The translations under genes and the position numbers were made by a program. Positions 1-64,000 of a stretch of DNA of 64,000 bases are shown here, piece after piece (the first letter of the stretch is position 1; each line of letters begins with the position of its first letter). The notes below the pieces were generated by a model. It ran no database searches. It was not told the DNA's origin and saw only the letters and a program-made list of their open reading frames with translations. Source of the stretch: Sphaerochaetaceae bacterium (GTDB taxonomy: Bacteria > Spirochaetota > Spirochaetia > Sphaerochaetales > Sphaerochaetaceae). Where the stretch lies: contig JAQQAI010000051.1 in NCBI GenBank assembly GCA_028532915.1, positions 62,001-126,000 on the forward strand. Direction: 5' to 3'.

Positions 1-225
1 GTTCTCGGTCCTGCGGGTCTGCTGAACGGCCATCGGGCAGTCTGTTATCCCGGAGCTGAGGTCAACACCCCCGATTTTGAATTCTCCGACGAACCTGTGT
101 GTGTCGACGGGAATCTCATCACGGCCCGTGGTGCAGGATGTGCCGTCGATTTTTCTCTGGCAATCATTGAACACCTGTATGACAAGGAAACAAGTGACCG
201 CATTCGAAGTGCCATCATCGCCTAG
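1..225 (+). CDS. DJ-1/PfpI family protein, C-terminal fragment
   Basis: The reading frame is open from the first base and ends at TAG 223-225, giving the last 74 residues of a DJ-1/PfpI (ThiJ/YajL) family protein. The visible part begins with the helix-turn segment GPAGLLNGH and has the characteristic CYPGAE, then VDGNLITARGAG and a closing helix DFSLAIIEHLYDK; these match the second half of the DJ-1 fold. The reactive cysteine of the family lies upstream of the window and cannot be checked. Members act as glyoxalase/deglycase-like stress proteins or chaperones, and which role applies here cannot be told. The next gene starts 12 bases downstream, so the two are probably co-transcribed. Confidence 0.8.
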   Translation, partial: VLGPAGLLNGHRAVCYPGAEVNTPDFEFSDEPVCVDGNLITARGAGCAVDFSLAIIEHLYDKETSDRIRSAIIA

Positions 226-237
226 AGGGAGAGTGAG

Positions 238-1752
238 ATGCATGCAGTCGGGTTCGATAATGAAAAGTATTTGAGAGAACAGCGTGATGCCATATTGCAG
301 AGAATGGAATCTACAGACGGCAAACTATATCTTGAGTGCGGAGGAAAGCTCCTTTATGACTATCACGCATCACGGGTTCTTCCAGGTTTTGACCCGAACG
401 TGAAGATGAGAGTCTTTCAGTCGATCAAAGAAAAACTCGATGTGATCGTATGTATCTATGCCGAAGATATCGAAAGAAGAAAGATGCGTAACGATTTCGG
501 GATCACCTATGATACCGATGTGTTCAAGATGATCGATGATTTTGCGATGTGGGATCTGGATGTGCGGAAGGTTGTGATCACCCGTTTCAAAGGGCAGTGG
601 GGAGCTACACAGTTCATGAACCGCCTGACAAGACGGGGAATAACGGTCTATACCCATGGTGAGACCGACGGATATCCTTCAGATGTCGATACGATCGTCA
701 GTGACAGCGGCTATGGTGCCAATTCATATATCGAGACAGATCGTCCCGTAGTGCTGGTCACAGGACCGGGACCTGGGAGCGGTAAACTGGGAACCTGCCT
801 CAGTCAGCTTTATCATGACTACAGGAAGGGAAAAGCAAGCGGATATGCGAAATTCGAAACATTTCCGATCTGGAACCTGCCGATTGACCATCCAGTGAAC
901 AAAGCTTATGAAGCTGCTACCGTCGATATCGGAGATATCAATCAGATAGATCATTTCCATCTGAGTGCATATGGTGAACAGGCGGTCAATTATTCGCGCG
1001 ATATGGAGGCCTTCCCTCTTCTCAGAAGGATCATGGAGAAAATCACGGGAAAACATTCACTCTATCAGTCTCCGACCGATATGGGAGTGAACAGGGCCGG
1101 ATTCGGCATCACGGACGACCCTGTCGTGAGAGAAGCCTCCAGACAGGAGATCATACGGCGCTTTTTTATTACAGCGAGCGAATATGCCCAGGGTATCGGA
1201 ACTGCAGAGGCTCTGTCCAGAATACGGATACTCATGGATTCGATGGACCTCTCTACGCAGATGAGGCCGACTGTTTCAGCTTCCCACGAAGAACTGGAAA
1301 GGGCCGGTGCGAAAGGTAAAGGACATGACGGTATTGTCTGTGCCGCTGCCATTGAACTTGGTGACGGAAAAATCGTGACCGGATCGAACTCCGAACTGAT
1401 GCATGCATCATCCGCACTCATTCTCAATGCGGTGAAGTATCTTGCTCAGATTCCCGACCAGATCGATCTTATTGCAAATTCTACAATCAGTTCTATCAGG
1501 CACCTGAAAAGGAATGTTCTCTCAGGTAGAAGAACAAGTCTCGATGTGGAAGAGACTCTAATCTGCCTTGCGATGAGTGCCGCCTCGAATCCGAGTGCAA
1601 AATATGCTCTCGATAAGCTCTCGCTGCTGAGAAACTGTGAGGTTCATCTGACGCACATCCCTTCTGCAGGTGATATAAGCGGATTAAGGAAGCTTACACT
1701 CCATGTGACCAGCGAACCTGTCTTCCCCAGCAGTTCACTCCTTGCAGAATAG
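238..1752 (+). CDS. DUF1846 (UPF0371) family protein
   Basis: A 504-residue protein with the usual length and the hallmarks of the DUF1846 family: an N-terminal YLECGGKLLYDYHASRVLPGF segment (residues about 31-51), VKMRVFQSIK, and a central VTGPGPGSGKLGTCLSQLYH stretch (about 175-194) that resembles a nucleotide-binding loop. Crystal structures exist for the family but the reaction is not established, so no function is assigned. The start is the ATG at 238, preceded by GAGGGAGAG. It follows the DJ-1 gene by 12 bases and precedes the cytidylate-kinase-like gene in the same direction, suggesting a small operon of conserved but poorly understood proteins. Confidence 0.85.
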   Translation: MHAVGFDNEKYLREQRDAILQRMESTDGKLYLECGGKLLYDYHASRVLPGFDPNVKMRVFQSIKEKLDVIVCIYAEDIERRKMRNDFGITYDTDVFKMIDDFAMWDLDVRKVVITRFKGQWGATQFMNRLTRRGITVYTHGETDGYPSDVDTIVSDSGYGANSYIETDRPVVLVTGPGPGSGKLGTCLSQLYHDYRKGKASGYAKFETFPIWNLPIDHPVNKAYEAATVDIGDINQIDHFHLSAYGEQAVNYSRDMEAFPLLRRIMEKITGKHSLYQSPTDMGVNRAGFGITDDPVVREASRQEIIRRFFITASEYAQGIGTAEALSRIRILMDSMDLSTQMRPTVSASHEELERAGAKGKGHDGIVCAAAIELGDGKIVTGSNSELMHASSALILNAVKYLAQIPDQIDLIANSTISSIRHLKRNVLSGRRTSLDVEETLICLAMSAASNPSAKYALDKLSLLRNCEVHLTHIPSAGDISGLRKLTLHVTSEPVFPSSSLLAE

Positions 1753-1811
1753 ATTCCTCTTTACCTGTAGAACTCTTTGACAGTACAATGAGAACACAAG
1801 GAGGACCTTAT

Positions 1812-2426
1812 ATGCATACAGTTATTACCATAAGCAGACAGTTCGGTAGCGGTGGCAGAGAGATTGGAAGAGGTCTTGCTGAACATTTCAACATACCCTT
1901 TTACGACAGCGTGATCATTACTATGGCAGCTGAGAAGAGCGGTATGAACAAAGAGGTACTCGAGAATCTCGATGAGAAGGCTTCGAACCGGTTTCTTTAT
2001 ACCCTGCCTTCGGGACTTCCGAATCTCGGACAATTGTCAACTCCCGCACTCTATAATATCCCGTTGAGCGATACTCTGTTTCTCACAGAGTATGAGATCA
2101 TCCAGGACCTCGGGAAAAAAGGCCCCTGTGTTATCGTCGGCAGATGCAGCGACTATATCCTGAAAGATATGGAAGATCATGTATCTCTGTTCATTCATGC
2201 ATCCGAACAGTACAGGACAAAACGGATTGCCGAATATGAGCAGATCAGCGAAAAGGAAGCTGCTTCAAAGATCTCCAAATATGACAAAGAAAGAAAGCGC
2301 TACCACGACTATTATGCTGCAAATACCTGGGGGGATGCTTCATTCTACGATCTGACAATAAATTCGGGACTGCTGGGGATCGAAAAGTGCATCAAGGTGA
2401 TCTCTTCGTTTGTCTCAGCCATCTAG
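1812..2426 (+). CDS. cytidylate kinase-like family protein
   Basis: A 204-residue P-loop kinase-like protein. The N-terminus HTVITISRQFGSGGREIGRGLA carries a GSGGREIG variant of the Walker A loop typical of the cytidylate kinase-like family (Pfam Cytidylate_kin2). It continues with FYDSVIITMAAEKSGM and a central CVIVGRCSDYIL, which in this family follows the pattern GRCADYIL. The substrate of the family is not known; it is not the housekeeping Cmk. The start is the ATG at 1812 because AAGGAGG (1798-1804) sits seven bases upstream; an in-frame ATG at 1788 has no such signal. Its stop overlaps by four bases the stop of the convergent diguanylate cyclase gene. Confidence 0.85.
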   Translation: MHTVITISRQFGSGGREIGRGLAEHFNIPFYDSVIITMAAEKSGMNKEVLENLDEKASNRFLYTLPSGLPNLGQLSTPALYNIPLSDTLFLTEYEIIQDLGKKGPCVIVGRCSDYILKDMEDHVSLFIHASEQYRTKRIAEYEQISEKEAASKISKYDKERKRYHDYYAANTWGDASFYDLTINSGLLGIEKCIKVISSFVSAI

Positions 2427-4141
2427 ACAGGGGTGCGTTCAGGGGCCATGGAACCGTTTTTCATTCTCTTTTTGCATTCATACATCCTCTTGTCAGCTTC
2501 GGTTATGACATTGACCAGATTGCAGGGATTCGTGAATGAACACCTTTTTGCTCCTACTGATACAGTATAGGGGCCATAGGAGACTCTGAGAGGATGGTCG
2601 AGAATAGACTGAGCTATGAGAATGAGCTGTTCTTCGGTGACTCTCGGGATGAACGCGACGAACTCATCTCCTCCTATCCGGTAGACATCGGATCCGTAGG
2701 GAACCAGCCTGATGATCTGATAGGCGAAATCTTTCAAGACCTCATCTCCGCATGAGTGACCATATGTATCGTTCATCTTCTTAAGATCGTTGATATCGCA
2801 CACGATCACACCGATGACATCATAGTATTTCTTGTTCTTCATGATCTGTTCTATCTGGTTGTCATAGGCCATCCGGTTGTTCAGTCCGGTGAGGGAGTCT
2901 GTGAGGGCCAGTTCAAGCAGTTTCTGTTCTCTGAACGATGTCTGACGGTGCTGACTGATAACCCGCAGAGTCTGAAACAGCATGATTGAACCGCTGATGC
3001 CCATTCCGAGATGAAGAAGGACAGCGTCATCTGGATTCACCTGCAGAAGAAGGAGTAATTCCTCCGCTCCAACTGTCACCAGAAGTACTGCGATCGCATA
3101 GATGAAGGTGATCAACTCCCTGTTCCCTTCGAAATAGTCGATGATAAGGACTGTTGTGAGTGAGATGATGTAAAGTCCGAGAGATAATCCTGCGATGCTG
3201 ATCAGATCGGTATATTCGAACAAGCCGGTCAGCTGCCCCAAACCACCTGCGATATATGCTGTTATGAAACCGTAGGATATGTAGAGAAACCCCTTCGTTT
3301 TTCTTCTGATGATCCTGTATGAGTTATTCACGTACTGGACGAGAAAGTAGGGGAGGAGGAACAGTGCTATGATACTGAAATTAAGAGGCATGATAGGATT
3401 GGCGACAATGAAGAATTTGCATGAAGTCTGAGTCACCACCCAGGCACCGAGAGCACACTCGATCAACCCGAAATAGAGTATCGAACGATTCACATTCCTT
3501 TCAGAGAATCTGAAGGATACTGCGACAGCAGCTGCACCGATGAGCAGGAACATTCCTCCGAAGACCAGGGAAGGCCACTCTCTCAATTCATGTACTATCA
3601 GTGTCGATTTTTGTGCAAGAATGGGAACTTCGATAGCGCCGGAGAAGGCATTATCGGAGGTGAAATGGTAGACAAGAGTGAGATGTGCTCCTTCATAACC
3701 GTCAGGAAGATCGATGAACTGGGTGTAACCGCCTCCCAGGACGGGTTTTTTCCATCCGCCTGTATGTCCGAAAGAATAGATGATTTGACCATCAAGAAGA
3801 ACATCCAGAGATGTCATTGAGGTGTGAACCGCAAGACAGTTGATGCCTTCAAGGCCTTCTTCTGGTAATGTGGTCGTTGCTCTGACTTCTTTTCCCTCAA
3901 CCTTCTGATCAAGCACGACAGGCAGAAGTACGTCACTATCGAATATTTCATCATCGATAGAAACAGACCATCCGGATTCGAGATGAATCATTCTGTCATC
4001 GACTACAGGCGGCACCTGAAGCTGAGAATCGAAATATAGAGAGAAGCAGAGCACGATGACGACCATGATGAACCCGACTCTGAGCAGATGCGGAGGATGT
4101 TGCCTTCTTACTTTGGGTGTCGGAAGTTTAGTATTTACCAT
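2423..4141 (-). CDS. membrane diguanylate cyclase (7TM receptor region + GGDEF)
   Basis: A 572-residue sensor that should make cyclic di-GMP at the inner membrane. The order of parts is: cytoplasmic basic N-terminus, one membrane segment (about 23-40), a periplasmic beta-rich domain (about 45-185), seven hydrophobic segments (about 188-390) resembling the 7TMR-DISM arrangement, a short linker helix, and a GGDEF domain (about 405-560). The active-site motif is intact (VYRIGGDEFVAF). The usual inhibitory RxxD motif just upstream is replaced by PYGS, so feedback inhibition by c-di-GMP is probably absent. No SD sequence is obvious before the ATG at 4141. It is a single gene, convergent with the kinase-like gene. 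The ligand sensed is unknown. Confidence 0.85.
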   Translation of the reverse strand: MVNTKLPTPKVRRQHPPHLLRVGFIMVVIVLCFSLYFDSQLQVPPVVDDRMIHLESGWSVSIDDEIFDSDVLLPVVLDQKVEGKEVRATTTLPEEGLEGINCLAVHTSMTSLDVLLDGQIIYSFGHTGGWKKPVLGGGYTQFIDLPDGYEGAHLTLVYHFTSDNAFSGAIEVPILAQKSTLIVHELREWPSLVFGGMFLLIGAAAVAVSFRFSERNVNRSILYFGLIECALGAWVVTQTSCKFFIVANPIMPLNFSIIALFLLPYFLVQYVNNSYRIIRRKTKGFLYISYGFITAYIAGGLGQLTGLFEYTDLISIAGLSLGLYIISLTTVLIIDYFEGNRELITFIYAIAVLLVTVGAEELLLLLQVNPDDAVLLHLGMGISGSIMLFQTLRVISQHRQTSFREQKLLELALTDSLTGLNNRMAYDNQIEQIMKNKKYYDVIGVIVCDINDLKKMNDTYGHSCGDEVLKDFAYQIIRLVPYGSDVYRIGGDEFVAFIPRVTEEQLILIAQSILDHPLRVSYGPYTVSVGAKRCSFTNPCNLVNVITEADKRMYECKKRMKNGSMAPERTPV

Positions 4142-4221
4142 ATTATAAATTAATTCATCCTCTTACATTTTATCTGTTAGATGTTGTGTGTTATCATAGC
4201 ATAACTTCCTGCTGTTATAAA

Positions 4222-4253
4222 AGAAAAAAATACCGCATCTGAGATGCGGTATT
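4222..4253 (-). terminator. rho-independent terminator of ackA
   Basis: A perfect 11-bp stem, AATACCGCATC / GATGCGGTATT with a TGA loop (4229-4253). Read on the minus strand just after the ackA stop, it is followed by a T-rich tract (TTTTTTTCTTTT). Confidence 0.85.
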
Positions 4254-4266
4254 CATATGGAGGTAA

Positions 4267-5601
4267 TTACCTCGGATAAACGAGGACTTTTTCAAGCTCT
4301 GGCTTCTTTGCAAGATCCTCTTTCAGTGCGGCGGCTCTGGCCTTATTTACATAATCTTTATGCTGGAATGAATAGGTGAAATTCATATGCACGTCATAGG
4401 TTCCCTGCATGAGTGCATATGCATCTTCGGTCATCACCAGTTCTTCATCTGTCGGGATGATGTAGATCCTGACCGGAGATCCGTCAACACTGATATCCAG
4501 TTCTCCGTTTCTGCACTGTGCTATCGCATTTTTCTGTTCGTCGAGGTGGATTCCCAGAATCTCAAGGTCCTTCAACGATCCGAGTCTGATATGGGGTGCC
4601 ATCTCTCCGACTCCTGCCGTGAAAACGACCGCATCGACCCTTCCGAGTTCGGCAGCGTATGCTCCGATGTATTTCTTGATCCGGTGGGTTTCCATGTCTA
4701 TTGCAAGCTGTGCCTTCTCGTTTCCTTCGGCGGCAGCGGAACGGACATCGCGTCGGTCGCTCATCCCGCAGATTCCCATCAGACCGCTTTTCTTGTTGAG
4801 ACTGGTATCCATATCGTTGACATTCATACCGGTATTATTGCAGATATAGGGAAGAATGGCAGGATCCAGATCTCCGCTTCTTGTACCCATGACGAGCCCT
4901 TCAAGAGGTGTGAGACCCATCGATGTGTCGACACATACTCCGTTTTTGACTGCACAGATCGAAGAACCGTTTCCTATATGGCAGATGATGAGATTCGTAT
5001 CTTTCGGGTCTTTACCGAGCAGAACAGAAGCTCTCTTTGCTGTATACAGATATGATGTGCCGTGGAATCCGTAACGTCTCACGTTGTGATCCTTATACCA
5101 TTCATAGGGGACGGCATACATGTATGATTCAGGAGGCATAGTCTGATGCCAAGCGGTATCCATGATGATTGCATGAGGGATATCCGGCATTACAGAAAGC
5201 GCGGCTTCGATACCCATGATATTCGCCGGCATGTGAAGCGGTCCGAGCGGGATGAACGCTTTGATCTGTTCGATCACCTCTTTTGTGATGAGCGCCGACT
5301 GTTTGAATAATTCTCCGCCATGCAGGACTCTGTGTCCGACAGCACCTATTTCACTCATGTCCGAGATGACACCATGTTCGCTGTCGAGCAGCATTTTGAT
5401 GATCAATTCGATTGCTTCTTTATGAGTAGGGCATTGTACTTTTTCAGTATATTTTCCGTTCGTTGTCTTCTTGTGTTCAATGATCGAGTACTCCAACCCG
5501 ATACGTTCGACGACTCCGACAGCTAATACCGCTTTCTCGTTCCAGTCATACACCTGATATTTTGCGGAAGAACTCCCGCAATTCAGTGTGAGAATAATCA
5601 T
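4267..5601 (-). CDS. ackA: acetate kinase
   Basis: Converts acetyl phosphate and ADP to acetate and ATP, the energy-yielding step of acetate fermentation in the cytoplasm. The 444-residue protein has the ASKHA kinase signatures: [11 protein letters not shown] at residues 5-15, [10 protein letters not shown] near 86, the catalytic-region DTAWHQTMP near 145, [10 protein letters not shown] near 175 and the phosphate/adenosine motif [10 protein letters not shown] near 205. It is somewhat longer than the roughly 400-residue average, the extra being at the C-terminus. The SD CAGGAGG precedes the ATG by seven bases. No phosphotransacetylase gene is adjacent. The gene stands alone with its own terminator, typical of a constitutive fermentative gene. 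Confidence 0.97.
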
Positions 5602-5680
5602 GACGACCTCCTGAATTTTGGCTCAAATTGTAATATTTGTTTTAACGGGCTAATTTTTACATGCATAGAATAAAAAATCA

Positions 5681-6988
5681 ATGATTTCGATTCAATCATT
5701 TTACTCTCTCCGTATATTTATCATGAGATGGCAGAAAAAGAGGTGGATGATACTGGCCTTTCTCTTCTTTTTATCTGATAGCGCTTATCCGCACGAAATA
5801 GATCTCAGCTGTGAAGGCACTAGACTGGATATGGAGGTCGGCAACTCGATTTCTATCGGCAGCGACAGCACAATCTTCTACACTACGGAATCGGTCTTCG
5901 ATGAAGAGTTCTTATTTCGTTCCAAATTTATGGTAACGTCCCCTGTGCTTTCGGTGGCCGATATCACAGGAGCCAAGGGGATCGAGATGCTCAGCGGAGA
6001 TATCTATCGGACGCCTTTGAGAGTGAATTTCTCCGGCGGTCCGATGAAATACAGTCCGGGAGGGGCAGACAGGGTGGCACTTGTGCTGAATATGAGATTA
6101 TCCAGCATTGATCTGTATCCATATATTCTCTTTCGTACGGGGAAAGAGCGCTCCTGTTTTTCCGAAGGGATCGTGGCAGGTGATGATGGTCTGAGCATGG
6201 GCTTATCATTTTCGGAAACAGTCAGAGAGAGCACAGTTGATGATCCTGTAGTGTTTTGGGACAGGTTGTTTCCTCAGCAAAGTGCGAATGTGTTTCTGTT
6301 CGAAAGAAAGAGACCTTTTCAGTTTCTTACTGTCTCCTATCTGGTGAACGCACATTTTGCTGTGAGGTACGCACCGGCTTTCTCCTCAATTTTCAATATC
6401 GTGATCGATGGTGCAGGCGCTCACCGTCTGACGTGTGAGATGACTCAGTTTCCCGTTCTTCGATCCTATTGGGAGAGCACCACGTATGATCTTCTCAAAA
6501 GCAGTGCGTACAGACTATATCTGCGATATCGTTATGAAGGGGAGTCTCTCATTTTCAGCGGAACTTACAGGCATATACGTTCGCGTAGAGAGCCTTTCGC
6601 CTCGTATTATCAGGAGTATACCGATGAACTTGTCTGCAAAATCAGCACGAACCTCATACATGCAGAAAGTTCAAGAAGGGTGAGAATGGAGCCGACCGGG
6701 AAGATCACGTTCAGAGATTCTTTTTCATTGTCCTGTGCATTCTCTCTTTTCGATGTGGATATGCAATTCTCCGTCAGAACCGTCAGCGAAGAGGGCAGTT
6801 TCTCATCATTTCAAGCAGATGCGGCCTTCGAATCTGCAGGATTCGCGGTCGGGGTCACCGTGCATGATGATCTGTCGCTGGAGGCTGATCTCTCATACAG
6901 CTGTATCGATATCAATTTACCTCTAACGATTAAGATCTCAACGGCAAAGACTATCCGTATCGATGTGGAATTTACCAGCGACCGATGA
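5681..6988 (+). CDS. exported beta-rich protein of unknown function
   Basis: I do not recognise this family. The product is up to 435 residues with a basic N-terminus and a hydrophobic stretch WMILAFLFFLSDSAYP (about 23-38) that reads as a signal peptide, followed by about 390 residues of alternating polar/hydrophobic strands rich in S, F, Y and R, as in outer-membrane barrels. It ends in VEFTSDR rather than a terminal aromatic, so a barrel is not certain. No SD is evident for the ATG at 5681; the ATG at 5723 (MRWQKKR) would give a more usual signal peptide. The 3' end overlaps the end of convergent murB by 17 bases. Confidence 0.6.
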   Translation: MISIQSFYSLRIFIMRWQKKRWMILAFLFFLSDSAYPHEIDLSCEGTRLDMEVGNSISIGSDSTIFYTTESVFDEEFLFRSKFMVTSPVLSVADITGAKGIEMLSGDIYRTPLRVNFSGGPMKYSPGGADRVALVLNMRLSSIDLYPYILFRTGKERSCFSEGIVAGDDGLSMGLSFSETVRESTVDDPVVFWDRLFPQQSANVFLFERKRPFQFLTVSYLVNAHFAVRYAPAFSSIFNIVIDGAGAHRLTCEMTQFPVLRSYWESTTYDLLKSSAYRLYLRYRYEGESLIFSGTYRHIRSRREPFASYYQEYTDELVCKISTNLIHAESSRRVRMEPTGKITFRDSFSLSCAFSLFDVDMQFSVRTVSEEGSFSSFQADAAFESAGFAVGVTVHDDLSLEADLSYSCIDINLPLTIKISTAKTIRIDVEFTSDR

Positions 6989-7910
6989 GCTGCACTTCAC
7001 GCTCAAGAGAGATCGAAGTCTCTTTCTCGATCTTTTCGCGAACCATCTCCGAAAGGGCATATATGTCCGCACTTGTTGTATCCTGAGAGGACTTCAAAAT
7101 GAAATTAGCATGATTCGCGCTGACGATCGCTCCGTGGTAGTTCATTTGCTTCAGACCTGTTTTCTCGATGAGTCTTCCCGCTGATTCTCCCGGCGGATTT
7201 TTGAACATACAGCCTGCACTGGGCAGATCGAACTGTCCTTTTCTCAACCTGATATTCCGGCTTTCCTCCTTGGCCAGACGGGCTTCGGAGGAATTCTTGT
7301 TGGGTATAAGGCGCAGTGCAACTTCGTAGAGGACGCACTCTTTGCCGCTGAAAAAGGATGCTCTGTATTGTCTGTCTGCTTTGAACGGGTAGTATCGGAA
7401 AAGATTCCCCCCGTAGTCTACATAATCGACCCATTCCACGAAATCCATGATAGAGACTTCTCTGACTCCGGCATTTCCCCATACCGCGCCTCCTATGGAT
7501 CCGGGAAGACCTCCCAGCGGTTCGAGACCGCTGAGATTGTGTTCGATGGCAACGTTTATCGCCGTGTCCAGAGGAAGGCCGCTGTGAGCCACGCAGAGCA
7601 CTCCGCGAATATGATGCCGGTTGAGACCGGTCAGAAGGATGACGAGTCCTTCAACTCCCTTGTCACTGATGAGTACATTCGATCCGCCTGCGAGTATCGT
7701 TACAGGAAGATTCCTCTCTTCAGCCCATCTGAGAGCTTCTCTGAGCTCGTCGAGATGGCCCGGTTCAGCAAGATAATCTGCAGCCCCACCGGTGCGGTAG
7801 GTTGAATGCATCCTGAGCGGTACGTTGGCTCTGATGATCTGGTCTATATTGATTTTTTCACTTTCATTGCGTATTGTTGTACTCACACAGGAATAATATC
7901 TTATTTTCAC
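6972..7910 (-). CDS. murB: UDP-N-acetylenolpyruvoylglucosamine reductase
   Basis: Reduces UDP-GlcNAc-enolpyruvate to UDP-MurNAc with NADPH and FAD in the peptidoglycan precursor pathway. The FAD-binding motif is LAGGSNVLISDKGVEGLVI (about 74-92), followed by GLEPLGGLPGSIGGAVWGNAG (about 130-150) and the active-site loop SAGCMFKNP (about 229-237). In that loop the proton-donating residue is Cys instead of the E. coli Ser, a variant I know from other bacteria. The assigned start is a GTG at 7910 with GGAGA lying only one or two bases upstream, so the true start is uncertain; the conserved region begins near residue 30. Its presence implies that the organism makes peptidoglycan. Confidence 0.93.
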   Translation of the reverse strand: MKIRYYSCVSTTIRNESEKINIDQIIRANVPLRMHSTYRTGGAADYLAEPGHLDELREALRWAEERNLPVTILAGGSNVLISDKGVEGLVILLTGLNRHHIRGVLCVAHSGLPLDTAINVAIEHNLSGLEPLGGLPGSIGGAVWGNAGVREVSIMDFVEWVDYVDYGGNLFRYYPFKADRQYRASFFSGKECVLYEVALRLIPNKNSSEARLAKEESRNIRLRKGQFDLPSAGCMFKNPPGESAGRLIEKTGLKQMNYHGAIVSANHANFILKSSQDTTSADIYALSEMVREKIEKETSISLEREVQLIGRW

Positions 7911-7956
7911 TCTCCGTTCAATGCTGTGAAAAATCGATAAGATAGAAGGAACAATA

Positions 7957-9372
7957 ATGAATATATCAATCTACAATACTATGGACCGGAAAATCGAACC
8001 TTTTATTCCTTTACACGGGAAGAGTGTCGGGATGTATTGCTGTGGCCCTACAGTCTATAATTATGCACATATCGGGAATCTCCGGACATATATCTTCGAA
8101 GACCTGCTGCACAGGATCCTCACTTATGCAGGCTACGATCTCAAGCATGTGATGAATGTCACCGATGTCGGACACCTCAGCGATGACGGCGATGAGGGTG
8201 AGGACAAGATGGAAAGAAGATCGAGGGAGAGCGGAATGAGCGTCTATGATATCGCTCAGATGTATACTGCAGCCTTTTTCGAAGATACTGATGCTCTCAA
8301 TATCATCACACCTGACGTTGCATGCAGAGCGACAGAACATATTGATCAGATGATAGCGCTGATAAAACGGCTCGAAGAGAACGGCCATACCTATATCAGC
8401 GGAGGGAATGTCTATTTCAGTATCGATACCTTTCCCGAATACGGTCGTCTGGCCAAATTGAATCTGGATCAGCTGCAGTCAGGAGCCAGGATCGAAGTCG
8501 ATGAGAACAAGAAGAATCCGAAAGATTTCGTACTCTGGTTCACAAAATCAAAATTCGAGAATCATGCGATGATGTGGGATTCTCCCTGGGGTTCCGGTTA
8601 TCCCGGATGGCATATCGAATGTTCGGCGATGAGCATGCATTATCTCGGTGAATCTTTTGATATTCACTGCGGCGGGATCGACCACGTCAATGTTCATCAT
8701 ACCAATGAGATCGCACAGAGTGAGGCGGCAACAGGAAAGAACTGGGTAAAATACTGGGTGCACGGTGAGTTCCTCATCAATGAAACCGGTAAAATGTCCA
8801 AATCCAAAGGAGAGTTCCTCACACTTTCTCTTCTGAAGGAGAAAGGATATGAGCCTCTCGATTACCGTTACTTCTGTCTTGGAGGCCATTACCGTTCCCA
8901 GCTTGTCTTCTCCTGGAAATCTCTTGATGCTGCAAAGAACGGAAGAAAGAATCTGATGAAGGCGGTTTCAGGATTGCCTTTCGATACGTCCCGTACCGTA
9001 GAGAGTATCACAGATGAGGACTCGCTTTCCTACCTCGAGCAGTTCAAAGACCATATCAGTGTAGATTTGCACATTCCTCAAGCTCTCGCTCTTTTGTGGA
9101 CATTGGTAAAAGATAGTACAGTTTCAGATGAAGACAAAGCTGTTCTTATCAGAGATATGGACAGGATATTCGCCCTGGATCTCACGGTGAAACAACCTGA
9201 AGGGGATGAAAGTGATATTCCTCAGGAGATACACGATCTGGTTGAACAGAGGGTTCAGGCCAAGAAAGATAAGAATTATCCCCTGGCGGATGAGGTTCGT
9301 GCTATAGTAGAGAGCAAAGGGTATCTGATTAAGGATACTAAAGATGGACCTATAGTTTCTAAGAAATTGTAA
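7957..9372 (+). CDS. cysS: cysteinyl-tRNA synthetase
   Basis: Charges tRNA-Cys with cysteine. The 471-residue class I synthetase has the zinc-site YCCGPTVYNYAHIGNLRTY with the HIGH-type signature AHIGN (residues about 27-47), the second zinc ligand in WHIECSAMS, the GGIDHVNVHHTNE segment, and the KMSKS loop GKMSKSKG near 272. The C-terminal DALR-like helical region and the segment PLADEVRAIVESKGYLIKDT complete the usual layout. The length fits the family. It lies on the opposite strand from murB, with 46 bases between the divergent starts, and is followed by the sigma-factor gene after 28 bases. Confidence 0.97.
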   Translation: MNISIYNTMDRKIEPFIPLHGKSVGMYCCGPTVYNYAHIGNLRTYIFEDLLHRILTYAGYDLKHVMNVTDVGHLSDDGDEGEDKMERRSRESGMSVYDIAQMYTAAFFEDTDALNIITPDVACRATEHIDQMIALIKRLEENGHTYISGGNVYFSIDTFPEYGRLAKLNLDQLQSGARIEVDENKKNPKDFVLWFTKSKFENHAMMWDSPWGSGYPGWHIECSAMSMHYLGESFDIHCGGIDHVNVHHTNEIAQSEAATGKNWVKYWVHGEFLINETGKMSKSKGEFLTLSLLKEKGYEPLDYRYFCLGGHYRSQLVFSWKSLDAAKNGRKNLMKAVSGLPFDTSRTVESITDEDSLSYLEQFKDHISVDLHIPQALALLWTLVKDSTVSDEDKAVLIRDMDRIFALDLTVKQPEGDESDIPQEIHDLVEQRVQAKKDKNYPLADEVRAIVESKGYLIKDTKDGPIVSKKL

Positions 9373-9400
9373 CCGTCATGATATGTGAGTTGTTAAGTAT

Positions 9401-9928
9401 ATGGAAATAAAAAGTAGCGAGAACGCATCATTTCAGAGAGTGTACAAAGAAGTATTTCCTGTATTGATGAGAGTTGCATACCATGTGACCTATAATCTGG
9501 ATGTTTCCGAGGACATTGTCCAGGAGTCGTTCATCAGGTTTTATGAGAAGAATATCGATTTTGTTTCGGTTGATGAAGCCAAGTACTGGCTGATCAGGGT
9601 TACCAAGAATCTTGCCATCAACGTTGTGAAACGGAAATCGAGGGAGAAGGCGATGGTCGATAAGATCAAGAAAGTACCTAAGACTCCCGTTCAGAATGGT
9701 GAAGATGCTCTCATGAACACGGAGACAAGAGAGATGGTTCGTTCGGCTGTGGAGAAGCTGCCCGAGAAACTCAAGTCGGTTCTCATACTGAAAGAGTATG
9801 CGGATCTGAACTACAAGCAGATCGGAGTCATTCTTCATATTTCAGAGAGTAATGTAAAGGTCAGGGTGCACCGAGCCAGAAAGATGATGGAAACGATGCT
9901 TGACCGGGGAGAAATGCATGTGTCTTGA
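9401..9928 (+). CDS. ECF-type RNA polymerase sigma factor
   Basis: A 175-residue sigma-70-family protein with only regions 2 and 4, as in extracytoplasmic-function sigma factors. Region 2 includes DVSEDIVQESFIRFYEKN (about 39-56) and the -10-recognition helix AKYWLIRVTKNLAINVVKRKSRE. Region 4 carries AVEKLPEKLKSVLILKEYADLNYKQIGVILHISESNVKVRVHRARKMM with a clear helix-turn-helix (about 112-160). It directs RNA polymerase to a dedicated promoter set when released from its anti-sigma factor. The next gene, which overlaps it by 11 bases, encodes that likely partner. No autoregulated promoter could be recognised by eye upstream, so the signal and regulon are unknown. Confidence 0.92.
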   Translation: MEIKSSENASFQRVYKEVFPVLMRVAYHVTYNLDVSEDIVQESFIRFYEKNIDFVSVDEAKYWLIRVTKNLAINVVKRKSREKAMVDKIKKVPKTPVQNGEDALMNTETREMVRSAVEKLPEKLKSVLILKEYADLNYKQIGVILHISESNVKVRVHRARKMMETMLDRGEMHVS

Positions 9929-10469
9929 TGATCAGATTTTGAATACATATCTTGACGGAGAACTGGTTGAACCATGGAAGACTCAGGTAGAAGAACACCT
10001 GAAATACTGTACCGCCTGTTCGTCCCGTTTCAGGCAGCTGCAGGCTGTACATGAGATGGTCTGTTCCTCTCGTCTATCAGACGAGAAAATCGATGCTGCC
10101 CAGGAGAAGATCCTTGCCTTCATGGAGAACAAATATCTCCATAAAGAGAAAAAAGTGAAATTTCTTCACCGTGATTTCACGATGAAAACCCCGACGATCA
10201 TCGGTATCGCTGCTGCGTTCGTTCTGATATTCATCGGTGCATTCACTATCCAGAGTCCCTCTCTCAATGATTCTAATGTCCTTATCCCTCAGGTGGTGGA
10301 TACCCAGAGCGGAAACGTCACCCAGGTCAGTTCGATAGATTCACTGACGACGGACCAGATATTATCGAATCTTTCGCTCGAAGAGATCCTTTCCTATCTC
10401 GATTCAAAAGGTTTCGAAGTCGATCTCAAGGTGAAATCGGTGAATCCGATCGGAGAGTCAACCGACTGA
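9918..10469 (+). CDS. zinc-finger anti-sigma factor, membrane anchored
   Basis: A 183-residue partner of the preceding ECF sigma factor. The N-terminus (CLDDQILNTYLDGEL, then HLKYCTAC) is a zinc-binding anti-sigma domain with the HxxxCxxC signature near residues 29-36. A single membrane segment TIIGIAAAFVLIFIGAFTI (about 92-110) follows, then about 70 residues outside the membrane, serine- and leucine-rich and without recognisable domains. The start is the ATG at 9918 because GGGGAG lies at 9905-9910; a TTG at 9900 has no SD. The 11-base overlap with the sigma gene implies translational coupling. The outer part probably senses the signal or is a target of regulated proteolysis. Confidence 0.88.
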   Translation: MCLDDQILNTYLDGELVEPWKTQVEEHLKYCTACSSRFRQLQAVHEMVCSSRLSDEKIDAAQEKILAFMENKYLHKEKKVKFLHRDFTMKTPTIIGIAAAFVLIFIGAFTIQSPSLNDSNVLIPQVVDTQSGNVTQVSSIDSLTTDQILSNLSLEEILSYLDSKGFEVDLKVKSVNPIGESTD

Positions 10470-10496
10470 ACCGGCTGAAAATATTCTGTAAAGAAG

Positions 10497-10537
10497 AAAG
10501 TGCACAACCGCCGCTGCGGTACGTGCACTTTTTCTTT
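10497..10537 (+). terminator. terminator after the sigma/anti-sigma operon
   Basis: Stem AAAGTGCAC (10497-10505) pairs with GTGCACTTT (10523-10531). An inner stem ACCGC/GCGGT forms the loop, and TTTTTCTTT follows. It isolates the operon from valS. Confidence 0.85.
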
Positions 10538-10615
10538 ATACCCCTGATTTGGCGTGTTGTAACAGAGGGTCTATTTTGATACTATCGTCTTATTACCGGG
10601 TTTAAGGAGCATCAT

Positions 10616-13267
10616 ATGAAATCAGTCGAGTTGGATAAAAGCTATAATCCAAATGATTTTGAGAATAGAATCTATGAACAATGGAAAGAACACAACGTTT
10701 TTGGCCCAGCCAAAGAGAACAATGAATCATATACCATAGTGATGCCGCCCCCCAATGTCACAGGAATCCTTCACATGGGACATGCTCTGAACAATGTCCT
10801 TCAGGATATCCTTGCCAGATATGCGAGGATGAATCAGAAGGACACTCTGTGGCTTCCCGGAACAGACCATGCCGGGATCGCGACTCAGCATGTCGTCGAG
10901 AGAGAACTCAAAAAAAAGGGTAAGACGAGACAGGAGCTCGGAAGAGAGAAGTTCCTGGAAGAGACCTGGAAAGTGAAAGAATATCATCACGGTATCATCA
11001 CCCGCCAGCTGGAGAAGATCGGTTCCTCCTGTGACTGGAATCGTGAGCGTTTCACTATGGATGAAGGCCTTTCCAAAGCTGTTCGGGAGGCGTTCGTCTC
11101 TCTGTACGAGAAGAATCTTATCTACAAAGGCAATTACCTTGTCAACTACTGTACCCACTGCGGTACTGCTCTTGCAGATGATGAGGTCGAATACAAACCG
11201 GTAACAGGTGCTTTGTATCAGGTGACCTATCCTTACGAGGATCAGAAAGGAGCGATAACCGTTGCCACCACCAGACCGGAGACGATGTTCGGCGATGCGG
11301 CAGTTGCCGTGAATCCTGATGACGACAGGTACAAAGATCTTGTCGGTAAAAATGTGATCCTGCCTCTGGCTGATAAACCCATCCCCATAATAGCTGATTC
11401 CTATGTCGATATGGAATTCGGCACAGGAATGGTGAAAATCACCCCGGCGCACGATCCCAACGACTGGGCGATCGGCCAGCGCCATGATCTTCCGGTGATC
11501 AATATCCTGAATGCCGACGGCACACTGAATGAGAATGTACCCGAAAAATATCGGGGACTCGACGTCGAGACCGCCCGGTCTCTTGTCGTCAAAGATCTGA
11601 GCGATCAGGAATATCTCATCGACCAGAAACCTCATAACCATGAGGTCGGTCACTGCTACCGATGCTCCACCGTGATCGAACCGTTTGTAAGCGAACAGTG
11701 GTTCGTCTCGATGAAGTCGATGGCAGACAAGGCTCTGAAAGCGTGGGAGGATGGCGAGATCCACTTCTATGCAAAGAGATGGGAGAATACCTACAGCCAC
11801 TGGCTCAGAAACATCAGAGACTGGTGTATAAGCAGGCAGCTGTGGTGGGGTCACCGTATTCCTGTCTGGTATTGTGACGATTGCGGGCATATGATGGTGG
11901 AACGCGAGGATCCGAGCGAGTGTTCAGCCTGCCATTCAAAGCATATCAGGCAGGAGGAGGATGTTCTCGATACATGGTTCAGTTCATGGCTGTGGCCGTT
12001 CTCGACACTCGGCTGGCCCGAAAAGAGTGTCGATATGGAGCGATTCTTCCCGACCAATACTCTCGTAACCGGATATGACATCATCTTCTTCTGGGTTTCC
12101 AGAATGATCATGGCCTCTCTGGAATTCGTCGGTTCGGTTCCCTTCAAAGATATCTATATCACCGGACTTGTACGGGACAAGACAGGGAGGAAGATGAGTA
12201 AATCACTGGGAAACGGTATCGATCCTCTCGACGTGGTTGCCCAATACGGTGCCGATTCTATGAAGTTCACCCTTTGTTACCTCGCTGCTCAGGGGCAGGA
12301 TATCCTCATCGATTTCGATTCTTTCAAGCTGGGTTCCCGATTTGCCAACAAGGTGTGGAACGCCACAAGGTTCCTGCTGATGAATCTTGAAGGGAGAAAT
12401 CTCGTTGATCTTGGAGATCAGAAGATATCGACGATAGACGGATGGATGTACCATAAGGTGAATACTGCGGCAAAAGGGGTTGAAGAGGCTCTTGCGACCT
12501 ACAAGTTCAATGAAGCTTCCCAGATCATTTATGATGTATTCTGGAACGATTTCTGTGACTGGTACGTGGAAGCTACCAAATTCGATCTGAAAAACAAAAG
12601 TGAGAGCGAAAAGGATGTGACAGTCTCCTTCATGCTTGATATCCTCTCTACTCTCATGCGGCTGATGCATCCGTTCCTTTCGTTCATCACGGAGGAGATT
12701 TATCAGAAACTCCCGAATACCGAAGGTATGATCATCACCAGTGAATACCCCCGGTACGACGAGAACAGAGTATATGAAAAGGAGCATCGGATCGTTTCAA
12801 ATATGCAGGAATTCGTGAAATCGATCAGAGCAGTAAGAAGCGAGCTTCAGATCGGGCCTGAAAGAAAACTGTCGGTCATCTACAGACCAGACGGCGACTC
12901 TCCGGCGATCTCATTCATAGAATCTCAGAAAGAGCTGATCTCATCGTTTATCAACGCATCATCTCTGACAGTAGACACGGAAAAGTCCTGTTCAATAGAG
13001 GGCACAGTACCGGTAGCAGGCCCCGGGTTCGAGGCGTTCGTCTTCGTGAAGGATGCGATAGATGTCGAAAGCGAGATCCGACGGGTTGAACTCGAGATCG
13101 CCAAGAGTGAACAGCTGCTGAAAAAGAGCGAGATGAAATTGAATAATGAGAAATTCATTCAAAATGCAAAAGAAGAGGCGATAGAGAAAGAGAAGGCAAA
13201 ACATGAAGAGTTTACCGAAAAGATCGAGAAAGGAAAGAAACACCTGGATCTTCTCAAGCTCCTGTAA
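10616..13267 (+). CDS. valS: valyl-tRNA synthetase
   Basis: Charges tRNA-Val; class I synthetase with an editing domain. The 883-residue protein begins with a typical N-terminal segment (YNPNDFENRIYEQW) and has PPPNVTGILHMGHALNN with the HIGH-type HMGH near residue 48. It continues with the CP1 editing domain (TTRPETMFGDAAVAVNPDD near 225 and GTGMVKITPAHDPND near 270), the KMSKS loop GRKMSKSLGNGIDPLDV near 525, the anticodon-binding domain, and a lysine/glutamate-rich C-terminal coiled coil (about 815-880) that contacts tRNA. The SD AAGGAG lies eight bases before the ATG. No T-box leader is visible in the 145 bases upstream. It has its own terminator. Confidence 0.97.
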   Translation: MKSVELDKSYNPNDFENRIYEQWKEHNVFGPAKENNESYTIVMPPPNVTGILHMGHALNNVLQDILARYARMNQKDTLWLPGTDHAGIATQHVVERELKKKGKTRQELGREKFLEETWKVKEYHHGIITRQLEKIGSSCDWNRERFTMDEGLSKAVREAFVSLYEKNLIYKGNYLVNYCTHCGTALADDEVEYKPVTGALYQVTYPYEDQKGAITVATTRPETMFGDAAVAVNPDDDRYKDLVGKNVILPLADKPIPIIADSYVDMEFGTGMVKITPAHDPNDWAIGQRHDLPVINILNADGTLNENVPEKYRGLDVETARSLVVKDLSDQEYLIDQKPHNHEVGHCYRCSTVIEPFVSEQWFVSMKSMADKALKAWEDGEIHFYAKRWENTYSHWLRNIRDWCISRQLWWGHRIPVWYCDDCGHMMVEREDPSECSACHSKHIRQEEDVLDTWFSSWLWPFSTLGWPEKSVDMERFFPTNTLVTGYDIIFFWVSRMIMASLEFVGSVPFKDIYITGLVRDKTGRKMSKSLGNGIDPLDVVAQYGADSMKFTLCYLAAQGQDILIDFDSFKLGSRFANKVWNATRFLLMNLEGRNLVDLGDQKISTIDGWMYHKVNTAAKGVEEALATYKFNEASQIIYDVFWNDFCDWYVEATKFDLKNKSESEKDVTVSFMLDILSTLMRLMHPFLSFITEEIYQKLPNTEGMIITSEYPRYDENRVYEKEHRIVSNMQEFVKSIRAVRSELQIGPERKLSVIYRPDGDSPAISFIESQKELISSFINASSLTVDTEKSCSIEGTVPVAGPGFEAFVFVKDAIDVESEIRRVELEIAKSEQLLKKSEMKLNNEKFIQNAKEEAIEKEKAKHEEFTEKIEKGKKHLDLLKLL

Positions 13268-13272
13268 AACCA

Positions 13273-13305
13273 AAAAACCAGATGCTAAACAGCATCTGGT
13301 TTTTT
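13273..13305. terminator. bidirectional terminator between valS and the Hc1-like gene
   Basis: A 15-bp inverted repeat (13273-13287 with 13291-13305) containing CCAGATGCT/AGCATCTGG flanked by A and T runs. It serves valS on the plus strand and the convergent small gene on the minus strand. Confidence 0.88.
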
Positions 13306-13323
13306 ACTGTAAGATGAGAAGAA

Positions 13324-13497
13324 CTACATGTTCTTTTCTTCTTGAATCTCTTTTCTTCTTTCTTTAGCCAATTTGCCAAGTTCTCCGAGAGCCTTTCTTG
13401 CGCGTGCTGCAGATGCCTTGATTCCTTTTTCGGTAAATTTTTGGTTTTCTGCGATGTATGCTTCGAATTGAGCCACAATTTGTTCGTGTACACTCAT
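13324..13497 (-). CDS. Hc1-like histone (small DNA-binding protein)
   Basis: A 57-residue, very charged protein. Its core KASAARARKALGELGKLAKERRK matches the short histone-H1-like (Hc1) family known from chlamydiae, bacteroidetes and other bacteria, in which the pattern is RARKA-x-xEL-x-KLxKE-(F/R)RK. Such proteins bind and compact DNA without strict sequence preference. The N-terminal part (SVHEQIVAQFEAYIAENQKF) is predicted to be helical. The start is the ATG at 13497, with AAGGAGG nine bases upstream; a longer frame beginning at 13536 runs through the SD and is rejected. It is transcribed alone between two hairpins. Confidence 0.75.
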   Translation of the reverse strand: MSVHEQIVAQFEAYIAENQKFTEKGIKASAARARKALGELGKLAKERRKEIQEEKNM

Positions 13498-13557
13498 GTG
13501 CGAGCCTCCTTGATAGAATTTTTTTAATAATAGCATATTTAGACCGTAAGGGAAGAG

Positions 13558-13609
13558 ATTAGGTGTTAAAAGGTTTGAAATTTTTTAAAAAAAAGCCTTT
13601 TTACCTAAT
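13558..13609. repeat. imperfect inverted repeat next to the U32 gene stop
   Basis: ATTAGGTGTTAAAAGG (13558-13573) can pair with CCTTTTTACCTAAT (13596-13609) around an A/T-only loop. On the minus strand it begins one base after the U32 gene stop, where a terminator is expected, but no T tract follows the stem; the T run is in the loop. Confidence 0.4.
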
Positions 13610-13610
13610 T

Positions 13611-14843
13611 TTACAGCTGTTTTCTGATGATATAGCCCTCAGATATCACAACAGATGTCTCTAAATAGATTTCCATCTGATGATTTCCCTCATCAATCTC
13701 ATTACCGGCAGCATCCCACAGAGTGAATGAATCGTCTGCGACCGAGAGAATATCTGGACCTATGAACTCTATCATAGTCCCTTTTACGATCTTATTCTTC
13801 AGCGAGATCCTGTAGCGGGTGGGGGAGACTTTCTCTTCGACTGTCCCTATCAGAAGATAATTTTGGATGTAGCTGATGTCAGTCGGCTTTTCGATATTCT
13901 CTTTCGAGAAGAAGAAACCGGTTGAATATTCTCTGTGACTCACTCTGTGAAGTTCATCGATATATCGTTGCGCCTCATCTTTGTCGTATCCTTTCTCAAG
14001 TACATCGATCGCCTTTCTGTATGCCCTGGTGACTGTCGCGACATAGTAGAGGGATTTCATCCTTCCTTCGATCTTCAGAGAATCCACGCCGGAATCTTTC
14101 AGTTCCTGCAGATGATCGATCATACACAGGTCTTTCGAACTCATGATAGTTGAATAGCCGTCTTTTTCTATCACAGGGAAGTATTCGCCGGGGCGACTCT
14201 CCTCTTCGAGCACATACGGAGTGCTCGCGACTTCTCTCTTTTCAAGCGTCCGGTATTTCCATCGGCACGTATGCGAACAGTCTCCTTCGTTGGCGCTCCT
14301 GCCTGTGAGAAATGCACTGAGAAAGCATCTTCCTGAATAGGCCATGCACATTGCCCCGTGCACGAAGGCTTCAATTTCCATATCGGGATGAGTATCCTTT
14401 ATCCGTCTGATATCATCCAGTGAGGCTTCCCTGCCCAATATGATCCTGGAGAATCCGAGATCTTTATAGGCAGCGATCGCACCGCTGTTGAGACAGTTTG
14501 CCTGAGTTGAGAGATGAAGTGACGCCTTGTCACCGAAAGCTTCCCTCAGGGCCCTTGCCGGGCCCAGGTCACTGACGATGAACGCATCGAACGGATAATC
14601 TTTCAATTCTTCAAGAGAAGAGGCGAACGAGCGGTAATCCTCTTCATGGAAGAAGCGGTTTACGGCTCCGTATAGTTTTTTATCACCTTTGAGCTGCTTC
14701 AGTCTGTCAGCCGTTCCCTCTTCGACACCGTCTGCGCGGGCTCTTAAAGAGAATTCCTTAACACCGATATAGGCGGCATCTGCCCCATACGCGTAGGCAT
14801 AGGACAGTTTTTCGATTGAGCCTGCAGGACTTAATAATTCCAT
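13611..14843 (-). CDS. peptidase U32 family protein (TrhP/YegQ-like)
   Basis: A 410-residue U32 protein. It starts MELLSPAGSIEKLSYAYAYGADAAYIG, as the family does, and has the signature EAFVHGAMCMAYSGRCFLS (about 157-175) with further cysteines in EGDCSHTCRWKY (about 184-195). The C-terminal beta domain (about 325-405) is the U32 C-terminal module. Although called collagenase-like peptidases, the bacterial TrhP/RlhA members are RNA hydroxylation factors that use prephenate-derived chemistry; the length and the cysteine cluster fit TrhP, which acts on wobble uridine of tRNA. It starts ten bases after the lon stop with AAGGAT as SD, so it is the second gene of a lon operon. Confidence 0.85.
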   Translation of the reverse strand: MELLSPAGSIEKLSYAYAYGADAAYIGVKEFSLRARADGVEEGTADRLKQLKGDKKLYGAVNRFFHEEDYRSFASSLEELKDYPFDAFIVSDLGPARALREAFGDKASLHLSTQANCLNSGAIAAYKDLGFSRIILGREASLDDIRRIKDTHPDMEIEAFVHGAMCMAYSGRCFLSAFLTGRSANEGDCSHTCRWKYRTLEKREVASTPYVLEEESRPGEYFPVIEKDGYSTIMSSKDLCMIDHLQELKDSGVDSLKIEGRMKSLYYVATVTRAYRKAIDVLEKGYDKDEAQRYIDELHRVSHREYSTGFFFSKENIEKPTDISYIQNYLLIGTVEEKVSPTRYRISLKNKIVKGTMIEFIGPDILSVADDSFTLWDAAGNEIDEGNHQMEIYLETSVVISEGYIIRKQL

Positions 14844-14853
14844 CTTCTATCCT

Positions 14854-17199
14854 TTAGCTGGAGAATGCGTGTTCAAGAACTTCGTCGAAGGTCGAAACCG
14901 GGTAGAATGTGATTCCCTGTGTGATCTCATCATCCAGTTCATCAAGATCCCTTTGATTGTGTTTAGGTATGATGATTGTCTTTATATTGTTCCTTCTTGC
15001 CGCCAGAACCTTTTCCTTCAGTCCTCCAATGGGCATCACCTTCCCGATCAGATCCATCTCTCCGGTCATCGCGAGGTGGTCATTGATCACTTTATCTGAT
15101 ATGAGTGAGAAGAATGTGGTTGCCATAGTTATACCTGCCGAGGGGCCGTCTTTCGGAGTAGCTCCTTCGGGTACATGGAGATGGACCGCATGAGTGTTGA
15201 ACCATTCGGGATCGAGGTCATGCTTTGCAGCGATCGATTTCAGATGTGTGAAGGCGATATTAGCAGATTCCTGCATCACCTCTCCCAGCTTTCCTGTCAG
15301 TTTCAGTTCACCCTTACCGGGATAGCCTACTGCTTCAATGATGAGAGTATCTCCGCCCATACTCGTATAGGCAAGTCCGATTGCCATTCCCGGACGGTCG
15401 GCCTTTTTGATCTCATCTTCTCTGAATATCGGTTTGCCGAGGTATTCTATCATCTTCTTTTCAGTGATTTTCACAGGCGGAGTCACTTTCTCTTCAAGCA
15501 GTTCACGTGCAACTTTCCGGTGGATCTTGTCGAGTGATTTCTCGTAGTTCCTAACCCCGGCTTCTCTTGCATAGGAGTTTGCAATCTCTGTGAGGATCTT
15601 ATTCGAATAGGAGATCTCTTTTCTCAGAAGTCCGTGTTTTTTCAGACTCTTGGGAACAAGATACTTTTTCCCGATCGCAAGCTTTTCACTGGTGGTGTAG
15701 CCTGCGAGATGGATGATCTCCATCCTGTCGAGAAGAGGTCTCGGAATGGTATCAAGGGTGTTGGCGGTAACGATGAACAGAATCTGGGAAACATCGAATG
15801 GCAGATCGAGATAATGATCTCTGAAAGCGAAGTTCTGTTCGCTGTCGAGCACTTCGAGAAGAGCCGAAGCGGGGTCCCCCTGATACGAAGCTCCCATCTT
15901 ATCGATCTCATCGATCAAAAACACGGGGTTTTTCTTCTTGACAGTCTTCAGTCCCTGGATGATCTTTCCGGGCATGGCACCGATATAGGTCCTTCTGTGT
16001 CCTTTGATTTCGGCTTCGTCTCTCATTCCGCCGACGCTGAAACGATAATATTCCTTTTTGAGTGCAGTGGCGATCGATCTTCCGACCGAGGTCTTTCCGA
16101 CTCCGGGAGGACCTACCAGACATATGATAGACCCTTTGGTATCATTCTTCTTCTTGCGGACAGCCAGATACTCCAGTATCCGGTTCTTTACATCCTTGAG
16201 GCCGTAATGATCCTTCTCGAGCACCTTGCGTGCCGACTCGAGAGAAAAGCTTTCAGGTTCACTGTCTTTCCACGGAAGAGCGGCAATCGTCTCGAGATAG
16301 GTCCTTGTGATCGAATATTCAGGAGAGTTGGGATCCAGAGACTGGAACTTGTCGAGTTCATTGTTGACGCTCTCTTTGACCTCTCCTTCGAGTTCCAGCG
16401 CTTCAATTTTTTTTGCGATCTTCTGATAAGTTGCTGTTCTCGGATCACTGGTGAGTCCGAGTTCCTGCTGTATATGCTTGAGCTCCTCGCGCAGAAAATA
16501 CTCGCGCTGATTCTTTTCAAGTTTGCTGTTGACTCTCGACTGGATCTGCTCCTGCATCTGCAGAACCTGCTGTTCCTTCTTGATATGTACCAGAACTCTC
16601 TCCATCCTCCTGCGGACGTTGAGGGTCTCCAGGATTCTCTGCTGCTGACGCCGATCGATATTGATGATCGAGGCGATGAAATCAGCCATTTTTCCCGGCT
16701 GATCGATATTCACCATATTGAGTCTCATCTCTTCGGTGAAAAGAGGGTTCCCTCTCGAAAGCTTTTTCGTTTCGGTAATCAGCTGGCGGGTCCATGCCTT
16801 GAGTTCGGTGGGATTGTCCGCGATGTCCTCAAGGTATTCAACATCACTGACGATATATTTTCCGTTGGAGTGGAACTCTTTGACCTGAAAACGTTTCATT
16901 GTTGAGATGAAGATGTTCAGGCCTCCGTCGGGAAGTTTGATCTTTTTGATAATCTTGGCAATGGTACCTACTCTGAAAAGGTTGTCGGCATCGTAATTAG
17001 CCTTCTGTTCATCTTTGACCAGAAGCAACCCAAGATCGCCTCCGTGATTCAGTGCCTGATTGACAATTTCTATATCCTCTTTACTCTCTACTACTAAAGG
17101 GGTGAACAATCCGGGAAAAATAGGATTGCCGACGAGAGGGAGTATAAATAAATTGCGGGGGAGCGTCTGCTCAACGGGCATTAATTCTTGATCTGCCAT
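14854..17199 (-). CDS. lon: ATP-dependent protease La (Lon)
   Basis: A hexameric cytosolic AAA+ protease that degrades misfolded and regulatory proteins. The 781-residue protein shows the N-terminal substrate-binding LON domain (about 15-205), a long coiled-coil linker (about 210-340), the AAA+ module with Walker A GPPGVGKTS (about 365) and Walker B PVFLIDEIDKM (about 427), and the C-terminal serine-lysine protease domain with catalytic Ser in KDGPSAGITM (about 687) and Lys in GGLKEKVLAARR (about 730). All catalytic residues are present. The SD GGAGG stands before the ATG at 17199. It is the first gene of an operon with the U32 protein. No heat-shock operator is obvious upstream. Confidence 0.97.
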   Translation of the reverse strand: MADQELMPVEQTLPRNLFILPLVGNPIFPGLFTPLVVESKEDIEIVNQALNHGGDLGLLLVKDEQKANYDADNLFRVGTIAKIIKKIKLPDGGLNIFISTMKRFQVKEFHSNGKYIVSDVEYLEDIADNPTELKAWTRQLITETKKLSRGNPLFTEEMRLNMVNIDQPGKMADFIASIINIDRRQQQRILETLNVRRRMERVLVHIKKEQQVLQMQEQIQSRVNSKLEKNQREYFLREELKHIQQELGLTSDPRTATYQKIAKKIEALELEGEVKESVNNELDKFQSLDPNSPEYSITRTYLETIAALPWKDSEPESFSLESARKVLEKDHYGLKDVKNRILEYLAVRKKKNDTKGSIICLVGPPGVGKTSVGRSIATALKKEYYRFSVGGMRDEAEIKGHRRTYIGAMPGKIIQGLKTVKKKNPVFLIDEIDKMGASYQGDPASALLEVLDSEQNFAFRDHYLDLPFDVSQILFIVTANTLDTIPRPLLDRMEIIHLAGYTTSEKLAIGKKYLVPKSLKKHGLLRKEISYSNKILTEIANSYAREAGVRNYEKSLDKIHRKVARELLEEKVTPPVKITEKKMIEYLGKPIFREDEIKKADRPGMAIGLAYTSMGGDTLIIEAVGYPGKGELKLTGKLGEVMQESANIAFTHLKSIAAKHDLDPEWFNTHAVHLHVPEGATPKDGPSAGITMATTFFSLISDKVINDHLAMTGEMDLIGKVMPIGGLKEKVLAARRNNIKTIIIPKHNQRDLDELDDEITQGITFYPVSTFDEVLEHAFSS

Positions 17200-17282
17200 T
17201 CAATTTCCTCCACATAAACATATATGATTTAATAATACGTAGATAATGTAATAAAAGATAGCGGTTACGTGTAGTCCCTCAG

Positions 17283-17957
17283 CTAAGAAAAGTATCGGCC
17301 GAGTGCATTGTCGATTTTGTCTGCTATCATGACGGCACCTCTCTTGTTCGGGTGAATCCCGTCGATACTGAGAAACAGAGACCTTTCGGTGCTGAGCTTT
17401 TCAGACCTTTCCGGGTCGCCGTCAATATACGATGCATCCTTTTCGAGCTGAACAGGACTTTCCGGCAGGTACGAACCCGTCTTCACGGTTGAATCTATCA
17501 GCGAAGAAAGATCGATGATAGAAGCATCACATGCCTGTGCTATCTTTCGTATCGATTCGTTGACTGACCCGACATAGCTGTACACCAGAGGGCTCTCGAT
17601 CATCACATTGCACAAAAAGATGTGGTTGAGCTTCCGGTTCTCCCGCAAAGATGTGAGAGAATCGATCAGTTCGTCCTCATCCAGGACATGATCCTGACGT
17701 ATTCCCCGCCGAGCGAGAAATGAGGTCCAGCCGTTTTCGTAGCTAGACAGGTAATCGTAGAGTACATCATTCGCTCCTCCCTGGATGACGAGGGTGCTCC
17801 CGAAAGGGATCTTTTTTACAAAAGCGTAGGAAAGAATCTGCTTCAATGTGGCACCATCATATCCGCGGATTACAGCCTTGTTTTTCAGAAAATCACTGTA
17901 GGCTATTCCGTAGTGTCCTCTTGATATACTGTCTCCGAAAATATAGATATCATCCAT
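17283..17957 (-). CDS. SGNH/GDSL-type hydrolase
   Basis: A 224-residue esterase/lipase-like protein without signal peptide. Block I is IYIFGDSISRG (residues 4-14, catalytic Ser), block III is the GGAND motif near 60, and block V is DGIHPNKRGAVMIADKI near 197 with the Asp-x-x-His pair. These are the SGNH catalytic residues, so it should hydrolyse an ester, but the substrate cannot be read from the sequence. Its start overlaps the end of the VUT transporter gene by eight bases, indicating translational coupling. No link between the two functions is known to me. Confidence 0.85.
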   Translation of the reverse strand: MDDIYIFGDSISRGHYGIAYSDFLKNKAVIRGYDGATLKQILSYAFVKKIPFGSTLVIQGGANDVLYDYLSSYENGWTSFLARRGIRQDHVLDEDELIDSLTSLRENRKLNHIFLCNVMIESPLVYSYVGSVNESIRKIAQACDASIIDLSSLIDSTVKTGSYLPESPVQLEKDASYIDGDPERSEKLSTERSLFLSIDGIHPNKRGAVMIADKIDNALGRYFS

Positions 17958-18603
17958 TCGTCTGTGCCAGAGGCTCTCCTTCTTTTTTCAGCCAGTATAC
18001 ACCAAGGTAGCATAAGGGTGTGTCGATCAGTGCGAACAGGACCTTGAAGGCCCAGTACGGAAGGATAAGAGAGAAAATGAACGGTACGGTGAACTTATCG
18101 CTGACGTGGTAGAAAGCGGCGAACATGAATATCGTGGTGTCGAAGAACTGACTGATGATGGTGCTTACATTGTTTCGTATCCACAGATGTTTCCTGTTAG
18201 TAAGCCGTTTGAACAATGAGAATATTGCCACATCGATATGCTGGGCGATGTAGAAAGATATAATAGAGGCTGCCGTCATCCGCATGCTCGAGTAGAAGAT
18301 CGCTTCATAGGCATCCTGAAATCCCCATGTGGAGTTTGCCGGCAGGATGATGCAGAAGAACATCATCAGAAACATGAACAGCAGCATCGCTGTCGAGATA
18401 TTTACGACCAGAGCTGAAGTTTTTCTGCCGTATACTTCACCGATGATATCAGTCACAAGAAACAGGACCGGCATGAAGAAGACTCCTACTGAAGCTCTTA
18501 CCGATCCAAGGGTTGTGATCTTGGAGCCCAATGTATTCACCAGTACCATCGATGTGATATACAAGGCGAACAGGATCATTAGTTTTTTGTCTCTTTTTGT
18601 CAA
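17950..18603 (-). CDS. queuosine-precursor transporter, VUT/YhhQ family
   Basis: A 217-residue integral membrane protein with about six hydrophobic segments and the family marks NTLGSKI (about 22-28), FLVTDIIGEVYGRK (about 48-61) and a late FDTTIF segment (about 153). Family members such as E. coli YhhQ import queuine precursors preQ0/preQ1 for tRNA modification. The start is taken as TTG at 18603 because AGGAAGG lies six to ten bases upstream; an ATG at codon 9 has none. No preQ1 riboswitch consensus was seen upstream. It overlaps the downstream SGNH hydrolase gene. Confidence 0.85.
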   Translation of the reverse strand: MTKRDKKLMILFALYITSMVLVNTLGSKITTLGSVRASVGVFFMPVLFLVTDIIGEVYGRKTSALVVNISTAMLLFMFLMMFFCIILPANSTWGFQDAYEAIFYSSMRMTAASIISFYIAQHIDVAIFSLFKRLTNRKHLWIRNNVSTIISQFFDTTIFMFAAFYHVSDKFTVPFIFSLILPYWAFKVLFALIDTPLCYLGVYWLKKEGEPLAQTNG

Positions 18604-18676
18604 AATGCACCTTCCTCAAAATCATTTTCGACACAATACCCCATTCGTACCTATAGTGTAAAGCAAAGTGCGTCCT

Positions 18677-20191
18677 TTACCAGTGTATGGAGACCGTTCC
18701 GGTGGCGATCCTTTCATGTGTGAGCACTTTCCGCACGGCTTCGAACGAACGTTCACAGTCTTCGAACGCTGCGATGCTGTAAATGGAGGGGTTGAGAAAA
18801 AGCAGATCGTAGGGATTGTGGAGAGATACGGCCATCGTAGGTATTCCCGTTGCCCCGAGAGCATTCGCCATCGACAGCTGTGTCTCGAACAGATGTCCGT
18901 CCTTGATGGCGATGACGATCGAGCTGTTGTCGCTCACTTCCTCCATCAGCCGGTGCAGCTCATCGTTATCAATAGATTCGGAGAATTCGAAATACTCACC
19001 TCCGATGTGATCGTACATCCACTTCGCGAATGAATTCGATCCCGTATTTCTTCCAAGGAATATCGGAAAGGACCCCAGTTCAAACGGCAGGTCCTCATTG
19101 TTCTGGATGACCGTGATCGACCGTTCCACCATGGCCGAGACTATCAAAGGTGCAGATTCATTGGGCTTCTCGAAGTCCTTTCTCTCTTTCAGCTGTTTTT
19201 TGAGAGTTGCAATTCGTCTTCGACTTTCAAGATGCGTCTCATGAGGAATGTAGGAACTTTCGATTGCCTCTGCGATGGAAGAATGGATCTTTTCGAGATG
19301 GTCATGACGGTGGGAGAGAATCAGGAAATCACATCCTGTCTTTAGACTCTCGACGGCAACCGTCTCGATAGGGAAGCTGTCACTTATGTTGGGCAGATCG
19401 ATAACAGGAGAGAAGAGGACCGAGCTGTATCCCAGCGTTTCACGTAGAAGGTTCTGAACCAGCGGGACAGACATGGAGGAGATTGTCTTCTCTTCATCGA
19501 AGGCACTGTAATAGGCCGGGGCACACATGAGTGCACTTCCTCCGTTCTCGATGATCTTCACAAACGGAACAAGTTCACACTCCATCAGTTCATCGAGTGT
19601 CTTGTCATTCTGTTCTACGGTATGGTTCTCGTCACTGTATAATTGTCCTGCGCCGGGAAACGCATAACAGACAGGAAGAATCCCGCCGTCGATATATCCT
19701 CTGGTCATGGAGGATGCGAAGCGGCTCACGGTTTCGGGTGTGTCGCCGAAACTGAACAGTCCGAGTTCCCTGTTGCGTCTGTCCGTGTTGATATTCAAAG
19801 ATGGGCCGATGATCGCATCGATACCGACCTGTTTAAGCTGAGCTGAAAAGATGGCAGCTGCCGTATAGGCGCTGCTTTCATCCTGGATCGCCTGAAGAGC
19901 GAGAGGAGAAGGGGGAACTGTCATGAAAGGACTCAATACCTGTGCGCACGATTCATCATACTGCAGAAAAAGAAGTGCGGGGGTATTAAGATTCTGTTCG
20001 ATATTCTCACGCAAGGAGCTGCACAGCTGTGTCAGCTGCTGACGGCCGGTGATGTTGCGGCAGCTTATGAGAATGTTCGGAACTCTGAAATGTGTTATCG
20101 CTTCACTGCAATGCCGATCAATAACCGGTCCTTCAAAAGAGATGACAAGTTGCTGTCCTATAGAGTCTTCAAATGATAACTCCGTATCCAT
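18677..20191 (-). CDS. glycoside hydrolase family 3-like protein, catalytic residues lost
   Basis: A 504-residue cytosolic protein with the two-domain GH3 layout. Aligned by eye to NagZ: the strand before the first loop (LLFLQYDES), IGPSLNINTD for APVLDV, YAFPGAGQLYSDENH for KHFPGHG...DSH, LGYSSVLFSPVIDL for LGFDGVIFSDDL, and GCDFLIL; a C-terminal GH3_C-like part begins at about SAMVERSITVIQNN. The nucleophile Asp of the SDD motif is Pro here and the KHFPGHG lysine and histidines are replaced, so ordinary GH3 hydrolysis is unlikely. The start is the ATG at 20191 with AAGGAG eight bases upstream. It is divergent from arcC and followed by the VUT transporter gene after 73 bases. Confidence 0.75.
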   Translation of the reverse strand: MDTELSFEDSIGQQLVISFEGPVIDRHCSEAITHFRVPNILISCRNITGRQQLTQLCSSLRENIEQNLNTPALLFLQYDESCAQVLSPFMTVPPSPLALQAIQDESSAYTAAAIFSAQLKQVGIDAIIGPSLNINTDRRNRELGLFSFGDTPETVSRFASSMTRGYIDGGILPVCYAFPGAGQLYSDENHTVEQNDKTLDELMECELVPFVKIIENGGSALMCAPAYYSAFDEEKTISSMSVPLVQNLLRETLGYSSVLFSPVIDLPNISDSFPIETVAVESLKTGCDFLILSHRHDHLEKIHSSIAEAIESSYIPHETHLESRRRIATLKKQLKERKDFEKPNESAPLIVSAMVERSITVIQNNEDLPFELGSFPIFLGRNTGSNSFAKWMYDHIGGEYFEFSESIDNDELHRLMEEVSDNSSIVIAIKDGHLFETQLSMANALGATGIPTMAVSLHNPYDLLFLNPSIYSIAAFEDCERSFEAVRKVLTHERIATGTVSIHW

Positions 20192-20255
20192 GAAAGTCGC
20201 TCCTTGTATTGACGTTACCAGAGAAAAAGTATTTTTTCTAGTGGATGAAATATGT

Positions 20256-20284
20256 GTTGCATTTTGTTGCATACTTGTTATACT
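20256..20284 (+). promoter_or_regulatory. predicted arcC promoter with 10-bp direct repeat
   Basis: TTGCAT (20257-20262), 16-bp spacer, TATACT (20279-20284). The -35 lies in a tandem repeat TGTTGCATTT / TGTTGCATAC (20255-20274) whose copies are one helical turn apart, a common arrangement for regulator contacts. Confidence 0.5.
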
Positions 20285-20340
20285 GTATTCATCTGATCCA
20301 ATCTTGGATAAAAAAACAAGTTCACACAGTGGAGAGACGT

Positions 20341-21291
20341 ATGGATAAAAGCAAATTGATCGTCATCGCAATCGGAGGGAATTCTCTTATCGAGGACAGT
20401 AAACATATCAGTGTTTCAAGCCAGTATGAGGCTGCCAGAAAGACCGCTTCCCACATTGTCAAACTCGTCGATGCAGGACATCGTGTCGTGATCGCACACG
20501 GCAATGGACCTCAGGTGGGTTTTATTCTCCTTCGTGCAGAATATTCCAAAAACATCCTGCATACCGTTCCTCTTGACTCGTGTGTAGCCGATACGCAGGG
20601 AGCCATCGGGTATCAGCTGCAGCGTGCTCTGATGAATGAATTCACAAGAAAAGGAATGACACGTCAGGTGGCCACGATCGTCACTCAGGTCGAAGTCGAC
20701 CGGAATGATCCTTCATTTCACAATCCTACGAAACCGATAGGATCGTTTATGAGCGAACAGGATGCTTTATCCCATAGAGAAAAAGACGGATGGGACATCG
20801 TAGAGGATGCAGGTCGGGGCTTCAGAAGGGTCGTGCCTTCACCGAAACCTCTTTCTATCGTAGAACTTGGAACCGTGAGGACTCTTGTAGACAACGATGT
20901 GATCGTGATTGCGGCAGGAGGCGGAGGCATTCCCGTGGTGAAGGACGACAAGGGTCTGTTCGAAGGAAGAGAGGCTGTCATCGACAAGGATCTTGCTGCA
21001 GCTCTTATGGCAAAGCAGCTGAATGCGGATGTGTTCGTGATCTCGACAGCTGTCGAGAAAGTGAGTCTGAATTACGGAAAGGCAGACCAGGTGGACCTTG
21101 ATACTGTGACAGTCGGCGAATGTGAACGTTATATCGCCGAAGGACATTTTGCACCTGGAAGCATGCTCCCGAAAGTTCAGGCCATGGTCGATTTCGTTTC
21201 CGAGACCGGGAACGTAGGGCTTATCACCAATCCTGAAAACATATATGAGTCTCTCTATCTTCCCGATAAAGGGACGAAAGTGGTGCTCTGA
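20341..21291 (+). CDS. arcC: carbamate kinase
   Basis: Transfers phosphate between carbamoyl phosphate and ADP, forming ATP, CO2 and ammonia. The 316-residue amino acid kinase-fold protein has the N-terminal LIVIAIGGNSLIE, HGNGPQVG near 55, DTQGAIGYQLQRAL near 85, the long carbamate-kinase insertion KPIGSFMSEQDA, and the ATP-site AAGGGGIPV near 203 and DKDLAAALMAKQLNADVFVISTAVEKV near 220. The start is the ATG at 20341 with GGAGAG upstream; earlier in-frame ATGs lie within the promoter. No arcA, arcB or antiporter gene is adjacent, so the carbamoyl phosphate may come from another ureido or arginine route encoded elsewhere. Confidence 0.93.
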   Translation: MDKSKLIVIAIGGNSLIEDSKHISVSSQYEAARKTASHIVKLVDAGHRVVIAHGNGPQVGFILLRAEYSKNILHTVPLDSCVADTQGAIGYQLQRALMNEFTRKGMTRQVATIVTQVEVDRNDPSFHNPTKPIGSFMSEQDALSHREKDGWDIVEDAGRGFRRVVPSPKPLSIVELGTVRTLVDNDVIVIAAGGGGIPVVKDDKGLFEGREAVIDKDLAAALMAKQLNADVFVISTAVEKVSLNYGKADQVDLDTVTVGECERYIAEGHFAPGSMLPKVQAMVDFVSETGNVGLITNPENIYESLYLPDKGTKVVL

Positions 21292-21310
21292 GGTAGTCAC
21301 TCTTTTCAGA

Positions 21311-22687
21311 TTACCATGTCTTATCGCTGATAGTCCGCTCTTTTGTTTTATATGCATGTTTGAAGAATGTGGAATTGACCAGATAAAGAGGAGCCATAAC
21401 TGCCATGATATGTGCATTATGCTGGTACAGTGATTCGGGGAAGATACCTTTTGCTACAAGAAGAAGGACGATCAGGGAGGTTGATACCGTATTGATCTTC
21501 CTGAATCGTGTATCATCATCTTTACGTCTTATCACGTAACGTATGAAGACCAATAGCGAAAGAAGTACAAGCGGAGAGATGATCAGGATGTTCTCATTTC
21601 CGTATGTGACATCATGATTGCTGACGGTCATCATGAACAGCAGGATCAGCGAATACAGAGACGCGGTGAGAAGCCAGATGATATTTGCTGTCGAATGGAT
21701 ATGAGAAAAAAGTTTCTTCACCGATGAGAAACGGGAAGTCTGTGACACGATATAGGCTGTATGGATGAGAGATGCAAGACAGACTGCGAAGAATATCATC
21801 AGCGTATCGGCGCGTCGTGAATTTTCCTCTGTCCCCGGCCGTAGATCCTTCGGCTCTTCATTGATGACCGCCGATTCCTTTGCCAGAGCTCTGTGCTCTC
21901 CATTTTTGTCGGTATATGTGAAATCAAGTATTACTTCCTCCATGATCTCGGGGAGAAACATAGCTTCCCAGTAGGTAATAGGCCGGTCGATCATTCCGCT
22001 CTGCAGAAAATCCAAAGTCCAGTAGATGAAAGGGGAGGATGCCGTTCTGGTTGCAACGATCTCTCTGAGAGTGAGAGGATACGGCATGCCGGAAGCATAC
22101 TCTTTCAACTGTCCTCCCGTGGCGGCGTCGAGAATGTCACGTATACGTGTCGCACAGTTTTCCCAGTAATGATGATACAGATAGGTTGAATGAGCTTTGT
22201 CGGTCGTTCTATTGAGATGTTCGAGAATCTCGAGTGTCACATCCTGAGGGAAATCCAGAGTGATTGTTCTCACATCTCTTTGCTCATCTTCCGCCAGAGC
22301 GAAACGTGCCGGGCTCGAAGTACCCCAGGCCTGATACCAGAGTCTTCCCAATGCGAAGGATTGGTAGAAACCTTCATCAAAGCTGAATATTCCGAAATCG
22401 TACATGACGGATCTTCCGCTTTTGATGTCGTTGATTATCAGGCCTGAATGGCCGAACCAGGTGTACAGCGGATCTCCCCGTCCGATCGTAGACAGCTCAA
22501 CAGTATATCGTTCATCCGACGAATCGGTGAGAACATTGTTTTCGAGAAGGTTTTCGCCCTCAAGCATGGCCCGGGAGCTGTTGGGGTCCTCTATCGCATA
22601 GGACGGCATCATCGAGGCGGCCGGAAGGTTGAGAGATAAGAAAATGAGAGATATGACGACTGCCGGGATGAGAGCTTTCTGTTTCAT
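21311..22687 (-). CDS. DUF4105 (Lnb N-terminal domain) membrane protein
   Basis: A 458-residue protein with a signal peptide (MKQKALIPAVVISLIFLSLNLPA), a periplasmic domain (about 55-250) of the DUF4105/Lnb_N type and about five membrane segments in the C-terminal third (about 290-440). Domain marks are GDPLYTWFGHSGLIIND, VMYDFGIFSF, RLWYQAWGT and YLYHHYWENCATRIRDILD. The conserved His in FGHS and Cys in ENCATR sit where a papain/NlpC-like Cys-His pair would be expected in this family. Lnb of bifidobacteria is a lacto-N-biosidase, but most DUF4105 proteins have no proven activity. It is convergent with arcC and divergent from recO. No SD is visible. Confidence 0.8.
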   Translation of the reverse strand: MKQKALIPAVVISLIFLSLNLPAASMMPSYAIEDPNSSRAMLEGENLLENNVLTDSSDERYTVELSTIGRGDPLYTWFGHSGLIINDIKSGRSVMYDFGIFSFDEGFYQSFALGRLWYQAWGTSSPARFALAEDEQRDVRTITLDFPQDVTLEILEHLNRTTDKAHSTYLYHHYWENCATRIRDILDAATGGQLKEYASGMPYPLTLREIVATRTASSPFIYWTLDFLQSGMIDRPITYWEAMFLPEIMEEVILDFTYTDKNGEHRALAKESAVINEEPKDLRPGTEENSRRADTLMIFFAVCLASLIHTAYIVSQTSRFSSVKKLFSHIHSTANIIWLLTASLYSLILLFMMTVSNHDVTYGNENILIISPLVLLSLLVFIRYVIRRKDDDTRFRKINTVSTSLIVLLLVAKGIFPESLYQHNAHIMAVMAPLYLVNSTFFKHAYKTKERTISDKTW

Positions 22688-22777
22688 TGGTTTATCATAT
22701 CATAAAAGACCTCTTTGGTTGACAGAGTTTTCACATCAAAGTACTCTTAATTTCATGCCAGATGGAGAAAGAGTGCA

Positions 22778-23530
22778 GTGGAGCGCAATGTAGAGAGCGA
22801 TGTCATCGTCCTGACCAGCAGAAAATGGGGATCCCTTCACAGGCGTGTGACGATGTTGTCGAAAGAACTCGGAGTCTTTGACGCGATAGTGTACGGAGCC
22901 CAGAAGGGAAAACTCTCGGGAGCGTGTGAATCTTTCACCCGGGGAAAAGCCTATCTGTATTACCAGAGTGTCCGGAAAGAATATTCACTTAAGGATATGG
23001 CGATAGAATCCTCATCAGAGATCCTCAGAGGCGATCTGGTTCGACTATACAGTGCTCATGCGATGGTGGAGATCGTTATGAAAATGCACGGAGGTGATTA
23101 CGAGAAGCTGTTCGACCTTCTCGAATCATCGCTGGCTTTTGTAGATGAGAGGTCGTTCGACCCCACGCTGGTTCTTATCCAGTTTATGTGGAGTGTAATA
23201 TCCGTGACGGGATTTGAAAGCGATCTTCATATCTGCCCTGTGTGCGGTCATCAGTATGAAGAGAGTGAGATCGTCTCATTCAATCCTTCGCTTCACTCCA
23301 TCTGCTGCAGTACTTGTTCGCCGAGGCTCCCCGAGTTTTCACGACTTTATCTGCATCCCGGCATGAGAAGGTATTTTCTATTTACATCTTCCCTGCCTGC
23401 GATCGAGGCTGTAAAGGTGGAGGTGAGTGAAAAGGCAAAACGGAGAATACTCCATTATCTGATTGACTATATCCACAATATTTTGGGATATTCATTGAAG
23501 AGTCTTCAAGATGATTCTCTGATAATCTGA
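22778..23530 (+). CDS. recO: DNA repair protein RecO
   Basis: RecFOR-pathway mediator that loads RecA on SSB-covered DNA. The 250-residue protein has the N-terminal OB-fold (VIVLTSRKWGSLHRRVTMLSKELGVFDAIVYGAQ, short segments typical of RecO), a helical middle, and a four-cysteine zinc site CPVCG ... CCSTC (about 149-179). The start is GTG at 22778 with GGAGAAAG upstream. A possible promoter is TTGACA at 22719 with a weak TACTCT at 22742. It is followed by recJ after 22 bases, so two recombination-repair genes form one operon. Confidence 0.9.
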   Translation: MERNVESDVIVLTSRKWGSLHRRVTMLSKELGVFDAIVYGAQKGKLSGACESFTRGKAYLYYQSVRKEYSLKDMAIESSSEILRGDLVRLYSAHAMVEIVMKMHGGDYEKLFDLLESSLAFVDERSFDPTLVLIQFMWSVISVTGFESDLHICPVCGHQYEESEIVSFNPSLHSICCSTCSPRLPEFSRLYLHPGMRRYFLFTSSLPAIEAVKVEVSEKAKRRILHYLIDYIHNILGYSLKSLQDDSLII

Positions 23531-23552
23531 AGATTCTGAAAAAGAGGTATGA

Positions 23553-25724
23553 ATGAAGCAATGGAAGAAAGAATCGATATCGGTGGACTCGGTCCGCTCA
23601 CTGCATGAGAATTTCGGTGTCGACTATATAAGTGCTACCTTACTCGCAAGAAGGGGTGTAGACGATAAAAAATCTTTGAAATATTATCTGGAATCCGACC
23701 TCTCGTACCTTCATAATCCCTTCCTTTTCGATGAAATGGAAGATTTTGTGATGAGAGTAGCACAGGCTAAGGAGGAAGGTGAGAAGGTAAGGGTCTTCGG
23801 CGACAGAGATGTCGACGGAATCACGAGTACAGCCCTTCTTGTGGAATTTCTCGGCAGTATGGGTATCGAGGTATCACACCGTCTTCCTAAAGGGGATGAG
23901 CCGTATGGACTTACAGTGCCGGGTATCGATGAGGCGCTGCAGGATGATGTCACTTTGATTATCACAGTCGACTGCGGTATCTCGAATATTGAAGAGGTGG
24001 AATATGCACAGTCCAAAGGTATAGATGTGCTGATCACCGATCACCATATCGCCGGAGATATCGTTCCCGATGCGATTGCGATCATCGATCCGAAGATTGA
24101 AGAGTGCAGCTATCCTTTCACTCATCTTGCAGGATGCGGTGTCGTGGCAAAGGTGATATGGGCCGTCTCTTTCGCTATGAGTGATTTTTTTCAGCAGGAG
24201 ATCTTTCTTTTTCATGCATATCCGGGCAATACTGAGAAAGGAAAGGAGACGGTGATCATCGAAGCTGTGAAGATGAGAAACCTTCTTGAGATCGAAAGGA
24301 TGGTCGAAGAAGTCGTTCCCGGGATTCTCGATGTTCATCAAAGCAGGATCATTTCGTTCCTTAACAGCAATCTACCGATTTTTGCACTCGATGTGGAAAC
24401 AGAGAGGCGCCTGATTACCAGAGCTTTCGGCACGAAGATCGATATTCATATCGGAGAACTGAGACAACTTCTTTCAGCGACGATCCCTCAAATCGGTTCT
24501 CACAGTCTGTTCAGTCTCCACAGGATGAGCAAGAGTGTCAAATATTCTCAGCGTATGAGTGAACTGGATGTACTCTTCTCCCTCTTTGTCACCCATGTTA
24601 CCCGTTCGATCCCATATCTGAGAGATAAGTATGAATACATTTTCGATCTGGTTGCTTTGGGGACCATCGGAGATCTGATGCCGATGAAAGATGAGAACAG
24701 GATCATGGTGAAACGGGGCCTGGCTCTTCTGAACAGTCACACGAGATCTTCATTGATTCCTCTGATGACAGCACAGAAACTGATGGGAAAACAGATAAGC
24801 ACAACAGATGTAAGCTGGCAGATAACACCGATCATCAATGCATCGGGGCGGATGGGGACACCCGAGGTGGCGTTGGAACTTTTGCTGTCTACAAAACAGG
24901 ATCACGCTCAGACCTGCAGCGAACAGCTTCTGCGCCTCAACAAGGAACGTCAGAAGATGGGGGAGGACTCATGGAACAGCCTGTTGCCCAAGGCAAAGAA
25001 TAAGTATGAAGAGTTCGAACAGAAATTTCTGGTCGTGGAAGATAAGAACGTGAACAGAGGTCTTACCGGGATCATGGCATCCCGTCTTCTGCGGCAGTTC
25101 GGTGTCCCTTCGATGGTGATCGCCCATATAGACGAGAACCGCCTGACAGGTTCCATGAGGTCTCCCACCTATTTCAACATCAGAGAATTTCTCTCTCTTT
25201 TCGAAGATCTTTTCATCGATTACGGCGGTCACCGCTGTGCCGGAGGTTTCAGCATTGAAAAGAAGAACCTTCCGGTTCTCCATGAAAGATTGTCCTCGGC
25301 GATCGAGGCAATGCAGAGGGAGACCGATGAAGAGGATACGGTTACGATAGATCTGGAGCTTCCTCCTAAATATCTCACTCCCGAGATCATCAGTCTCGTC
25401 GAACTGTTCGAACCCTACGGAGAGGGAAATCCTCCGATCCAGTTTCTGATCAGTAAGACGACTATCGAAGAGATCAGGTATCTGCAGAACAGCAGAAGCA
25501 ACGGTGTGAATCATGTGAAACTGACGATCAGATACGGCGAGTACCGCTGGCCGGCGATCTTCTGGAACGGTTCTCAGATCATCTCCGAGAGCTTTCAGGA
25601 GGGGGATGAAGTTGATATAGTCTTCCGTATGGGGAGAAACTATTTCAGAAACAATGAAACTCTCCAGCTTACAGTGATAGATATAAGAAAATATAAGACT
25701 CCGATAGAACAGATCATCAGGTAG
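23553..25724 (+). CDS. recJ: single-strand-specific exonuclease RecJ
   Basis: 5'-3' ssDNA exonuclease of the DHH phosphoesterase family. At 723 residues it is longer than E. coli RecJ (577). Motif I is VFGDRDVDGITSTALL (about 82-97), motif II TVDCGISN (about 137), motif III the DHH in LITDHHIAG (about 162), and the DHHA1 motif GGHRCAGGF is near 558, followed by a C-terminal OB fold. The extra length is an insertion after the DHH domain (about 215-350) with no recognisable motif. The SD is AGAGG. It is co-transcribed with recO, which acts in the same repair route. Confidence 0.93.
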   Translation: MKQWKKESISVDSVRSLHENFGVDYISATLLARRGVDDKKSLKYYLESDLSYLHNPFLFDEMEDFVMRVAQAKEEGEKVRVFGDRDVDGITSTALLVEFLGSMGIEVSHRLPKGDEPYGLTVPGIDEALQDDVTLIITVDCGISNIEEVEYAQSKGIDVLITDHHIAGDIVPDAIAIIDPKIEECSYPFTHLAGCGVVAKVIWAVSFAMSDFFQQEIFLFHAYPGNTEKGKETVIIEAVKMRNLLEIERMVEEVVPGILDVHQSRIISFLNSNLPIFALDVETERRLITRAFGTKIDIHIGELRQLLSATIPQIGSHSLFSLHRMSKSVKYSQRMSELDVLFSLFVTHVTRSIPYLRDKYEYIFDLVALGTIGDLMPMKDENRIMVKRGLALLNSHTRSSLIPLMTAQKLMGKQISTTDVSWQITPIINASGRMGTPEVALELLLSTKQDHAQTCSEQLLRLNKERQKMGEDSWNSLLPKAKNKYEEFEQKFLVVEDKNVNRGLTGIMASRLLRQFGVPSMVIAHIDENRLTGSMRSPTYFNIREFLSLFEDLFIDYGGHRCAGGFSIEKKNLPVLHERLSSAIEAMQRETDEEDTVTIDLELPPKYLTPEIISLVELFEPYGEGNPPIQFLISKTTIEEIRYLQNSRSNGVNHVKLTIRYGEYRWPAIFWNGSQIISESFQEGDEVDIVFRMGRNYFRNNETLQLTVIDIRKYKTPIEQIIR

Positions 25725-25756
25725 CTGGTCAGCGAGTCATGACAAAAGGTGAAATA

Positions 25757-26938
25757 ATGAAAAAACTTACAGTTGGTCAATTTACTGATTCTCTTTTTCC
25801 TATAATAGACGGGGTGGGATATGTTGCGCAGAATTATTCTTACTGGATCAATGAGAAATACGGAACAGCATATGTGATAGGGCCTGAGGCTCCGAAATAT
25901 GTCGAGACCGATCCTCAGATTATCAGATTTCCTACGATACCGATCCCGGGATTCGCACCGTACCGGTGCGGCGTTCCCCAATTGGGTGAATTCCGTAGAA
26001 GACTGGATGCGATAGATTTCGACATCGTTCATGTCCAATCGCCTTTCATCAGCGCTTCCGAAGCGAAGCGGGTGGCCAAAAGGACCGGTGTTCCGATCGT
26101 CGCGACCTTCCAATCGAAGTACAGAGATGATTTCAGCCGGATGTTCAATTCGAAGATGATTGTCAACGGGGCCATCAAAAATATCGTCAGATTCTACAAT
26201 AAAGTGGATGAGGTGTGGTCACCCAACGAGGGGACTGCCGCAACTTTACACGAGTACGGTTACGAAAAGGATGTGAAGATCATTCCAAACGGTACTGATA
26301 TGAGACCGCTGACAGACACCGAGCGTACCGAAAGGCGGGCCGTGATACGGAGGAAGCACCATCTGAAAGATGATGATTTCGTTCTTATGTATGTCGGTCA
26401 GCACCGGTTTGAGAAGAATCTGAAACTGGTAATCGATTCTCTGCATTCGCTCGGTCAGAAAGGATGTGATGTTCGAGCCATCTTTATCGGTACCGGTCCT
26501 GACGAACAGGAACTGAAAGAACTTGTACAGAGCTACAATCTTGACCGGAAGGTCATCTTCGCCGGGGTCGTAAAAGACAGAAACCTGCTTCAATCCTATT
26601 TTTCATGTGCAGATTCTCTGGTGTTCCCTTCCTTGTACGATATGTCCTCTCTGACGATGAAGGAGGCTGCATCCTGCTCGGTTCCCACAATCGTGGTGGA
26701 AGGTTCTACTACTTCGGATGGAATTATCGATGAGAAGAATGGATTTCTCATACAAAACAATATCGAATCTCTCGTTTCCAAAGTCATGTACATGCATCAG
26801 AATCGCCAGATGGTGAAATCAGCGGGTCAAGGGGCTCTCCAGAGCGTCTATCTTTCATGGGATGCGATCGTAGATGACGTGTATAAAGGATATATTGATC
26901 TGATCGAAAGGAAAACAGGGAAAACCTGCAGTAAATGA
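25757..26938 (+). CDS. glycosyltransferase family 4 (GT-B)
   Basis: A 393-residue GT4 enzyme that should transfer a sugar from a nucleotide-sugar donor. It starts [21 protein letters not shown], then [10 protein letters not shown] (about 87-96), the second Rossmann domain with [20 protein letters not shown] (about 207-226), [12 protein letters not shown], and the donor site [24 protein letters not shown] (about 289-312; only key residues matter). The first Glu of the EX7E motif is Asp, as in alpha-glucosyl-diacylglycerol synthases and their relatives, so a lipid glucosyl- or mannosyltransferase is likely. AAAGGTG before ATG 25757 selects the start over 25739. It follows recJ by 32 bases. Confidence 0.85.
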
Positions 26939-26947
26939 CTGATTCTC

Positions 26948-26976
26948 TTGACAAAAAGAGTAACTTTATAGATGAT
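26948..26976 (+). promoter_or_regulatory. predicted rpsU promoter
   Basis: TTGACA (26948-26953), 17-bp spacer, GATGAT (26971-26976). Transcription would begin near 26983, shortly before the S21 SD, which supports an internal start for rpsU rather than the ATG at 26935. Confidence 0.5.
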
Positions 26977-27018
26977 AAAGAGAATTTTTTCCCGAAACAC
27001 GGGAAGGGGGTGATTACT

Positions 27019-27228
27019 ATAGCTTACGTAAGAGTAGATGACAACGAACCTCTCGAGAAATCGATCAAGAAGTTCAAACGTATGGTCGAGAAAGAGGGCA
27101 TCATTCGCGAATGGAAAAAGCGTGAATACTTTGAGAAGCCTTCAACGATCGAGAATCGTAAGAAGAAAGCTTTACAGCGAAAACAAATGAAAAAAGTACG
27201 TAAGATGCACTCCATGAAGAGTTATTAA
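27019..27228 (+). CDS. rpsU: 30S ribosomal protein bS21, probable ATA start
   Basis: A small-subunit protein near the mRNA exit platform, involved in initiation. The sequence [20 protein letters not shown] followed by a basic tail [19 protein letters not shown] is bS21, about 69 residues, of normal length. Family members start MAYVRV or similar; here the codon in the Met position is ATA (27019-27021), eight bases after an almost perfect anti-SD match AAGGGGGTGA (27004-27013). Other in-frame choices are GTG at 27010, inside that SD, or ATG at 26935, which overlaps the glycosyltransferase stop but has no SD and adds 28 unrelated residues. The start is therefore unusual and unproven; the gene itself is certain. 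Confidence 0.85.
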
Positions 27229-27255
27229 TATTACCTCTGTACATGAGACGTCTTG

Positions 27256-27290
27256 ACCGTCGGTTGTACGACCGACGGTTATTTTTTATT
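27256..27290 (+). terminator. terminator of rpsU
   Basis: ACCGTCGGT (27256-27264) pairs with ACCGACGGT (27271-27279) around TGTACG. TATTTTTTATT follows. Confidence 0.9.
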
Positions 27291-27310
27291 CAAAAAGTGT
27301 AGGTCACAAT

Positions 27311-28240
27311 ATGCCAGTTAAGATATCTGAATCATTACCAGCAAGAAAGATCCTGGAAAAAGAGAACATCTTCGTGATGACAGAAAAACGTGCGCTCAGT
27401 CAGGATATCCGTCCTCTGAGGCTGCTGATTCTTAATCTGATGCCGCTTAAATCGAGTACCGAAACCAGCCTGCTGAGAAGACTGTCGAATACACCTCTGC
27501 AGATCGAAGTCGAATTTCTCAGGACGGCAACTTACACTTCCAAACATTCTCCGGCCGAATATCTCGATGAGTTCTACATCACACACGACATAGCCAGAAA
27601 GCGTTCCTATGACGGTCTGATCATAACCGGAGCTCCGATAGAGATGCTTGAATTCGAGAACGTCGATTACTGGGATGAGCTGTGTGATATCATGGAATGG
27701 GCTAATGAGCATGTCTATTCAACTCTTTTCTTATGCTGGGGAGCTCAGGCCGGAATGTACTATCACTATGGAATACGTAAGTATCCGCTTGCCGAGAAGA
27801 TGTTCGGTATCTATTCCCACAATGTATCGAAAAAGAACACCCCGCTGCTCAGAGGATTTGATGATTCATTCAATGCACCGCATTCGCGGCATACCGAGGT
27901 AAGACGCAAAGATGTCAGAAAGATCAAAGATCTCGAGATCTTGAGTGAATCCGAACAGGCCGGTCTTTTCATCGTTGCAAGCAAAGACAAGCGCAAAGTG
28001 TTCGTGTTCGGCCATCCTGAATATGAGAAGTACACCCTTGATGCCGAATACAAAAGAGATAGGGCGAAAGGTCTCGATATAAAGATCCCGAAGAACTATT
28101 ATGTGAACGATGATCCCGACGGCCCCGTCAATGTCTCATGGTATTCTCATGCACAGCTGTTATATACTAACTGGCTCAATTACTATGTCTATCAGACAAC
28201 TCCTTTCGATCTGGAATCACTGTCGATTTCAGCAAGATAA
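27311..28240 (+). CDS. metA: homoserine O-acetyltransferase (MetA family)
   Basis: Acylates homoserine as the first step of methionine synthesis. The 309-residue protein has LLILNLMPLKSSTE, GAPIEMLEFENVDYW (107-121), the nucleophile Cys142 in LFLCWGAQAG, and FGIYSHNV. Residue 111 is Glu. In this family Glu111, as in the Bacillus cereus enzyme, goes with acetyl-CoA, whereas Gly111, as in E. coli, goes with succinyl-CoA, so the product should be O-acetylhomoserine. No SAM riboswitch or other leader is visible in the 82 bases upstream, which hold the rpsU terminator. A perfect palindrome AATCGGCCGATT lies just after the gene (28248-28259). Confidence 0.93.
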   Translation: MPVKISESLPARKILEKENIFVMTEKRALSQDIRPLRLLILNLMPLKSSTETSLLRRLSNTPLQIEVEFLRTATYTSKHSPAEYLDEFYITHDIARKRSYDGLIITGAPIEMLEFENVDYWDELCDIMEWANEHVYSTLFLCWGAQAGMYYHYGIRKYPLAEKMFGIYSHNVSKKNTPLLRGFDDSFNAPHSRHTEVRRKDVRKIKDLEILSESEQAGLFIVASKDKRKVFVFGHPEYEKYTLDAEYKRDRAKGLDIKIPKNYYVNDDPDGPVNVSWYSHAQLLYTNWLNYYVYQTTPFDLESLSISAR

Positions 28241-28320
28241 TATCCTGAATCGGCCGATTATTTCCTGATTGGTATATTAGATCGATATTCTCGTATATTT
28301 TTATGAAAAATTTACAATCT

Positions 28321-28371
28321 GCTAAATTTAGCATTTAATATTTGACAAAAAACGCATTTATGCAGTAAAGT
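28321..28371 (+). promoter_or_regulatory. predicted serA promoter with two palindromes
   Basis: TTGACA (28342-28347), 18-bp spacer, TAAAGT (28366-28371). The palindrome GCTAAATTTAGC (28321-28332) lies upstream of the -35, and GCATTTATGC lies inside the spacer (28354-28363). They are candidate operator sites, possibly for the Lrp-type regulator that ends the operon. Confidence 0.5.
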
Positions 28372-28404
28372 ATGGTATCAAATTCTATATGAGGAGTACA
28401 GAGA

Positions 28405-29289
28405 ATGTTGCTACTAATTTCCGATGCTTTCGATCCATCCCTGAAAGATCTTCTCAGCACTTTTGGAGAAGTGACTGAAGATAAGGGACGAGTCAGTGAA
28501 GCTGATGTGGTTCTGGTAAGAAGTAAGACAAAATGTACGAAAGAGTACATTGATTCGGCAAAGAATTTAAAACTGATAATCCGTGGTGGGGTTGGAATCG
28601 ATAACATCGACTCAGCTTATGCCGCCTCAAAGGGGATCATTGTCAGAAACACTCCGAAGTCATCGGCAATTGCTGTTGCTGAGCTGGCATTCGCTCTGAT
28701 GCTGAGTGTCCCGACCAATCTGATTGCCATGCACAACGGTATGAAAGAAGGGCAGTGGCTCAAGAAGATGAAGAGAACTGAGCTGTACGGCAAGACACTC
28801 GCTCTGTTCGGCATCGGAAATATTGCCTCCATGGTGGCAGTGCGAGCACAGGCCTTCGGCATGAATGTCATCGCATATGACAAATACGTCACTGAATCTG
28901 CTGTAGCAACGATGGTGCCGACACTTGAAGATGCTGTAAGAGAAGCCGATTACATTTCTATGCACCTGCCTCTCACAGATGAGACAAGGGGAGTCTTCAA
29001 CGAAAAACTCATCGGAGCATGCACAAAGAAACCTGTCGTGATCAATACAGGAAGAGGCCCGTGCGTAGATGCAGATGCCATGAAGAAGGCTCTGGAAGAG
29101 GGAAGTATCAGCTGGTATGCAACAGATGTCTATCCGAGTGATCCTCCAAGTCCCGATTATCCTCTCCTTGCATCCGACAGAGTTACGCTGACTCCCCATG
29201 TCGGAGCAAACAGTGTGGAAAACCTTTTACGTATCGGAGATGAGGCGACGGCCATCATCAAAGAACTTATTGATGGAGGAAAGATATGA
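28405..29289 (+). CDS. serA: D-3-phosphoglycerate dehydrogenase, short form
   Basis: Oxidises 3-phosphoglycerate to 3-phosphohydroxypyruvate with NAD, the first step of serine synthesis. The 294-residue D-2-hydroxyacid dehydrogenase has LIIRGGVGIDNID (about 58), the nucleotide site FGIGNIASMVAV (about 134), the catalytic Arg in INTGRGPCVD (about 218), and the His in TPHVGANS near 266. It has no ACT domain, so feedback control by serine at such a domain is absent. The SD GAGGAG precedes the ATG. serC follows with a four-base ATGA overlap, which supports the SerA assignment over other hydroxyacid dehydrogenases. Confidence 0.9.
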   Translation: MLLLISDAFDPSLKDLLSTFGEVTEDKGRVSEADVVLVRSKTKCTKEYIDSAKNLKLIIRGGVGIDNIDSAYAASKGIIVRNTPKSSAIAVAELAFALMLSVPTNLIAMHNGMKEGQWLKKMKRTELYGKTLALFGIGNIASMVAVRAQAFGMNVIAYDKYVTESAVATMVPTLEDAVREADYISMHLPLTDETRGVFNEKLIGACTKKPVVINTGRGPCVDADAMKKALEEGSISWYATDVYPSDPPSPDYPLLASDRVTLTPHVGANSVENLLRIGDEATAIIKELIDGGKI

Positions 29290-30371
29290 ACCGGAAGAAA
29301 AACTTTTTTGCAGGACCCTCTGTTTTGCCTGTAGAGGTTCTGCAGCAGCTTCATGAGGATCTGCTCGATTACAAAGGCTACGGCCTGAGTATGATCGAAG
29401 CAAGTCATCGCGGACAGCCGTTTGAAACGATGTACCAGGAAACACTGTCATTGGTCCGCTCGCTCATGAACGTTCCCGAAGATTATGAGATCTTCTTTCT
29501 AGGCGGCGGTGCGACACTTCAGTTCTCGATGATACCGATGAACTTCCTGAAAAATGGCACAGTAGCCGATTACATAAAAAGCGGAACATGGTCGAACAAG
29601 GCCGCCGCTGATGCGGCGAAAGTGGGAGATGTGAATCTCTATTATGACGGAACCGATAACGGTTTCTCTTCTCTGCCCGATCCTTCGGCTGTCAAACCTT
29701 CCGAAAACTCATCATATCTGTATCTGTGTTCCAACGAGACCATAGGCGGTATTGAATGGCAGAGCTGGCCTGAAACAGGTGATGTCCCTCTCATTGCAGA
29801 TATGTCCAGTGATCTGCTGAGCCGTCCGGTACCTGTCGAGAAATTCTCGATGATCTACGGCGGTGTCCAGAAGAATCTGGGACCTGCAGGAGCAACTCTG
29901 GTCATTCTGAAGAAGGATATGCTCGAAAGACAGAATCCTAACCTCACGGCCTATCTTGACTATTCACTGCATGCGAAAGGCGGCGGATTATACAATACTC
30001 CTCCTGTATTCAGCATCTGGGCTGTGAAACTGGTTCTCGAATGGATCCAGAAGAACGGCGGAGCAGAAGGAATGGATAAACGGGCCGCATTGAAATCAAG
30101 TCTCATCTACGATGTTATCGATGGAAGTGACGGGTTCTACCGTTCTCCGGTCGATAAGAATGTCCGTTCCAGGATGAATGTAGTGTTCAGAATGGGAAGT
30201 GAGGAATTGGAGAAGAAATTCCTGGCGGAAGCAGGCGAGAACGGGATGTTGGGGCTGAAAGGTCACCGGAGCGTCGGAGGGTTGAGAGCCAGTATCTATA
30301 ACTCTCTCCCTGTCGAAGATGTTCAGGCTCTGGCCGACATGATGAAAGAATTTCAAAGAGTGAACGGATAA
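29286..30371 (+). CDS. serC: phosphoserine aminotransferase
   Basis: PLP enzyme converting 3-phosphohydroxypyruvate and glutamate to phosphoserine. The 361-residue protein has NFFAGPSVLPVEVLQQ, EASHRGQPFE, FLGGGATLQFSMIPMNF, SNETIGGIEW, the Schiff-base Lys in YGGVQKNLGPAG (about 192-203), YNTPPVFSIW and the C-terminal GLKGHRSVGGLRASIYN. All are standard SerC signatures. It overlaps serA by four bases and the regulator gene by one, a tightly coupled three-gene operon. No serB gene is present nearby. Confidence 0.96.
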   Translation: MNRKKNFFAGPSVLPVEVLQQLHEDLLDYKGYGLSMIEASHRGQPFETMYQETLSLVRSLMNVPEDYEIFFLGGGATLQFSMIPMNFLKNGTVADYIKSGTWSNKAAADAAKVGDVNLYYDGTDNGFSSLPDPSAVKPSENSSYLYLCSNETIGGIEWQSWPETGDVPLIADMSSDLLSRPVPVEKFSMIYGGVQKNLGPAGATLVILKKDMLERQNPNLTAYLDYSLHAKGGGLYNTPPVFSIWAVKLVLEWIQKNGGAEGMDKRAALKSSLIYDVIDGSDGFYRSPVDKNVRSRMNVVFRMGSEELEKKFLAEAGENGMLGLKGHRSVGGLRASIYNSLPVEDVQALADMMKEFQRVNG

Positions 30372-30823
30372 TGAAAAAGATTGATGACACGAATAAAGCA
30401 ATAATCAGGCAGCTCACCGATGGGAGAAAAGCCTTCAGCGCAATCGCAGAAGAGCTGTCCATCACGGAAAACACGGTGAGAGCGAGAGTGAACAAACTCA
30501 TCGATGAAGGAATCCTTCATATTTCAGGCCTGATCAACCCCGAATACCTTCCCGGAGTCCAGGTCATCGTGATGGGTGTGAAACTCAAAACGTTGGATCT
30601 GGGGCGGAAGGCGGAGGAGTTCTCCCGACTGAGGGGGGTTGTCTCTGCAGTTGTCGTCACAGGCCGCTATGATCTGATCGTTCAGGTCCTTCTCAGCGAG
30701 GATGAAGATCTGTCGCTGCTGGATTTCTTCAAGAAAGAGCTTTCAAAGGTATCAGAGATACTGGAAGTGGAAACATTTGTCGTGTATCAGTCACATAATT
30801 ATCATTTGCCTTTTATTCTATAA
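30371..30823 (+). CDS. Lrp/AsnC family transcriptional regulator
   Basis: A 150-residue regulator with an N-terminal winged helix-turn-helix (DDTNKAIIRQLTDGRKAFSAIAEELSITENTVRARVNKLIDEG) and a C-terminal RAM/ACT-like ligand domain (GVKLKTLDLGRKAEEFSRL, VVTGRYDLIVQVLL). Members form octamer-like rings and respond to amino acids. It is the last gene of the serA-serC operon (TAATG overlap), so it probably controls serine synthesis, perhaps through the palindromes at the serA promoter. AsnC-type regulators are also found next to ectoine-degradation genes in other bacteria, and that island begins 200 bases downstream, but a terminator separates the two. Confidence 0.88.
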   Translation: MKKIDDTNKAIIRQLTDGRKAFSAIAEELSITENTVRARVNKLIDEGILHISGLINPEYLPGVQVIVMGVKLKTLDLGRKAEEFSRLRGVVSAVVVTGRYDLIVQVLLSEDEDLSLLDFFKKELSKVSEILEVETFVVYQSHNYHLPFIL

Positions 30824-30844
30824 CTGAAAAAGTTTCAGATTTCG

Positions 30845-30889
30845 TCCCCCCGACTAAGAAAAATACTTAGGATGGGGGGATATTTTTTA
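30845..30889 (+). terminator. terminator of the serA-serC-lrp operon
   Basis: TCCCCCC-GA-CTAAG pairs with CTTAG-GAT-GGGGGGA with a small internal loop; TATTTTTT follows. It separates the serine operon from the ectoine island. Confidence 0.85.
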
Positions 30890-30913
30890 GTAAAATTTGT
30901 GAGAAACCTTAGA

Positions 30914-31025
30914 ATATTGAAAAATATTGCTCTAGAACGCAAAATATCGATATGGAAGTATCGTATAAATAAATTTTGACAGATTTTTCTTGACAAGCTT
31001 GGATTATCCCATCATACTAGCCCTA
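30914..31025 (+). promoter_or_regulatory. promoter region of the iclR/ectoine island; leaderless start
   Basis: TTGACA (30990-30995), 17-bp spacer, CATACT (31013-31018), which places the expected transcription start at about 31025, the A of the IclR ATG. A second TTGACA lies at 30976. Upstream are the inverted repeat AATATT-GAAA-AATATT (30913-30928) and the perfect palindrome ATATCGATAT (30944-30953), both possible operator sites. Confidence 0.6.
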
Positions 31026-31834
31026 TGGTTCAATATACAAACGGTAGTTCAAATAATGATACACCTTACCCGATTGCGACTACTGTCGTGAAGGCTTTGA
31101 CGATAATTGAATATATCGCCTCTCACCAGCCGGTTCAGCCGGTGAAGATGGTCAGAGACCTTCAGCTCACCCGTGCGAACCTTCATCGTCTTCTTGCCAC
31201 ACTCGTACGAACGGGATATGTAGAGAAGACATCGAGCGGTTATCAGCTGTCTTTGAAGCTGTTTCAGCTCGGATCGACGGTTCCTGTGAAAGTACAGCTG
31301 CGGGAACTTGCCCGCTCTCACATGCATGATCTTGAACGCATCGCACGGGAGAACATCTATCTTACTGTTTTGTATAATGATCAGGTCATAGCTATCGAAG
31401 AGGTGAAAAGCGCACATACCGTGATTCTCAATCCTGATGTCATATACACATATCCGGTGAATTCATGCGCATCCGGCAAGATGCTGATTTCCAGTCTTTC
31501 GGCTGAGAATCTCGATGCGTACATTGAAAATCTCGATATGATCGCGAAGACAGAACATACGGTTACCGATAAAGCCGAATTTAAAAGACAGGTTCTCGAG
31601 GCAAGGGAAAACGGATATGCGATCGAACTGCTCGAATTCGGAAATCACCTTAACAGCATCGCGGCTCCTATCTGCGACAGAGAAGGGGAAGTGATAGCCA
31701 CCATCGGTATATCGGGGCCTTCAATGAGACTGACGGAAGCAAGGATCATGGAATTGATCGAGCCGCTGAAGAACAGCGCTGCTCTCATCACAGAAAAACT
31801 TATAAATAAACATAATAAAGCGCCACTGTGGTAA
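31025..31834 (+). CDS. IclR family transcriptional regulator
   Basis: A 269-residue regulator with the N-terminal winged helix (ALTIIEYIASHQPVQPVKMVRDLQLTRANLHRLLATLVRTGYVEKT, about 24-69) and the C-terminal IclR effector domain (about 90-255) with LPVNSCASGKMLIS-type and ELLEFGNHLNSIAAPICD elements. It precedes the whole ectoine island in the same direction by 26 bases and is the only dedicated regulator there. The characterised ectoine-catabolic clusters use the MocR/GabR-type EnuR or AsnC-type DoeX, so an IclR member would be a replacement. There is no SD before the ATG and the promoter spacing predicts a leaderless mRNA. The effector is unknown; N-acetyl-diaminobutyrate is a reasonable guess from EnuR. 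Confidence 0.88.
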   Translation: MVQYTNGSSNNDTPYPIATTVVKALTIIEYIASHQPVQPVKMVRDLQLTRANLHRLLATLVRTGYVEKTSSGYQLSLKLFQLGSTVPVKVQLRELARSHMHDLERIARENIYLTVLYNDQVIAIEEVKSAHTVILNPDVIYTYPVNSCASGKMLISSLSAENLDAYIENLDMIAKTEHTVTDKAEFKRQVLEARENGYAIELLEFGNHLNSIAAPICDREGEVIATIGISGPSMRLTEARIMELIEPLKNSAALITEKLINKHNKAPLW

Positions 31835-31860
31835 ATCACAGGTGGGAAAGGAGATGTATA

Positions 31861-33243
31861 ATGGATAATGAAAAAATGTTCGAACAGATGTCGATGGAAG
31901 GGGCTCCCAAGATCGTTACAGTACCTCCGGGACCTGCATCAAAAGAGATTCTGCAGTATCAGGCTGATAATGAAAGCAGCGCTGTTTCTTATTCGAAAGG
32001 TATGCCGATGGCAATTGCAAAAGCTAAAGGTGCAACGATCGAAGATGTAGACGGTAATATCTATATTGATATGTTCGCTGGTGCCGGGGTAATGGCTTTA
32101 GGTCATGGTCATGACGAAGTCCTCAAAGCAGCTCATGCACAGATCGACAAAGTTACCCATACTCTAGATATCCCTTCACCGACCAGAGTGGAGATGGTGA
32201 AAGCCCTCAGACGTATCCTTCCGAAGGAGCTTTCCAGAGTGTTCTTCGGCGGACCTACCGGTTCCGATGCTGTCGAGCAGGCTATCAAACTTGCCAAGTA
32301 CAACACAAAGAGAAACGGAATCATTGCTTTCGAAGGTGCTTATCACGGGATGACGGGAGTTGCGCTTGCTCTTACGACAGATTCAGGCCACAGAGACGGA
32401 ATAGGTGAGCTGGTCCCGGGTGTCCAATTCATCCCGTATCCGTATACCTACAGAAACCCGTTCGGCTGTCCTGACGAAGACCTTGATCTGCAGTGTGCCG
32501 ATTATCTCGAAAGAATTCTTGAGGATTCCCACTCCGGCACATCGCTTCCAGCAGCAGTCATTCTCGAATCCGTCCAGGGCGAAGGCGGAACTATCATTCC
32601 TTCACCCAGATTCATGCAGAGAGTGAGAGAGATTACGAAAAAACACGGAATCATCATGATCTGTGATGAGATTCAGGCCGGATTGGGAAGAACCGGAAAG
32701 ATGTTCGCTTTCGAACATGCCGGAATCGTTCCAGATATCATCACTATGAGTAAAGCGCTCGGTGGTGTCGGATTCCCGATCTCTGCTATTGCTTATAGAG
32801 AAGAATTGAACACGTGGCCTGCAGGTAAGACCATCGGAACTTTCCGGGGAAACATGATTGCTTTCGCTGCTGGTGCTGCTGCGCTTAACTGGATGAAAGA
32901 TAATAAGATTCCAGAAAGAACATTAGCTCTTGGTGAAAAAGCAATGGTCCGTTTCAAAGAGATCGAAGCAAAATATGATATCGTAGGTGAAGCAAGAGGT
33001 CTCGGCCTCATGATAGCTCTTGAAATGGTTACCGATTCAAAGAGTAAAACTCCTGCAGAAGCTCTTGCGAAGAAAGTGAGAAAGTATGCTCATCAAAGGG
33101 GCGTTATGATCGAAGTCGGCGGACATCACAACAATGTCGCTCGTCTATTACCACCATTAGTAATATCGGAAGAGTACTTGATGAAAGGTATCGATATTAT
33201 CGAGAGTGTTGTTAAAGATCTTCAAGATGGTAAACTTGACTAA
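31861..33243 (+). CDS. class III aminotransferase, diaminobutyrate type (DoeD-like)
   Basis: PLP enzyme proposed to convert L-2,4-diaminobutyrate and 2-oxoglutarate to aspartate semialdehyde and glutamate. The 460-residue protein has DVDGNIYIDMFAGAGVMALG, FFGGPTGSDAVEQAIKLAKY, FEGAYHGMTG, the PLP-contact Asp in ICDEIQAGLGRTGKMFAFEH and the Schiff-base Lys in ITMSKALGGVGFPISA. The PTGSDAVE and AYHGMTG forms are those of diaminobutyrate transaminases (EctB/DoeD/DatB group). AAAGGAG before ATG 31861 fixes the start; a frame opening at 31828 overlaps iclR. EctB of ectoine synthesis runs the same reaction, but no ectA or ectC is present and the neighbours are degradative. Confidence 0.85.
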   Translation: MDNEKMFEQMSMEGAPKIVTVPPGPASKEILQYQADNESSAVSYSKGMPMAIAKAKGATIEDVDGNIYIDMFAGAGVMALGHGHDEVLKAAHAQIDKVTHTLDIPSPTRVEMVKALRRILPKELSRVFFGGPTGSDAVEQAIKLAKYNTKRNGIIAFEGAYHGMTGVALALTTDSGHRDGIGELVPGVQFIPYPYTYRNPFGCPDEDLDLQCADYLERILEDSHSGTSLPAAVILESVQGEGGTIIPSPRFMQRVREITKKHGIIMICDEIQAGLGRTGKMFAFEHAGIVPDIITMSKALGGVGFPISAIAYREELNTWPAGKTIGTFRGNMIAFAAGAAALNWMKDNKIPERTLALGEKAMVRFKEIEAKYDIVGEARGLGLMIALEMVTDSKSKTPAEALAKKVRKYAHQRGVMIEVGGHHNNVARLLPPLVISEEYLMKGIDIIESVVKDLQDGKLD

Positions 33244-33262
33244 ACGTTTGGAGGAAAGATAA

Positions 33263-34279
33263 ATGGCTAAAACATATACAGTTGCAGTAGTAGGTGCATG
33301 TGGTGTCGTCGGGACCGAAATGATCTCGACGCTTGAGAGAAGAAAATTCCCTGTAGGGACTCTGGTCCCTCTCGATATCGCTTCACAAGCCGGAAAGGAA
33401 GTTGCCTTCAACGGTAAGTCATGGACAGTCAAGGAAGCGAAAGAGGGAGCGTTCAAGGGCGTCGATATCGCCATATTCTCGGCTGGCGGTGATGCGAGTG
33501 CGGTTCTCGCACCCATCGCGGTGAAAGAGGGTGCTATCGTTGTTGATAACAGCAGCCAGTGGAGAATGGATCCCGATTGTCCGTTAGTGATTCCCGAGGT
33601 GAATCCTCAGGATCTCGACTGGCATAAGGGGATCATTGCGAATCCTAACTGTTCCACAATCCAGATGCTGGTGGTTCTCAAACCTCTGCATGATGCAGCC
33701 AAAATCAAAAGAGTCGTCGTATCCACCTATCAGGCAGTCTCCGGTTCAGGAAAAAGAGCCATCGACGGACTCAAGGCCGAAGCTTCAGAATATCTTGCAG
33801 AAGGTAAAGTCTCTGCTCCGAAAGCTTACGGTCAGCAGATTGCTTTCAATGCAATTCCTCATATTGATGTATTCCAGGAAGGCGGATATACGAAAGAAGA
33901 GTATAAAATGGTAAATGAAACCAAAAAAATGCTCGACGAAAATATTGATGTTTCTCCAACATGTGTAAGAATTCCCGTCTGGTATGGCCATTCTGAATCT
34001 CTAAATATAGAGACAGAAAAGAAATTGAGTAGAAAAGAGGTGATGGATTTATTATCAACGGCTCCTTCAATAAAGGTTATTGATGAAGTTGAAAAAGAGG
34101 TTTATCCTACGCCCTTAATGAGTAACAATGAAGATCTTACCATGGTGGGCAGGATCAGAGAGGATTTCACGATTGATAATGGTATCAACCTCTGGGTTGT
34201 TTCCAACAATATCAGAAAGGGTGCCGCCCTCAATGCGGTACAGATTGCAGAAACGCTGATTGAAAGGAACCTTGTCTAA
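33263..34279 (+). CDS. asd: aspartate-semialdehyde dehydrogenase (phosphorylating type)
   Basis: A 338-residue Asd. The nucleotide motif is VAVVGACGVVGTEMI (about 7-21), then IFSAGGDAS, the catalytic Cys in IANPNCSTIQM (about 131-141), TYQAVSGSGK and a substrate-binding RIPVWYGHSES. Asd interconverts aspartyl phosphate and aspartate semialdehyde with NADP. Here it sits between the aminotransferase that would make aspartate semialdehyde and the deacetylase, so in this operon it may run in the oxidative, phosphate-consuming direction. The 3' third is markedly richer in A+T (35 percent G+C over 33961-34080 by count) than the 5' part (50 percent over 33541-33600). Spacing to both neighbours is short. 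Confidence 0.93.
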   Translation: MAKTYTVAVVGACGVVGTEMISTLERRKFPVGTLVPLDIASQAGKEVAFNGKSWTVKEAKEGAFKGVDIAIFSAGGDASAVLAPIAVKEGAIVVDNSSQWRMDPDCPLVIPEVNPQDLDWHKGIIANPNCSTIQMLVVLKPLHDAAKIKRVVVSTYQAVSGSGKRAIDGLKAEASEYLAEGKVSAPKAYGQQIAFNAIPHIDVFQEGGYTKEEYKMVNETKKMLDENIDVSPTCVRIPVWYGHSESLNIETEKKLSRKEVMDLLSTAPSIKVIDEVEKEVYPTPLMSNNEDLTMVGRIREDFTIDNGINLWVVSNNIRKGAALNAVQIAETLIERNLV

Positions 34280-34280
34280 G

Positions 34281-35471
34281 ATGAAAGATATCACCTCATA
34301 CGTAACGGAATTGACAGATGAACTGATAGAACTGCGCCGGGATTTTCACCGGCACCCGGAATTGGGATTCGAGGAGTATAGAACTTCGAAGGTAATTGAA
34401 GAGTATCTGCAATCATTGGGACTGAAAACTGAAAAAGTCGCCAAAACCGGTGTCGTTGCGTTACTTCGGGGTGAGAAATCCTCAGAAGGGCCGGTATTGC
34501 TCATGCGATCAGATATCGATGCCCTTCCTGTTCAGGAAGAGACTCAATTACCATTCAGCAGCGAGAATGCTAATGTCATGCATGCCTGCGGGCACGATGC
34601 CCACATCGCCATGATGCTTGTCGCTGCAAAGATTCTTTCTCAACATACAGCTTCTTTTGCCGGTTCGATTAAATTCGTCTTTCAGCCGAACGAAGAAGTT
34701 GCAGGGGCTCAAGTGATGATTGATGAAGGGGTACTGGAGAATCCTCACGTGGATGCCGCAATGGGCGTTCACATCTGGTCTCCACTGCCTTCCGGTACCA
34801 TAGGGATAAAATCGGGTGCAGTCACCTCGTCCATGGATGTGTTCAAAGTGACGATCCAGGGGAGAGGAGGACATACCGGTTACCCTGACAGCGCTGTTGA
34901 TCCTGTGATATGTGCTTCTCAGATAATCTCGCAGGTACAGACGATTCAGACTCGATTTGTTTCTCCAATGAAACCGATCGCTTTGATGTTCGGTCGTGTT
35001 GCGGGCGGAACGAAGAATAATATAATTCCAGACACCGTAGAGCTCGAAGGTACGATACGATACCTGTTCTCTACGAAACCTGGAGCTCAGGATAATCCTA
35101 CAGACAAGTTCGTCGAGATGGTGAATTCCATCTGCCAAACTTACGGCTGTAGTGCCGCCTTCGAAATCAATCACGAAAATGATGCTGTAGTGAACGATCC
35201 TATCATGACCAAATTAGGCTATGGTGCAGCCGCACAGGTAGTTGGTAAGGACAATGTAGCCGAACATTGTTCGATGGCATGTGAGGATTTTGCCGCATTC
35301 GCGGACTGTGTCCCCTCCATCTTTGCGTTCATCGGAACCGCAAGAAATGAAGCGAACAGCATCTATCCCCACCACAATCCGAAGTTTACGATCGATGAGG
35401 CAACCTTACCGACTGGTGTCTCATATCTTGTGACCGGTGCTTTGGATTATCTTAACGGAGGGTGCGAATGA
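34281..35471 (+). CDS. M20D amidohydrolase, proposed N-acetyl-diaminobutyrate deacetylase
   Basis: A 396-residue metal-dependent amidohydrolase of the hippurate hydrolase/N-acyl-amino-acid deacetylase group. It begins ELIELRRDFHRHPELGFEEYRTS and has the metal-site MHACGHDAHIAMML (about 95-108, Cys and His ligands), the catalytic Glu pair in FQPNEEVAGA (about 134), GVHIW, the dimerisation GRGGHTGYPDSAVDPV, and the last ligand in YPHHNPKF (about 362). By position it should cleave the acetyl group from N-acetyl-diaminobutyrate after ring opening; the known EutE/DoeB enzymes belong to a different AstE/AspA-type fold. The start ATG 34281 follows the asd stop by one base, with AAAGGAA upstream. Confidence 0.85.
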   Translation: MKDITSYVTELTDELIELRRDFHRHPELGFEEYRTSKVIEEYLQSLGLKTEKVAKTGVVALLRGEKSSEGPVLLMRSDIDALPVQEETQLPFSSENANVMHACGHDAHIAMMLVAAKILSQHTASFAGSIKFVFQPNEEVAGAQVMIDEGVLENPHVDAAMGVHIWSPLPSGTIGIKSGAVTSSMDVFKVTIQGRGGHTGYPDSAVDPVICASQIISQVQTIQTRFVSPMKPIALMFGRVAGGTKNNIIPDTVELEGTIRYLFSTKPGAQDNPTDKFVEMVNSICQTYGCSAAFEINHENDAVVNDPIMTKLGYGAAAQVVGKDNVAEHCSMACEDFAAFADCVPSIFAFIGTARNEANSIYPHHNPKFTIDEATLPTGVSYLVTGALDYLNGGCE

Positions 35472-35532
35472 TTTAGAAGATGATGGCCGTAAGTGAAAGG
35501 AGGTCCACTGCGGCTATTGTGTAGTTTTTAAA

Positions 35533-35555
35533 TGCACAGTAATGGGTACTGTGCA
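35533..35555 (+). repeat. perfect 9-bp hairpin in the leader of the TRAP genes
   Basis: TGCACAGTA (35533-35541) and TACTGTGCA (35547-35555) with an ATGGG loop, ending about 10 bases before the AGGAGG of the binding-protein gene. It has no T tract, so it is an operator or an mRNA 5' stabiliser rather than a terminator. Confidence 0.6.
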
Positions 35556-35575
35556 AAACTCGATAGGAGGAAAGT

Positions 35576-36634
35576 ATGAAAAATCGAATCGTAATTATGG
35601 CGTTAATCTTTGCGTTGTTAATTTCGAGTGCATCGGTATTTGCTCAGGGCGAGGGAGAAGCATCCCAGACCTATGAAGTGCGAATGCCGACCGCAGAAGC
35701 CGAAGGCGACTTCATGACCGTATGGGCAAAAAACTTTGCCGATTACATGAGTGATGAGTCTGACGGTCGTTGGAATATTCAGGTATTCCCTTATGGAACA
35801 CTGGGGGAAAACGACAATATTCCTGAACTGGCTCAGATGGGTGTCGTTGAGTTTGTATTCGCTGACTACGGTTGGCTCAGTGGATTCGTACCACAGACAA
35901 ACACTCTGGCTCTCCACTACATCTGGCCGAAAGACAACCTTCCCGAAATACTCGAATGGGTAAACAAAAACGGGAAATTCATGGCTCTCATGGAAGAAAA
36001 ATACCGTGAAAACGATCTCGTTCCACTCGGTATCTTCTACGAAGGCTGGCAGTGGCTCACCAGCAAGCAGCCTATCGATGATCTGTCCGACCTTGTCGGT
36101 CTGAAGACCCGTATCATGGCTTCGAACATGCTGGCAAAAGACTATTCCGCTTACGGAATCGACCCGACACCGATGGCGTACGGTGAAATCTACAGCGGAT
36201 TGCAGACCGGGCTTATCGATGCTCAGAGTCAGCCGATGTTTGCAAACTATTCAATGGGCTTCTACGAAGTGTCCGACTATTTCGTACAGCTTTGGGCAGA
36301 ACCTTTCCTGGGTATTCCTTGTGTGAACAAATCTTTCTTTGACTCTCTCTCTGAAGAAGATCAGGCGATGATCCGCGGTTACTGGCAGGATGTTGTAGCT
36401 GAATCAGCAGTATGGATCCAGGCAAAGAACGACGAGATGAAAGAAGAGATTGCTCAGAAACGACCTGAGATCTCCTTCAAAGAACTCACTGAAGATGAGA
36501 TTGCCACCCTCAGAGGTCTGGCAGAAACCAAAGTTTATCCTGAATTCCCGTCAATCGGCGGCGAAGATTCAGCGATGATGCTTGAAGTTCTGAAGCAGGA
36601 TGTTGCCGACGCACAGGCTGCATTAGGGTTGTAG
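35576..36634 (+). CDS. TRAP transporter substrate-binding protein, TeaA/UehA-like
   Basis: A 352-residue periplasmic DctP-type receptor with signal peptide MKNRIVIMALIFALLISSASVFAQ (cleavage after VFA). By-eye comparison with the ectoine receptor TeaA shows shared FPYGTLGE, EGW, LKTRIMAS (LK-x-R-x-M, with the ligand-carboxylate Arg), PTPMAYGEIYSGLQTGLID and an acidic residue in the first strand (PTAEAEGD), where TeaA has a ligand-binding Glu. The GQENP motif of TeaA is AQSQP here, so affinity or specificity may differ. AGGAGG precedes the ATG. It is the first of three TRAP genes in the ectoine island; hairpins bracket it, suggesting higher expression than the permease genes. Confidence 0.88.
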   Translation: MKNRIVIMALIFALLISSASVFAQGEGEASQTYEVRMPTAEAEGDFMTVWAKNFADYMSDESDGRWNIQVFPYGTLGENDNIPELAQMGVVEFVFADYGWLSGFVPQTNTLALHYIWPKDNLPEILEWVNKNGKFMALMEEKYRENDLVPLGIFYEGWQWLTSKQPIDDLSDLVGLKTRIMASNMLAKDYSAYGIDPTPMAYGEIYSGLQTGLIDAQSQPMFANYSMGFYEVSDYFVQLWAEPFLGIPCVNKSFFDSLSEEDQAMIRGYWQDVVAESAVWIQAKNDEMKEEIAQKRPEISFKELTEDEIATLRGLAETKVYPEFPSIGGEDSAMMLEVLKQDVADAQAALGL

Positions 36635-36649
36635 AAGATCTATATAGAC

Positions 36650-36676
36650 GGGCTCAAGAAGATTCTTCTTGAGCCC
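36650..36676 (+). repeat. strong 12-bp hairpin between TRAP receptor and permease genes
   Basis: GGGCTCAAGAAG (36650-36661) and CTTCTTGAGCCC (36665-36676) with an ATT loop. No T run follows, so complete termination is unlikely; it could protect the 3' end of the receptor mRNA or partly stop transcription. Confidence 0.7.
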
Positions 36677-36700
36677 TCTATGATAGAAAGGTAAAATTTT

Positions 36701-37336
36701 ATGAGTGAAAATAACACTACAAAAAACACTTCCCGGGGCGATCGATGGAAGCGAATCGGCAGGACCGCATCACTGATAGTTGACAAATTTGAAGTTTGGG
36801 TTCTACTGATTAGCACTGCTGGACTTGCCGTGTTGCTCATCGCGAATGTTATCGCAAGAAACGTCTATCGTTCCATTCACTTTGCTGAGGAGATCGCCAA
36901 ACTCTTCATCATTCTGATTACGTTCATAGGAACATCATATGCAGCCAGAAAGGCACGTCATATCAGAATGGGAGCTCTTCTGGAGGCTCTTCCAGTAAAG
37001 GTCGAAAAAGTTCTGATTCTAATCATTTCTGCAGTAAGTGCGGCAGTCATGTTCTATCTGGCTGTTATCGCTTTCAATTATATGGTGGATCTTCAAAGTC
37101 GGGGAACATTGACACCTTCATTGAGAGCACCATACTGGCTGTTCATCATTCCGGCGCCGATCGGTCTGTTTCTGGCCGCTTTCCAGTTTGCCCGGACTTT
37201 CATCAAGAACATAGTTGAAAAAGAAGTCTGGTTATCTCCCGAACAGCAGGATGAATACGAAGACGAGGAGATCATGCTTGAGAACGCTATGGCAAGCATC
37301 GACCTCGATAAGATAGAATTAAAGGAGACCGAGTAA
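36701..37336 (+). CDS. TRAP transporter small permease (DctQ)
   Basis: A 211-residue inner-membrane protein with four hydrophobic segments (about 33-53, 67-85, 103-125, 145-165). It has the DctQ hallmark FAEEIAKLFIILITFIGTSYAARKARHIRM (short parts of it: EEIAK and ARHIRM). The C-terminal 40 residues are acidic and cytoplasmic. It pairs with the large permease in sodium-driven uptake. The SD is AAAGG. The DctM start follows its stop by one base (TAATATG), indicating coupled translation. Confidence 0.9.
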   Translation: MSENNTTKNTSRGDRWKRIGRTASLIVDKFEVWVLLISTAGLAVLLIANVIARNVYRSIHFAEEIAKLFIILITFIGTSYAARKARHIRMGALLEALPVKVEKVLILIISAVSAAVMFYLAVIAFNYMVDLQSRGTLTPSLRAPYWLFIIPAPIGLFLAAFQFARTFIKNIVEKEVWLSPEQQDEYEDEEIMLENAMASIDLDKIELKETE

Positions 37337-37337
37337 T

Positions 37338-38615
37338 ATGGGTATCATGGGATTAATCATGGTTGCGATGCTGATGCTTGGGTTCCCCTTCGTCATCGTC
37401 CTTTTAGGTCCGTTGCTTGCATATCTTGGGATCACCATGCCCAACATGAATATGCAGGTTGTCATCCAGCAGGTGATCAACGGATTCGTACCTCCCTCAT
37501 TGGTGTGTGTACCGATGTTCATTCTGGCAGCAAACATCATGACAAGCGGAAAGGCTGCTGCACGGCTTGTGGAGATGATCAGAGTCTATGTGGGACATAT
37601 TCCCGGAGGTCTGGCCATCACGACGAATGCCAGCTGTACCCTCTTCGGAGCTGTTTCGGGTTCGACTCAGGCTACAGTATCAGCAATCGGCGGAACGATG
37701 AGACCGATGCTTCTGAAAGCAGGATATTCATCATCATTCAGTCTCGGGCTGATCATCAATGCGAGTGATATCGCTCTGCTGATCCCGCCGAGTATCGGAT
37801 TCATCGTTTACGGTGTTGTTACCAGCACATCCATCGGTAAACTGTTCCTTGCAGGTATAGGGCCGGGGATCCTGATCTTTTTGCTGTTTTCGATATTTGT
37901 CTTCTTCTATTCCAAGATCAAAAAGATCGCCATCATGGAGAAGGCATCGAAGGCTGAACGGCATAAAGCATTTAAAGACGGCTATCTTGTTCTCGGCTTC
38001 CCGATCATCGTCGTCGGGGGAATCTATGCAGGAATTTTCTCTCCTACAGAAGCTGCTGCAGCAGGTGTAGCATATGCTCTTATTCTGGAAGGACTGATTT
38101 ACCGGACACTGACTTTCGAGAAGCTGAAAAAGGCTATTTTGGATGCCGGTATCGTCACAGGTGTCGTGTTCATCCTCGTCGGTGCAGGTCAGGTGTTCAG
38201 CTGGCTCATCAGCTTCCTGCGGATACCTCAGGCTATCATGCCGGGAATCATCGGAACCGATCCGACCCAGCTTCAGCTTATCATCGTTGTGGTTATCGCA
38301 TACTTCATCGCATGCATGTTCGTTGACCCGATCGTCGCCATCTACGTTCTGTCTCCGATTTTCCAGCCGTACGTCGTCATGACAGGAATCGATCCTGTAT
38401 TCCTCGGAACACTGATCGTCCTTCAGGCTGCAGTCGGTTCGGCAACACCACCGTTCGGATGTGATATCTTCACCGCTCAGCTGATCTTCAGACGGCCGTA
38501 CCTGGAGGTAATTCGGAAAACTCCTCCGTTCGTCCTGATTCTTATCTTCTCGACGGTTTTACTGATCATTTTCCCGCAGATAGCAACATTCCTTCCGAAT
38601 GCCGCAGGATTGTAG
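37338..38615 (+). CDS. TRAP transporter large permease (DctM)
   Basis: A 425-residue inner-membrane protein with about twelve hydrophobic segments, the ion-coupled transport subunit. It has typical DctM features: an FVPPSLVCVPMFILAANIMTSG segment, SCTLFGAVSGSTQATVSAIGGTM (about 96-118), INASDIALLIPPSIGFIVYG (about 140-159), FSPTEAAAAGVAYAL (about 234-248) and SATPPFGCDIF near 371. It is preceded by AAAGGAGA. It completes a UehABC/TeaABC-type system and is followed after 45 bases by the racemase-like gene of the same island. Confidence 0.92.
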   Translation: MGIMGLIMVAMLMLGFPFVIVLLGPLLAYLGITMPNMNMQVVIQQVINGFVPPSLVCVPMFILAANIMTSGKAAARLVEMIRVYVGHIPGGLAITTNASCTLFGAVSGSTQATVSAIGGTMRPMLLKAGYSSSFSLGLIINASDIALLIPPSIGFIVYGVVTSTSIGKLFLAGIGPGILIFLLFSIFVFFYSKIKKIAIMEKASKAERHKAFKDGYLVLGFPIIVVGGIYAGIFSPTEAAAAGVAYALILEGLIYRTLTFEKLKKAILDAGIVTGVVFILVGAGQVFSWLISFLRIPQAIMPGIIGTDPTQLQLIIVVVIAYFIACMFVDPIVAIYVLSPIFQPYVVMTGIDPVFLGTLIVLQAAVGSATPPFGCDIFTAQLIFRRPYLEVIRKTPPFVLILIFSTVLLIIFPQIATFLPNAAGL

Positions 38616-38660
38616 AGCACGATCAGGACATAAATAAGCAGTATCTAAGGGGATGCAAAG

Positions 38661-39398
38661 ATGATTTATACAGTCAACAGATCGAGTGTAAGTTATGGGG
38701 AAACAATCGGAATCCTTTTGTTGGAAAACTTTGTTCCGTTCATTCCCGGCGATACGGCAAACGCAACAACCTACCGCTATCCGGTCCGTTTTCAACGGGT
38801 TCCCGGATTGTCGGTGGAGCGGATATTCAACCATGATCTGAGCATGTATCAGATTTTGAAGGAAAAAGCTGTATCTCTGTACGAGGAAGGGGTGAAAGCG
38901 ATTACCGGCGACTGCGGCTTCATGGCGGTATACCAGAAACAGCTGGCTGCCGACATGGATATCCCGGTCTTTCTATCGAGTCTGCTTCAGATTCCTTTCA
39001 TGCTCTCAATCATCGGAGGAACAGACTCAATCTCAATCATCACGGCAAACTCCCGTTCGCTGACATCAGATCTTCTCGAAAATCTTGATGTCACAGAGAA
39101 GATGCGCAGTCGGATCCATATCGTGGGGCTGGAGGACTGCCGGGAATTCGTGGAGGCCGTGTTCGAGGAAAAAGGGACTCTTGACAGCGAGAAAGTTGAG
39201 AAGTGTGTGGTTGAACACTCTCTCACAGCAGTCAGGGACTGCCCTTCCACGAAAGCTATTTTATTGGAGTGTAGTTTGTTACCCCCGTATGCACATCGTG
39301 TCGCTGAGGCAACAGGGCTACCGGTATTTGATTATATCACCATGATTGACTATGTGCACGACGCTCTCATCAAACGTCGTTATACAGGCCACATGTAA
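38661..39398 (+). CDS. aspartate/glutamate racemase-family protein (EutA position)
   Basis: A 245-residue protein of the Asp/Glu/hydantoin racemase superfamily. It has IGILLLENFVPFIPGDTANATTYRYPVRF at the N-terminus, a first reactive Cys in AITGDCGFMAVYQ (about 79) and a second in LLECSLLPPYAHR (about 205), the two-base cysteine pair of the fold. Ectoine clusters of marine alphaproteobacteria carry EutA, from the same superfamily, with an unproven role in hydroxyectoine use. The sequence here looks more like general Asp/Glu racemase-like proteins than EutA, so it is placed by context. It might isomerise a diaminobutyrate or hydroxy-diaminobutyrate intermediate. The SD is AAGGGGATG. Confidence 0.75.
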   Translation: MIYTVNRSSVSYGETIGILLLENFVPFIPGDTANATTYRYPVRFQRVPGLSVERIFNHDLSMYQILKEKAVSLYEEGVKAITGDCGFMAVYQKQLAADMDIPVFLSSLLQIPFMLSIIGGTDSISIITANSRSLTSDLLENLDVTEKMRSRIHIVGLEDCREFVEAVFEEKGTLDSEKVEKCVVEHSLTAVRDCPSTKAILLECSLLPPYAHRVAEATGLPVFDYITMIDYVHDALIKRRYTGHM

Positions 39399-39416
39399 TA
39401 TCACAAGGAGGAAAAA

Positions 39417-40595
39417 ATGTCTTTATTCAAGAAAGAAGAGTATCTCAGCAGAATCGAAAAGACCAAGACTCTGATGAGTGAAAGAGGAATCGAACTGCTG
39501 ATGGTCTCCCATCCGGCGAACCTGAACTACCTGACCGGATATGACGGTTGGAGTTTCTATGTCCATCAATGTGTTCTAGTCGCTCTCGACAGAGAGGAAC
39601 CTGTCTGGATAGGGCGGGGAATGGATGCAAACGGGGCAAGATTGACAAGCTTTTTATCAAATGAGAGTATTTTCGAGTACGCTGACAACTACGTACAGTC
39701 GACAGAGAGACATCCGATGCATTTCGTTGCCGATATCATCAGAAAATTCCATTGGGAAAAGAAGAGTATCGGTGTCGAGATGGATCAGTTCTATTTCACT
39801 CACCGCTCTTACGTGGAACTCGAGAAATCTCTTCCTCAGGCATCCTTTGTCGATGCGAATGCCCTTGTCAACTGGGTTCGCGTTGTAAAAAGTGAAGCAG
39901 AACTGGAACTGATGGGAATTGCCGGCCAGATCGCAGTGAATGTGATGAACGCTGCAAAGACTCATATCAGACCCGGTGTGAGAGAATGTGATGCGGCCTC
40001 GGAGATCGTGAAAGCCCAATATGCCGGAACTTCGACTCACGGTGGGGATTATCCAGCGATCGTTCCTCTGATGATGGCCGGAGAAGCAACGAAAACTCCC
40101 CACCTGACTTGGTCCGACAAACCCTTCAAGAAAGACGAGGCTGTTCTTCTGGAACTGAGCGGAGTCTATAAGCACTACCATGCTCCTATTGCGAGAACGA
40201 TCTACCTGGGAACGAATCCTCCTCAGCTGATGACAGACACTGCAAAGGTCGTCATCGAAGGACTTGCAAAGACTCTTGAATGGATAAAACCCGGAGTGAC
40301 TGCCGAAGCTGTCGAAGCAAAATGGAGAGAGGCTATCAGTCATTCCAAGGTGGTGAAGGAATCCCGTCTCGGTTATTCCATCGGAGTGAACTATCCGCCA
40401 GACTGGGGCGAACATACCATCAGTCTCCGTCCCGGTGACAAAACAATCCTCAAACCCAATATGGCACTCCATCTGATACCCGGGATCTGGTACGATGATG
40501 TAGGGTTCGAAATCGACGCTTCGATCTACATGACGGAAACAGGATATAAGGCATTGTACGATTATCCTATCGATATCATCTATAACGATAAGTAG
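39417..40595 (+). CDS. doeA: ectoine hydrolase, M24 family (DoeA/EutD), copy 1
   Basis: A 392-residue cytosolic M24-fold enzyme proposed to open the ectoine ring to N-acetyl-diaminobutyrate. It has the subgroup marks NYLTGYDGWSFYVHQ (about 34-48), GRGMDANGARLTSF, ADNYVQS, NWVRVVKSEAELELM, HGGDYPAIVPLM, PDWGEHTISLRPGD and HLIPGIW. At the metal site, prolidases have two Asp; here they are Glu246 (LLELSG) and Pro257 (HYHAPIART), as in metal-free creatinase, which fits the covalent, metal-independent mechanism described for EutD. The SD AAGGAGG is strong. The neighbours (EutB, EutC, TRAP, aminotransferase) make ectoine the likely substrate. A paralogue lies 2 kb downstream. Confidence 0.87.
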   Translation: MSLFKKEEYLSRIEKTKTLMSERGIELLMVSHPANLNYLTGYDGWSFYVHQCVLVALDREEPVWIGRGMDANGARLTSFLSNESIFEYADNYVQSTERHPMHFVADIIRKFHWEKKSIGVEMDQFYFTHRSYVELEKSLPQASFVDANALVNWVRVVKSEAELELMGIAGQIAVNVMNAAKTHIRPGVRECDAASEIVKAQYAGTSTHGGDYPAIVPLMMAGEATKTPHLTWSDKPFKKDEAVLLELSGVYKHYHAPIARTIYLGTNPPQLMTDTAKVVIEGLAKTLEWIKPGVTAEAVEAKWREAISHSKVVKESRLGYSIGVNYPPDWGEHTISLRPGDKTILKPNMALHLIPGIWYDDVGFEIDASIYMTETGYKALYDYPIDIIYNDK

Positions 40596-40602
40596 GTGAA
40601 AA

Positions 40603-41580
40603 ATGATCAATAGCAGTGTTTCTATAAGCGATGTGTTCAGTGCGGCAAGACGTATCTATCCTATCGCGAAAGTAACGCCTCTGATCTCATCTTCGGCTTT
40701 GAGCAGACAATTCAAAGCCGAATCTCTTCATTTTAAAGCCGAGATGATGCAGGAGACAGGATCATTCAAAATAAGAGGAGCCGCGAACAGGATCCTCTCT
40801 TTGGCAGATGATGAAAAGAAAAGAGGTGTAATCACCTTCTCGACGGGTAATCACGGACGTGCTGTAGCCTATGTCTCTCATACCTGTCAGATACCGGCGA
40901 CAGTCTGTGTCTCTAAGAGAGTGCCTTCATATCGGGTGAAATCGATCGAAGCTCTGGGAGGAAATGTCGTTCAGAAAGGAGAAGGGCAGGATGATGCGGA
41001 AAAAGAGTATGAAAAACTGAGGGATGAGAAGAATCTCATTCCTGTAGTTCCTTTCGATGATCCATTTGTCGCGGCAGGTCAGGGTACCATCTCGCTGGAA
41101 ATTTATAACCAGCTTCCACAGATCGATACTCTCATCGTCCCTCTCAGCGGAGGAGGTCTTCTGGGAGGGATGGCCATGGCCATCAAATCGATAAAACCGT
41201 CAGTCAGAGTGATAGGTGTTTCGATTGCCCGATCTCCGGCAATGCTTGAAAGTGTGAAGGCTCAGAAAGTCGTGCAGGTGGAAGAGAAGGACACTCTCGC
41301 AGACTCTCTTCTCGGTGGTATAGGATTCGATAACAGATATACGCTCGATTTGGTGTCCCGGTATGTAGATGAACATGTCGTTGTCGATGAAGAAGAGATC
41401 GCCGAAGCGATGCGCTATCTGTTCTATAATCACGGGATAGTGGTCGAAGGTGCCTCAGCGACGTCTCTTGCCGCCATTCAGAAGGGTCTTATCGATATCG
41501 AAGGATGCAATGCCGTGATGCCGCTGACTGGAAGGAACGTGGATTTCGAGAAATATTTTTCAGTGATTCATAACAGATAA
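40603..41580 (+). CDS. eutB: PLP threonine dehydratase-like enzyme (EutB)
   Basis: A 325-residue fold-type II PLP enzyme. The Schiff-base Lys is in ETGSFKIRGAANR (about 50-62), then TFSTGNHGRAVAYVS, the glycine loop LSGGGLLGGMA (about 184) and a C-terminal EGASATSLAAI. There is no regulatory ACT domain, as in EutB-type proteins. In hydroxyectoine-using bacteria EutB and EutC together are thought to convert hydroxy-diaminobutyrate to diaminobutyrate; the likely EutB step is beta-elimination of the hydroxyl group. AGGTGA lies before the ATG, seven bases after the hydrolase gene. On sequence alone a serine/threonine dehydratase or serine racemase is possible; the context favours EutB. Confidence 0.83.
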   Translation: MINSSVSISDVFSAARRIYPIAKVTPLISSSALSRQFKAESLHFKAEMMQETGSFKIRGAANRILSLADDEKKRGVITFSTGNHGRAVAYVSHTCQIPATVCVSKRVPSYRVKSIEALGGNVVQKGEGQDDAEKEYEKLRDEKNLIPVVPFDDPFVAAGQGTISLEIYNQLPQIDTLIVPLSGGGLLGGMAMAIKSIKPSVRVIGVSIARSPAMLESVKAQKVVQVEEKDTLADSLLGGIGFDNRYTLDLVSRYVDEHVVVDEEEIAEAMRYLFYNHGIVVEGASATSLAAIQKGLIDIEGCNAVMPLTGRNVDFEKYFSVIHNR

Positions 41581-41593
41581 AGGAGATAACCGT

Positions 41594-42595
41594 ATGAAAT
41601 TGGATCCGATTATTATATTGAATGAAAAGGAATTGCGAGAAAATGTCCATCTCGATCACTCTCTCATAGATGAGATCGAAAAGGGGTTTATCGCATTATC
41701 GAACAAGGAAGCTACTGTTCCTCCTATTATGATGCTTCCGGTTCCCAAGAAGGATGGAGAAGTTGATATCAAAAGCGCTTTCGTCCATACGATGGAATCG
41801 ATGGCAGTCAAAATAGCTTCCGGATTCTTCAAGAATCCCGATATAGGACTGCCTTCACAAAGCGGTCAGATGCTCGTAATTTCAACCGAGACAGGAATGC
41901 TTCAGGCTGTATTGCTCGACAACGGTTATCTTACACAGATAAGAACTGCGGCAGCAGGAGCGATCGCCGCAAAATTTATGGCAAAGAAAGAGGTAAGCGC
42001 TGTCGGTGTGTTCGGATGCGGAGTTCAATCACGTTATCAGATGGAGGCTCTTTCCCTCGTTCGCAGGTTCGATAAGATCGTTATGTTCTCAATCGATACA
42101 CCTGAACGAAAAAAGGCATTTGTCGACGAGATGAAAGAGAGACTCAATGTAGAAGTCGTCATCGCCGAATCGGGCGAACAGCTCGTCAGTGAATGTGACA
42201 TAGTCGTTACCACTACACCGAGCAGGAAGGCTTACTTTTCTCCGAAGTGGCTCCATCGAGGATTGCATATCACGTCGATGGGCTCTGATGCGGAGGACAA
42301 ACAGGAACTGTATGCCGACGTCTTTGAGAATGTTGACGTGATAGCCTGTGATCTTATATCTCAAAGTACCCGTCTCGGCGAGTTGAGAGCCCCGAAAGAG
42401 GCCGGATACCTCAAAGACCTTTCCTGCGTGAGAGAGATCGGTGATATCATCTCGGGAAGGAAGAAGGGCAGAGAGACCGATGATCAGATCACCGTTTGTG
42501 ATCTCACCGGAGTAGGTGTACAGGATACGATGGTGGCTATGATGGCATATCTCATCGCAAAAGACAAACACATAGGAATAGAGATTCCCAGGTAG
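41594..42595 (+). CDS. eutC: ornithine cyclodeaminase-like protein (EutC)
   Basis: A 333-residue member of the ornithine cyclodeaminase/mu-crystallin family. It has VHTMESMAVKIASGFFKNP, TGMLQAVLLDNGYLTQIRTAAAGAIAA (short marks: LLDNG, RTAA), the NAD-binding GVFGCGVQSRYQMEAL (about 138-153), CDIVVTTTPSRKAYF, HITSMGSDAEDKQEL and VCDLTGVGVQDTMVA. It contains all the residues usual for a reductase/cyclodeaminase Rossmann domain. With EutB it would reduce the imine or enamine product and so complete the conversion of hydroxy-diaminobutyrate to diaminobutyrate; this is an inference from known clusters. AAAGGAGA precedes the ATG. The next gene starts 10 bases downstream. Confidence 0.85.
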   Translation: MKLDPIIILNEKELRENVHLDHSLIDEIEKGFIALSNKEATVPPIMMLPVPKKDGEVDIKSAFVHTMESMAVKIASGFFKNPDIGLPSQSGQMLVISTETGMLQAVLLDNGYLTQIRTAAAGAIAAKFMAKKEVSAVGVFGCGVQSRYQMEALSLVRRFDKIVMFSIDTPERKKAFVDEMKERLNVEVVIAESGEQLVSECDIVVTTTPSRKAYFSPKWLHRGLHITSMGSDAEDKQELYADVFENVDVIACDLISQSTRLGELRAPKEAGYLKDLSCVREIGDIISGRKKGRETDDQITVCDLTGVGVQDTMVAMMAYLIAKDKHIGIEIPR

Positions 42596-42605
42596 GAGCC
42601 GTACA

Positions 42606-43775
42606 ATGAAACATATACCGTTTGGTGAAAAGGAATATGCCAGAAGAGTCGATCTCGTGAAAGAGAGGATGGACCACAGGGGTATCGAGGTTCTGCTCGT
42701 ACTCGATCCGTCACATATGAACTACCTTACCGGTTTTGACGGATGGTCTTTCTACGTTCACCAGGGATTGGTGATCTCTCTCAAAGATGAATATCCTTCG
42801 TGGTTCGGAAGAGCTCAGGATTCAAATGCCGCGAGAATGACAACATATCTGCCTGAAGATCATATATACGGGTATAAGGATGAATACGTCCAGTCAAGAT
42901 ATATCCATACGATGGAATTCGTGGCCGGTATGATCAAGGGAAAGGGAAAGACCCTGGCGATCGAGATGGACGGATACTGGTGCAATCCGAAGATGTACTC
43001 TGTGCTTCATAGAGAACTTCCCTCGATGAACATCGTAGACAGTGAGAATCTGGTCGGCTGGGTCAAGACGATCAAAAGTGAACAGGAAATCGCCTATATA
43101 AGAGAGGCGGGGAAGATAACCGTCCGGGCGATGGATATCGCATTGGAAAACATCAGAGAGGGTGTGGCCGAGAGAGAGGTCGCGGCGTTGGTGAGTGCTC
43201 AACAGATAAGGGGAACCGATACATACGGTGGAGATTCTCCCGCAATATTCCCCATCATACCGAGTGCCGAAAGGACATCAAGCGCCCATCTGACCTACAG
43301 CCCCGATCGTTCTTATCAGAAAGGAGATGTCGTTCTTCTGGAGCTGGGCTCAGCGCGTTACCATTATCATGCTCCATTGTCAAGAACTGTGTTTATCGGA
43401 GATCCTCCGAAGGATCTGCAGCATGTTTCTTCGGTTGTCGTAAACGGACTTCAGAAGACTCTTGAAGAAATCGGTCCGGGGATGACGGCACAGGAGGTCG
43501 AATCTGTCTGGAGAAGTCAGCTTGCCGGAACCGGAGTCGAAAAACCTTCACGCGTAGGATATTCCTTCGGCCTGGCTTTCGTCCCTGATTGGGGTGAACA
43601 TACCGTATCTTTGAGACCCGGAGATATGACCGTATTGAAAGAGGGGATGACCATCCATTTTATGCCCGGAATCTGGCTCGATACGTACGGTTTCGAGTGC
43701 AGTGAACCGTTCGTTGTCACTTCGTCGGGATGTGAGAAACTGATAGAGTATCCGCAGAGATTGTTTACCCTGTAA
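42606..43775 (+). CDS. ectoine hydrolase paralogue, M24 family (DoeA/EutD), copy 2
   Basis: A 389-residue paralogue of the enzyme at 39417, colinear almost throughout: NYLTGFDGWSFYVHQ, GRAQDSNAARMTTY, KDEYVQS, GWVKTIKSEQEI, YGGDSPAIFPII, LLELGSARYHYHAPLSRT and PDWGEHTVSLRPGD. Glu246, His255, Pro257 and Arg260 have the same residue numbers as in copy 1, so it is also of the metal-free type. The two differ around the likely substrate pocket, for example STHGGDYPAIVPLMMAG versus DTYGGDSPAIFPIIPSA, which would fit one enzyme for ectoine and one for hydroxyectoine. It is last in the island and followed by a terminator. GGAG lies before the ATG. Confidence 0.85.
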   Translation: MKHIPFGEKEYARRVDLVKERMDHRGIEVLLVLDPSHMNYLTGFDGWSFYVHQGLVISLKDEYPSWFGRAQDSNAARMTTYLPEDHIYGYKDEYVQSRYIHTMEFVAGMIKGKGKTLAIEMDGYWCNPKMYSVLHRELPSMNIVDSENLVGWVKTIKSEQEIAYIREAGKITVRAMDIALENIREGVAEREVAALVSAQQIRGTDTYGGDSPAIFPIIPSAERTSSAHLTYSPDRSYQKGDVVLLELGSARYHYHAPLSRTVFIGDPPKDLQHVSSVVVNGLQKTLEEIGPGMTAQEVESVWRSQLAGTGVEKPSRVGYSFGLAFVPDWGEHTVSLRPGDMTVLKEGMTIHFMPGIWLDTYGFECSEPFVVTSSGCEKLIEYPQRLFTL

Positions 43776-43785
43776 TTCATTTTAG

Positions 43786-43815
43786 AGAGGGAGTCGATGA
43801 CTCCCTCTTCCTTTT
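43786..43815 (+). terminator. terminator closing the ectoine island
   Basis: AGAGGGAGTC (43786-43795) and GACTCCCTCT (43799-43808) around GAT. TCCTTTT follows, 11 bases after the last stop. Confidence 0.85.
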
Positions 43816-43967
43816 ACGTGCTGGGTAAACAGGCGATATCCAAGAATATTGGAAAACAATATATATTCATTCATGATTTTTATTGTATAATGACAGTCGA
43901 TCAGAAGCGCAAAGCGAAGTTCACCCATTGAACAACAGATTCGCATGATAAGAACGGAGGATGATAT

Positions 43968-44954
43968 ATGAGCAAAATTTCTACAACATATATGGGACTT
44001 GAGTTGAAGAATCCTATTATAGTCGGCAGTTCGCCTTTGACTTCGACTCTTGAAGGTCTGAAGAAATGTGAAGATGCGGGAGCCGGAGCTGTAGTCGTAA
44101 AGTCTATATTCGAGGAACAGATCGATCAGGATTCTGCGAAGATGATCAAAGAGAGCAGCGAATACCTCACACATGCAGACGGTGCCGCCTTTGTTGAGGA
44201 AGTTTCCAGAAACTATTATATAGACAATTATCTGACCCTTATCGAGAAGGCTACCGATGCACTGGATATACCTGTGATCGCGAGTGTGAACTGCAGATCA
44301 TTGGGAAGCTGGACTGATTATGTCGACAGATTCTCGAACATAGGAGCTGATGCACTGGAGATCAATCAGTACATCCTCCCGTCCGACATGGCGGATGATT
44401 CAGCCCGGATTGAAAGCGAATATCTGCAGCTCGTATCCGCAGTACGGGAAAAAACATCGCTTCCACTTTCTCTGAAACTGGGAAACTCTTTTTCATCTTT
44501 CGCACACATGATCAAACGTTTCGATGATATGAATGTCGATGGATTCGTAATGTTCAACAGATTCTATCAGCCTGATATAGACATCGCGAAGCTGAGCCTC
44601 AAACCGAGCGTCAATTTCAGTAATCCGGATGATTACGGTCTCGCCCTTCAATGGACCGCGCTGCTTTCCGCATACCTTGAAGCCGATATATGTGCTTCCA
44701 ACGGAGTACATGATGGAGAAGCTCTCATCAAGCTTCTGCTGTCGGGAGCAAAGGCAGTTCAGGTTGTGACAGCGATCCTTAAAGGCGGTCTTTCGGTGAT
44801 AGGGGAGATGAATTCCACTCTGGAAAAATGGATGGATGAGAAAGGATTCGATTCTTTTGTGGATTTCAGAGGAAAACTTGCCCATAAGCGGCTTGACAAC
44901 CCTGCCGTCTGGGAACGTTCACAATATATGAAATCTCTCAATGTGGAGTTTTAA
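43968..44954 (+). CDS. dihydroorotate dehydrogenase-like FMN protein
   Basis: A 328-residue TIM-barrel protein of the PyrD superfamily: TTYMGLELKNPIIVGSSPLT at the start, GAGAVVVKSIFEEQI, PVIASVNC, PLSLKLGNSF, and a C-terminal phosphate-binding ICASNGVHDGEALIKLLLSGAKAVQVVTAIL in which the FMN-site GV-x-D-x-x-x-x-x-x-x-x-x-GA pattern remains. The substrate loop of true DHODs (N-x-S-x-P-N with catalytic Ser or Cys) is altered to INQYILPSD, so it is the DHOD-like group of unproven function. A TATAAT stands at 43886, about 80 bases upstream. The SD is CGGAGG. It is followed by the acyltransferase gene after five bases. Confidence 0.85.
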   Translation: MSKISTTYMGLELKNPIIVGSSPLTSTLEGLKKCEDAGAGAVVVKSIFEEQIDQDSAKMIKESSEYLTHADGAAFVEEVSRNYYIDNYLTLIEKATDALDIPVIASVNCRSLGSWTDYVDRFSNIGADALEINQYILPSDMADDSARIESEYLQLVSAVREKTSLPLSLKLGNSFSSFAHMIKRFDDMNVDGFVMFNRFYQPDIDIAKLSLKPSVNFSNPDDYGLALQWTALLSAYLEADICASNGVHDGEALIKLLLSGAKAVQVVTAILKGGLSVIGEMNSTLEKWMDEKGFDSFVDFRGKLAHKRLDNPAVWERSQYMKSLNVEF

Positions 44955-44959
44955 AAGTC

Positions 44960-46096
44960 ATGAATACTGAATTGTATCGGGATATAGCACCCTATGAGGG
45001 GCAGGATGTGCTGGATGCTGTCGGCAGAATAAAGGCATATCCGAAATTTCTCTCAAATATGGCTGAAGTCCTCTATTCGGGCAATATCATCAAGACGAAA
45101 TGGAAGAGTCATCAGATGAAGGAAATGATCCCTCCTCTGCTGGACCAGGTTTCCTCTTATGATGATTTTCAACGACTGATAACTGCAGGAGTGTTCCTTC
45201 CTACTATAGAACGCAATTCAATGAGAAAATTCACCTTTTCCGGACAGCATCATCTGGACCGTCATACTCCGTATCTGTTCATCAGCAATCACAGGGATAT
45301 CGTCCTCGATTGTGCCTTATTGGATTATGCTCTGATCAAATCGAATATGCCTATCTGTGAAATGGCCATCGGTGATAACCTTCTTGTGAATCAGTTCACG
45401 ACCGATATGTTCAAGCTTAACGGGGGAATTACCGTGAAAAGAAACCTCCCTCTGCGCGAGCAGTACAGCGAATCTCTAAGGCTTTCGCGGTATTTCGTAG
45501 AATCGATCAAAGAGGAAAAGAAATCGATCTGGGTCGCCCAGAAGAGCGGAAGATCAAAAGACGGGATCGATAAGACGAACCCCGCGATTATCAAGATGCT
45601 CTATCTCAGCTATAAATCTTCGGGAATTTCTTTTAGCGATCTGATCAAGGCTGTGAATATCGTTCCCGTGGCGATCTCCTACCAGTATGACCCCAATGAT
45701 ATCAACAAAGGCCGTGAAGAGGTCTCTAAAAAACTGCATGGAACCTACAAAAAGAAGAAATATGAGGATCTGGTGAATATGCTCAGAGGGCTCAGACGGT
45801 ATAAGGGAGATGTCCATATCCACTTCGGCAAGGTTCTCAAGGGAGATTATGATAATGCTGCTCAAGTGGCTGAAGAGATCGACCGGCAGATCTATATAGG
45901 TTACCATCTTCATGACACGAACTATTATGCCTACGATCTGCTCCAGGGCCCTACGAGGTTCACTGAAAAATACGAATCGCTGAATACGAAACACTTCTTG
46001 TCGAGATACAAGGGATTGACTGATGAATTGAGGAATCTTGTTCTGCGAAGTTATGCGAACCCTGTTGTCATGCAGTTAGAGGCGTTGGGGATGTGA
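44960..46096 (+). CDS. PlsC-like acyltransferase
   Basis: A 378-residue protein of the glycerol-phosphate acyltransferase superfamily. Its acceptor/catalytic region is LFISNHRDIVLDCALLDYAL (about 111-130), an NHRD-type version of the NHx4D motif, followed by the FKLNGGITVKRNLPLREQY block and IWVAQKSGRSKDGID, equivalent to the EGTRS-type motif. This form is common in annotated 1-acyl-glycerol-phosphate acyltransferases of bacteroidetes and spirochaetes. No membrane segment is evident; it is probably peripheral. Substrate and position specificity cannot be read. It sits in an operon with the DHOD-like gene before and a lipoprotein gene after (one-base overlap). Confidence 0.8.
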   Translation: MNTELYRDIAPYEGQDVLDAVGRIKAYPKFLSNMAEVLYSGNIIKTKWKSHQMKEMIPPLLDQVSSYDDFQRLITAGVFLPTIERNSMRKFTFSGQHHLDRHTPYLFISNHRDIVLDCALLDYALIKSNMPICEMAIGDNLLVNQFTTDMFKLNGGITVKRNLPLREQYSESLRLSRYFVESIKEEKKSIWVAQKSGRSKDGIDKTNPAIIKMLYLSYKSSGISFSDLIKAVNIVPVAISYQYDPNDINKGREEVSKKLHGTYKKKKYEDLVNMLRGLRRYKGDVHIHFGKVLKGDYDNAAQVAEEIDRQIYIGYHLHDTNYYAYDLLQGPTRFTEKYESLNTKHFLSRYKGLTDELRNLVLRSYANPVVMQLEALGM

Positions 46097-46767
46097 TGAA
46101 ACACACAGTGAAAATTTTTACCTTGGTTTTCATTGTGCTCATGCTGTCGTTTACTTCCTGTGAACAGGAGTCTGTCTATCTTGAGGATATCACGGTATAT
46201 GATGTGAAAGTCCTCACAATGATTGCCGATACCGCAGTTCATCAAACCGGTATCGCGCTTCTGGTCCCTTCTGATGATTTTGAACTTGAGCAAACCTATT
46301 CAGTATCTCTGACAGGTCCTCAGAATGATCTTCGGTGGGAAAAGATGCTCAAGCCTGTGAAGGCAGATAAGAGAATCGGTCTGTTTTTCAACGATATTCT
46401 CATGCCTCCTTACCGGAGTTTTCCTTCAGGTCTCTATACGGTCGAGGTCTTCAAGGATGATGCTTCATTTATTGAAACCTCGATCGAATATAAAAGAAAA
46501 GAGAGAGACGAGAAACTGTCAGACATCAATCCCCGATGGATCATCGAGGATAATAAAACCTTCTTTGTCTTTGACATGGAAGGAAACCATACCTGCTCTG
46601 TCACATTTTATGATGGTCAGGGCAATGAACTTGCCCAGATGAAGACGCGGGAGAACCTGACTGAAGTCGCATCCATGTCGCCCGAAGAGGTAAGAAAGAT
46701 CCTGATCGTCGCCAATGATGATTCCTCATCTACTGTCGATGTATACCGTTACATCATTTCAGACTAG
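46096..46767 (+). CDS. predicted lipoprotein of unknown function
   Basis: A 223-residue protein with a lipoprotein signal peptide: KHTVKIFTLVFIVLMLSFTSC, lipobox LSFTSC with the acylated Cys at about residue 22. The mature part is beta-rich (SVSLTGPQNDLRWEKML, GLYTVEVFKDDASF, CSVTFYDGQGNEL) and may have an immunoglobulin-like fold; no family is recognised. The start is taken at the ATG overlapping the acyltransferase stop (TGATG). Its end overlaps that of convergent mutL by nine bases. Confidence 0.7.
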   Translation: MKHTVKIFTLVFIVLMLSFTSCEQESVYLEDITVYDVKVLTMIADTAVHQTGIALLVPSDDFELEQTYSVSLTGPQNDLRWEKMLKPVKADKRIGLFFNDILMPPYRSFPSGLYTVEVFKDDASFIETSIEYKRKERDEKLSDINPRWIIEDNKTFFVFDMEGNHTCSVTFYDGQGNELAQMKTRENLTEVASMSPEEVRKILIVANDDSSSTVDVYRYIISD

Positions 46768-48480
46768 ACGACCGACAGCGCTGTACAGATCCTCCCGGGT
46801 TATTTCAACTACGAAGTTTCTTCCGTGGGGACATACAGGATATTCAAGTTCGAATACTTTTTTGATCAGCTCTTCAGCACTTGAAGGATCGATGGGATCT
46901 CCCGCCTTTATCGCTTTCTTACATGCCGCAGTGGAAAACAGAGTTTTTTGAAGGTCATCGATATTATTTCCTTCGTAGTTCTGAATTGCCTGTACGACTT
47001 CATTTTCCATCGATTTATAATGTGGGATCATCGCAGTGATTGCCCATTGGAGATCTCCTGTACGTTCAAGGCGAATACCGAACTGTTCATACCAGATGCT
47101 GTGATCAGAAAGGAAGTGATCTATGCTCCGTTCAACTTCAAATTCATACGGGATCATAAGAGGCTGGGAACCTTCGATGATCTTCATGGAATCGTAGAGG
47201 ATTCTTTCATGGGCAGCATGCTGGTCTATCAGATAGAGAGATTCTTCCTTTTCTACGATCAGGAAGACTTTGAACAGCTGTCCGATATATCTGAATCGGA
47301 AGGTATCTACCTCACGCTGAATGCTGACGGGTTCAGCTTCTTCTTTCTGAAATAATTCTTTGGCTTTCTCGAACCAGTCGGGGGATGGTCGTTCTGATAC
47401 CTTAGCATCAGGTCTTATATCACTAAACAACTGGGGTGACTGCCGGGGCAGGTCGAATGGCGAGGCGAATGATGATTGATGATAGCTCTGCAGGTTTTCC
47501 TTGACCATTAAGACAACTTCATGATGTATTTCAGCCTTATTGCGTAATTTCACCTCTCTCTTAGCCGGGTGAATGTTGAAATCGACAAGTTTAGGATCGT
47601 CCTGAATGAAAAGATAGCAGTAGGGGAATCCTCCTCCCGGAAGAAAAGGGTCATATCCATAGGTTATCGCCTGTACCATTGAATATTCATCTACGATTCG
47701 GTTGTTTACATAGATTTTGATCTGTGACCGGTCTGTTCTGTACGTAGATTCCCTGGAAGCCACAGCATACAGTGAAAATGATTTACCCTGGAGTCTCATC
47801 TCTATCATTTCCGATGGAACTATGGATCTATCATTCTTGAGAATATCGAGGATTCTCTGTTTTGATGTTGCAGGCGGAAGGTGCAGTGTCTCTTTTCCAT
47901 TGTGAAACATGGAAAAAGAGATATGGGGAAATGCTGCAGCCTTTTCAATCATCGCAACTTTGCACATTCGTGCCTCACTGGAAGGTTGTTTAAGAAACAT
48001 CCTTCGTGCAGGGATATGTGCAAACAACTGTTTCACGGTAATTACAGTTCCCTTTGCAGGTCCACCGGGTTTTATTTCCTCAATCTTTCCATTATCGACT
48101 ACAACAGTGGATCCGAGTGATCCTGAAGAAGTACTGCTGATGGACAAGGTTGCTCCGGCGGCGATGCTGTATAGTGCTTCTCCTCTGAATCCCATGGTAG
48201 CAAGATGCTGAAGATCCTCGAGGGAGGAGACTTTACTTGTCGCATGAGATTGTGCACAGAGAGGAAGGTCTTCTTCTCTGATTCCGATACCGTCATCGAC
48301 AACTATGATCTTCTCGATACCTCCATCGGTAAGTTCAACGGTGATCGATGAGCTGTGTGCATCGATCGAATTGTCGATGAGTTCCCGTACGATGGATGCA
48401 GGACGGTCTATTACTTCCCCTGCGGCGATACGCTGAGCGACAAGAGGATCGAGAATCTGTATTCTTTTAGCTTCTTCCAT
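46759..48480 (-). CDS. mutL: DNA mismatch repair protein MutL
   Basis: GHKL ATPase that couples mismatch recognition to strand removal. The 573-residue protein has VAQRIAAGEVIDRPASIVRELIDNSIDA (ATP motif I near residues 14-41), VDDGIGI (about 64), SHATSK, TMGFRGEALYSIAA, and a C-terminal dimerisation/nuclease domain with DQHAAHERILYD, ACKKAIKAGD and CPHGRNFVV. The DQHA-type endonuclease motif is present but its last acidic residue is Asp instead of Glu. Start codon: ATG 48480; upstream in-frame codons run into the terminator of the preceding gene. No mutS gene is in the window. The 3' end overlaps the lipoprotein gene. Confidence 0.94.
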   Translation of the reverse strand: MEEAKRIQILDPLVAQRIAAGEVIDRPASIVRELIDNSIDAHSSSITVELTDGGIEKIIVVDDGIGIREEDLPLCAQSHATSKVSSLEDLQHLATMGFRGEALYSIAAGATLSISSTSSGSLGSTVVVDNGKIEEIKPGGPAKGTVITVKQLFAHIPARRMFLKQPSSEARMCKVAMIEKAAAFPHISFSMFHNGKETLHLPPATSKQRILDILKNDRSIVPSEMIEMRLQGKSFSLYAVASRESTYRTDRSQIKIYVNNRIVDEYSMVQAITYGYDPFLPGGGFPYCYLFIQDDPKLVDFNIHPAKREVKLRNKAEIHHEVVLMVKENLQSYHQSSFASPFDLPRQSPQLFSDIRPDAKVSERPSPDWFEKAKELFQKEEAEPVSIQREVDTFRFRYIGQLFKVFLIVEKEESLYLIDQHAAHERILYDSMKIIEGSQPLMIPYEFEVERSIDHFLSDHSIWYEQFGIRLERTGDLQWAITAMIPHYKSMENEVVQAIQNYEGNNIDDLQKTLFSTAACKKAIKAGDPIDPSSAEELIKKVFELEYPVCPHGRNFVVEITREDLYSAVGRLV

Positions 48481-48493
48481 GTCTCTATTGTAC

Positions 48494-48528
48494 CAAAAAA
48501 CAAGGGCTCCAACCAGTGAAGCCCTTGC
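48494..48528 (-). terminator. terminator of the 1559-residue protein gene
   Basis: On the minus strand CAAGGGCT and AGCCCTTG form the stem (48520-48527 and 48501-48508) and TTTTTT follows. It lies between the large gene and mutL, so mutL needs its own promoter or read-through. Confidence 0.88.
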
Positions 48529-48547
48529 GAATCGTGATGTTGATGAA

Positions 48548-51500
48548 TCAGAAGATTCTGATGTTAGCTCCGATTGAGAGGTAGGGGGAGATATCGGTGT
48601 AAGTGGTCCCATTATAGGTACCATCCGAGGTCTGAACAGCATAGGTTCCAATCGATGCATTGAGATCGACAGGACCCTGACTGATCGTTGCCCCGGCCCT
48701 AATGACACTTTCAGGAGCTATGGCGAAAGTGAGTAATCTGTTGAGCAGATCATCAGATGATCCTAAGAAAGTCTGAGCCGCATCGATGAGACCCGTTCTC
48801 GCATATGTCGCCGACAGTGTGACCCAGTCAAGGTCGACCGATCCCTGAAGCTGGATCAGATCCTCGTCTTCGATCAAAGAGAAGGAGGTAGTCATAGGTA
48901 CCGAATACATAGCGTTCAGCTTGAATGCATCACCTTCATAACCAAGTGAAGCAGAAGCTGTGTAGGTCCTTCCATCACTTGTTGTTGGATCGGCCCAGGC
49001 AGCATCAAAGTCTGCCAGGATAGATGCTCTGTCTCTGGAGAACAGAGAATTGAACATATTATTGGAAACGGCTCCTTCCTGCATCGACACTTCGACTCCG
49101 GCAGAGAATCTGTCTACCTGTGACGAGAAGCCTGCGTGGAACATATAGTTGTTGAATCTCGCCAGGAACGAAGAGACTGAAGAGTTATAGAACATCTGGC
49201 TGAATCCGTCTGTTGTATCGTATCCGACAAGAGTCGTGAATCCGCCGTAGACACTGAGTTTGTTTGTTTCCTTATCGATGATAGGCAGCACACCTTCTAT
49301 TGTCGGAAGGATATCGAACTGTTTCTCCGAGCTGCTCAGTTTTGCACTGACGACTCCTGAGAGGTTCAATTCGGCTCCATAGTTCTCGAACGGAGAGATG
49401 CCGATATTCATCGCACCGAGCTGCCATGTCGTAAGATCGTTTACATACATTTCCAGATCAACATATTTCGTATCAATAGAGCTTTCAAGAGCCAGTTTAC
49501 TCTGAAGTTCGCTGTCAACAAGAGAATCCATCGAAGAGATCAGTGGTCCCATTGAATAGGTGTTCTCCCGGGAGAGTTCGAAGAAGTTTTCGCTGGAAGT
49601 ATCCCCGATGGTAACGTGATCGATCAGCGATGCGATATCTGTCACGATATCGAATGTCTTACCCAACGTCGAACTGTAACCGGAGGAGAAGCTGTACGGG
49701 GAAGAGAGTGAATGATAATAGAGAGAAGGAGTTTCCGGGGCTACTGTCAGATGAGGACCGATTCCAACCGAGAAGTTTTCATCGGAAACAGTCAGCGTAG
49801 GGTCGATTGAGATATAGTTATCATCACTGCCGCTTACGAAGCCTCTGGTGTAGGAAGTGCCGAGATCAAATGAGACATCCAGAGAATCTGCACTCTCGTA
49901 TTCTACCGGTTCGATGAACTCAACGTTTTTGCCAAGATCCAGTGTAGTTCCGATTGTAGCTCTCGATGTTCCGTCAGTCAGGAATGAAAGGTCTGCGTAT
50001 AAGGTGAAGATTCCTTCAGTGTAGCTTACAGACACATACGGGTAGGCTAGAGTGTCTTCTGTAAGAAGCGTGAGTGTGTCTGAAAGAAGTCCTTCGAACC
50101 CGTCGGAGAAGTCGAGGATATCGCTGAAGGCACTGATGAAGCCAACCCGTTCGATACCGATCTCTCCGGTATAACCGTTGCCGGAATAGCTCATCGATAT
50201 TGAAGCTATATCACCCGTGACTGATGAATCGCTGTCGAGCGGAACGATTCCCGTGAAATCGTCGGTGACTGGAACCTGGTAGCTTGCATTGAAGCTGACT
50301 TTATCCCCTGTATAGGTACCGGATGCCAGGAATGTGAAGTATAATCCTGTATCTTCCAGCATCCTTGTCCCGGAGAAAGCCGTGGAGTTGAGTGACCCGA
50401 AGGCTACCATCGGATCATCATAGTTCTCGGCGGATGCCAGGAATGTCAGATCCCAATTAAGGGTTCCGATATTCAATCCCCCGGTTATCTGGAAGTTGCT
50501 GAACTGATCCAGAAGTGTAGCTCCTGTAGAATCATACAGGGGAGTGATACTGAACGGAGCGATATCGAAGGTAGTCGTAAGTCCCGAGAATAACGTTACC
50601 TGCAATGTTCTGGTGTCTTTGAGAGCCCACTCGAAATCGATGGTAGGATACGCTGTGATATCATCGAGCGTTCTGCTTGCATTGATCACCGATCCGAGAG
50701 AAAGGGTGAAAGATGGAAGAATCTCGTAACCGACATTGACTCCTCCGTTCTGGAATCCTGAAGAGGCTATGTCAGTGAGGTACATATCATCTACGAATGC
50801 TTCGAGGGATAATTTCCCCAGCCTGGCTTTTGCATACAGTCCCAGATTCTCTTCGTAAGGACCGCTGGCGACAGCAAGGTCATTCACGATATATCCGTTA
50901 TTGTAGGTGATGGGTGAACTATCATCCATCACAACGTAGAAGTTGTCGTTTTCGTCCCCGACATAGAAGTAATCGACAAATCTGAGAATGCCTCTTAATG
51001 TATTGACGGTTCCTGATCCTATCGTCAGGTTGTTCACATCACTCGAAAGCGGAGCGAACAGGGAACCGCTTGTCAGGTAGAAGGCCTGAAGGCCCAATCG
51101 TGTATTCGCGATCTGGATGTAGGGGTTGATGGAAATACCTGTCTTGATCGATTCATTCGAGAGTACATTATCCTTCGTCGCTACAAATGACGTTTTAATT
51201 CCGTAGTCTAAGATGAGAGGAGGCTTTTCACTGCTTGTCGTGATCTTCGTTTCGGAAGTTTTTACTTCAAATTCGGCAACCTGCTTCTCCTGCTCTTTTT
51301 CGGGAGCTTCAGCCACCTGCTTTACAGGTTCCTTCACCGCAGCAGCGGGTGACGCAGAGATTTCGACAGTTTTTTCCGCAACCTCTTCAACCTTGTCAAT
51401 TGCAGCATAAGATTTTCTCAGGGAACTGATATAGGTGCTGACTATCGGATCATCACTTACTTTATCGATATTGAAAGCCTGAGCGAGAGCGGACTGTTCA

Positions 51501-53227
51501 GGGTTATTGATATCATCATCTGTGACAGTCACAGCATAGATGCCGTCAAGTTCTCCATTGATAACCTTCAGCTCGACAATCCCGATACTCGAAAGTTTTT
51601 CTCCAGCATTCACGATGTAGGTATCATCTACTCTTCTTCCACCGTCTTGTGCATCTGCCTCGGTACCGGCAATAATCAGGTCGAGACCTTTGATGTTTTC
51701 AGCTATATAGTCGATCGTGATATCGAGGGAGGAAGGGAGATTTCCAAGAAGAACCACAGCATCAGACCTGTCTTTGAGAGCGTCGACCAGAGCCTGTCCA
51801 TCCTCTTTGAATGATGATGAATAGAAGATCGTATCTTCGACTGAAGTCTCGGGAGCACTGATGCCGATAACTGCAACCTTGAATCCTTCAAGATCATAGA
51901 TCTTGTAACCGTCAAAAAGATTATTTCCTTCCGCATCAAAAACATTTGCGGCAAGAACATCCAGATATTCGTTCTCTCTGGCTTCACGTGCCTGTTCTAC
52001 CAGAGTGTCGATACCAAATGCATACTCTGCGGTTCCCGGTGCGATTGCATCATATTGAAGGAGCTGCAGCAGGGTGGATATGCTCTTTCCTGAGTTGAAG
52101 TCGGAGAGGGCGGTTCCTGCTACACTGTTTCCAGCATCAAGAATCAGATTTCTATCTGAAACTTCTTTTCCCCATTTTATAAGTGTGGAGAGTTTGGCAA
52201 ACGATATCCCGCTTTCTTCAATAGCACCCATCATGTCGTTGGTATGCACTATGTACACACTGAATTCCTTATCCTGTTTGCGCTCAGATGCCGAAGTCAT
52301 CTTGGCCGTAGTTTCAGCTGTTTTCACGGGTTCGGGTTCAACGGCCTTCACGGGTTCGGGTTCAACAGCCTTCACAGGTTCGGGTTCAACGGCCTTCACA
52401 GGTTCGGGTTCAACAGCCTTCACAGGTTCGGGTTCAACGGCCTTCACAGGTTCGGGTTCAACAGCCTTCACAGGTTCGGGTTCAACAGCCTTCACAGGTT
52501 CGGGTTCGACGGCCTCGGTTTTTTTTGCTGATTCATAGGCGGTAGAGGGTGTGAGGATCGTTATTCCGTCCTGAACAGAAGCACTTGGAAGCAGACTGGA
52601 AACGGAGCGTTCTTGCGCGATTGATAAAGAGTTATATGTCTGCTTTGAGATAGGTTTCTGGCTAAGGAAAGGGTCTGCCAGATCAAGATAATGGAATGGA
52701 GAGAGTGTCGTCCTGTCACGGGTGATAGTGTTGGTCACATCAACCGAACTCCCTAGGGAAAATATGAGTTCGGAAATATCTGAAGAGACAAACAATTCAG
52801 TCGAACCGGTTGCAGAGTAGATTCCTACCGGGGTATTGACCGTCAGCTTCTGAGCGGATTGGGAGTCCATCAGAAATGATGCACTTCCTGCTACCAGATA
52901 GAATTTCAGATGCTTCTTGTTGTTGGATACCACAGATAAGATTGATTCTCTTTGCAAAACTATGGTGATATCGCTGCTCTCGATAGTCACCGGATCCATC
53001 CCGGAAAGTACGACCCACCCGTCATCAAGGGCGAGGGGTGATTCTGTCGATTCAACATAAACACCTTTTTCATTGAATTGAAGCACATCGGATTCGGTTG
53101 CTCCCACTACATGCAGATAAGTCAAATTGCCTGAGGGTGAAAGGGCAAATGCGGGCAATGTGACTGTAAGTAAAACCATTGCCACTACGACTGCTATAAC
53201 ATTCCGTTTTGTCTTATTCTTTATCAT
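48548..53227 (-). CDS. giant exported fusion: FecR-like, repeat linker, inactive 5'-nucleotidase-like, beta-barrel-like
   Basis: A 1559-residue protein. Parts: signal peptide to about residue 28 (AVVVAMVLLTVTLPAFA); beta-rich FecR-like region (about 30-200); eight copies of AVEPEPVK (about 238-302); a UshA/5'-nucleotidase N-domain-like region (about 320-575) recognisable from IVHTNDMMGAI, LILDAGNSVAG, APGTAEYAFG, VAVIGISAPET and LIIAGTEAD; a charged linker with KEPVKQVAEAPEKEQ; and about 870 residues of amphipathic strands ending in IGANIRIF, a terminal Phe as in outer-membrane barrels. Of the usual metal ligands only the first Asp remains (GNHE is GTAE, GGD is AGN). It is probably an outer-membrane or surface protein without phosphatase activity. 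Transcribed alone, with its own terminator. Confidence 0.8.
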   Translation of the reverse strand: MIKNKTKRNVIAVVVAMVLLTVTLPAFALSPSGNLTYLHVVGATESDVLQFNEKGVYVESTESPLALDDGWVVLSGMDPVTIESSDITIVLQRESILSVVSNNKKHLKFYLVAGSASFLMDSQSAQKLTVNTPVGIYSATGSTELFVSSDISELIFSLGSSVDVTNTITRDRTTLSPFHYLDLADPFLSQKPISKQTYNSLSIAQERSVSSLLPSASVQDGITILTPSTAYESAKKTEAVEPEPVKAVEPEPVKAVEPEPVKAVEPEPVKAVEPEPVKAVEPEPVKAVEPEPVKAVEPEPVKTAETTAKMTSASERKQDKEFSVYIVHTNDMMGAIEESGISFAKLSTLIKWGKEVSDRNLILDAGNSVAGTALSDFNSGKSISTLLQLLQYDAIAPGTAEYAFGIDTLVEQAREARENEYLDVLAANVFDAEGNNLFDGYKIYDLEGFKVAVIGISAPETSVEDTIFYSSSFKEDGQALVDALKDRSDAVVLLGNLPSSLDITIDYIAENIKGLDLIIAGTEADAQDGGRRVDDTYIVNAGEKLSSIGIVELKVINGELDGIYAVTVTDDDINNPEQSALAQAFNIDKVSDDPIVSTYISSLRKSYAAIDKVEEVAEKTVEISASPAAAVKEPVKQVAEAPEKEQEKQVAEFEVKTSETKITTSSEKPPLILDYGIKTSFVATKDNVLSNESIKTGISINPYIQIANTRLGLQAFYLTSGSLFAPLSSDVNNLTIGSGTVNTLRGILRFVDYFYVGDENDNFYVVMDDSSPITYNNGYIVNDLAVASGPYEENLGLYAKARLGKLSLEAFVDDMYLTDIASSGFQNGGVNVGYEILPSFTLSLGSVINASRTLDDITAYPTIDFEWALKDTRTLQVTLFSGLTTTFDIAPFSITPLYDSTGATLLDQFSNFQITGGLNIGTLNWDLTFLASAENYDDPMVAFGSLNSTAFSGTRMLEDTGLYFTFLASGTYTGDKVSFNASYQVPVTDDFTGIVPLDSDSSVTGDIASISMSYSGNGYTGEIGIERVGFISAFSDILDFSDGFEGLLSDTLTLLTEDTLAYPYVSVSYTEGIFTLYADLSFLTDGTSRATIGTTLDLGKNVEFIEPVEYESADSLDVSFDLGTSYTRGFVSGSDDNYISIDPTLTVSDENFSVGIGPHLTVAPETPSLYYHSLSSPYSFSSGYSSTLGKTFDIVTDIASLIDHVTIGDTSSENFFELSRENTYSMGPLISSMDSLVDSELQSKLALESSIDTKYVDLEMYVNDLTTWQLGAMNIGISPFENYGAELNLSGVVSAKLSSSEKQFDILPTIEGVLPIIDKETNKLSVYGGFTTLVGYDTTDGFSQMFYNSSVSSFLARFNNYMFHAGFSSQVDRFSAGVEVSMQEGAVSNNMFNSLFSRDRASILADFDAAWADPTTSDGRTYTASASLGYEGDAFKLNAMYSVPMTTSFSLIEDEDLIQLQGSVDLDWVTLSATYARTGLIDAAQTFLGSSDDLLNRLLTFAIAPESVIRAGATISQGPVDLNASIGTYAVQTSDGTYNGTTYTDISPYLSIGANIRIF
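52323..52514. repeat. eight tandem 24-bp coding repeats
   Basis: Eight in-phase copies of a 24-bp unit encoding AVEPEPVK on the minus strand. Copies differ only at a few synonymous positions (ACGGCC/ACAGCC, CGGGTT/CAGGTT), so the array expanded recently and can change length by slippage without frameshift. Confidence 0.95.
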
Positions 53228-53299
53228 ATTTCTAATTTACTCCAATTACTGTATATCCGCAACTATCTTGTACTTTTATATCACAAGTCTTCCACCATA

Positions 53300-54070
53300 T
53301 TACTCTCTTTTGATGCGATAATCAAACATATGCGCCTTATAAAAATGTTCCCGGGCATCCCTGTCCAGAGCCACCATGTCTTTGACGATGGGTTTGATCT
53401 TTGACCGGATGTTAGTCTGATCGTAAGGACACACCGGTTTAACACAGGGGAATTTGAATTCGTTTGCGATTGACCTTATCGTCTGTTCATGAACTTCGAT
53501 CATCGGGCGGATCACATGCAGTTTTCCTTTGAAGAATTCCTGCACCGGCAGCATCGTTGAGAACACTCCCCGCTTGGTAAGGTTCATGATGGTCGTTTCG
53601 ACCAGATCATCCAGATGGTGGCCTGTGGCTATGAGCGAGTAATCATGTTTGTCGGCATATTCAAACATGATCCGTCTTCTGTTTCTTGAACAGAGATAGC
53701 AGTTGAATTCGCCTTTAAAACTCTCTGGATACTGATATTCATGAAAAATCGTGAAAGGGATAGAGAAGGTTTCGAAAAACTCGTGAAGTCTTTCTTCCCA
53801 GATTTCTCCGATCGGATGCTCGATCCAATCAATCATGACAGCTTCCAGATGATAGGAGACAGGGAGCCAGCGCAGCCGTATTGCAAGAGCCGCTGCGAGT
53901 GCCAGAGAGTCTTTGCCTCCCGAGACACTCAAAAGAACCCTGTCGTTCTCTTTTATCATCTCATGTCTGTTGATTGCCTTCCCGGTCTTTTTGATGAATC
54001 TCATCACTCGGGGAGGGATATCCCCTTTCACAAATTGCGCATAGTGGTGTTCTTTATTTGATATATTCAT
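53300..54070 (-). CDS. ttcA: tRNA 2-thiocytidine biosynthesis protein TtcA-like
   Basis: A 256-residue PP-loop ATPase that thiolates C32 of some tRNAs using an iron-sulfur cluster. The PP-loop is VLLSVSGGKDSLALA (about 46-60, SGGKDS), the cysteine pair is in FNCYLCSRNRRR (about 122-133), then ATGHHLDDLVETTIMNL (about 149-165) and a later Cys in KPVCPYDQTNIRSKIKP. The three cysteines fit a cluster-bearing TtcA. The ATG overlaps the stop of the preceding HD-domain gene by four bases (ATGA), so it is the second gene of that operon. Confidence 0.88.
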   Translation of the reverse strand: MNISNKEHHYAQFVKGDIPPRVMRFIKKTGKAINRHEMIKENDRVLLSVSGGKDSLALAAALAIRLRWLPVSYHLEAVMIDWIEHPIGEIWEERLHEFFETFSIPFTIFHEYQYPESFKGEFNCYLCSRNRRRIMFEYADKHDYSLIATGHHLDDLVETTIMNLTKRGVFSTMLPVQEFFKGKLHVIRPMIEVHEQTIRSIANEFKFPCVKPVCPYDQTNIRSKIKPIVKDMVALDRDAREHFYKAHMFDYRIKRE

Positions 54071-55380
54071 AAAATAGTTTCCAATATGAATTGTGTTTTT
54101 TCTGCTGATACAAAAGATGGCGCAAAGACCCTGAAGGTGCGAAGAGCCGATGTGAAGGATTCCATCGCATTTTTCGAGAAGAGCCTGTTCTCAACCTCAA
54201 AGGAAGAGAGCTTACGACCTGCATCATCTCTGATGGAGAGTTTAGTCTCAAAAGAAACCCTTTCCGGCAGGTCAAGAATGACATGATGTCTTTGCAGCTG
54301 AGGATATTCATCCATAAGCCTTTCCCACAGGTTCTGTTCTATCTCATCCCTTTTTTCGAACCGGCGGGAGCATTCTGCATGGACAGAATCGGTTTCCTTG
54401 AACGGAAGGATTGCCTTCTCTTCAAGAAGAGAGCCGTTATGGACCATATCGAACAGATCTTTGCTCTCACCATCTTCACAATTTCTCATCATATAGGAGA
54501 AGCTTTCATCATCTAGATTTATGAAATCTTCCATTGTGAATAAATTTCTTGACAATCCGACCAGGACCCCTTTCTTTATCATCGCTGTTGCGCTACGAGT
54601 CCTCTTATGCCAGTAGACATACTTATACATCAGATATTTTGAGAACAGAAGATGTTCTACAGCCCCCATAGCCTCTTTGGGTATGCATAGGGTGTTGTTC
54701 TCGTCGAAATGCATGTTTCTGATGATATAAGAACTGTCCTGGATACCATAGGGTACTCCGCAGTAGAGTGCGTCGCGGGAAAGATAGTCGAGTTTGTCGG
54801 GATCGAGCGTTCCGCTGAGCAGTGCTCTATATATAAGGATTTCCCGGTCATCACAATTTCTGGAATCATCGAGAATCTGGCACACAGAAGATACATCTGC
54901 CCCGATGTTTTCAAGGATAGAAAGGATTTCTGCATCGCTTTCAATGATTTTCGCTCCAATCTGTTCGTGAGAAGGGCTGATGATATCTTTCAAAACATGA
55001 GCATACGGGAAATGACCGATATCATGAAGCATCGCCGCGCTGAGAAACGCAAGAATACCATTCATCGTAAAAGGAAGTTCCTTGTCTTGGGGGAATCTGG
55101 AGAGGATAGAAAGTATGATCTGTCTGCTCATATGAAATACCCCGAGAGAATGTTCATATCTGCTGTGAGTCGCTCCCGGATAGGTCAGGTAGGCCGGTCC
55201 GAGCTGCCTGACTCTGTGAAGAGAGATCATTACACGACTTTTTGACAGTTCCCTGAATCCTTCAGACATCGAGATGTCTTTATGAAGAGGATCTCTGACC
55301 GTATGAATGAAATCTCTGGTAAGGGAACTGATAAGCTGAGTTTGTCTGTCTGTCAGGCTTCCGTATTTCTTGTCGTTCAT
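54067..55380 (-). CDS. HD-domain phosphohydrolase (dNTPase/SAMHD1-like)
   Basis: A 437-residue HD-superfamily protein. The metal-binding motifs are RYEHSLGVFHMS (His), AAMLHDIGHFPYAH (His-Asp, about 118-131) and the downstream GTLDPDKLDYLSRDALYCG (Asp, about 190). This layout is that of the YdhJ/SAMHD1-like dNTP triphosphohydrolase group, so a deoxynucleotide or related substrate is likely, but guanine specificity cannot be claimed. The C-terminal 150 residues are helical with no known domain. TAGGATG precedes the ATG at 55380. It forms an operon with ttcA; the functional link is not clear. Confidence 0.87.
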   Translation of the reverse strand: MNDKKYGSLTDRQTQLISSLTRDFIHTVRDPLHKDISMSEGFRELSKSRVMISLHRVRQLGPAYLTYPGATHSRYEHSLGVFHMSRQIILSILSRFPQDKELPFTMNGILAFLSAAMLHDIGHFPYAHVLKDIISPSHEQIGAKIIESDAEILSILENIGADVSSVCQILDDSRNCDDREILIYRALLSGTLDPDKLDYLSRDALYCGVPYGIQDSSYIIRNMHFDENNTLCIPKEAMGAVEHLLFSKYLMYKYVYWHKRTRSATAMIKKGVLVGLSRNLFTMEDFINLDDESFSYMMRNCEDGESKDLFDMVHNGSLLEEKAILPFKETDSVHAECSRRFEKRDEIEQNLWERLMDEYPQLQRHHVILDLPERVSFETKLSIRDDAGRKLSSFEVENRLFSKNAMESFTSALRTFRVFAPSFVSAEKTQFILETIL

Positions 55381-55461
55381 CGCAAATCATCCTACAAAAT
55401 GTTCTATGGTATGTCTACCAATTGTTTGACACTATCTGCAAATTGGTATACATCATAGGAT

Positions 55462-55911
55462 ATGATAAGAGCAGCGCTGGTCCTATTACTCTCAATCTCT
55501 CTTCCCCTCGGTGCGGCTGTAATCGATGGATTTCTTCTTGATGAGCCCTTTTCGGGGGTCCTTCCCCAATATTCCACGGGAGAAAGATATACCGACTTGT
55601 TCACACATTCTGATCCATTTATCGAGACTGTCTTAAGAGCAAACGGACAGCCGTATTCGGTCGAATGGATTGACTCGTTCGTCAGTGAACACAACAGAGA
55701 TGCACTCTTGAGTGTGAAAGAAGATGAATTGAAACTCTTTGCATCAGCCCCGCTGGTCGGTCTGGTCGTGTTCGACGGAGAGAAACAGGTGAGAATCAAT
55801 GTCGATATGCTTGATGATTCACACAGGACTATCCGTCTTATGATGATATGGGAAAAAGATGAGGCGGAGAGCTACAGGATAGATACTCTCGCAATCGCGG
55901 GTTCTCCATGA
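55462..55911 (+). CDS. small exported protein of unknown function
   Basis: A 149-residue protein with a short signal peptide (MIRAALVLLLSISLPLGAA, cleavage near residue 19). The mature part (GFLLDEPFSGVLPQYSTGERYTD, KEDELKLFASAPLVGLVVFDGE, RLMMIWEKDEAESYRIDTLAI) is acidic and mixed alpha/beta; I do not recognise a family. It is divergent from the HD gene (81 bases) and lies just before the tRNA-Met promoter. No clear SD is present before the ATG, so the start is tentative. Confidence 0.6.
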   Translation: MIRAALVLLLSISLPLGAAVIDGFLLDEPFSGVLPQYSTGERYTDLFTHSDPFIETVLRANGQPYSVEWIDSFVSEHNRDALLSVKEDELKLFASAPLVGLVVFDGEKQVRINVDMLDDSHRTIRLMMIWEKDEAESYRIDTLAIAGSP

Positions 55912-55928
55912 TATTTTCATCATTGTAC

Positions 55929-55958
55929 TTGACACAAATACCGTTTGACCGATATAGT
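55929..55958 (+). promoter_or_regulatory. predicted tRNA-Met promoter
   Basis: TTGACA (55929-55934), 18-bp spacer, TATAGT (55953-55958), about 25 bases before the tRNA. Confidence 0.7.
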
Positions 55959-55983
55959 GTCGCCTGTTGAACACAACAAAATT

Positions 55984-56056
55984 GGCGGCGTAGCTCAGAT
56001 GGTAGAGCAAACGGCTCATATCCGTTCGGTCAGGGGTCCGAGTCCCTTCGCCGCTA
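55984..56056 (+). tRNA. tRNA-Met (anticodon CAT), elongator type
   Basis: A 73-base cloverleaf: acceptor GGCGGCG/CGCCGCT (G1-T72 wobble), D arm GCTC/GAGC, anticodon stem AACGG/CCGTT with loop CTCATAT, T arm AGGGG/CCCTT with loop TCCGAGT, discriminator A. The paired end of the acceptor and the lack of three GC pairs below the anticodon exclude the initiator tRNA. A lysidine-modified tRNA-Ile2 with the same anticodon cannot be fully excluded. CCA is not encoded. Confidence 0.93.
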
Positions 56057-56060
56057 ATCG

Positions 56061-56096
56061 AATGCTCCTTTTCTTTATTGAATGGGAGCATTTTTT
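56061..56096 (+). terminator. terminator of tRNA-Met
   Basis: AATGCTCC (56061-56068) pairs with GGAGCATT (56085-56092); TTTT follows. Confidence 0.88.
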
Positions 56097-56141
56097 CATT
56101 CTCTTCTTGATAATATCAGGATACAAGGGTACTCTACTTCC

Positions 56142-56918
56142 ATGATCGGATTTTTTATTAAGAAAGCTTTTTTTGACGGTTGGGATAACCTCATTTCTCT
56201 GGTTGTTCTTAATCTCGGATATCTTGTGGTCTTAGGGGCTCTGTACGGTGTTGTGGAACTGTTTTCAGTTTCCGTCGGTCTGGCTTTATTTGCCGCAATC
56301 GTCGCTATGGCACTGAACTCGCTGTATGTTGCTGCAGTCAATTATCAGACGCAATCGCTGGTAAACGGCAGGAGAGAGGGTTTCGCTCATTTCAAAGAAG
56401 GTTTTGCGGCGATGTTCTCGCACGCTATGGTTCACCTTCTTGTAAGTGTCGTACTGGTGACTGTTTCGATTTTCGTCATTCCTTTTTATCTCTCCTACGG
56501 CAACCTGTTTACCCTGGTTCTTGCGATAGTCCTATTCTGGGTAGTGATTATCGGGGTATTTGCCATGTTCTATTATTATCCCATATCGATTCAGATGCCT
56601 CAGGACGGTCCTTTCAAAAGTCTGAAGAAATCGCTCATCATAGTAGCAGATAATATCGGCTTCACGATTTTCTTTGCTCTTTACCAGATTTTTCTTTCCA
56701 TCCTTTCCGTATTCTTCGCTACTATCATGCCGGGAGTCGCCGGTCTGCAGAATGCGAAATGTGTTGCTGTATCTCTTCTGATGCTGAAATACGATTATCT
56801 GGAGAATAATCCCGACTCTCAGAGAAAGAATATTCCGTGGGATGAGCTTCTGTTCGATGAGAGAGAGAAGGTCGGTCATCGCTCTCTTAGGTCTCTTATA
56901 TTCCCGTGGAAGGACTGA
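56142..56918 (+). CDS. multi-pass membrane protein of unknown function
   Basis: A 258-residue integral membrane protein with about six hydrophobic segments (near 19-40, 45-65, 92-115, 120-142, 165-185, 188-205) and a charged cytoplasmic tail (NIPWDELLFDEREKVGHRSLRSL). It resembles the YesL/DUF624-like group in layout, but I cannot assign a family with confidence. The start is the ATG at 56142: longer frames begin inside the tRNA terminator. The CYTH gene follows after three bases and the parvulin gene after that, so the three form an operon. Confidence 0.75.
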   Translation: MIGFFIKKAFFDGWDNLISLVVLNLGYLVVLGALYGVVELFSVSVGLALFAAIVAMALNSLYVAAVNYQTQSLVNGRREGFAHFKEGFAAMFSHAMVHLLVSVVLVTVSIFVIPFYLSYGNLFTLVLAIVLFWVVIIGVFAMFYYYPISIQMPQDGPFKSLKKSLIIVADNIGFTIFFALYQIFLSILSVFFATIMPGVAGLQNAKCVAVSLLMLKYDYLENNPDSQRKNIPWDELLFDEREKVGHRSLRSLIFPWKD

Positions 56919-56921
56919 TAT

Positions 56922-57470
56922 ATGGCAAAAGAGATCGAATGTAAGATACGACTTGATCATGAACAGTTTCAGACTGTGAAATCTGTTCTGGAACGAAGGT
57001 GTTCCGGTGAACCGGAAAAGATCCACAAAAAAGATGTGTATTTTTCCTCTTCTTTTAAGGGTGAAGCACTTTTCAGGGTAAGAGAAGAGGGAGGACGATC
57101 TATTCTCACCCGTAAATCGAAAGAACAGCGCAGTGACGGCTTCGAGGTGAACGATGAGATAGAGATAACCGTAGAGGGGCAGCATTCATCGATATTATCC
57201 TTCTTTACCTCATTGGGGTATGTTGCTACTATTACGAAAGAGAAAAAAGGATGGCGATGGAGTCTTTCTGGTATTACTGTAGAACTGATGAATGTAACTC
57301 ATCTTGGATACTTCATAGAGTTGGAAAGGATTGCCGATGACAGTTCCTCCGCGGATACTGTCAATGAGGCGATCACATCGATAGAAAGACTCAAAGTAGA
57401 CCTCGGCCTTTCTGGTCTGGATGTCGAACCTCGTTACTATATTGAAATGTTGGAAGAATTGGAGAGATAA
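56922..57470 (+). CDS. CYTH-domain protein (class IV adenylate cyclase/triphosphatase type)
   Basis: A 182-residue CYTH-fold protein. The ExExK signature is KEIECKI (residues 3-9), followed by KKDVYFSS, LFRVREEGG (about 50-58), LTRKSKEQ, ENDEIEITV-like VNDEIEITVEG, the tunnel residues KEKKGWRW (about 107) and IELERIADD (about 130). Enzymes of this fold act on triphosphates with divalent metal: class IV adenylate cyclases (CyaB), thiamine triphosphatases or inorganic triphosphatases. The sequence does not decide among them. It lies in an operon between the membrane protein and the parvulin. Confidence 0.88.
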   Translation: MAKEIECKIRLDHEQFQTVKSVLERRCSGEPEKIHKKDVYFSSSFKGEALFRVREEGGRSILTRKSKEQRSDGFEVNDEIEITVEGQHSSILSFFTSLGYVATITKEKKGWRWSLSGITVELMNVTHLGYFIELERIADDSSSADTVNEAITSIERLKVDLGLSGLDVEPRYYIEMLEELER

Positions 57471-57473
57471 CGT

Positions 57474-57749
57474 ATGGAATGGAGAGCATCACACATTCTG
57501 GTGAAAGACCGCCAGCTGGCACAGCACATTCTCAAGAAACTGAAAGAAGGGGCCGATTTCGCCTCTCTGGCCAGGCAGTATTCGACATGTCCGAGCAAGA
57601 GCAAAGGGGGAGACCTTGGATGGTTCTCCTCGGGGCAGATGGTCCGCCCGTTCGAAGATGCAGTGAAAAGACTTTCAACCGGGGCGGTTTCTCCGATCGT
57701 GTCGACACAGTTCGGCCTTCACATCATAAAGAAGACCGGTGTAAGATAA
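57474..57749 (+). CDS. parvulin-type peptidyl-prolyl isomerase
   Basis: A 91-residue stand-alone PpiC/parvulin domain: ASHILVKD (about 5-12), GADFASLARQYSTCPSKSKGGDLGWFSSGQMVRPFEDAV and a closing FGLHIIKKTG. The active-site His-Cys/Asp-His set typical of parvulins is visible (His7, Cys40, His83). No signal peptide, so cytosolic. GGAGAG lies before the ATG. It overlaps nothing but ends only two bases before the end of the convergent B12 ATPase gene. Confidence 0.93.
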   Translation: MEWRASHILVKDRQLAQHILKKLKEGADFASLARQYSTCPSKSKGGDLGWFSSGQMVRPFEDAVKRLSTGAVSPIVSTQFGLHIIKKTGVR

Positions 57750-57751
57750 TT

Positions 57752-58561
57752 CTAGAAAGACTTCCAAAGCGGGGAGATTATCATTCTGTCATGTTTCTCA
57801 TCACTGACGATCGATAGTCTTGCCTTGTAGACGTTCTCTATCGTATTGCGCTGCAATACAGTCTCCGGCTTGCCGTGTGAGATGATTATACCGTCATCGA
57901 GCAGCATTACCTCATCACTGAAATATGAGACGGCATTCAGGTCGTGCAGTACGCATATGATGGTCTTTCCCTTTTCGTCCACTAGAGTTCTGAGCAGCGA
58001 GAGAATCTCCACCTGATGGTGGATATCGAGATGGCTCACCGGTTCGTCCAGCACGATCACATTGGACTGCTGTGCAAGCGACCGTGCGATGAGCATTCTC
58101 TGATATTCTCCTCCGCTGAGTTCAGTGGCACTGCGGGTACGTAAATCGGAAAGACCCAGAGCATCTATAGATTCATCGATTATTCTGATATCTTCGGGAG
58201 ATAGAGGGGAAAAACGGTCAGTGTACGAATATCGCGACATCGCAACACATTCAAAAAGACTGAATTCATACTCGATACGACTCTGCTGCGGGACATAGGA
58301 GATAAGTCGGGCGAGCTGCTTCTGATTGTAATGAATAACATCACCATCGGGATAGTAGATTGACTGACCCGGAACAGGAAGCAGCCGCATAAGCAGTTTG
58401 AGAAGGGTTGTCTTGCCGGAGCCGTTGGGTCCTATGACCGAAAGGAACTTTCCCTTCTTTATATGGGCCGACACATGATTGAACAACGGTTTCTGGTGAT
58501 ACGACCAGGTAAGATCTTTCACGAAGATGATATCATCTTGATCCATGGTATTCGATTTCAT
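57752..58561 (-). CDS. btuD: cobalamin ABC transporter ATP-binding protein
   Basis: A 269-residue ABC ATPase of the FecE/BtuD group: Walker A VIGPNGSGKTTLLKLL (about 40-55), the Q-loop in ISYVPQQS, signature ELSGGEYQRMLIARSL (about 138-153), Walker B VIVLDEPVSHLD and H-loop VLHDLNAVSYFSD. It powers uptake through the adjacent permease. The start is the ATG at 58561, four bases after the permease stop with GGAG inside the permease end; a frame from 58591 would overlap. The substrate is assigned as vitamin B12 or a corrinoid from the upstream riboswitch, since sequence alone also allows iron-siderophore. Confidence 0.88.
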   Translation of the reverse strand: MKSNTMDQDDIIFVKDLTWSYHQKPLFNHVSAHIKKGKFLSVIGPNGSGKTTLLKLLMRLLPVPGQSIYYPDGDVIHYNQKQLARLISYVPQQSRIEYEFSLFECVAMSRYSYTDRFSPLSPEDIRIIDESIDALGLSDLRTRSATELSGGEYQRMLIARSLAQQSNVIVLDEPVSHLDIHHQVEILSLLRTLVDEKGKTIICVLHDLNAVSYFSDEVMLLDDGIIISHGKPETVLQRNTIENVYKARLSIVSDEKHDRMIISPLWKSF

Positions 58562-58565
58562 GTCC

Positions 58566-59588
58566 CTATCTCCGTTTTTTATTGTTGACAAGAAGGATAA
58601 TGAATAAAGGAGCGCCGAACAGAGATGTAATCACCCCCACCGGCAGTTCGGAAGGTGAGATTGCAATTCTCGAAATGGTATCTGAGGCGATCACCATCAC
58701 GGCTCCGCCGATGATGGATACAGGAAGGAGATTCCGATGCCTCGGTCCTACGAGAATCCTCATGATATGGGGAACCATCAATCCCACAAACCCGATGATT
58801 CCGAAAAAGGCCACGGTGACTGAAGTTGAGACGGTGCACAGTATAAGAAGAATAATTCTGACACTCCGGATATTCATTCCGATCGAAACTGCAGTGAAGT
58901 TGTCAAGCAGCAGCAGATCAAGTTCCTTGATGAAGGCGAATATCGGAATGATACCGATAAGACTAGAAATGCTTAGAATTATCACCTTCGTCCAGGAGGA
59001 GTTCGAGAAACTCCCCATCGTCCACTGCATGATATTCTGCAGCTGAGCTCTGTTCAGATAGAGGAACAATGTCATCAGGGCGGAAAGGAGAAAATTCAGA
59101 GCTATTCCGGTGAGTAACAGTGTGGTAGGTGATCTTCTGATACCGTTTGAAAGGACGAAGATGAGCATACTTGTTCCCAGAGATCCTGCGAAGGCGACAA
59201 TAGGGACCGTCCACACTCCTGCAGCGGCAGTCACGATCCCGATATAGGAAGCGAAAGCAACCGAGAATGCTGCACCACTGGAAATGCCCAGAACGAACGG
59301 ATCACTCATGGGGTTCTTGAAAATCGCCTGATAAACCATCCCGCTCACTGCCAGCGCCGCTCCCGTGACGGCTCCTGCAAGAATTCTCGGGAAGCGGAGG
59401 TTCCAGATAATATTATGGGATGTCGATTTGATCCCTGCGCTGACAGTCTCAGGTCCTGACAAAAGGATTCTGACCGTCTGATCAACAGGTATGTTCGCAG
59501 GTCCGACGCTCAAAGCAATCAGAGAAAGACCTATGAACAGCAGAATCAATATGATCATCAAAGGATAGTAGTGGGGAGAATGGTTCAC
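58566..59588 (-). CDS. btuC: cobalamin ABC transporter permease (FecCD family)
   Basis: A 340-residue inner-membrane permease with about ten hydrophobic segments and the FecCD/BtuC signatures: NLRFPRILAGAVTGAALAVSGMVYQAIFKNPMSDPFVLGISSGAAF (about 62-107, short marks RFPRIL, NPMSDPFVLGISSGA), MQWTMGSFS, GIIGFVGLMVPHIMRILVGPRHRNLLP (about 263-289) and GVITSLFGAPLFIILL near the end. The GTG start follows the binding-protein stop directly, with GGAG eleven bases upstream, so the genes are translationally coupled. Confidence 0.92.
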   Translation of the reverse strand: MNHSPHYYPLMIILILLFIGLSLIALSVGPANIPVDQTVRILLSGPETVSAGIKSTSHNIIWNLRFPRILAGAVTGAALAVSGMVYQAIFKNPMSDPFVLGISSGAAFSVAFASYIGIVTAAAGVWTVPIVAFAGSLGTSMLIFVLSNGIRRSPTTLLLTGIALNFLLSALMTLFLYLNRAQLQNIMQWTMGSFSNSSWTKVIILSISSLIGIIPIFAFIKELDLLLLDNFTAVSIGMNIRSVRIILLILCTVSTSVTVAFFGIIGFVGLMVPHIMRILVGPRHRNLLPVSIIGGAVMVIASDTISRIAISPSELPVGVITSLFGAPLFIILLVNNKKRR

Positions 59589-60500
59589 CTACAGCTCCGG
59601 ATGGATGACACGGCTGAGAAGGTTGACAGCATGTGCACTTCTTGGACCCTGCCGGTTGAGAATATCTCCATCTACATAGTAGATCGAGTCATTTATCACT
59701 GCACTGAGCGACTGATATGCTTCATAACTTATAAATGCATCTTTTGTCTGCTCGAATGTCGCTCCCCATGTTGGAGGAAGGATGATGATCTGCGGGTCCT
59801 GCTCCAGAAGTTCTTCGAGGCTGAAAGTCCAGTTTGAAGCATCCCGGGCGACATTTATACCTCCTGCCAGTTCAATCATCTCATGAAGGAAAGTATCCCC
59901 TGTGGCTGTGAAATCTCCCCATTGACCGAAACCGGCAACATAATAGACCGTCTTTTTCTGAAACCGAGAGATCCGTTCGGTTACCTTGTCTATCTCCTCT
60001 TTCATTCCGTCTATAAGCTGAGAAGCCTCTTGTGTCCTGTCGATAAGAATCCCTACATCTTCTATCAGGGAGTAGGTCCCCTCCATAGATTGAGATTCGT
60101 TTATATATGCGACTTTGATTCCAGCGTTCTCGATCGCCTCGATCGTCTGATTCTGTCCCAGAGTGCTCACCAGCACGATATCGGGCTCAAGAGATATGAT
60201 CTTCTCGAGACTCGGACTCATCAGATCACCGACTGAAGGTACGGCGGTAACCTCTTCAGGATAATTGCAATAATCGGTCCTTCCAACAAGAAGAGAGCTT
60301 CCGTCGAGAGCAAAGATCGTTTCACTGATATTCGGGCTGAGAGAGACGATCCGGTCAGGCGGAGAATCGAGTGAGATGGTGACTTCACGTGAATCTGTAT
60401 AGGCGAGATATGCGTCCTCATTGATTTCCTGTACCGGTTGAGCGGACAGTCCGGCAATAATAAATAGACTGATGATCGATAGTATAATTGATTTCTTCAT
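59589..60500 (-). CDS. btuF: cobalamin-binding periplasmic protein (BtuF-like)
   Basis: A 303-residue class III substrate-binding protein with a signal peptide (MKKSIILSIISLFIIAGLSAQ) and the usual two lobes: RIVSLSPNISETIFALDGSSLLVGRTDYCNYP, with the BtuF-like SPNxTE...G motif, LEPDIVLVS, and the C-terminal LLEQDPQIIILPP and HAVNLLSRVIHPEL. AGGAG precedes the ATG at 60500; a longer frame to 60716 is riboswitch leader, not protein. It is first of the btuFCD-type operon and directly under the cobalamin riboswitch. Confidence 0.9.
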   Translation of the reverse strand: MKKSIILSIISLFIIAGLSAQPVQEINEDAYLAYTDSREVTISLDSPPDRIVSLSPNISETIFALDGSSLLVGRTDYCNYPEEVTAVPSVGDLMSPSLEKIISLEPDIVLVSTLGQNQTIEAIENAGIKVAYINESQSMEGTYSLIEDVGILIDRTQEASQLIDGMKEEIDKVTERISRFQKKTVYYVAGFGQWGDFTATGDTFLHEMIELAGGINVARDASNWTFSLEELLEQDPQIIILPPTWGATFEQTKDAFISYEAYQSLSAVINDSIYYVDGDILNRQGPRSAHAVNLLSRVIHPEL

Positions 60501-60544
60501 GTCCAAAGACTCCTGAATAGAATTTGTCTGGGCATGATTTGTCA

Positions 60545-60745
60545 TACCCGACCTATGCACCGTAGGTCCAATCAAACGATTGAAAGGTTCAGACATGGCA
60601 GGTTTCCTGGCTTCACGGGATATTCGAATGACACCTTCTCGAATTTCTTCAATGGTTGCGTTTACGCAGTCATCCTTTACCGGGATTACAGTGGCGGGAC
60701 CGCATAGGATTTGCACCTATTTCCCTTCACCATATCTAAGAGTAT
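60545..60745 (-). ncRNA. cobalamin (AdoCbl) riboswitch
   Basis: On the minus strand the leader contains GGTGCAAATCCTATGCGGTC followed by CCGCCACTGTAA (60682-60715 region) and GAAGCCAGGAAACCTGCC (60597-60614), the conserved B12-box elements, with a hairpin ACCTACGGTGCATAGGT (60552-60568) downstream that can serve as the loop-loop pairing arm or expression platform. The order and spacing match the class I cobalamin riboswitch. It should shut the btuFCD-type operon when adenosylcobalamin is plentiful. It fills most of the 349-base gap between btuF and the ankyrin gene. Confidence 0.92.
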
Positions 60746-60849
60746 TCTACTTAATTGTATGAATCAAAGTCAACAATATCTTCTAATGATGAAGAAACTT
60801 ATTAGAATATCAATGAAAAAGATGATATAATCTTTCCAGTGAGGTCCTT

Positions 60850-61818
60850 ATGGATAATTCAACCGATTTTGAAAAACTGTGCGACCTGTGCATCCATTCC
60901 GAGAATACCGGATTGATCGAACAGGAGCTGGTTCGAATACGAGATGTCAATGAATGTGACTGCTGCGGACATACTCCACTGTATTATGCAATAACGCGGA
61001 ATCTTTCTCCCGAAATTCTCGAAGTCCTGCTTAAGGCCGGCAGTTCTGTTACCTTCACTTCATTATGCGACGCTGTGATTCACAATAGAAATCCTCTTGT
61101 AGCAATACGTCTTTTTGATATTCTCAAACCTTTGAGAAGGGATTACCTTGACTATCTGTTTCTGTTGAGTGCAGCTTCGTGCACGGATGATGTACTCATC
61201 AGATTCTTTATCGACAACGGCGCCCGTCGCGATGCCACGATAGGGATAGACCTGTATCCCGACTACGATTTTGACGATCGGTATGAAGACGATACAGTCC
61301 CGCCGGTTCTCGTGGCTCAGAATGCGCTGGTGCTGGCTCTGTATGAGAACCCTTCTCCTAAGGAAATGATCGGGTATCTACTGGCGAACAAAGTAGACCC
61401 TGATTTCACCGATAGTGAAGGACACAGTGTCCTCTACCATGCGCTGGAGGATATCGAGATAGTACGATTGCTCGTTGAATCCGGTGCACGACTGGATCAG
61501 ACAGATAATCTTGGGAAGACTCCTTTGATGATCGCATGTGAAGGAGAGAATAAGGAAGTCGCTCTCTATCTTATAGAGCATGATGAGGATCTGGATAAAA
61601 TGAGCTGGGAATCAAAAACCGCTCTGCACTATGCTCTTTCATGTCATCTGATGAGTAACTATGAAGTGGTCGCTTCTCTGATTGCTCACGGTGCCGATAT
61701 CGAGGTTCGTGACGGGGAAGGGCATACACCTGTGGAGGTTGCCAAAATCCATTACGCTCATTCGGCGGTAATCTCTCTTCTGCAGAAAGCTCTCAGCGAA
61801 AAACGGGTGATTTGTTGA
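60850..61818 (+). CDS. ankyrin-repeat protein
   Basis: A 322-residue cytosolic protein made of ankyrin repeats. Clear repeats are CGHTPLYYAITRNLSPEILEVLLKAGSSV (about 38-66), DSEGHSVLYHALEDIEIVRLLVESGARL, DNLGKTPLMIACEGENKEVALYLIEHDEDL, WESKTALHYALSCHL...VVASLIAHGADI and DGEGHTPVEVAKIHYAHSAVISLLQKA. Middle repeats (about 70-170) are degenerate and hold an acidic stretch DYDFDDRYEDD. Such proteins are protein-protein binding scaffolds; no partner can be named. GAGG lies before the ATG. rnhA follows in the same direction after 31 bases. Confidence 0.88.
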   Translation: MDNSTDFEKLCDLCIHSENTGLIEQELVRIRDVNECDCCGHTPLYYAITRNLSPEILEVLLKAGSSVTFTSLCDAVIHNRNPLVAIRLFDILKPLRRDYLDYLFLLSAASCTDDVLIRFFIDNGARRDATIGIDLYPDYDFDDRYEDDTVPPVLVAQNALVLALYENPSPKEMIGYLLANKVDPDFTDSEGHSVLYHALEDIEIVRLLVESGARLDQTDNLGKTPLMIACEGENKEVALYLIEHDEDLDKMSWESKTALHYALSCHLMSNYEVVASLIAHGADIEVRDGEGHTPVEVAKIHYAHSAVISLLQKALSEKRVIC

Positions 61819-61849
61819 CTATATTCAAGAATTCCTCCTATTATATCGT

Positions 61850-62305
61850 ATGCAGAATGAAATCGTAATATATACAGATGGAGGATGCTCGGGCAACCCG
61901 GGACCCGGAGGATGGGCCTTCGTCGTCCAGGACGGAAATGGAAAGAGTATCACAAACAGTGGCGGGGAAGCTTTCACAACCAACAACAAGATGGAGCTCA
62001 CGGCGGTGATAGAAGCTCTCAGATATATCATCGAAAAATACGGAGACACGGCGAAGGTTCGTGTTTTCACGGATTCACAGTATGTGAAACAGGGGATTAC
62101 CTCCTGGATCCACAACTGGAAGAAAAACGGTTGGAAGACAGCTTCGAAATCTCCCGTCAAAAATAAGGAACTGTGGCAGGCTCTCGATTCGCTGAGAGAA
62201 GACCTTCAGATAGAATGGGGATGGGTGAAAGGTCATTCAGGGGTAGAGCTGAATGAATTATGTGATACATTGGTTGGAAAGGAGATGCAAAAATATCAAA
62301 AATAA
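61850..62305 (+). CDS. rnhA: ribonuclease HI
   Basis: Degrades the RNA strand of RNA-DNA hybrids. The 151-residue protein has all four catalytic acids: Asp in VIYTDGGCSGNPGPGGW (residue about 8), Glu in NNKMELTAVIEAL (about 47), Asp in VFTDSQYVKQGI (about 70), and Asp in ELCDTLVGKEM (about 142), plus the basic-handle segment IHNWKKNGWKTASKSPVKNKELW (short marks NWKKNGWK, KNKELW). The length is typical. The SD before the ATG at 61850 is weak. Confidence 0.97.
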   Translation: MQNEIVIYTDGGCSGNPGPGGWAFVVQDGNGKSITNSGGEAFTTNNKMELTAVIEALRYIIEKYGDTAKVRVFTDSQYVKQGITSWIHNWKKNGWKTASKSPVKNKELWQALDSLREDLQIEWGWVKGHSGVELNELCDTLVGKEMQKYQK

Positions 62306-62343
62306 CTTGATAAAAAAAGTGACAGAACTTTCAATATCTTGTG

Positions 62344-62372
62344 TTGACACTTTTACGTCATCTTGGTAATAT
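62344..62372 (+). promoter_or_regulatory. tRNA-Lys promoter
   Basis: TTGACA (62344-62349), 17-bp spacer, TAATAT (62367-62372), a near-consensus sigma-70 promoter 17 bases before the tRNA. Confidence 0.8.
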
Positions 62373-62388
62373 CCAACACGTTCGTCAC

Positions 62389-62461
62389 GGGCCGCTAGCT
62401 CAGCTGGTAGAGCAACGCCCTTTTAAGGCGTGGGTCACAGGTTCGAATCCTGTGCGGCTCA
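62389..62461 (+). tRNA. tRNA-Lys (anticodon TTT)
   Basis: A 73-base cloverleaf: acceptor GGGCCGC/GCGGCTC, D arm GCTC/GAGC, anticodon stem ACGCC/GGCGT with loop CTTTTAA, T arm ACAGG/CCTGT with loop TTCGAAT, discriminator A. CCA is not encoded. Confidence 0.97.
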
Positions 62462-62468
62462 TATTGAA

Positions 62469-62497
62469 GATGTCCTCATTGCAGGGCATCTTTTTTT
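62469..62497 (+). terminator. terminator of tRNA-Lys
   Basis: GATGTCCT (62469-62476) pairs with AGGGCATC (62483-62490) with one G-T pair; TTTTTTT follows and overlaps the end of mutM by two bases. Confidence 0.88.
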
Positions 62498-63308
62498 ACG
62501 GTTTCTGGCAGTAAGGACACAGATGAGTGGTTCTGCCTCCAACGGATGTTGCAATGATGACAGACTTGCACCTGCGGCATAGTTCTCCTTTTCTCTGAAA
62601 TACCTGAAGACTGTGCTGATAATTCCCACGCCCGCCGCCACTTTGAAAATTCCCGTCCGTGTCTCCCAGACTTGTCCCTCTTGCTTTGATGCCTTCGTTG
62701 AGGATCCTTCTCATAGAAAAGAATATTGAATCAGTTTCGGCGCGTGTGAGAGTGTCTGTCTTTCTTCCGGGATGGATCTTAGCAGCAAAGAGTATTTCGT
62801 CAGTATAGATGTTCCCAAGTCCGCAGACAACCTTCTGATCGAGAAGAAAGGGTTTAATCATCCTGCTGTGGGATCTGCAAATAGAATGAAAGTTTAAAGA
62901 AGTGAGGCGATCGTCCAGCGCATCAGGACCAAGCTTTCTCTGAAGTTGTCCGAGAGAGGATTCTACCGTGATCCTTCCGAATTTTCTCTGATCGTGAAAT
63001 GCTGCGATGAAACCGTCTGTAGTAAGCAGAACTCTGTCATGGATATCCGCCGGACTGGAAGGTTCTCTGATGAAAAAAGATCCACTCATTCTGAAATGGA
63101 TCGTGAAGAAAAACTGCCGGTCAAAGCTGAAAATCAGGTATTTCCCCATTCGTTCGATGTGTGTCACCCGCAGGTCTTTCAGGGTATGACAATGAGGATT
63201 AGAAAGCGAAGAAGGGTTGTATACGGTGACTGATCGTATCACGGGGTGTTCTTTGAATAAGGGAATCAGATCTCTCTTTATTGTCTCTACCTCAGGCAGT
63301 TCGGGCAT
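62496..63308 (-). CDS. mutM: formamidopyrimidine-DNA glycosylase
   Basis: Removes 8-oxoguanine and ring-opened purines from DNA. The 270-residue enzyme starts MPELPEVETIKRDL, with the catalytic Pro2 and Glu3. It has the Lys of RMGKYLIF (about 56), FHDQRKFGRITV (about 103-114), GLGNIYTDEILFAAKIHP (the helix-two-turn-helix) and the zinc finger LCRRCKSVIIATSVGGRTTHLCPYCQ (C-x2-C-x16-C-x2-C, about 240-266). All key residues are intact. GGAGG stands before the ATG. It lies alone between tRNA genes on the opposite strand. Confidence 0.96.
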   Translation of the reverse strand: MPELPEVETIKRDLIPLFKEHPVIRSVTVYNPSSLSNPHCHTLKDLRVTHIERMGKYLIFSFDRQFFFTIHFRMSGSFFIREPSSPADIHDRVLLTTDGFIAAFHDQRKFGRITVESSLGQLQRKLGPDALDDRLTSLNFHSICRSHSRMIKPFLLDQKVVCGLGNIYTDEILFAAKIHPGRKTDTLTRAETDSIFFSMRRILNEGIKARGTSLGDTDGNFQSGGGRGNYQHSLQVFQRKGELCRRCKSVIIATSVGGRTTHLCPYCQKP

Positions 63309-63408
63309 ATCAGCGATCCTCCGGTTCTTTAGAATCGATCAAAACAGTAATGAATTACTTGAAAACTATTTTTTTCATGAAAAATATCGACAAAAATTGG
63401 TAACCCAC

Positions 63409-63437
63409 TTGACGTTTTTTTATCAGCATGGTACAAG
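63409..63437 (+). promoter_or_regulatory. predicted tRNA-Glu promoter
   Basis: TTGACG (63409-63414), 17-bp spacer, TACAAG (63432-63437), 15 bases before the tRNA. Confidence 0.55.
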
Positions 63438-63451
63438 TCTACACGCTTCAA

Positions 63452-63523
63452 GTCTCCATCGTCTAGTGGTTAGGACATCGGGTTTTCATCCCGGCAACGG
63501 GGGTTCAATTCCCCCTGGAGATG
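63452..63523 (+). tRNA. tRNA-Glu (anticodon TTC)
   Basis: A 72-base cloverleaf: acceptor GTCTCCA/TGGAGAT (G1-T72 wobble), D arm GTCT/GGAC, anticodon stem TCGGG/CCCGG with loop TTTTCAT, four-base variable loop CAAC, T arm GGGGG/CCCCC with loop TTCAATT, discriminator G. CCA is not encoded. Confidence 0.96.
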
Positions 63524-63552
63524 ATAAAAAATAATTTTTCTGTAAGAGATCG

Positions 63553-63590
63553 CCAAATATTATCCAACGATGATATTTGGTTCTTTTTTT
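63553..63590 (+). terminator. terminator of tRNA-Glu
   Basis: CCAAATAT (63553-63560) pairs with ATATTTGG (63573-63580); TTCTTTTTTT follows. Confidence 0.75.
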
Positions 63591-63751
63591 GTTCAGATTC
63601 AGCTTTGCCTGCAGGTTAAATAAGAGATTCAGACCGCCATCGTTGTTTCCTAATACGCACAAGTTGTTGTGAAAAGTCATATGATAGTCTACAATCTAGA
63701 TGTTTGCCCCGGGCATAACACCTATATTATATAAAAGAGGCGTAAATACTA

Positions 63752-64000
63752 ATGAGTACTATCGTATTGCATGCAACGGATCTGGATGGGTATCTTCAGA
63801 AACAGGATATATCACATCTGGACGAGATTCAGACCATTTATGATGAGGCTATAGACCTTTTCAAGAAATTCGAAGCATCCCGGTATAGCGATGATGAGGC
63901 GATGAGAAACGAGATGACCGGTGTTTTCGAGCGGATAGGCCGCTATCTCAAGACAGTAGTTGCTCAGGAGGAAAGGATCCATGTTTATTCCTTCGAAACA
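63752..64000 (+). CDS. unidentified protein, N-terminal part
   Basis: An open frame from the ATG at 63752 to the window end (83 codons) with AAGAGG upstream. The visible part, beginning STIVLHATDLDGYLQKQDISHLDEIQ and continuing YDEAIDLFKKFEASRYSDDEAM, is acidic and predicted helical, with no signal peptide. I do not recognise it. The 228 bases before it hold only the tRNA-Glu terminator and an A/T-rich TATATTATAT stretch that may be its -10 region. Confidence 0.65.
   Translation, partial: MSTIVLHATDLDGYLQKQDISHLDEIQTIYDEAIDLFKKFEASRYSDDEAMRNEMTGVFERIGRYLKTVVAQEERIHVYSFET

Follow-up and report, generated by a model that had tools for sequence, protein, structure and literature searches.

Closest described systems

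In a 2018 account, ectoine consumption was confined to the Proteobacteria (PMC5924519). The uehABC/ehuABCD-eutABCDE-ssd-atf operons of Ruegeria pomeroyi and Sinorhizobium resemble the operon reported here in joining ectoine-type import to EutD, EutB, EutC, and a transaminase; however, the spirochaete operon lacks EutE, Ssd, EutA, and EnuR, has an M20 amidohydrolase, Asd, a PRK07475 protein, and an IclR regulator, and carries two clades of EutD. Halomonas elongata doeABCD and teaABC likewise provide a DoeA-like hydrolase, a diaminobutyrate (DABA) transaminase, and a TeaA-like binding protein, whereas the spirochaete operon has neither DoeB (AstE type) nor DoeC (aldehyde dehydrogenase type), and its transporter lies inside the operon. 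Spirochaete genome G130 contains the DoeA2/DoeB2 set (NF038259/NF038260), in which an M24-fold hydrolase is likewise combined with a deacetylase of the M20 family and with a DABA transaminase. On these two models, however, the proteins of the window (the whole 64,000-nucleotide stretch analyzed) reached 198 and 263 bits, far under the cut-offs of 575 and 550, and neither EutB/EutC nor window-type TRAP genes were found next to the G130 set.

In April 2026, putative ectoine clusters were published for Thermodesulfobacteriota, Bacillota, Actinomycetota, and archaea (PMC13188858). The clusters of Thermodesulfobacteriota and Bacillota are like the present one in that they usually have two eutD genes, lack eutE, contain EutB/EutC, and in some cases include a TRAP system; the Thermodesulfobacteriota clusters are also without ssd, and those of Bacillota have an amidohydrolase (abgB) and no EnuR. 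Spirochaetes are not mentioned in that paper, nor is Asd in the Results sections consulted, where the Bacillota clusters are given homoserine and aldehyde dehydrogenases. The Thermodesulfobacteriota loci in our own set differ by PanB-like, 316-aa, and GDH/AT genes. The proposal of an initial sequence-only reading that this pathway lies outside the well-studied aerobic proteobacteria holds, in the company of clusters already in print. In the literature searched, no paper on anaerobic ectoine use by spirochaetes was found.

A 12-gene run conserved among spirochaetes

Twelve codirectional genes span positions 31025-43775 of the window, in the order IclR, class III aminotransferase (AT), Asd, M20, three TRAP genes of the DctP/Q/M type, racemase-like, EutD1, EutB, EutC, and EutD2, with a spacing of −20 to 104 bp between neighbors. 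All genes named in the sequence-only reading were found here, on a single strand and in the order given, as was the terminator-like stem. The features are as follows.

30990..31018, + strand: promoter-like TTGACA-N17-CATACT, immediately 5' of the first gene (IclR)
31025..31834, + strand: IclR-family regulator, likely the local regulator (PF01614, PF09339)
31828..33243, + strand: class III AT, predicted L-2,4-diaminobutyrate:2-oxoglutarate transaminase (TIGR00709, 413 bits; cut-off, 401.6)
33263..34279, + strand: aspartate-semialdehyde dehydrogenase (Asd) of the asd_B type, predicted catabolic copy (TIGR01296, 440.7; cut-off, 324.2; PRK14874 above cut-off)
34260..35471, + strand: M20 amidohydrolase, predicted N-acetyl-diaminobutyrate deacetylase replacing EutE/DoeB (TIGR01891, 332 bits; cut-off, 153.75)
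35576..36634, + strand: TRAP substrate-binding protein, UehA/TeaA-like (best PDB matches 3fxb, 3gyy, and 2vpn)
36701..37336, + strand: TRAP small permease (weak DctQ-type match, position, and conserved order)
37338..38615, + strand: TRAP large permease (TIGR00786 above cut-off)
38661..39398, + strand: PRK07475 protein of the Asp/Glu racemase fold (266 bits; cut-off, 231; fold search)
39417..40595, + strand: EutD1, predicted ectoine hydrolase with an M24 fold lacking the metal ligands (PDB 6twk/6twj, E 1.6e-112; tree; ligand columns)
40603..41580, + strand: EutB-like PLP dehydratase (best models PRK07476/TIGR02991, below cut-off)
41594..42595, + strand: EutC-like reductase of the ornithine cyclodeaminase family (PRK08291, 411.9; cut-off, 408)
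42606..43775, + strand: EutD2 of the second EutD clade, predicted hydroxyectoine-branch hydrolase (PDB 6twk, E 1.5e-93; clade; EutB company)
43785..43809, + strand: intrinsic-terminator-like stem closing the run

The promoter hexamers are retained in two related genomes (G224 and G328); across the region, promoter-like and terminator-like patterns are as abundant as expected by chance. No MocR/GabR (EnuR-type) regulator adjoins the operon, the IclR gene being there instead.

The gene-order survey proposed in the sequence-only reading recovered the identical 12-gene order in four other Spirochaetota genomes (G224, G328, G371, and G377) and in locus L037, and because of this recurrence the order is not due to chance. 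A named spirochaete MAG likewise carries the operon. One of the order-sharing genomes is apparently that of Sediminispirochaeta smaragdinae, a culturable strict anaerobe, and the host shares its class with this genome, which supports the assignment of the host to the spirochaetes. Desulfuromusa kysingii DSM 7343 carries an ectoine-only version without EutB, EutC, and EutD2. Gene families, order, and conservation are direct observations, as are the catalytic-site signatures and the absences of EutE and ectoine synthase described below. The run very probably represents one inducible operon with which an anaerobic, fermentative spirochaete would scavenge ectoine and 5-hydroxyectoine as nutrients.

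The host genome contains no haem-copper oxidase, which supports an anaerobic host. No ectoine synthase above cut-off was found in it; the one candidate, a cupin match, stays below the cut-off and was rejected. The host is therefore not an ectoine producer. This absence bears on the possibility that ectoine is imported mainly for osmoprotection, with the enzymes serving just to clear it following salt down-shock. Such a role would fit the osmoregulation of TeaABC in H. elongata (PMC5924519) and the obligately halophilic life of S. smaragdinae (PMC3035371), but transport and catabolic genes lie here in a tight run behind one promoter, as in substrate-induced nutrient operons (PMC5924519), and, with ectoine synthase missing from the host genome as well, we consider an osmoprotective purpose improbable.

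Two EutD-like proteins related to DoeA

The nearest solved relative of both EutD1 and EutD2 is the crystallized ectoine hydrolase DoeA (6twk/6twj/6yo9). In a PDB search, EutD1 scored 379.7 bits with DoeA versus 90.0 with prolidases, and EutD2 scored 317.3 versus 107.1. Both proteins match the ectoine hydrolase model TIGR02993 best (470 and 377 bits); neither reaches its equivalog cut-off of 613 bits, which counts against our main reading, and no match among 393 spirochaete genomes did. We call both proteins EutD-like only and do not claim equivalog membership in TIGR02993. Like DoeA, EutD1 and EutD2 carry replacements at four of the five columns of M24 metal ligands and keep Glu in the first. 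Both EutDs have E246, P257, Y320, and I/M354 in ligand columns that hold D/N, D/S, H/P, and E/D in prolidase-type M24 proteins. Glu255, the equivalent of E246 in EutD1, is presumably catalytic.

In the tree, EutD1 and EutD2 form two clades (SH-aLRT 99 each) within the DoeA-containing set. With a checked M24 outgroup, the outgroup splits off (SH-aLRT 96); this rooting is weak because the outgroup branches are very long. Both proteins group with DoeA, apart from prolidase-type M24 proteins, and the EutD/DoeA-type placement made in the sequence-only reading survives the phylogeny. The near-universal Ser/Thr-Glu pair is replaced by Asp-Ala at positions 367-368 of EutD1, and EutD2 departs from the near-invariant Tyr126, Trp232, and Pro327.

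Among the fetched loci, EutD2-clade genes occur alongside EutB in L022-L025, L035, L037, L044, L070, L084, and L093, and the EutB-less loci with full flanks (L030, L034, and L040) have no EutD2 either; the exceptions are a short contig (L078) and L027, a solo racemase and EutD2-like pair outside any such cluster in G224. This association is evidence for a hydroxyectoine role of EutD2 and against a reading to which we give appreciable, if lesser, weight, namely, that there is no division of labor between the two EutDs by substrate (ectoine versus hydroxyectoine) and that EutD2 is auxiliary, acting, for example, on the γ-acetyl isomer or a later acylated intermediate. Proteobacteria use a single EutD for both ectoines (PMC8739950), H. 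elongata DoeA forms two ADABA isomers, which leaves room for a second enzyme (PMC5924519), and the departures of EutD2 from consensus would suit such a role.

A predicted importer of the UehA/TeaA type

Of the PDB entries matched best by the TRAP binding protein, 2VPN is TeaA and 3FXB is UehA (PMC13342039). At the positions of TeaA Phe66, Trp167, and Phe209, the binding protein has Trp, Tyr, and Phe, and the Arg is kept. We take these four TeaA residues to line the pocket. With ectoine binders as its closest solved relatives and the aromatic positions and Arg retained, the protein is predicted to be of the UehA/TeaA type.

Catabolism of ectoine and hydroxyectoine is well supported by sequence because DoeA-like M24 proteins without metal ligands occur together with a UehA/TeaA-like binder, and the import and degradation originally proposed for this island are borne out at that level. 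An operon directed at a chemically similar solute, such as another cyclic amidine or an N-acyl diamino acid, with the EutDs, the M20 protein, and the binder having drifted in substrate, appears quite unlikely to us. Several core enzymes do fall under strict equivalog cut-offs, both EutDs carry the substitutions listed above, and the solo pair of L027 stands outside a cluster; nevertheless, UehA/TeaA-like transport, two DoeA-like proteins, EutB, EutC, and a DABA-type AT together point to one pathway.

Predicted deacetylation and transamination, and the Asd gene

The nearest model to the M20 protein is CpsA, followed by DoeB2, on which (NF038260) it scored 263.5 bits and missed the cut-off of 550; its greater closeness to the CpsA carboxypeptidase counts against the main reading. 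The sequence-only reading had treated M20 and EutE/DoeB as one kind of enzyme, which needs correction: EutE and DoeB are AstE-type proteins (TIGR02994), another family. No AstE/AspA-family (PF04952) protein is present in the locus or the host genome, and Pseudomonas EutE, the control for this search, scored 580.7 on TIGR02994. Among 85 eutD loci, M20 was present in 58 and EutE in 7, and none had both.

The AT probably starts at an internal ATG. AT and Asd adjoin in every Asd-type locus with full flanks; the cluster contains no DoeC/Ssd aldehyde dehydrogenase, and Asd occupies its place. Beyond the island copy, the host genome has two Asd genes elsewhere. A tree did not resolve whether the island Asd genes are monophyletic with respect to second asd_B copies (L109 and L126), so we make no claim that the catabolic Asd arose just once.

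EutB, EutC, and the racemase-like protein

On PRK07476, the EutB-like protein scored 377.7 bits, below the cut-off of 413, a shortfall that counts against the main reading, although this model was still the top one of 40. The EutC-like protein remained under the cut-off of TIGR02992 (344.6 versus 471.65) while passing that of PRK08291. Relatives of the two include the BhcB/BhcD models and, for the EutC-like protein, the iminosuccinate reductase in PDB 6rqa.

PRK07475 was the sole match of the racemase-like protein in a family scan (E up to 0.001), and its identification as EutA was rejected. Its fold matches, all distant, are Asp racemase, arylmalonate decarboxylase, and allantoin racemase; C85 and C204 are invariant in 20 homologues. 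The protein accompanies EutD1 also in loci without EutB/EutC, and a strict link between racemase and hydroxyectoine was rejected for its presence in EutB-less loci.

Proposed pathway

From these features, we infer the reactions, substrate assignments, and direction of flux as follows. The TRAP system would import ectoine and hydroxyectoine. Ring opening of ectoine by EutD1 would give N-acetyl-diaminobutyrate, and the equivalent step on hydroxyectoine would most likely fall to EutD2. The M20 amidohydrolase would then remove acetate, yielding DABA or 3-hydroxy-DABA. The hydroxyl is probably lost through the action of EutB and EutC, with an imine formed by dehydration and then reduced, so that the hydroxyectoine branch joins at DABA; in R. 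pomeroyi, hydroxy-DABA is rapidly converted to DABA (PMC8739950). The AT would convert DABA to aspartate semialdehyde, which the dedicated Asd would pass via aspartyl phosphate to aspartate, with homoserine as an alternative exit, and IclR probably controls the operon. The scheme has no step requiring the racemase-like protein, and both the company this protein keeps in loci without EutB/EutC and the failure to find aspartate ammonia-lyase in the host genome count against it.

The island had been called a complete pathway; in the EutABCDE/DoeABCD sense this does not stand, for EutE is missing, a phosphorylating-type Asd stands in for Ssd/DoeC, IclR for EnuR, and EutA is unmatched. Nor is it the textbook pathway: the operon has M20 for EutE, a dedicated Asd for Ssd, IclR for EnuR, another racemase-like family for EutA, and two EutD clades. 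Aldehyde dehydrogenases of the Ssd/DoeC kind give no product beyond aspartate and NAD(P)H. Rather speculatively, Asd might run in reverse, converting semialdehyde, phosphate, and NADP to aspartyl phosphate and NADPH, and aspartokinase might then form ATP and aspartate; this doubtful scheme of energy-conserving fermentation also assumes separate ring-opening enzymes for each ectoine.

Implications

S. smaragdinae, the apparent carrier, is culturable. Since the operon lies in a genome apparently of the former and DSM 7343 has the ectoine-only version, anaerobic ectoine use, the EutD1/EutD2 split, and the replacements of EutE by M20 and Ssd by Asd are directly testable. If the energy scheme were true, an osmolyte would be fermented with substrate-level phosphorylation. 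If ectoine use by these spirochaetes is true, it would represent an unrecognized ectoine sink in oxygen-free saline sediments and oil-field waters.

Organization and distribution of the island

The island comprises twelve co-directional genes separated by gaps of -20 to 104 bp, and the gene families, order, and coordinates proposed in the sequence-only reading were all recovered:

30990-31018, promoter-like TTGACA-N17-CATACT
31025-43775, iclR, class-III aminotransferase (AT), aspartate-semialdehyde dehydrogenase (asd), M20 amidohydrolase, TRAP P/Q/M, PRK07475 racemase-like, eutD1, eutB, eutC, eutD2
43785-43809, terminator-like stem

Promoter-like and terminator-like patterns occur at chance frequency across the whole region; the promoter hexamers are also present in two related genomes, G224 and G328. 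Upstream of the promoter, TTGCTCTAGAACGCAA (30927-30942) and its counterparts at the same place in loci L022 (TTGCGGAATAGCGCAA) and L023 (TTTCGTTATAGCGCAA) constitute a candidate IclR operator. An inverted repeat lacking a T-run, TGCACAGTAATGGGTACTGTGCA (35535-35557), lies between the M20 and TRAP-P genes and may act in RNA processing or stability.

A close EutD match was detected in only 7 of 393 Spirochaetota genomes, and in 6 of 139 genomes (2 of 22 genera) of the window's family. A survey of gene order in other spirochaetes, proposed in that reading as a check, found the identical twelve-gene order in G224 and G328 (same family, different genus), in G371 and G377 (different family), as well as in a named Spirochaetia MAG (L037). 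Both genera of the window's family share the island flanks, serC-lrp at one end and a dihydroorotate dehydrogenase-like gene at the opposite end, which the G371 and G377 islands do not. A scan of named genomes yielded 79 loci from more spirochaetes, Desulfuromusa kysingii, Clostridia, Atribacteria, Desulfosarcina, Bacilli, haloarchaea, and proteobacteria.

Two EutD-like proteins

Crystallized DoeA (6twk/6twj/6yo9) was the best PDB match of both M24 proteins (E values of 1.6e-112 for EutD1 and 1.5e-93 for EutD2), followed by prolidases (1.6e-24 and 1.1e-29, respectively). In both, as in DoeA and EutE-linked proteins, other residues stand at four of the five M24 metal-ligand columns. A position of both proteins outside the EutD/DoeA clade had been named as grounds for rejecting the assignment; in our trees, EutD1-like and EutD2-like proteins form separate groups, each set apart by a branch with an SH-aLRT of 99, and both fall inside a set that also holds DoeA. 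The TIGR02993 equivalog cut-off was reached by neither protein, nor by any protein of the 393 Spirochaetota genomes; thus, we call them EutD-like.

Twenty-three group-specific positions separate EutD1 from EutD2. EutD1 has Asp-Ala at positions 367-368 in place of the Ser/Thr-Glu of nearly all other sequences; in EutD2, Trp126, Phe232, and Val327 replace an almost universal Tyr, Trp, and Pro. Among fetched contigs, many of them short, EutD2-clade genes accompany EutB in L022 to L025, L035, L037, L044, L070, L084, and L093, and EutB-less loci whose flanks reach 5 kb or more in both directions (L030 from Desulfuromusa, L034, and L040) have no EutD2; the exceptions are L078, a 5.3-kb contig, and L027. 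This gene company suggests that EutD2 serves hydroxyectoine and EutD1 ectoine. L027 (G224 C15, 9925-11866) is a solo pair of a racemase-like and a divergent EutD2-like gene, distant from the island.

Predicted import and the racemase-like protein

In the TRAP binding protein, the aligned Arg is kept and three aromatic positions are still aromatic; we take these residues to line the pocket in TeaA/UehA-type proteins. Its three best solved relatives in a PDB search were 3fxb, 3gyy, and 2vpn; 2VPN is TeaA and 3FXB is UehA (PMC13342039), and an Arg binds the ectoine carboxylate in such proteins (PMC6344544). Two Cys are invariant in the racemase-like protein, and its predicted model (pLDDT 90) shows distant fold likeness to Asp racemase, arylmalonate decarboxylase, or allantoin racemase. 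Its gene goes with EutD1, not with EutB, and none of the proposed pathway steps needs it.

Predicted deacetylation

The known EutE/DoeB deacetylase is an AstE-type protein. None is encoded in the island, and a PF04952 search of the genome found none. Across 85 eutD loci, M20 was present in 58, EutE in 7, both in 0, and neither in 20 within the fetched flanks, some archaeal M20 matches being weak (25-30% identity). Because the AstE-type protein is missing and M20 and EutE do not occur together in these loci, the island M20 amidohydrolase is best read as the predicted N-acetyl-diaminobutyrate deacetylase. The NCBIfam DoeB2 family, itself M20, offers a precedent; by family models, the window M20 resembles CpsA more closely than DoeB2. 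Another spirochaete, G130, has proteins passing the DoeA2 (745.6 bits; cut-off, 575) and DoeB2 (603.3; cut-off, 550) models. There, DoeA2, a diaminobutyrate (DABA) aminotransferase, and DoeB2 lie side by side (L028, 3,285,855-bp contig, 9152-12933), a second ectoine set unrelated to the island.

Proposed route from DABA to aspartate

The island aminotransferase passes TIGR00709, and Asd occupies the place of the expected aldehyde dehydrogenase (Ssd/DoeC), adjoining AT in every full-flank Asd-type locus, Desulfuromusa included. The window's genome, G000, has two further Asd genes, one asd_B and one asd_EA type. Asd genes of the asd_EA or another type also occur elsewhere in the genomes of G371, G377, and G328; in G326, where the island is absent, the divergent type is the only one. 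Thus, the island copy is most likely dedicated to catabolism. It might form aspartyl phosphate, with ATP gain via aspartokinase, or aspartate semialdehyde might exit as homoserine. The second asd_B of G000 (L109, C37) immediately follows a class-I aminotransferase-like gene.

EutD/M20 clusters of anaerobic Clostridia, Desulfosarcina, and Halanaerobiales (L031, L032, L036, L038, L040, L044, L050, L053, L058, L070, L093, and L100) are without AT and Asd and instead carry a PanB-like gene, an ~316-aa protein, and either a GDH-like gene or one for a class-I aminotransferase. This content suggests that DABA is handled in another way, perhaps by alpha-deamination with a subsequent retro-aldol step that yields pyruvate and a one-carbon unit. 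The 316-aa protein (L044:7812-8759 and homologues, alignment A3) has no Pfam or NCBIfam match; its AlphaFold model (pLDDT 81.5) gave distant TIM-barrel matches at TM 0.4-0.5, namely class II aldolases and 2-methylisocitrate lyase. In L048, L051, L059, and L076 (Peptoclostridium, Tissierellia, Sedimentibacter, and a Syntrophomonadaceae MAG), EutD and M20 occur with aldehyde:ferredoxin oxidoreductase and an SHMT-like gene.

The proposed hydroxyectoine branch

Ring opening and deacetylation of hydroxyectoine would give 3-hydroxy-DABA, which is a beta-hydroxy amino acid. EutB belongs with the threonine dehydratases and EutC with the ornithine cyclodeaminase/imine reductase group; they also match the BhcB and BhcD models, and 6rqa is among EutC's PDB relatives. 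BhcB and BhcD convert beta-hydroxyaspartate via iminosuccinate to aspartate. By analogy, EutB and EutC would convert hydroxy-DABA to DABA, a scheme that fits the little hydroxy-DABA and much DABA in R. pomeroyi cells on hydroxyectoine (PMC8739950). An older proposal has EutABC acting on the intact ring (PMC5924519).

Host and relation to known systems

G000 (2.64 Mb, 96 contigs, 97% complete) shares its class with G371, the inferred genome of Sediminispirochaeta (formerly Spirochaeta) smaragdinae, an obligate halophile that is strictly anaerobic and lives by fermentation (PMC3035371). A search of G000, G224, G328, and G371 turned up no haem-copper oxidase. ORF reading points to an aspartokinase in G000, beside a hydrogenase-like protein whose cysteine motifs are of the ferredoxin type, and to a ThrA-type protein elsewhere. 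Together, these observations make a fermentative spirochaete host, as originally proposed, well supported.

In 2018, ectoine consumers were viewed as Proteobacteria only (PMC5924519). An April 2026 paper (PMC13188858) describes putative eutE-less clusters, usually with two eutD genes, in Thermodesulfobacteriota and Bacillota, and names Actinomycetota and archaea too; its text makes no mention of spirochaetes. Compared with the clusters described there, the window island is of the same eutE-less, two-eutD kind, while its Asd type, IclR, and occurrence in Spirochaetota are its own. EutE, Ssd, and EutA were tested for in the island and not found; thus, it lies outside EutABCDE/DoeABCD as defined, and the complete pathway first envisaged is not supported in that sense. 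The island is nonetheless predicted to work like ectoine catabolism, and the predicted degradation of ectoine and hydroxyectoine in a fermentative spirochaete is well supported by sequence and gene context.

Follow-up and report, generated by a model that had tools for sequence, protein, structure and literature searches.

Two predicted barrel domains can be found in one outer-membrane protein chain. In GfcD, according to the account in PMC11494523 (citing Solan et al., 2021), two unlike barrels of 12 and 13 strands are separated by a periplasmic domain. OmpM of Veillonella combines a peptidoglycan-binding periplasmic stalk with a porin (PMC10628300). A third point of comparison is the group of 5'-nucleotidase-type phosphoesterases represented by UshA, CD73 and SoxB. 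The giant protein described here is encoded in a 64,000-nucleotide stretch of DNA from a Sphaerochaetaceae bacterium (the window). It shares with GfcD, as that protein is presented in PMC11494523, the presence of two predicted barrel domains in one chain, so the kind is not new; unlike GfcD in that account, its two units are homologous, follow directly on one another and have about 16 long strands apiece, and it adds an arm containing a FecR-like head and a pseudo-nucleotidase. With OmpM it shares a putative periplasmic arm joined to a porin-type barrel, whereas OmpM has a peptidoglycan-binding stalk and neither a pseudo-enzyme nor a duplicated barrel (PMC10628300). The N-terminal phosphoesterase fold is common to UshA, CD73, SoxB and the giant protein, but the latter is without six of the seven metal ligands, both catalytic residues and the 5_nucleotid_C domain. 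None of the literature searched describes a FecR-like head combined with a pseudo-nucleotidase and two adjacent homologous units, and searches on Sphaerochaeta FecR, spirochaete FecR-barrel proteins and bacterial pseudo-nucleotidases turned up nothing on the giant protein.

The giant protein has 1559 aa in the ORF reading of the window (48548–53227, minus strand), and its gene is laid out as follows.

48548..53227, minus strand: whole gene, 1559 aa, no cysteine
53144..53227, minus strand: Sec-type signal peptide, residues 1–28, MIKNKTKRNVIAVVVAMVLLTVTLPAFA, read from the sequence
52583..53143, minus strand: FecR-like head, residues 29–215 (weak Pfam FecR match; collinear with FecR of syntenic relatives)
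52323..52515, minus strand: extended Pro-rich linker (VEPEPVKA)n, an 8-copy array of a 24-bp repeat
51410..52267, minus strand: catalytically dead UshA-type phosphoesterase domain, residues 321–606 (profile, PDB, Foldseek and alignment)
51203..51409, minus strand: second linker, residues 607–675, without a 5_nucleotid_C domain (Pfam), fast-evolving in relatives
49913..51202, minus strand: predicted barrel unit 1, residues 676–1105 (model, Foldseek, hhalign, unit tree and strand pattern)
48551..49912, minus strand: predicted barrel unit 2, residues 1106–1559, ending in LSIGANIRIF (model, Foldseek, hhalign, unit tree and strand pattern)
48500..48528, minus strand: strong terminator-like hairpin of 12 pairs plus a T run, between the giant gene and mutL (sequence)

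A preliminary description of this DNA had reported the ORF and its coordinates, its motifs, the terminal Phe and a repeat linker, all of which are as described, the linker being the array at 52323–52515. The signal peptide and the C-terminal aromatic residue are consistent with an outer-membrane location. Promoter scans returned matches no more often than chance.

Most Sphaerochaetaceae genomes, and many of the other Spirochaetia examined, have a gene with this barrel unit directly upstream of mutL. Upstream of the giant gene in the window lie genes for a TtcA-like ATPase and an HD-domain protein, an order that is widely kept. Co-transcription with mutL is not implied because the terminator-like hairpin stands between the two genes. 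The mutL-linked proteins of other Spirochaetia have the locus, a FecR-like head and the barrel unit in common with the giant protein, but they mostly contain one unit (two in G039) and no nucleotidase domain. Within Sphaerochaetaceae, every intermediate between the simple and the full architecture can be seen. Single-unit proteins lack the dead domain in G004, G006, G023, G024 and G025 and contain it in G005, G020 and G035; two-unit proteins lack it in G022 and contain it in the window genome and in about nine more, some of them divided between contigs. The preliminary description had proposed a search of other spirochaetes for the same architecture; its full form was seen in other Sphaerochaetaceae, and the relatives examined outside the family have no nucleotidase domain. 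By these comparisons, the giant protein is the form that a FecR-plus-barrel gene, present upstream of mutL throughout the spirochaetes, has taken on by elaboration in Sphaerochaetaceae. The picture of a protein "built on" a nucleotidase domain has to be given up, since its core consists of a FecR-like head and a barrel, into which only some Sphaerochaetaceae have the dead domain inserted. The locus exposes a class-wide spirochaete family of putative FecR-plus-barrel outer-membrane proteins, with the unit single or directly duplicated, that was not found in the literature searched.

Other variants of this locus were seen. In several spirochaete families the FecR-barrel gene is immediately preceded by a second barrel-type gene of about 460–490 aa (L103 3100–4464, L095 3139–4515, L097 2921–4372, L099 4440–5825, L045 4782–6254, L049 8322–9740); this second gene had no Pfam match in the three cases scanned and forms its own clade beside the single-unit barrels. 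The head and barrel are apparently split into two overlapping ORFs in G013, G033 and G030 (L080, L087, L075). Several small genomes (G036, G021, G014, G008, G010, G012, G027, G055) have no FecR-barrel gene, and in these mutL directly adjoins the ttcA-like gene (loci L076, L078, L079, L085, L086, L088, L109, L106). The G005 gene is not broken by internal stops; its ORF ends after unit 1, and mutL starts 25 bp later.

In the giant protein, Pfam FecR (PF04773) scores 17.2 and 14.1 bits (E 0.007–0.07), short of the gathering score of 24, and the FecR-like head of the preliminary description is therefore weak for the giant protein alone. The assignment gains some support from position: the head passes the Pfam FecR cut-off in four scanned relatives from other families, and the head profile aligns collinearly with the FecR heads of syntenic relatives (E 6e-4, probability 28.5%). 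The predicted model of the head (pLDDT 57.5) is weaker than that of the tail. The Pfam scan of the giant protein found no peptidoglycan-binding domain.

The phosphoesterase relationship of residues 321–606 is far beyond chance. NCBIfam profiles for SoxB (E 2e-22), Nt5e (3e-20) and UshA-like proteins (3e-19) match the domain, a phmmer search of the PDB gives a best E of 9e-9, and the fold is present in the predicted structure (AF2), which Foldseek matches to UshA/CD73 with E 5e-17. The UshA-like fold proposed earlier is thus borne out by three agreeing lines, including the structure prediction. The site can be read position by position in an alignment with live relatives, using UshA residue numbers and roles. 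Among the ligand positions, D41 corresponds to D331 and is kept, whereas H43 is M333, D84 is N367, N116 is T399, H217 is N496, H252 is T522 and H/Q254 is A524. One of seven metal ligands is therefore kept, the same count of six changes that had been made from the letters alone. The catalytic dyad is lost as well (H117 is A400 and D120 is A403), and PF02872 (5_nucleotid_C, the nucleoside-binding C-terminal domain) is absent in a Pfam scan of the giant protein. Because the ligands and dyad are lost and PF02872 is absent, the giant protein has the nucleotidase fold but, on its sequence, would not belong to the enzyme family. The domain is dead by the loss of ligands and dyad in all 10 of the FecR-barrel proteins read.

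Loss of the site has not been accompanied by loss of the fold residues. A set of 19 live domains has 44 columns with conservation of at least 90%; in the dead set, the seven catalytic columns are lost, and the live residue is still the majority in 35 of the 37 non-catalytic columns. Several replacements are themselves conserved among dead domains (N367 in 11/11, A403 in 10/11, N496 in 9/11), and few dead-specific conserved residues occur outside the site. Purifying selection acts on the dead domain in HGW-Spirochaetae-2 and -4, the closest orthologue pair, of which the window protein is not a member: dN/dS is about 0.10 in the dead domain, against 0.06–0.08 for the barrel units and values of 0.14 and 0.25 for the linkers. 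Synonymous sites are saturated in pairs with other relatives. These observations leave scarcely any credit to the idea that the domain is a decaying, functionless remnant, which could account for the loss of all ligands but one but not for fold residues kept across several genera, conserved replacements and a dN/dS of about 0.10.

The dead module is shared with a second protein of the same genome. The lipoprotein G000:C92 (L042 5576–8380) contains a dead domain, then a live domain, then PF02872, and its neighbours include a xanthine/uracil permease-family gene (Xan_ur_permease) and a phosphoribulokinase/uridine-kinase-family gene; other genomes have one or two dead copies ahead of the live one. 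The first domain of G000:C92 is dead in like manner and groups with the FecR-barrel dead domains. Unlike the giant protein, G000:C92 has a live domain and PF02872, is a lipoprotein by its lipobox, and has no barrel. In a tree built without the catalytic columns, eight dead domains of FecR-barrel proteins group with four of lipoproteins (93/92), and this clade is joined to the live domains of the same lipoproteins (96/90). A single clade of FecR-barrel dead domains is rejected, with p-AU 0.0007 when all ten are taken and 0.009 for the main lineage's eight; these p values are optimistic because the groups had been chosen with a tree already in view. A common origin of every dead domain is recovered with the catalytic columns (91/96) and not without them, and is not rejected (p-AU 0.16). 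Because the FecR-barrel copies are not one clade, the dead module probably moved or was converted between FecR-barrel and lipoprotein genes, or was recruited more than once.

The tail (residues 676–1559) is a tandem duplication of one unit of about 440 aa, the two copies being homologous with hhalign 99.9% and E 6e-33. Its AF2 model, built from 9 sequences, is of moderate confidence (pLDDT 69.6, pTM 0.49); counting strands at least eight residues long, it has 16 and 15. The PDB matches listed by Foldseek are outer-membrane proteins, mostly barrels (FecA, LptD, MOMP, OpdK, AlgE), with a TMt to single barrels of about 0.4. Even-odd hydropathy alternation in the strands, which are taken from the model itself, lies 10.6 sd above within-strand shuffles. 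The modelled tail is thus similar to outer-membrane barrels, and closed barrels are likely. Foldseek, hhalign and the unit tree agree on two homologous barrel-type units in one chain. The strand-rich tail ending in Phe had been described correctly; its duplication, the conserved locus and the dead module in the lipoprotein are additions to the preliminary description. Whatever the role of the dead domain, the tail might instead form one very large barrel of more than 30 strands, as some top Foldseek matches are large barrels (LptD, FecA) aligned over both halves; this seems unlikely, as those alignments have an rmsd near 30 A against 11–12 A for single-unit ones, lone units exist in G004, G006, G020, G023, G024, G025 and G035, and the G005 protein stops after unit 1. 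The two units of G039 pair with each other in the unit tree, which suggests a separate duplication there. An origin of unit 1 by fusion of the neighbouring barrel gene of about 460 aa is unsupported, the neighbours forming their own clade (100/99).

Domains N-terminal to a barrel normally face the periplasm, and the preliminary label "surface protein" goes beyond these data. With somewhat better than even confidence, we favour a twin barrel in the outer membrane from which a long arm extends into the periplasm, with the dead domain as a non-catalytic binding or scaffold module of that arm. The two tandem homologous units would sit in the outer membrane, and the arm would consist of the FecR-like head, the extended Pro-rich linker, the dead nucleotidase-fold domain and the second linker. 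The dead domain would be kept, without catalysis, as a folded module for binding or scaffolding a partner close to the outer membrane. Because the module also precedes the live nucleotidase of G000:C92, the likeliest partner would be nucleotide-salvage machinery or whatever the dead domain of that lipoprotein binds; the partner is a guess, and the link to nucleotide salvage is suggestive. The earlier proposal, that what was once an enzyme has become a binding or structural component of an outer-membrane protein, is supported by an erased site with fold residues kept in every FecR-barrel homologue examined, by the purifying selection in one close pair and by the outer-membrane-barrel-like tail. 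As a natural example this is a clean one: an enzyme domain that has lost nearly all of its active site, has stayed folded under selection and has apparently been put to new use in an outer-membrane protein, and that can be compared with a live relative of the module in the same genome. A bacterium would here have turned a dead enzyme into a building or docking part of its cell envelope.

The main competing explanation, which is unlikely but carries some weight, is an envelope tether: the head would hold peptidoglycan or an inner-membrane partner, the Pro-rich linker would span the periplasm, and the dead domain would be a rigid spacer in an OmpM-like tether plus channel. Relatives that lack the dead domain have head, Pro-rich linker and barrel in the same order, the stalk and porin of OmpM provide a precedent, and the scarcity of dead-specific residues outside the site fits a spacer. 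A plain spacer, however, needs neither a module shared and apparently exchanged with a nucleotidase lipoprotein nor the low dN/dS of the dead domain, and the anchoring end rests on the weak FecR assignment, with no peptidoglycan-binding domain found by Pfam. It is quite improbable that the domain has kept the ability to bind a nucleotide, nucleoside or metal, by some new mode, and serves the barrel as a sensor or as a catcher of substrate. The fold is predicted intact, and the live relative adjoins purine/uracil-type permease and uridine-kinase-family genes, but the nucleoside-binding PF02872 of UshA is absent and the metal ligands are gone.

The binding or scaffold role favoured here can be extended to a decidedly doubtful proposal, in which the mobile pseudo-nucleotidase module, shared between the twin barrel and the nucleotidase lipoprotein, is the docking part of a spirochaete nucleotide-uptake complex. 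If true, such a docking module would couple nucleotide breakdown to nucleoside entry through the barrels, with a dead enzyme as the foundation of the uptake complex.

Two or more tandem nucleotidase-like copies also occur in the nucleotidase proteins G004:C1:792293-795412, G126:C1, G147:C1 and G148:C2. The first two copies in the G004 protein are both dead and do not differ from each other over the aligned domain. In the tandem nucleotidase of G023 (L060 4500–7334), the first domain is intact except for N116, which is changed to E, and possibly represents an early stage of inactivation.
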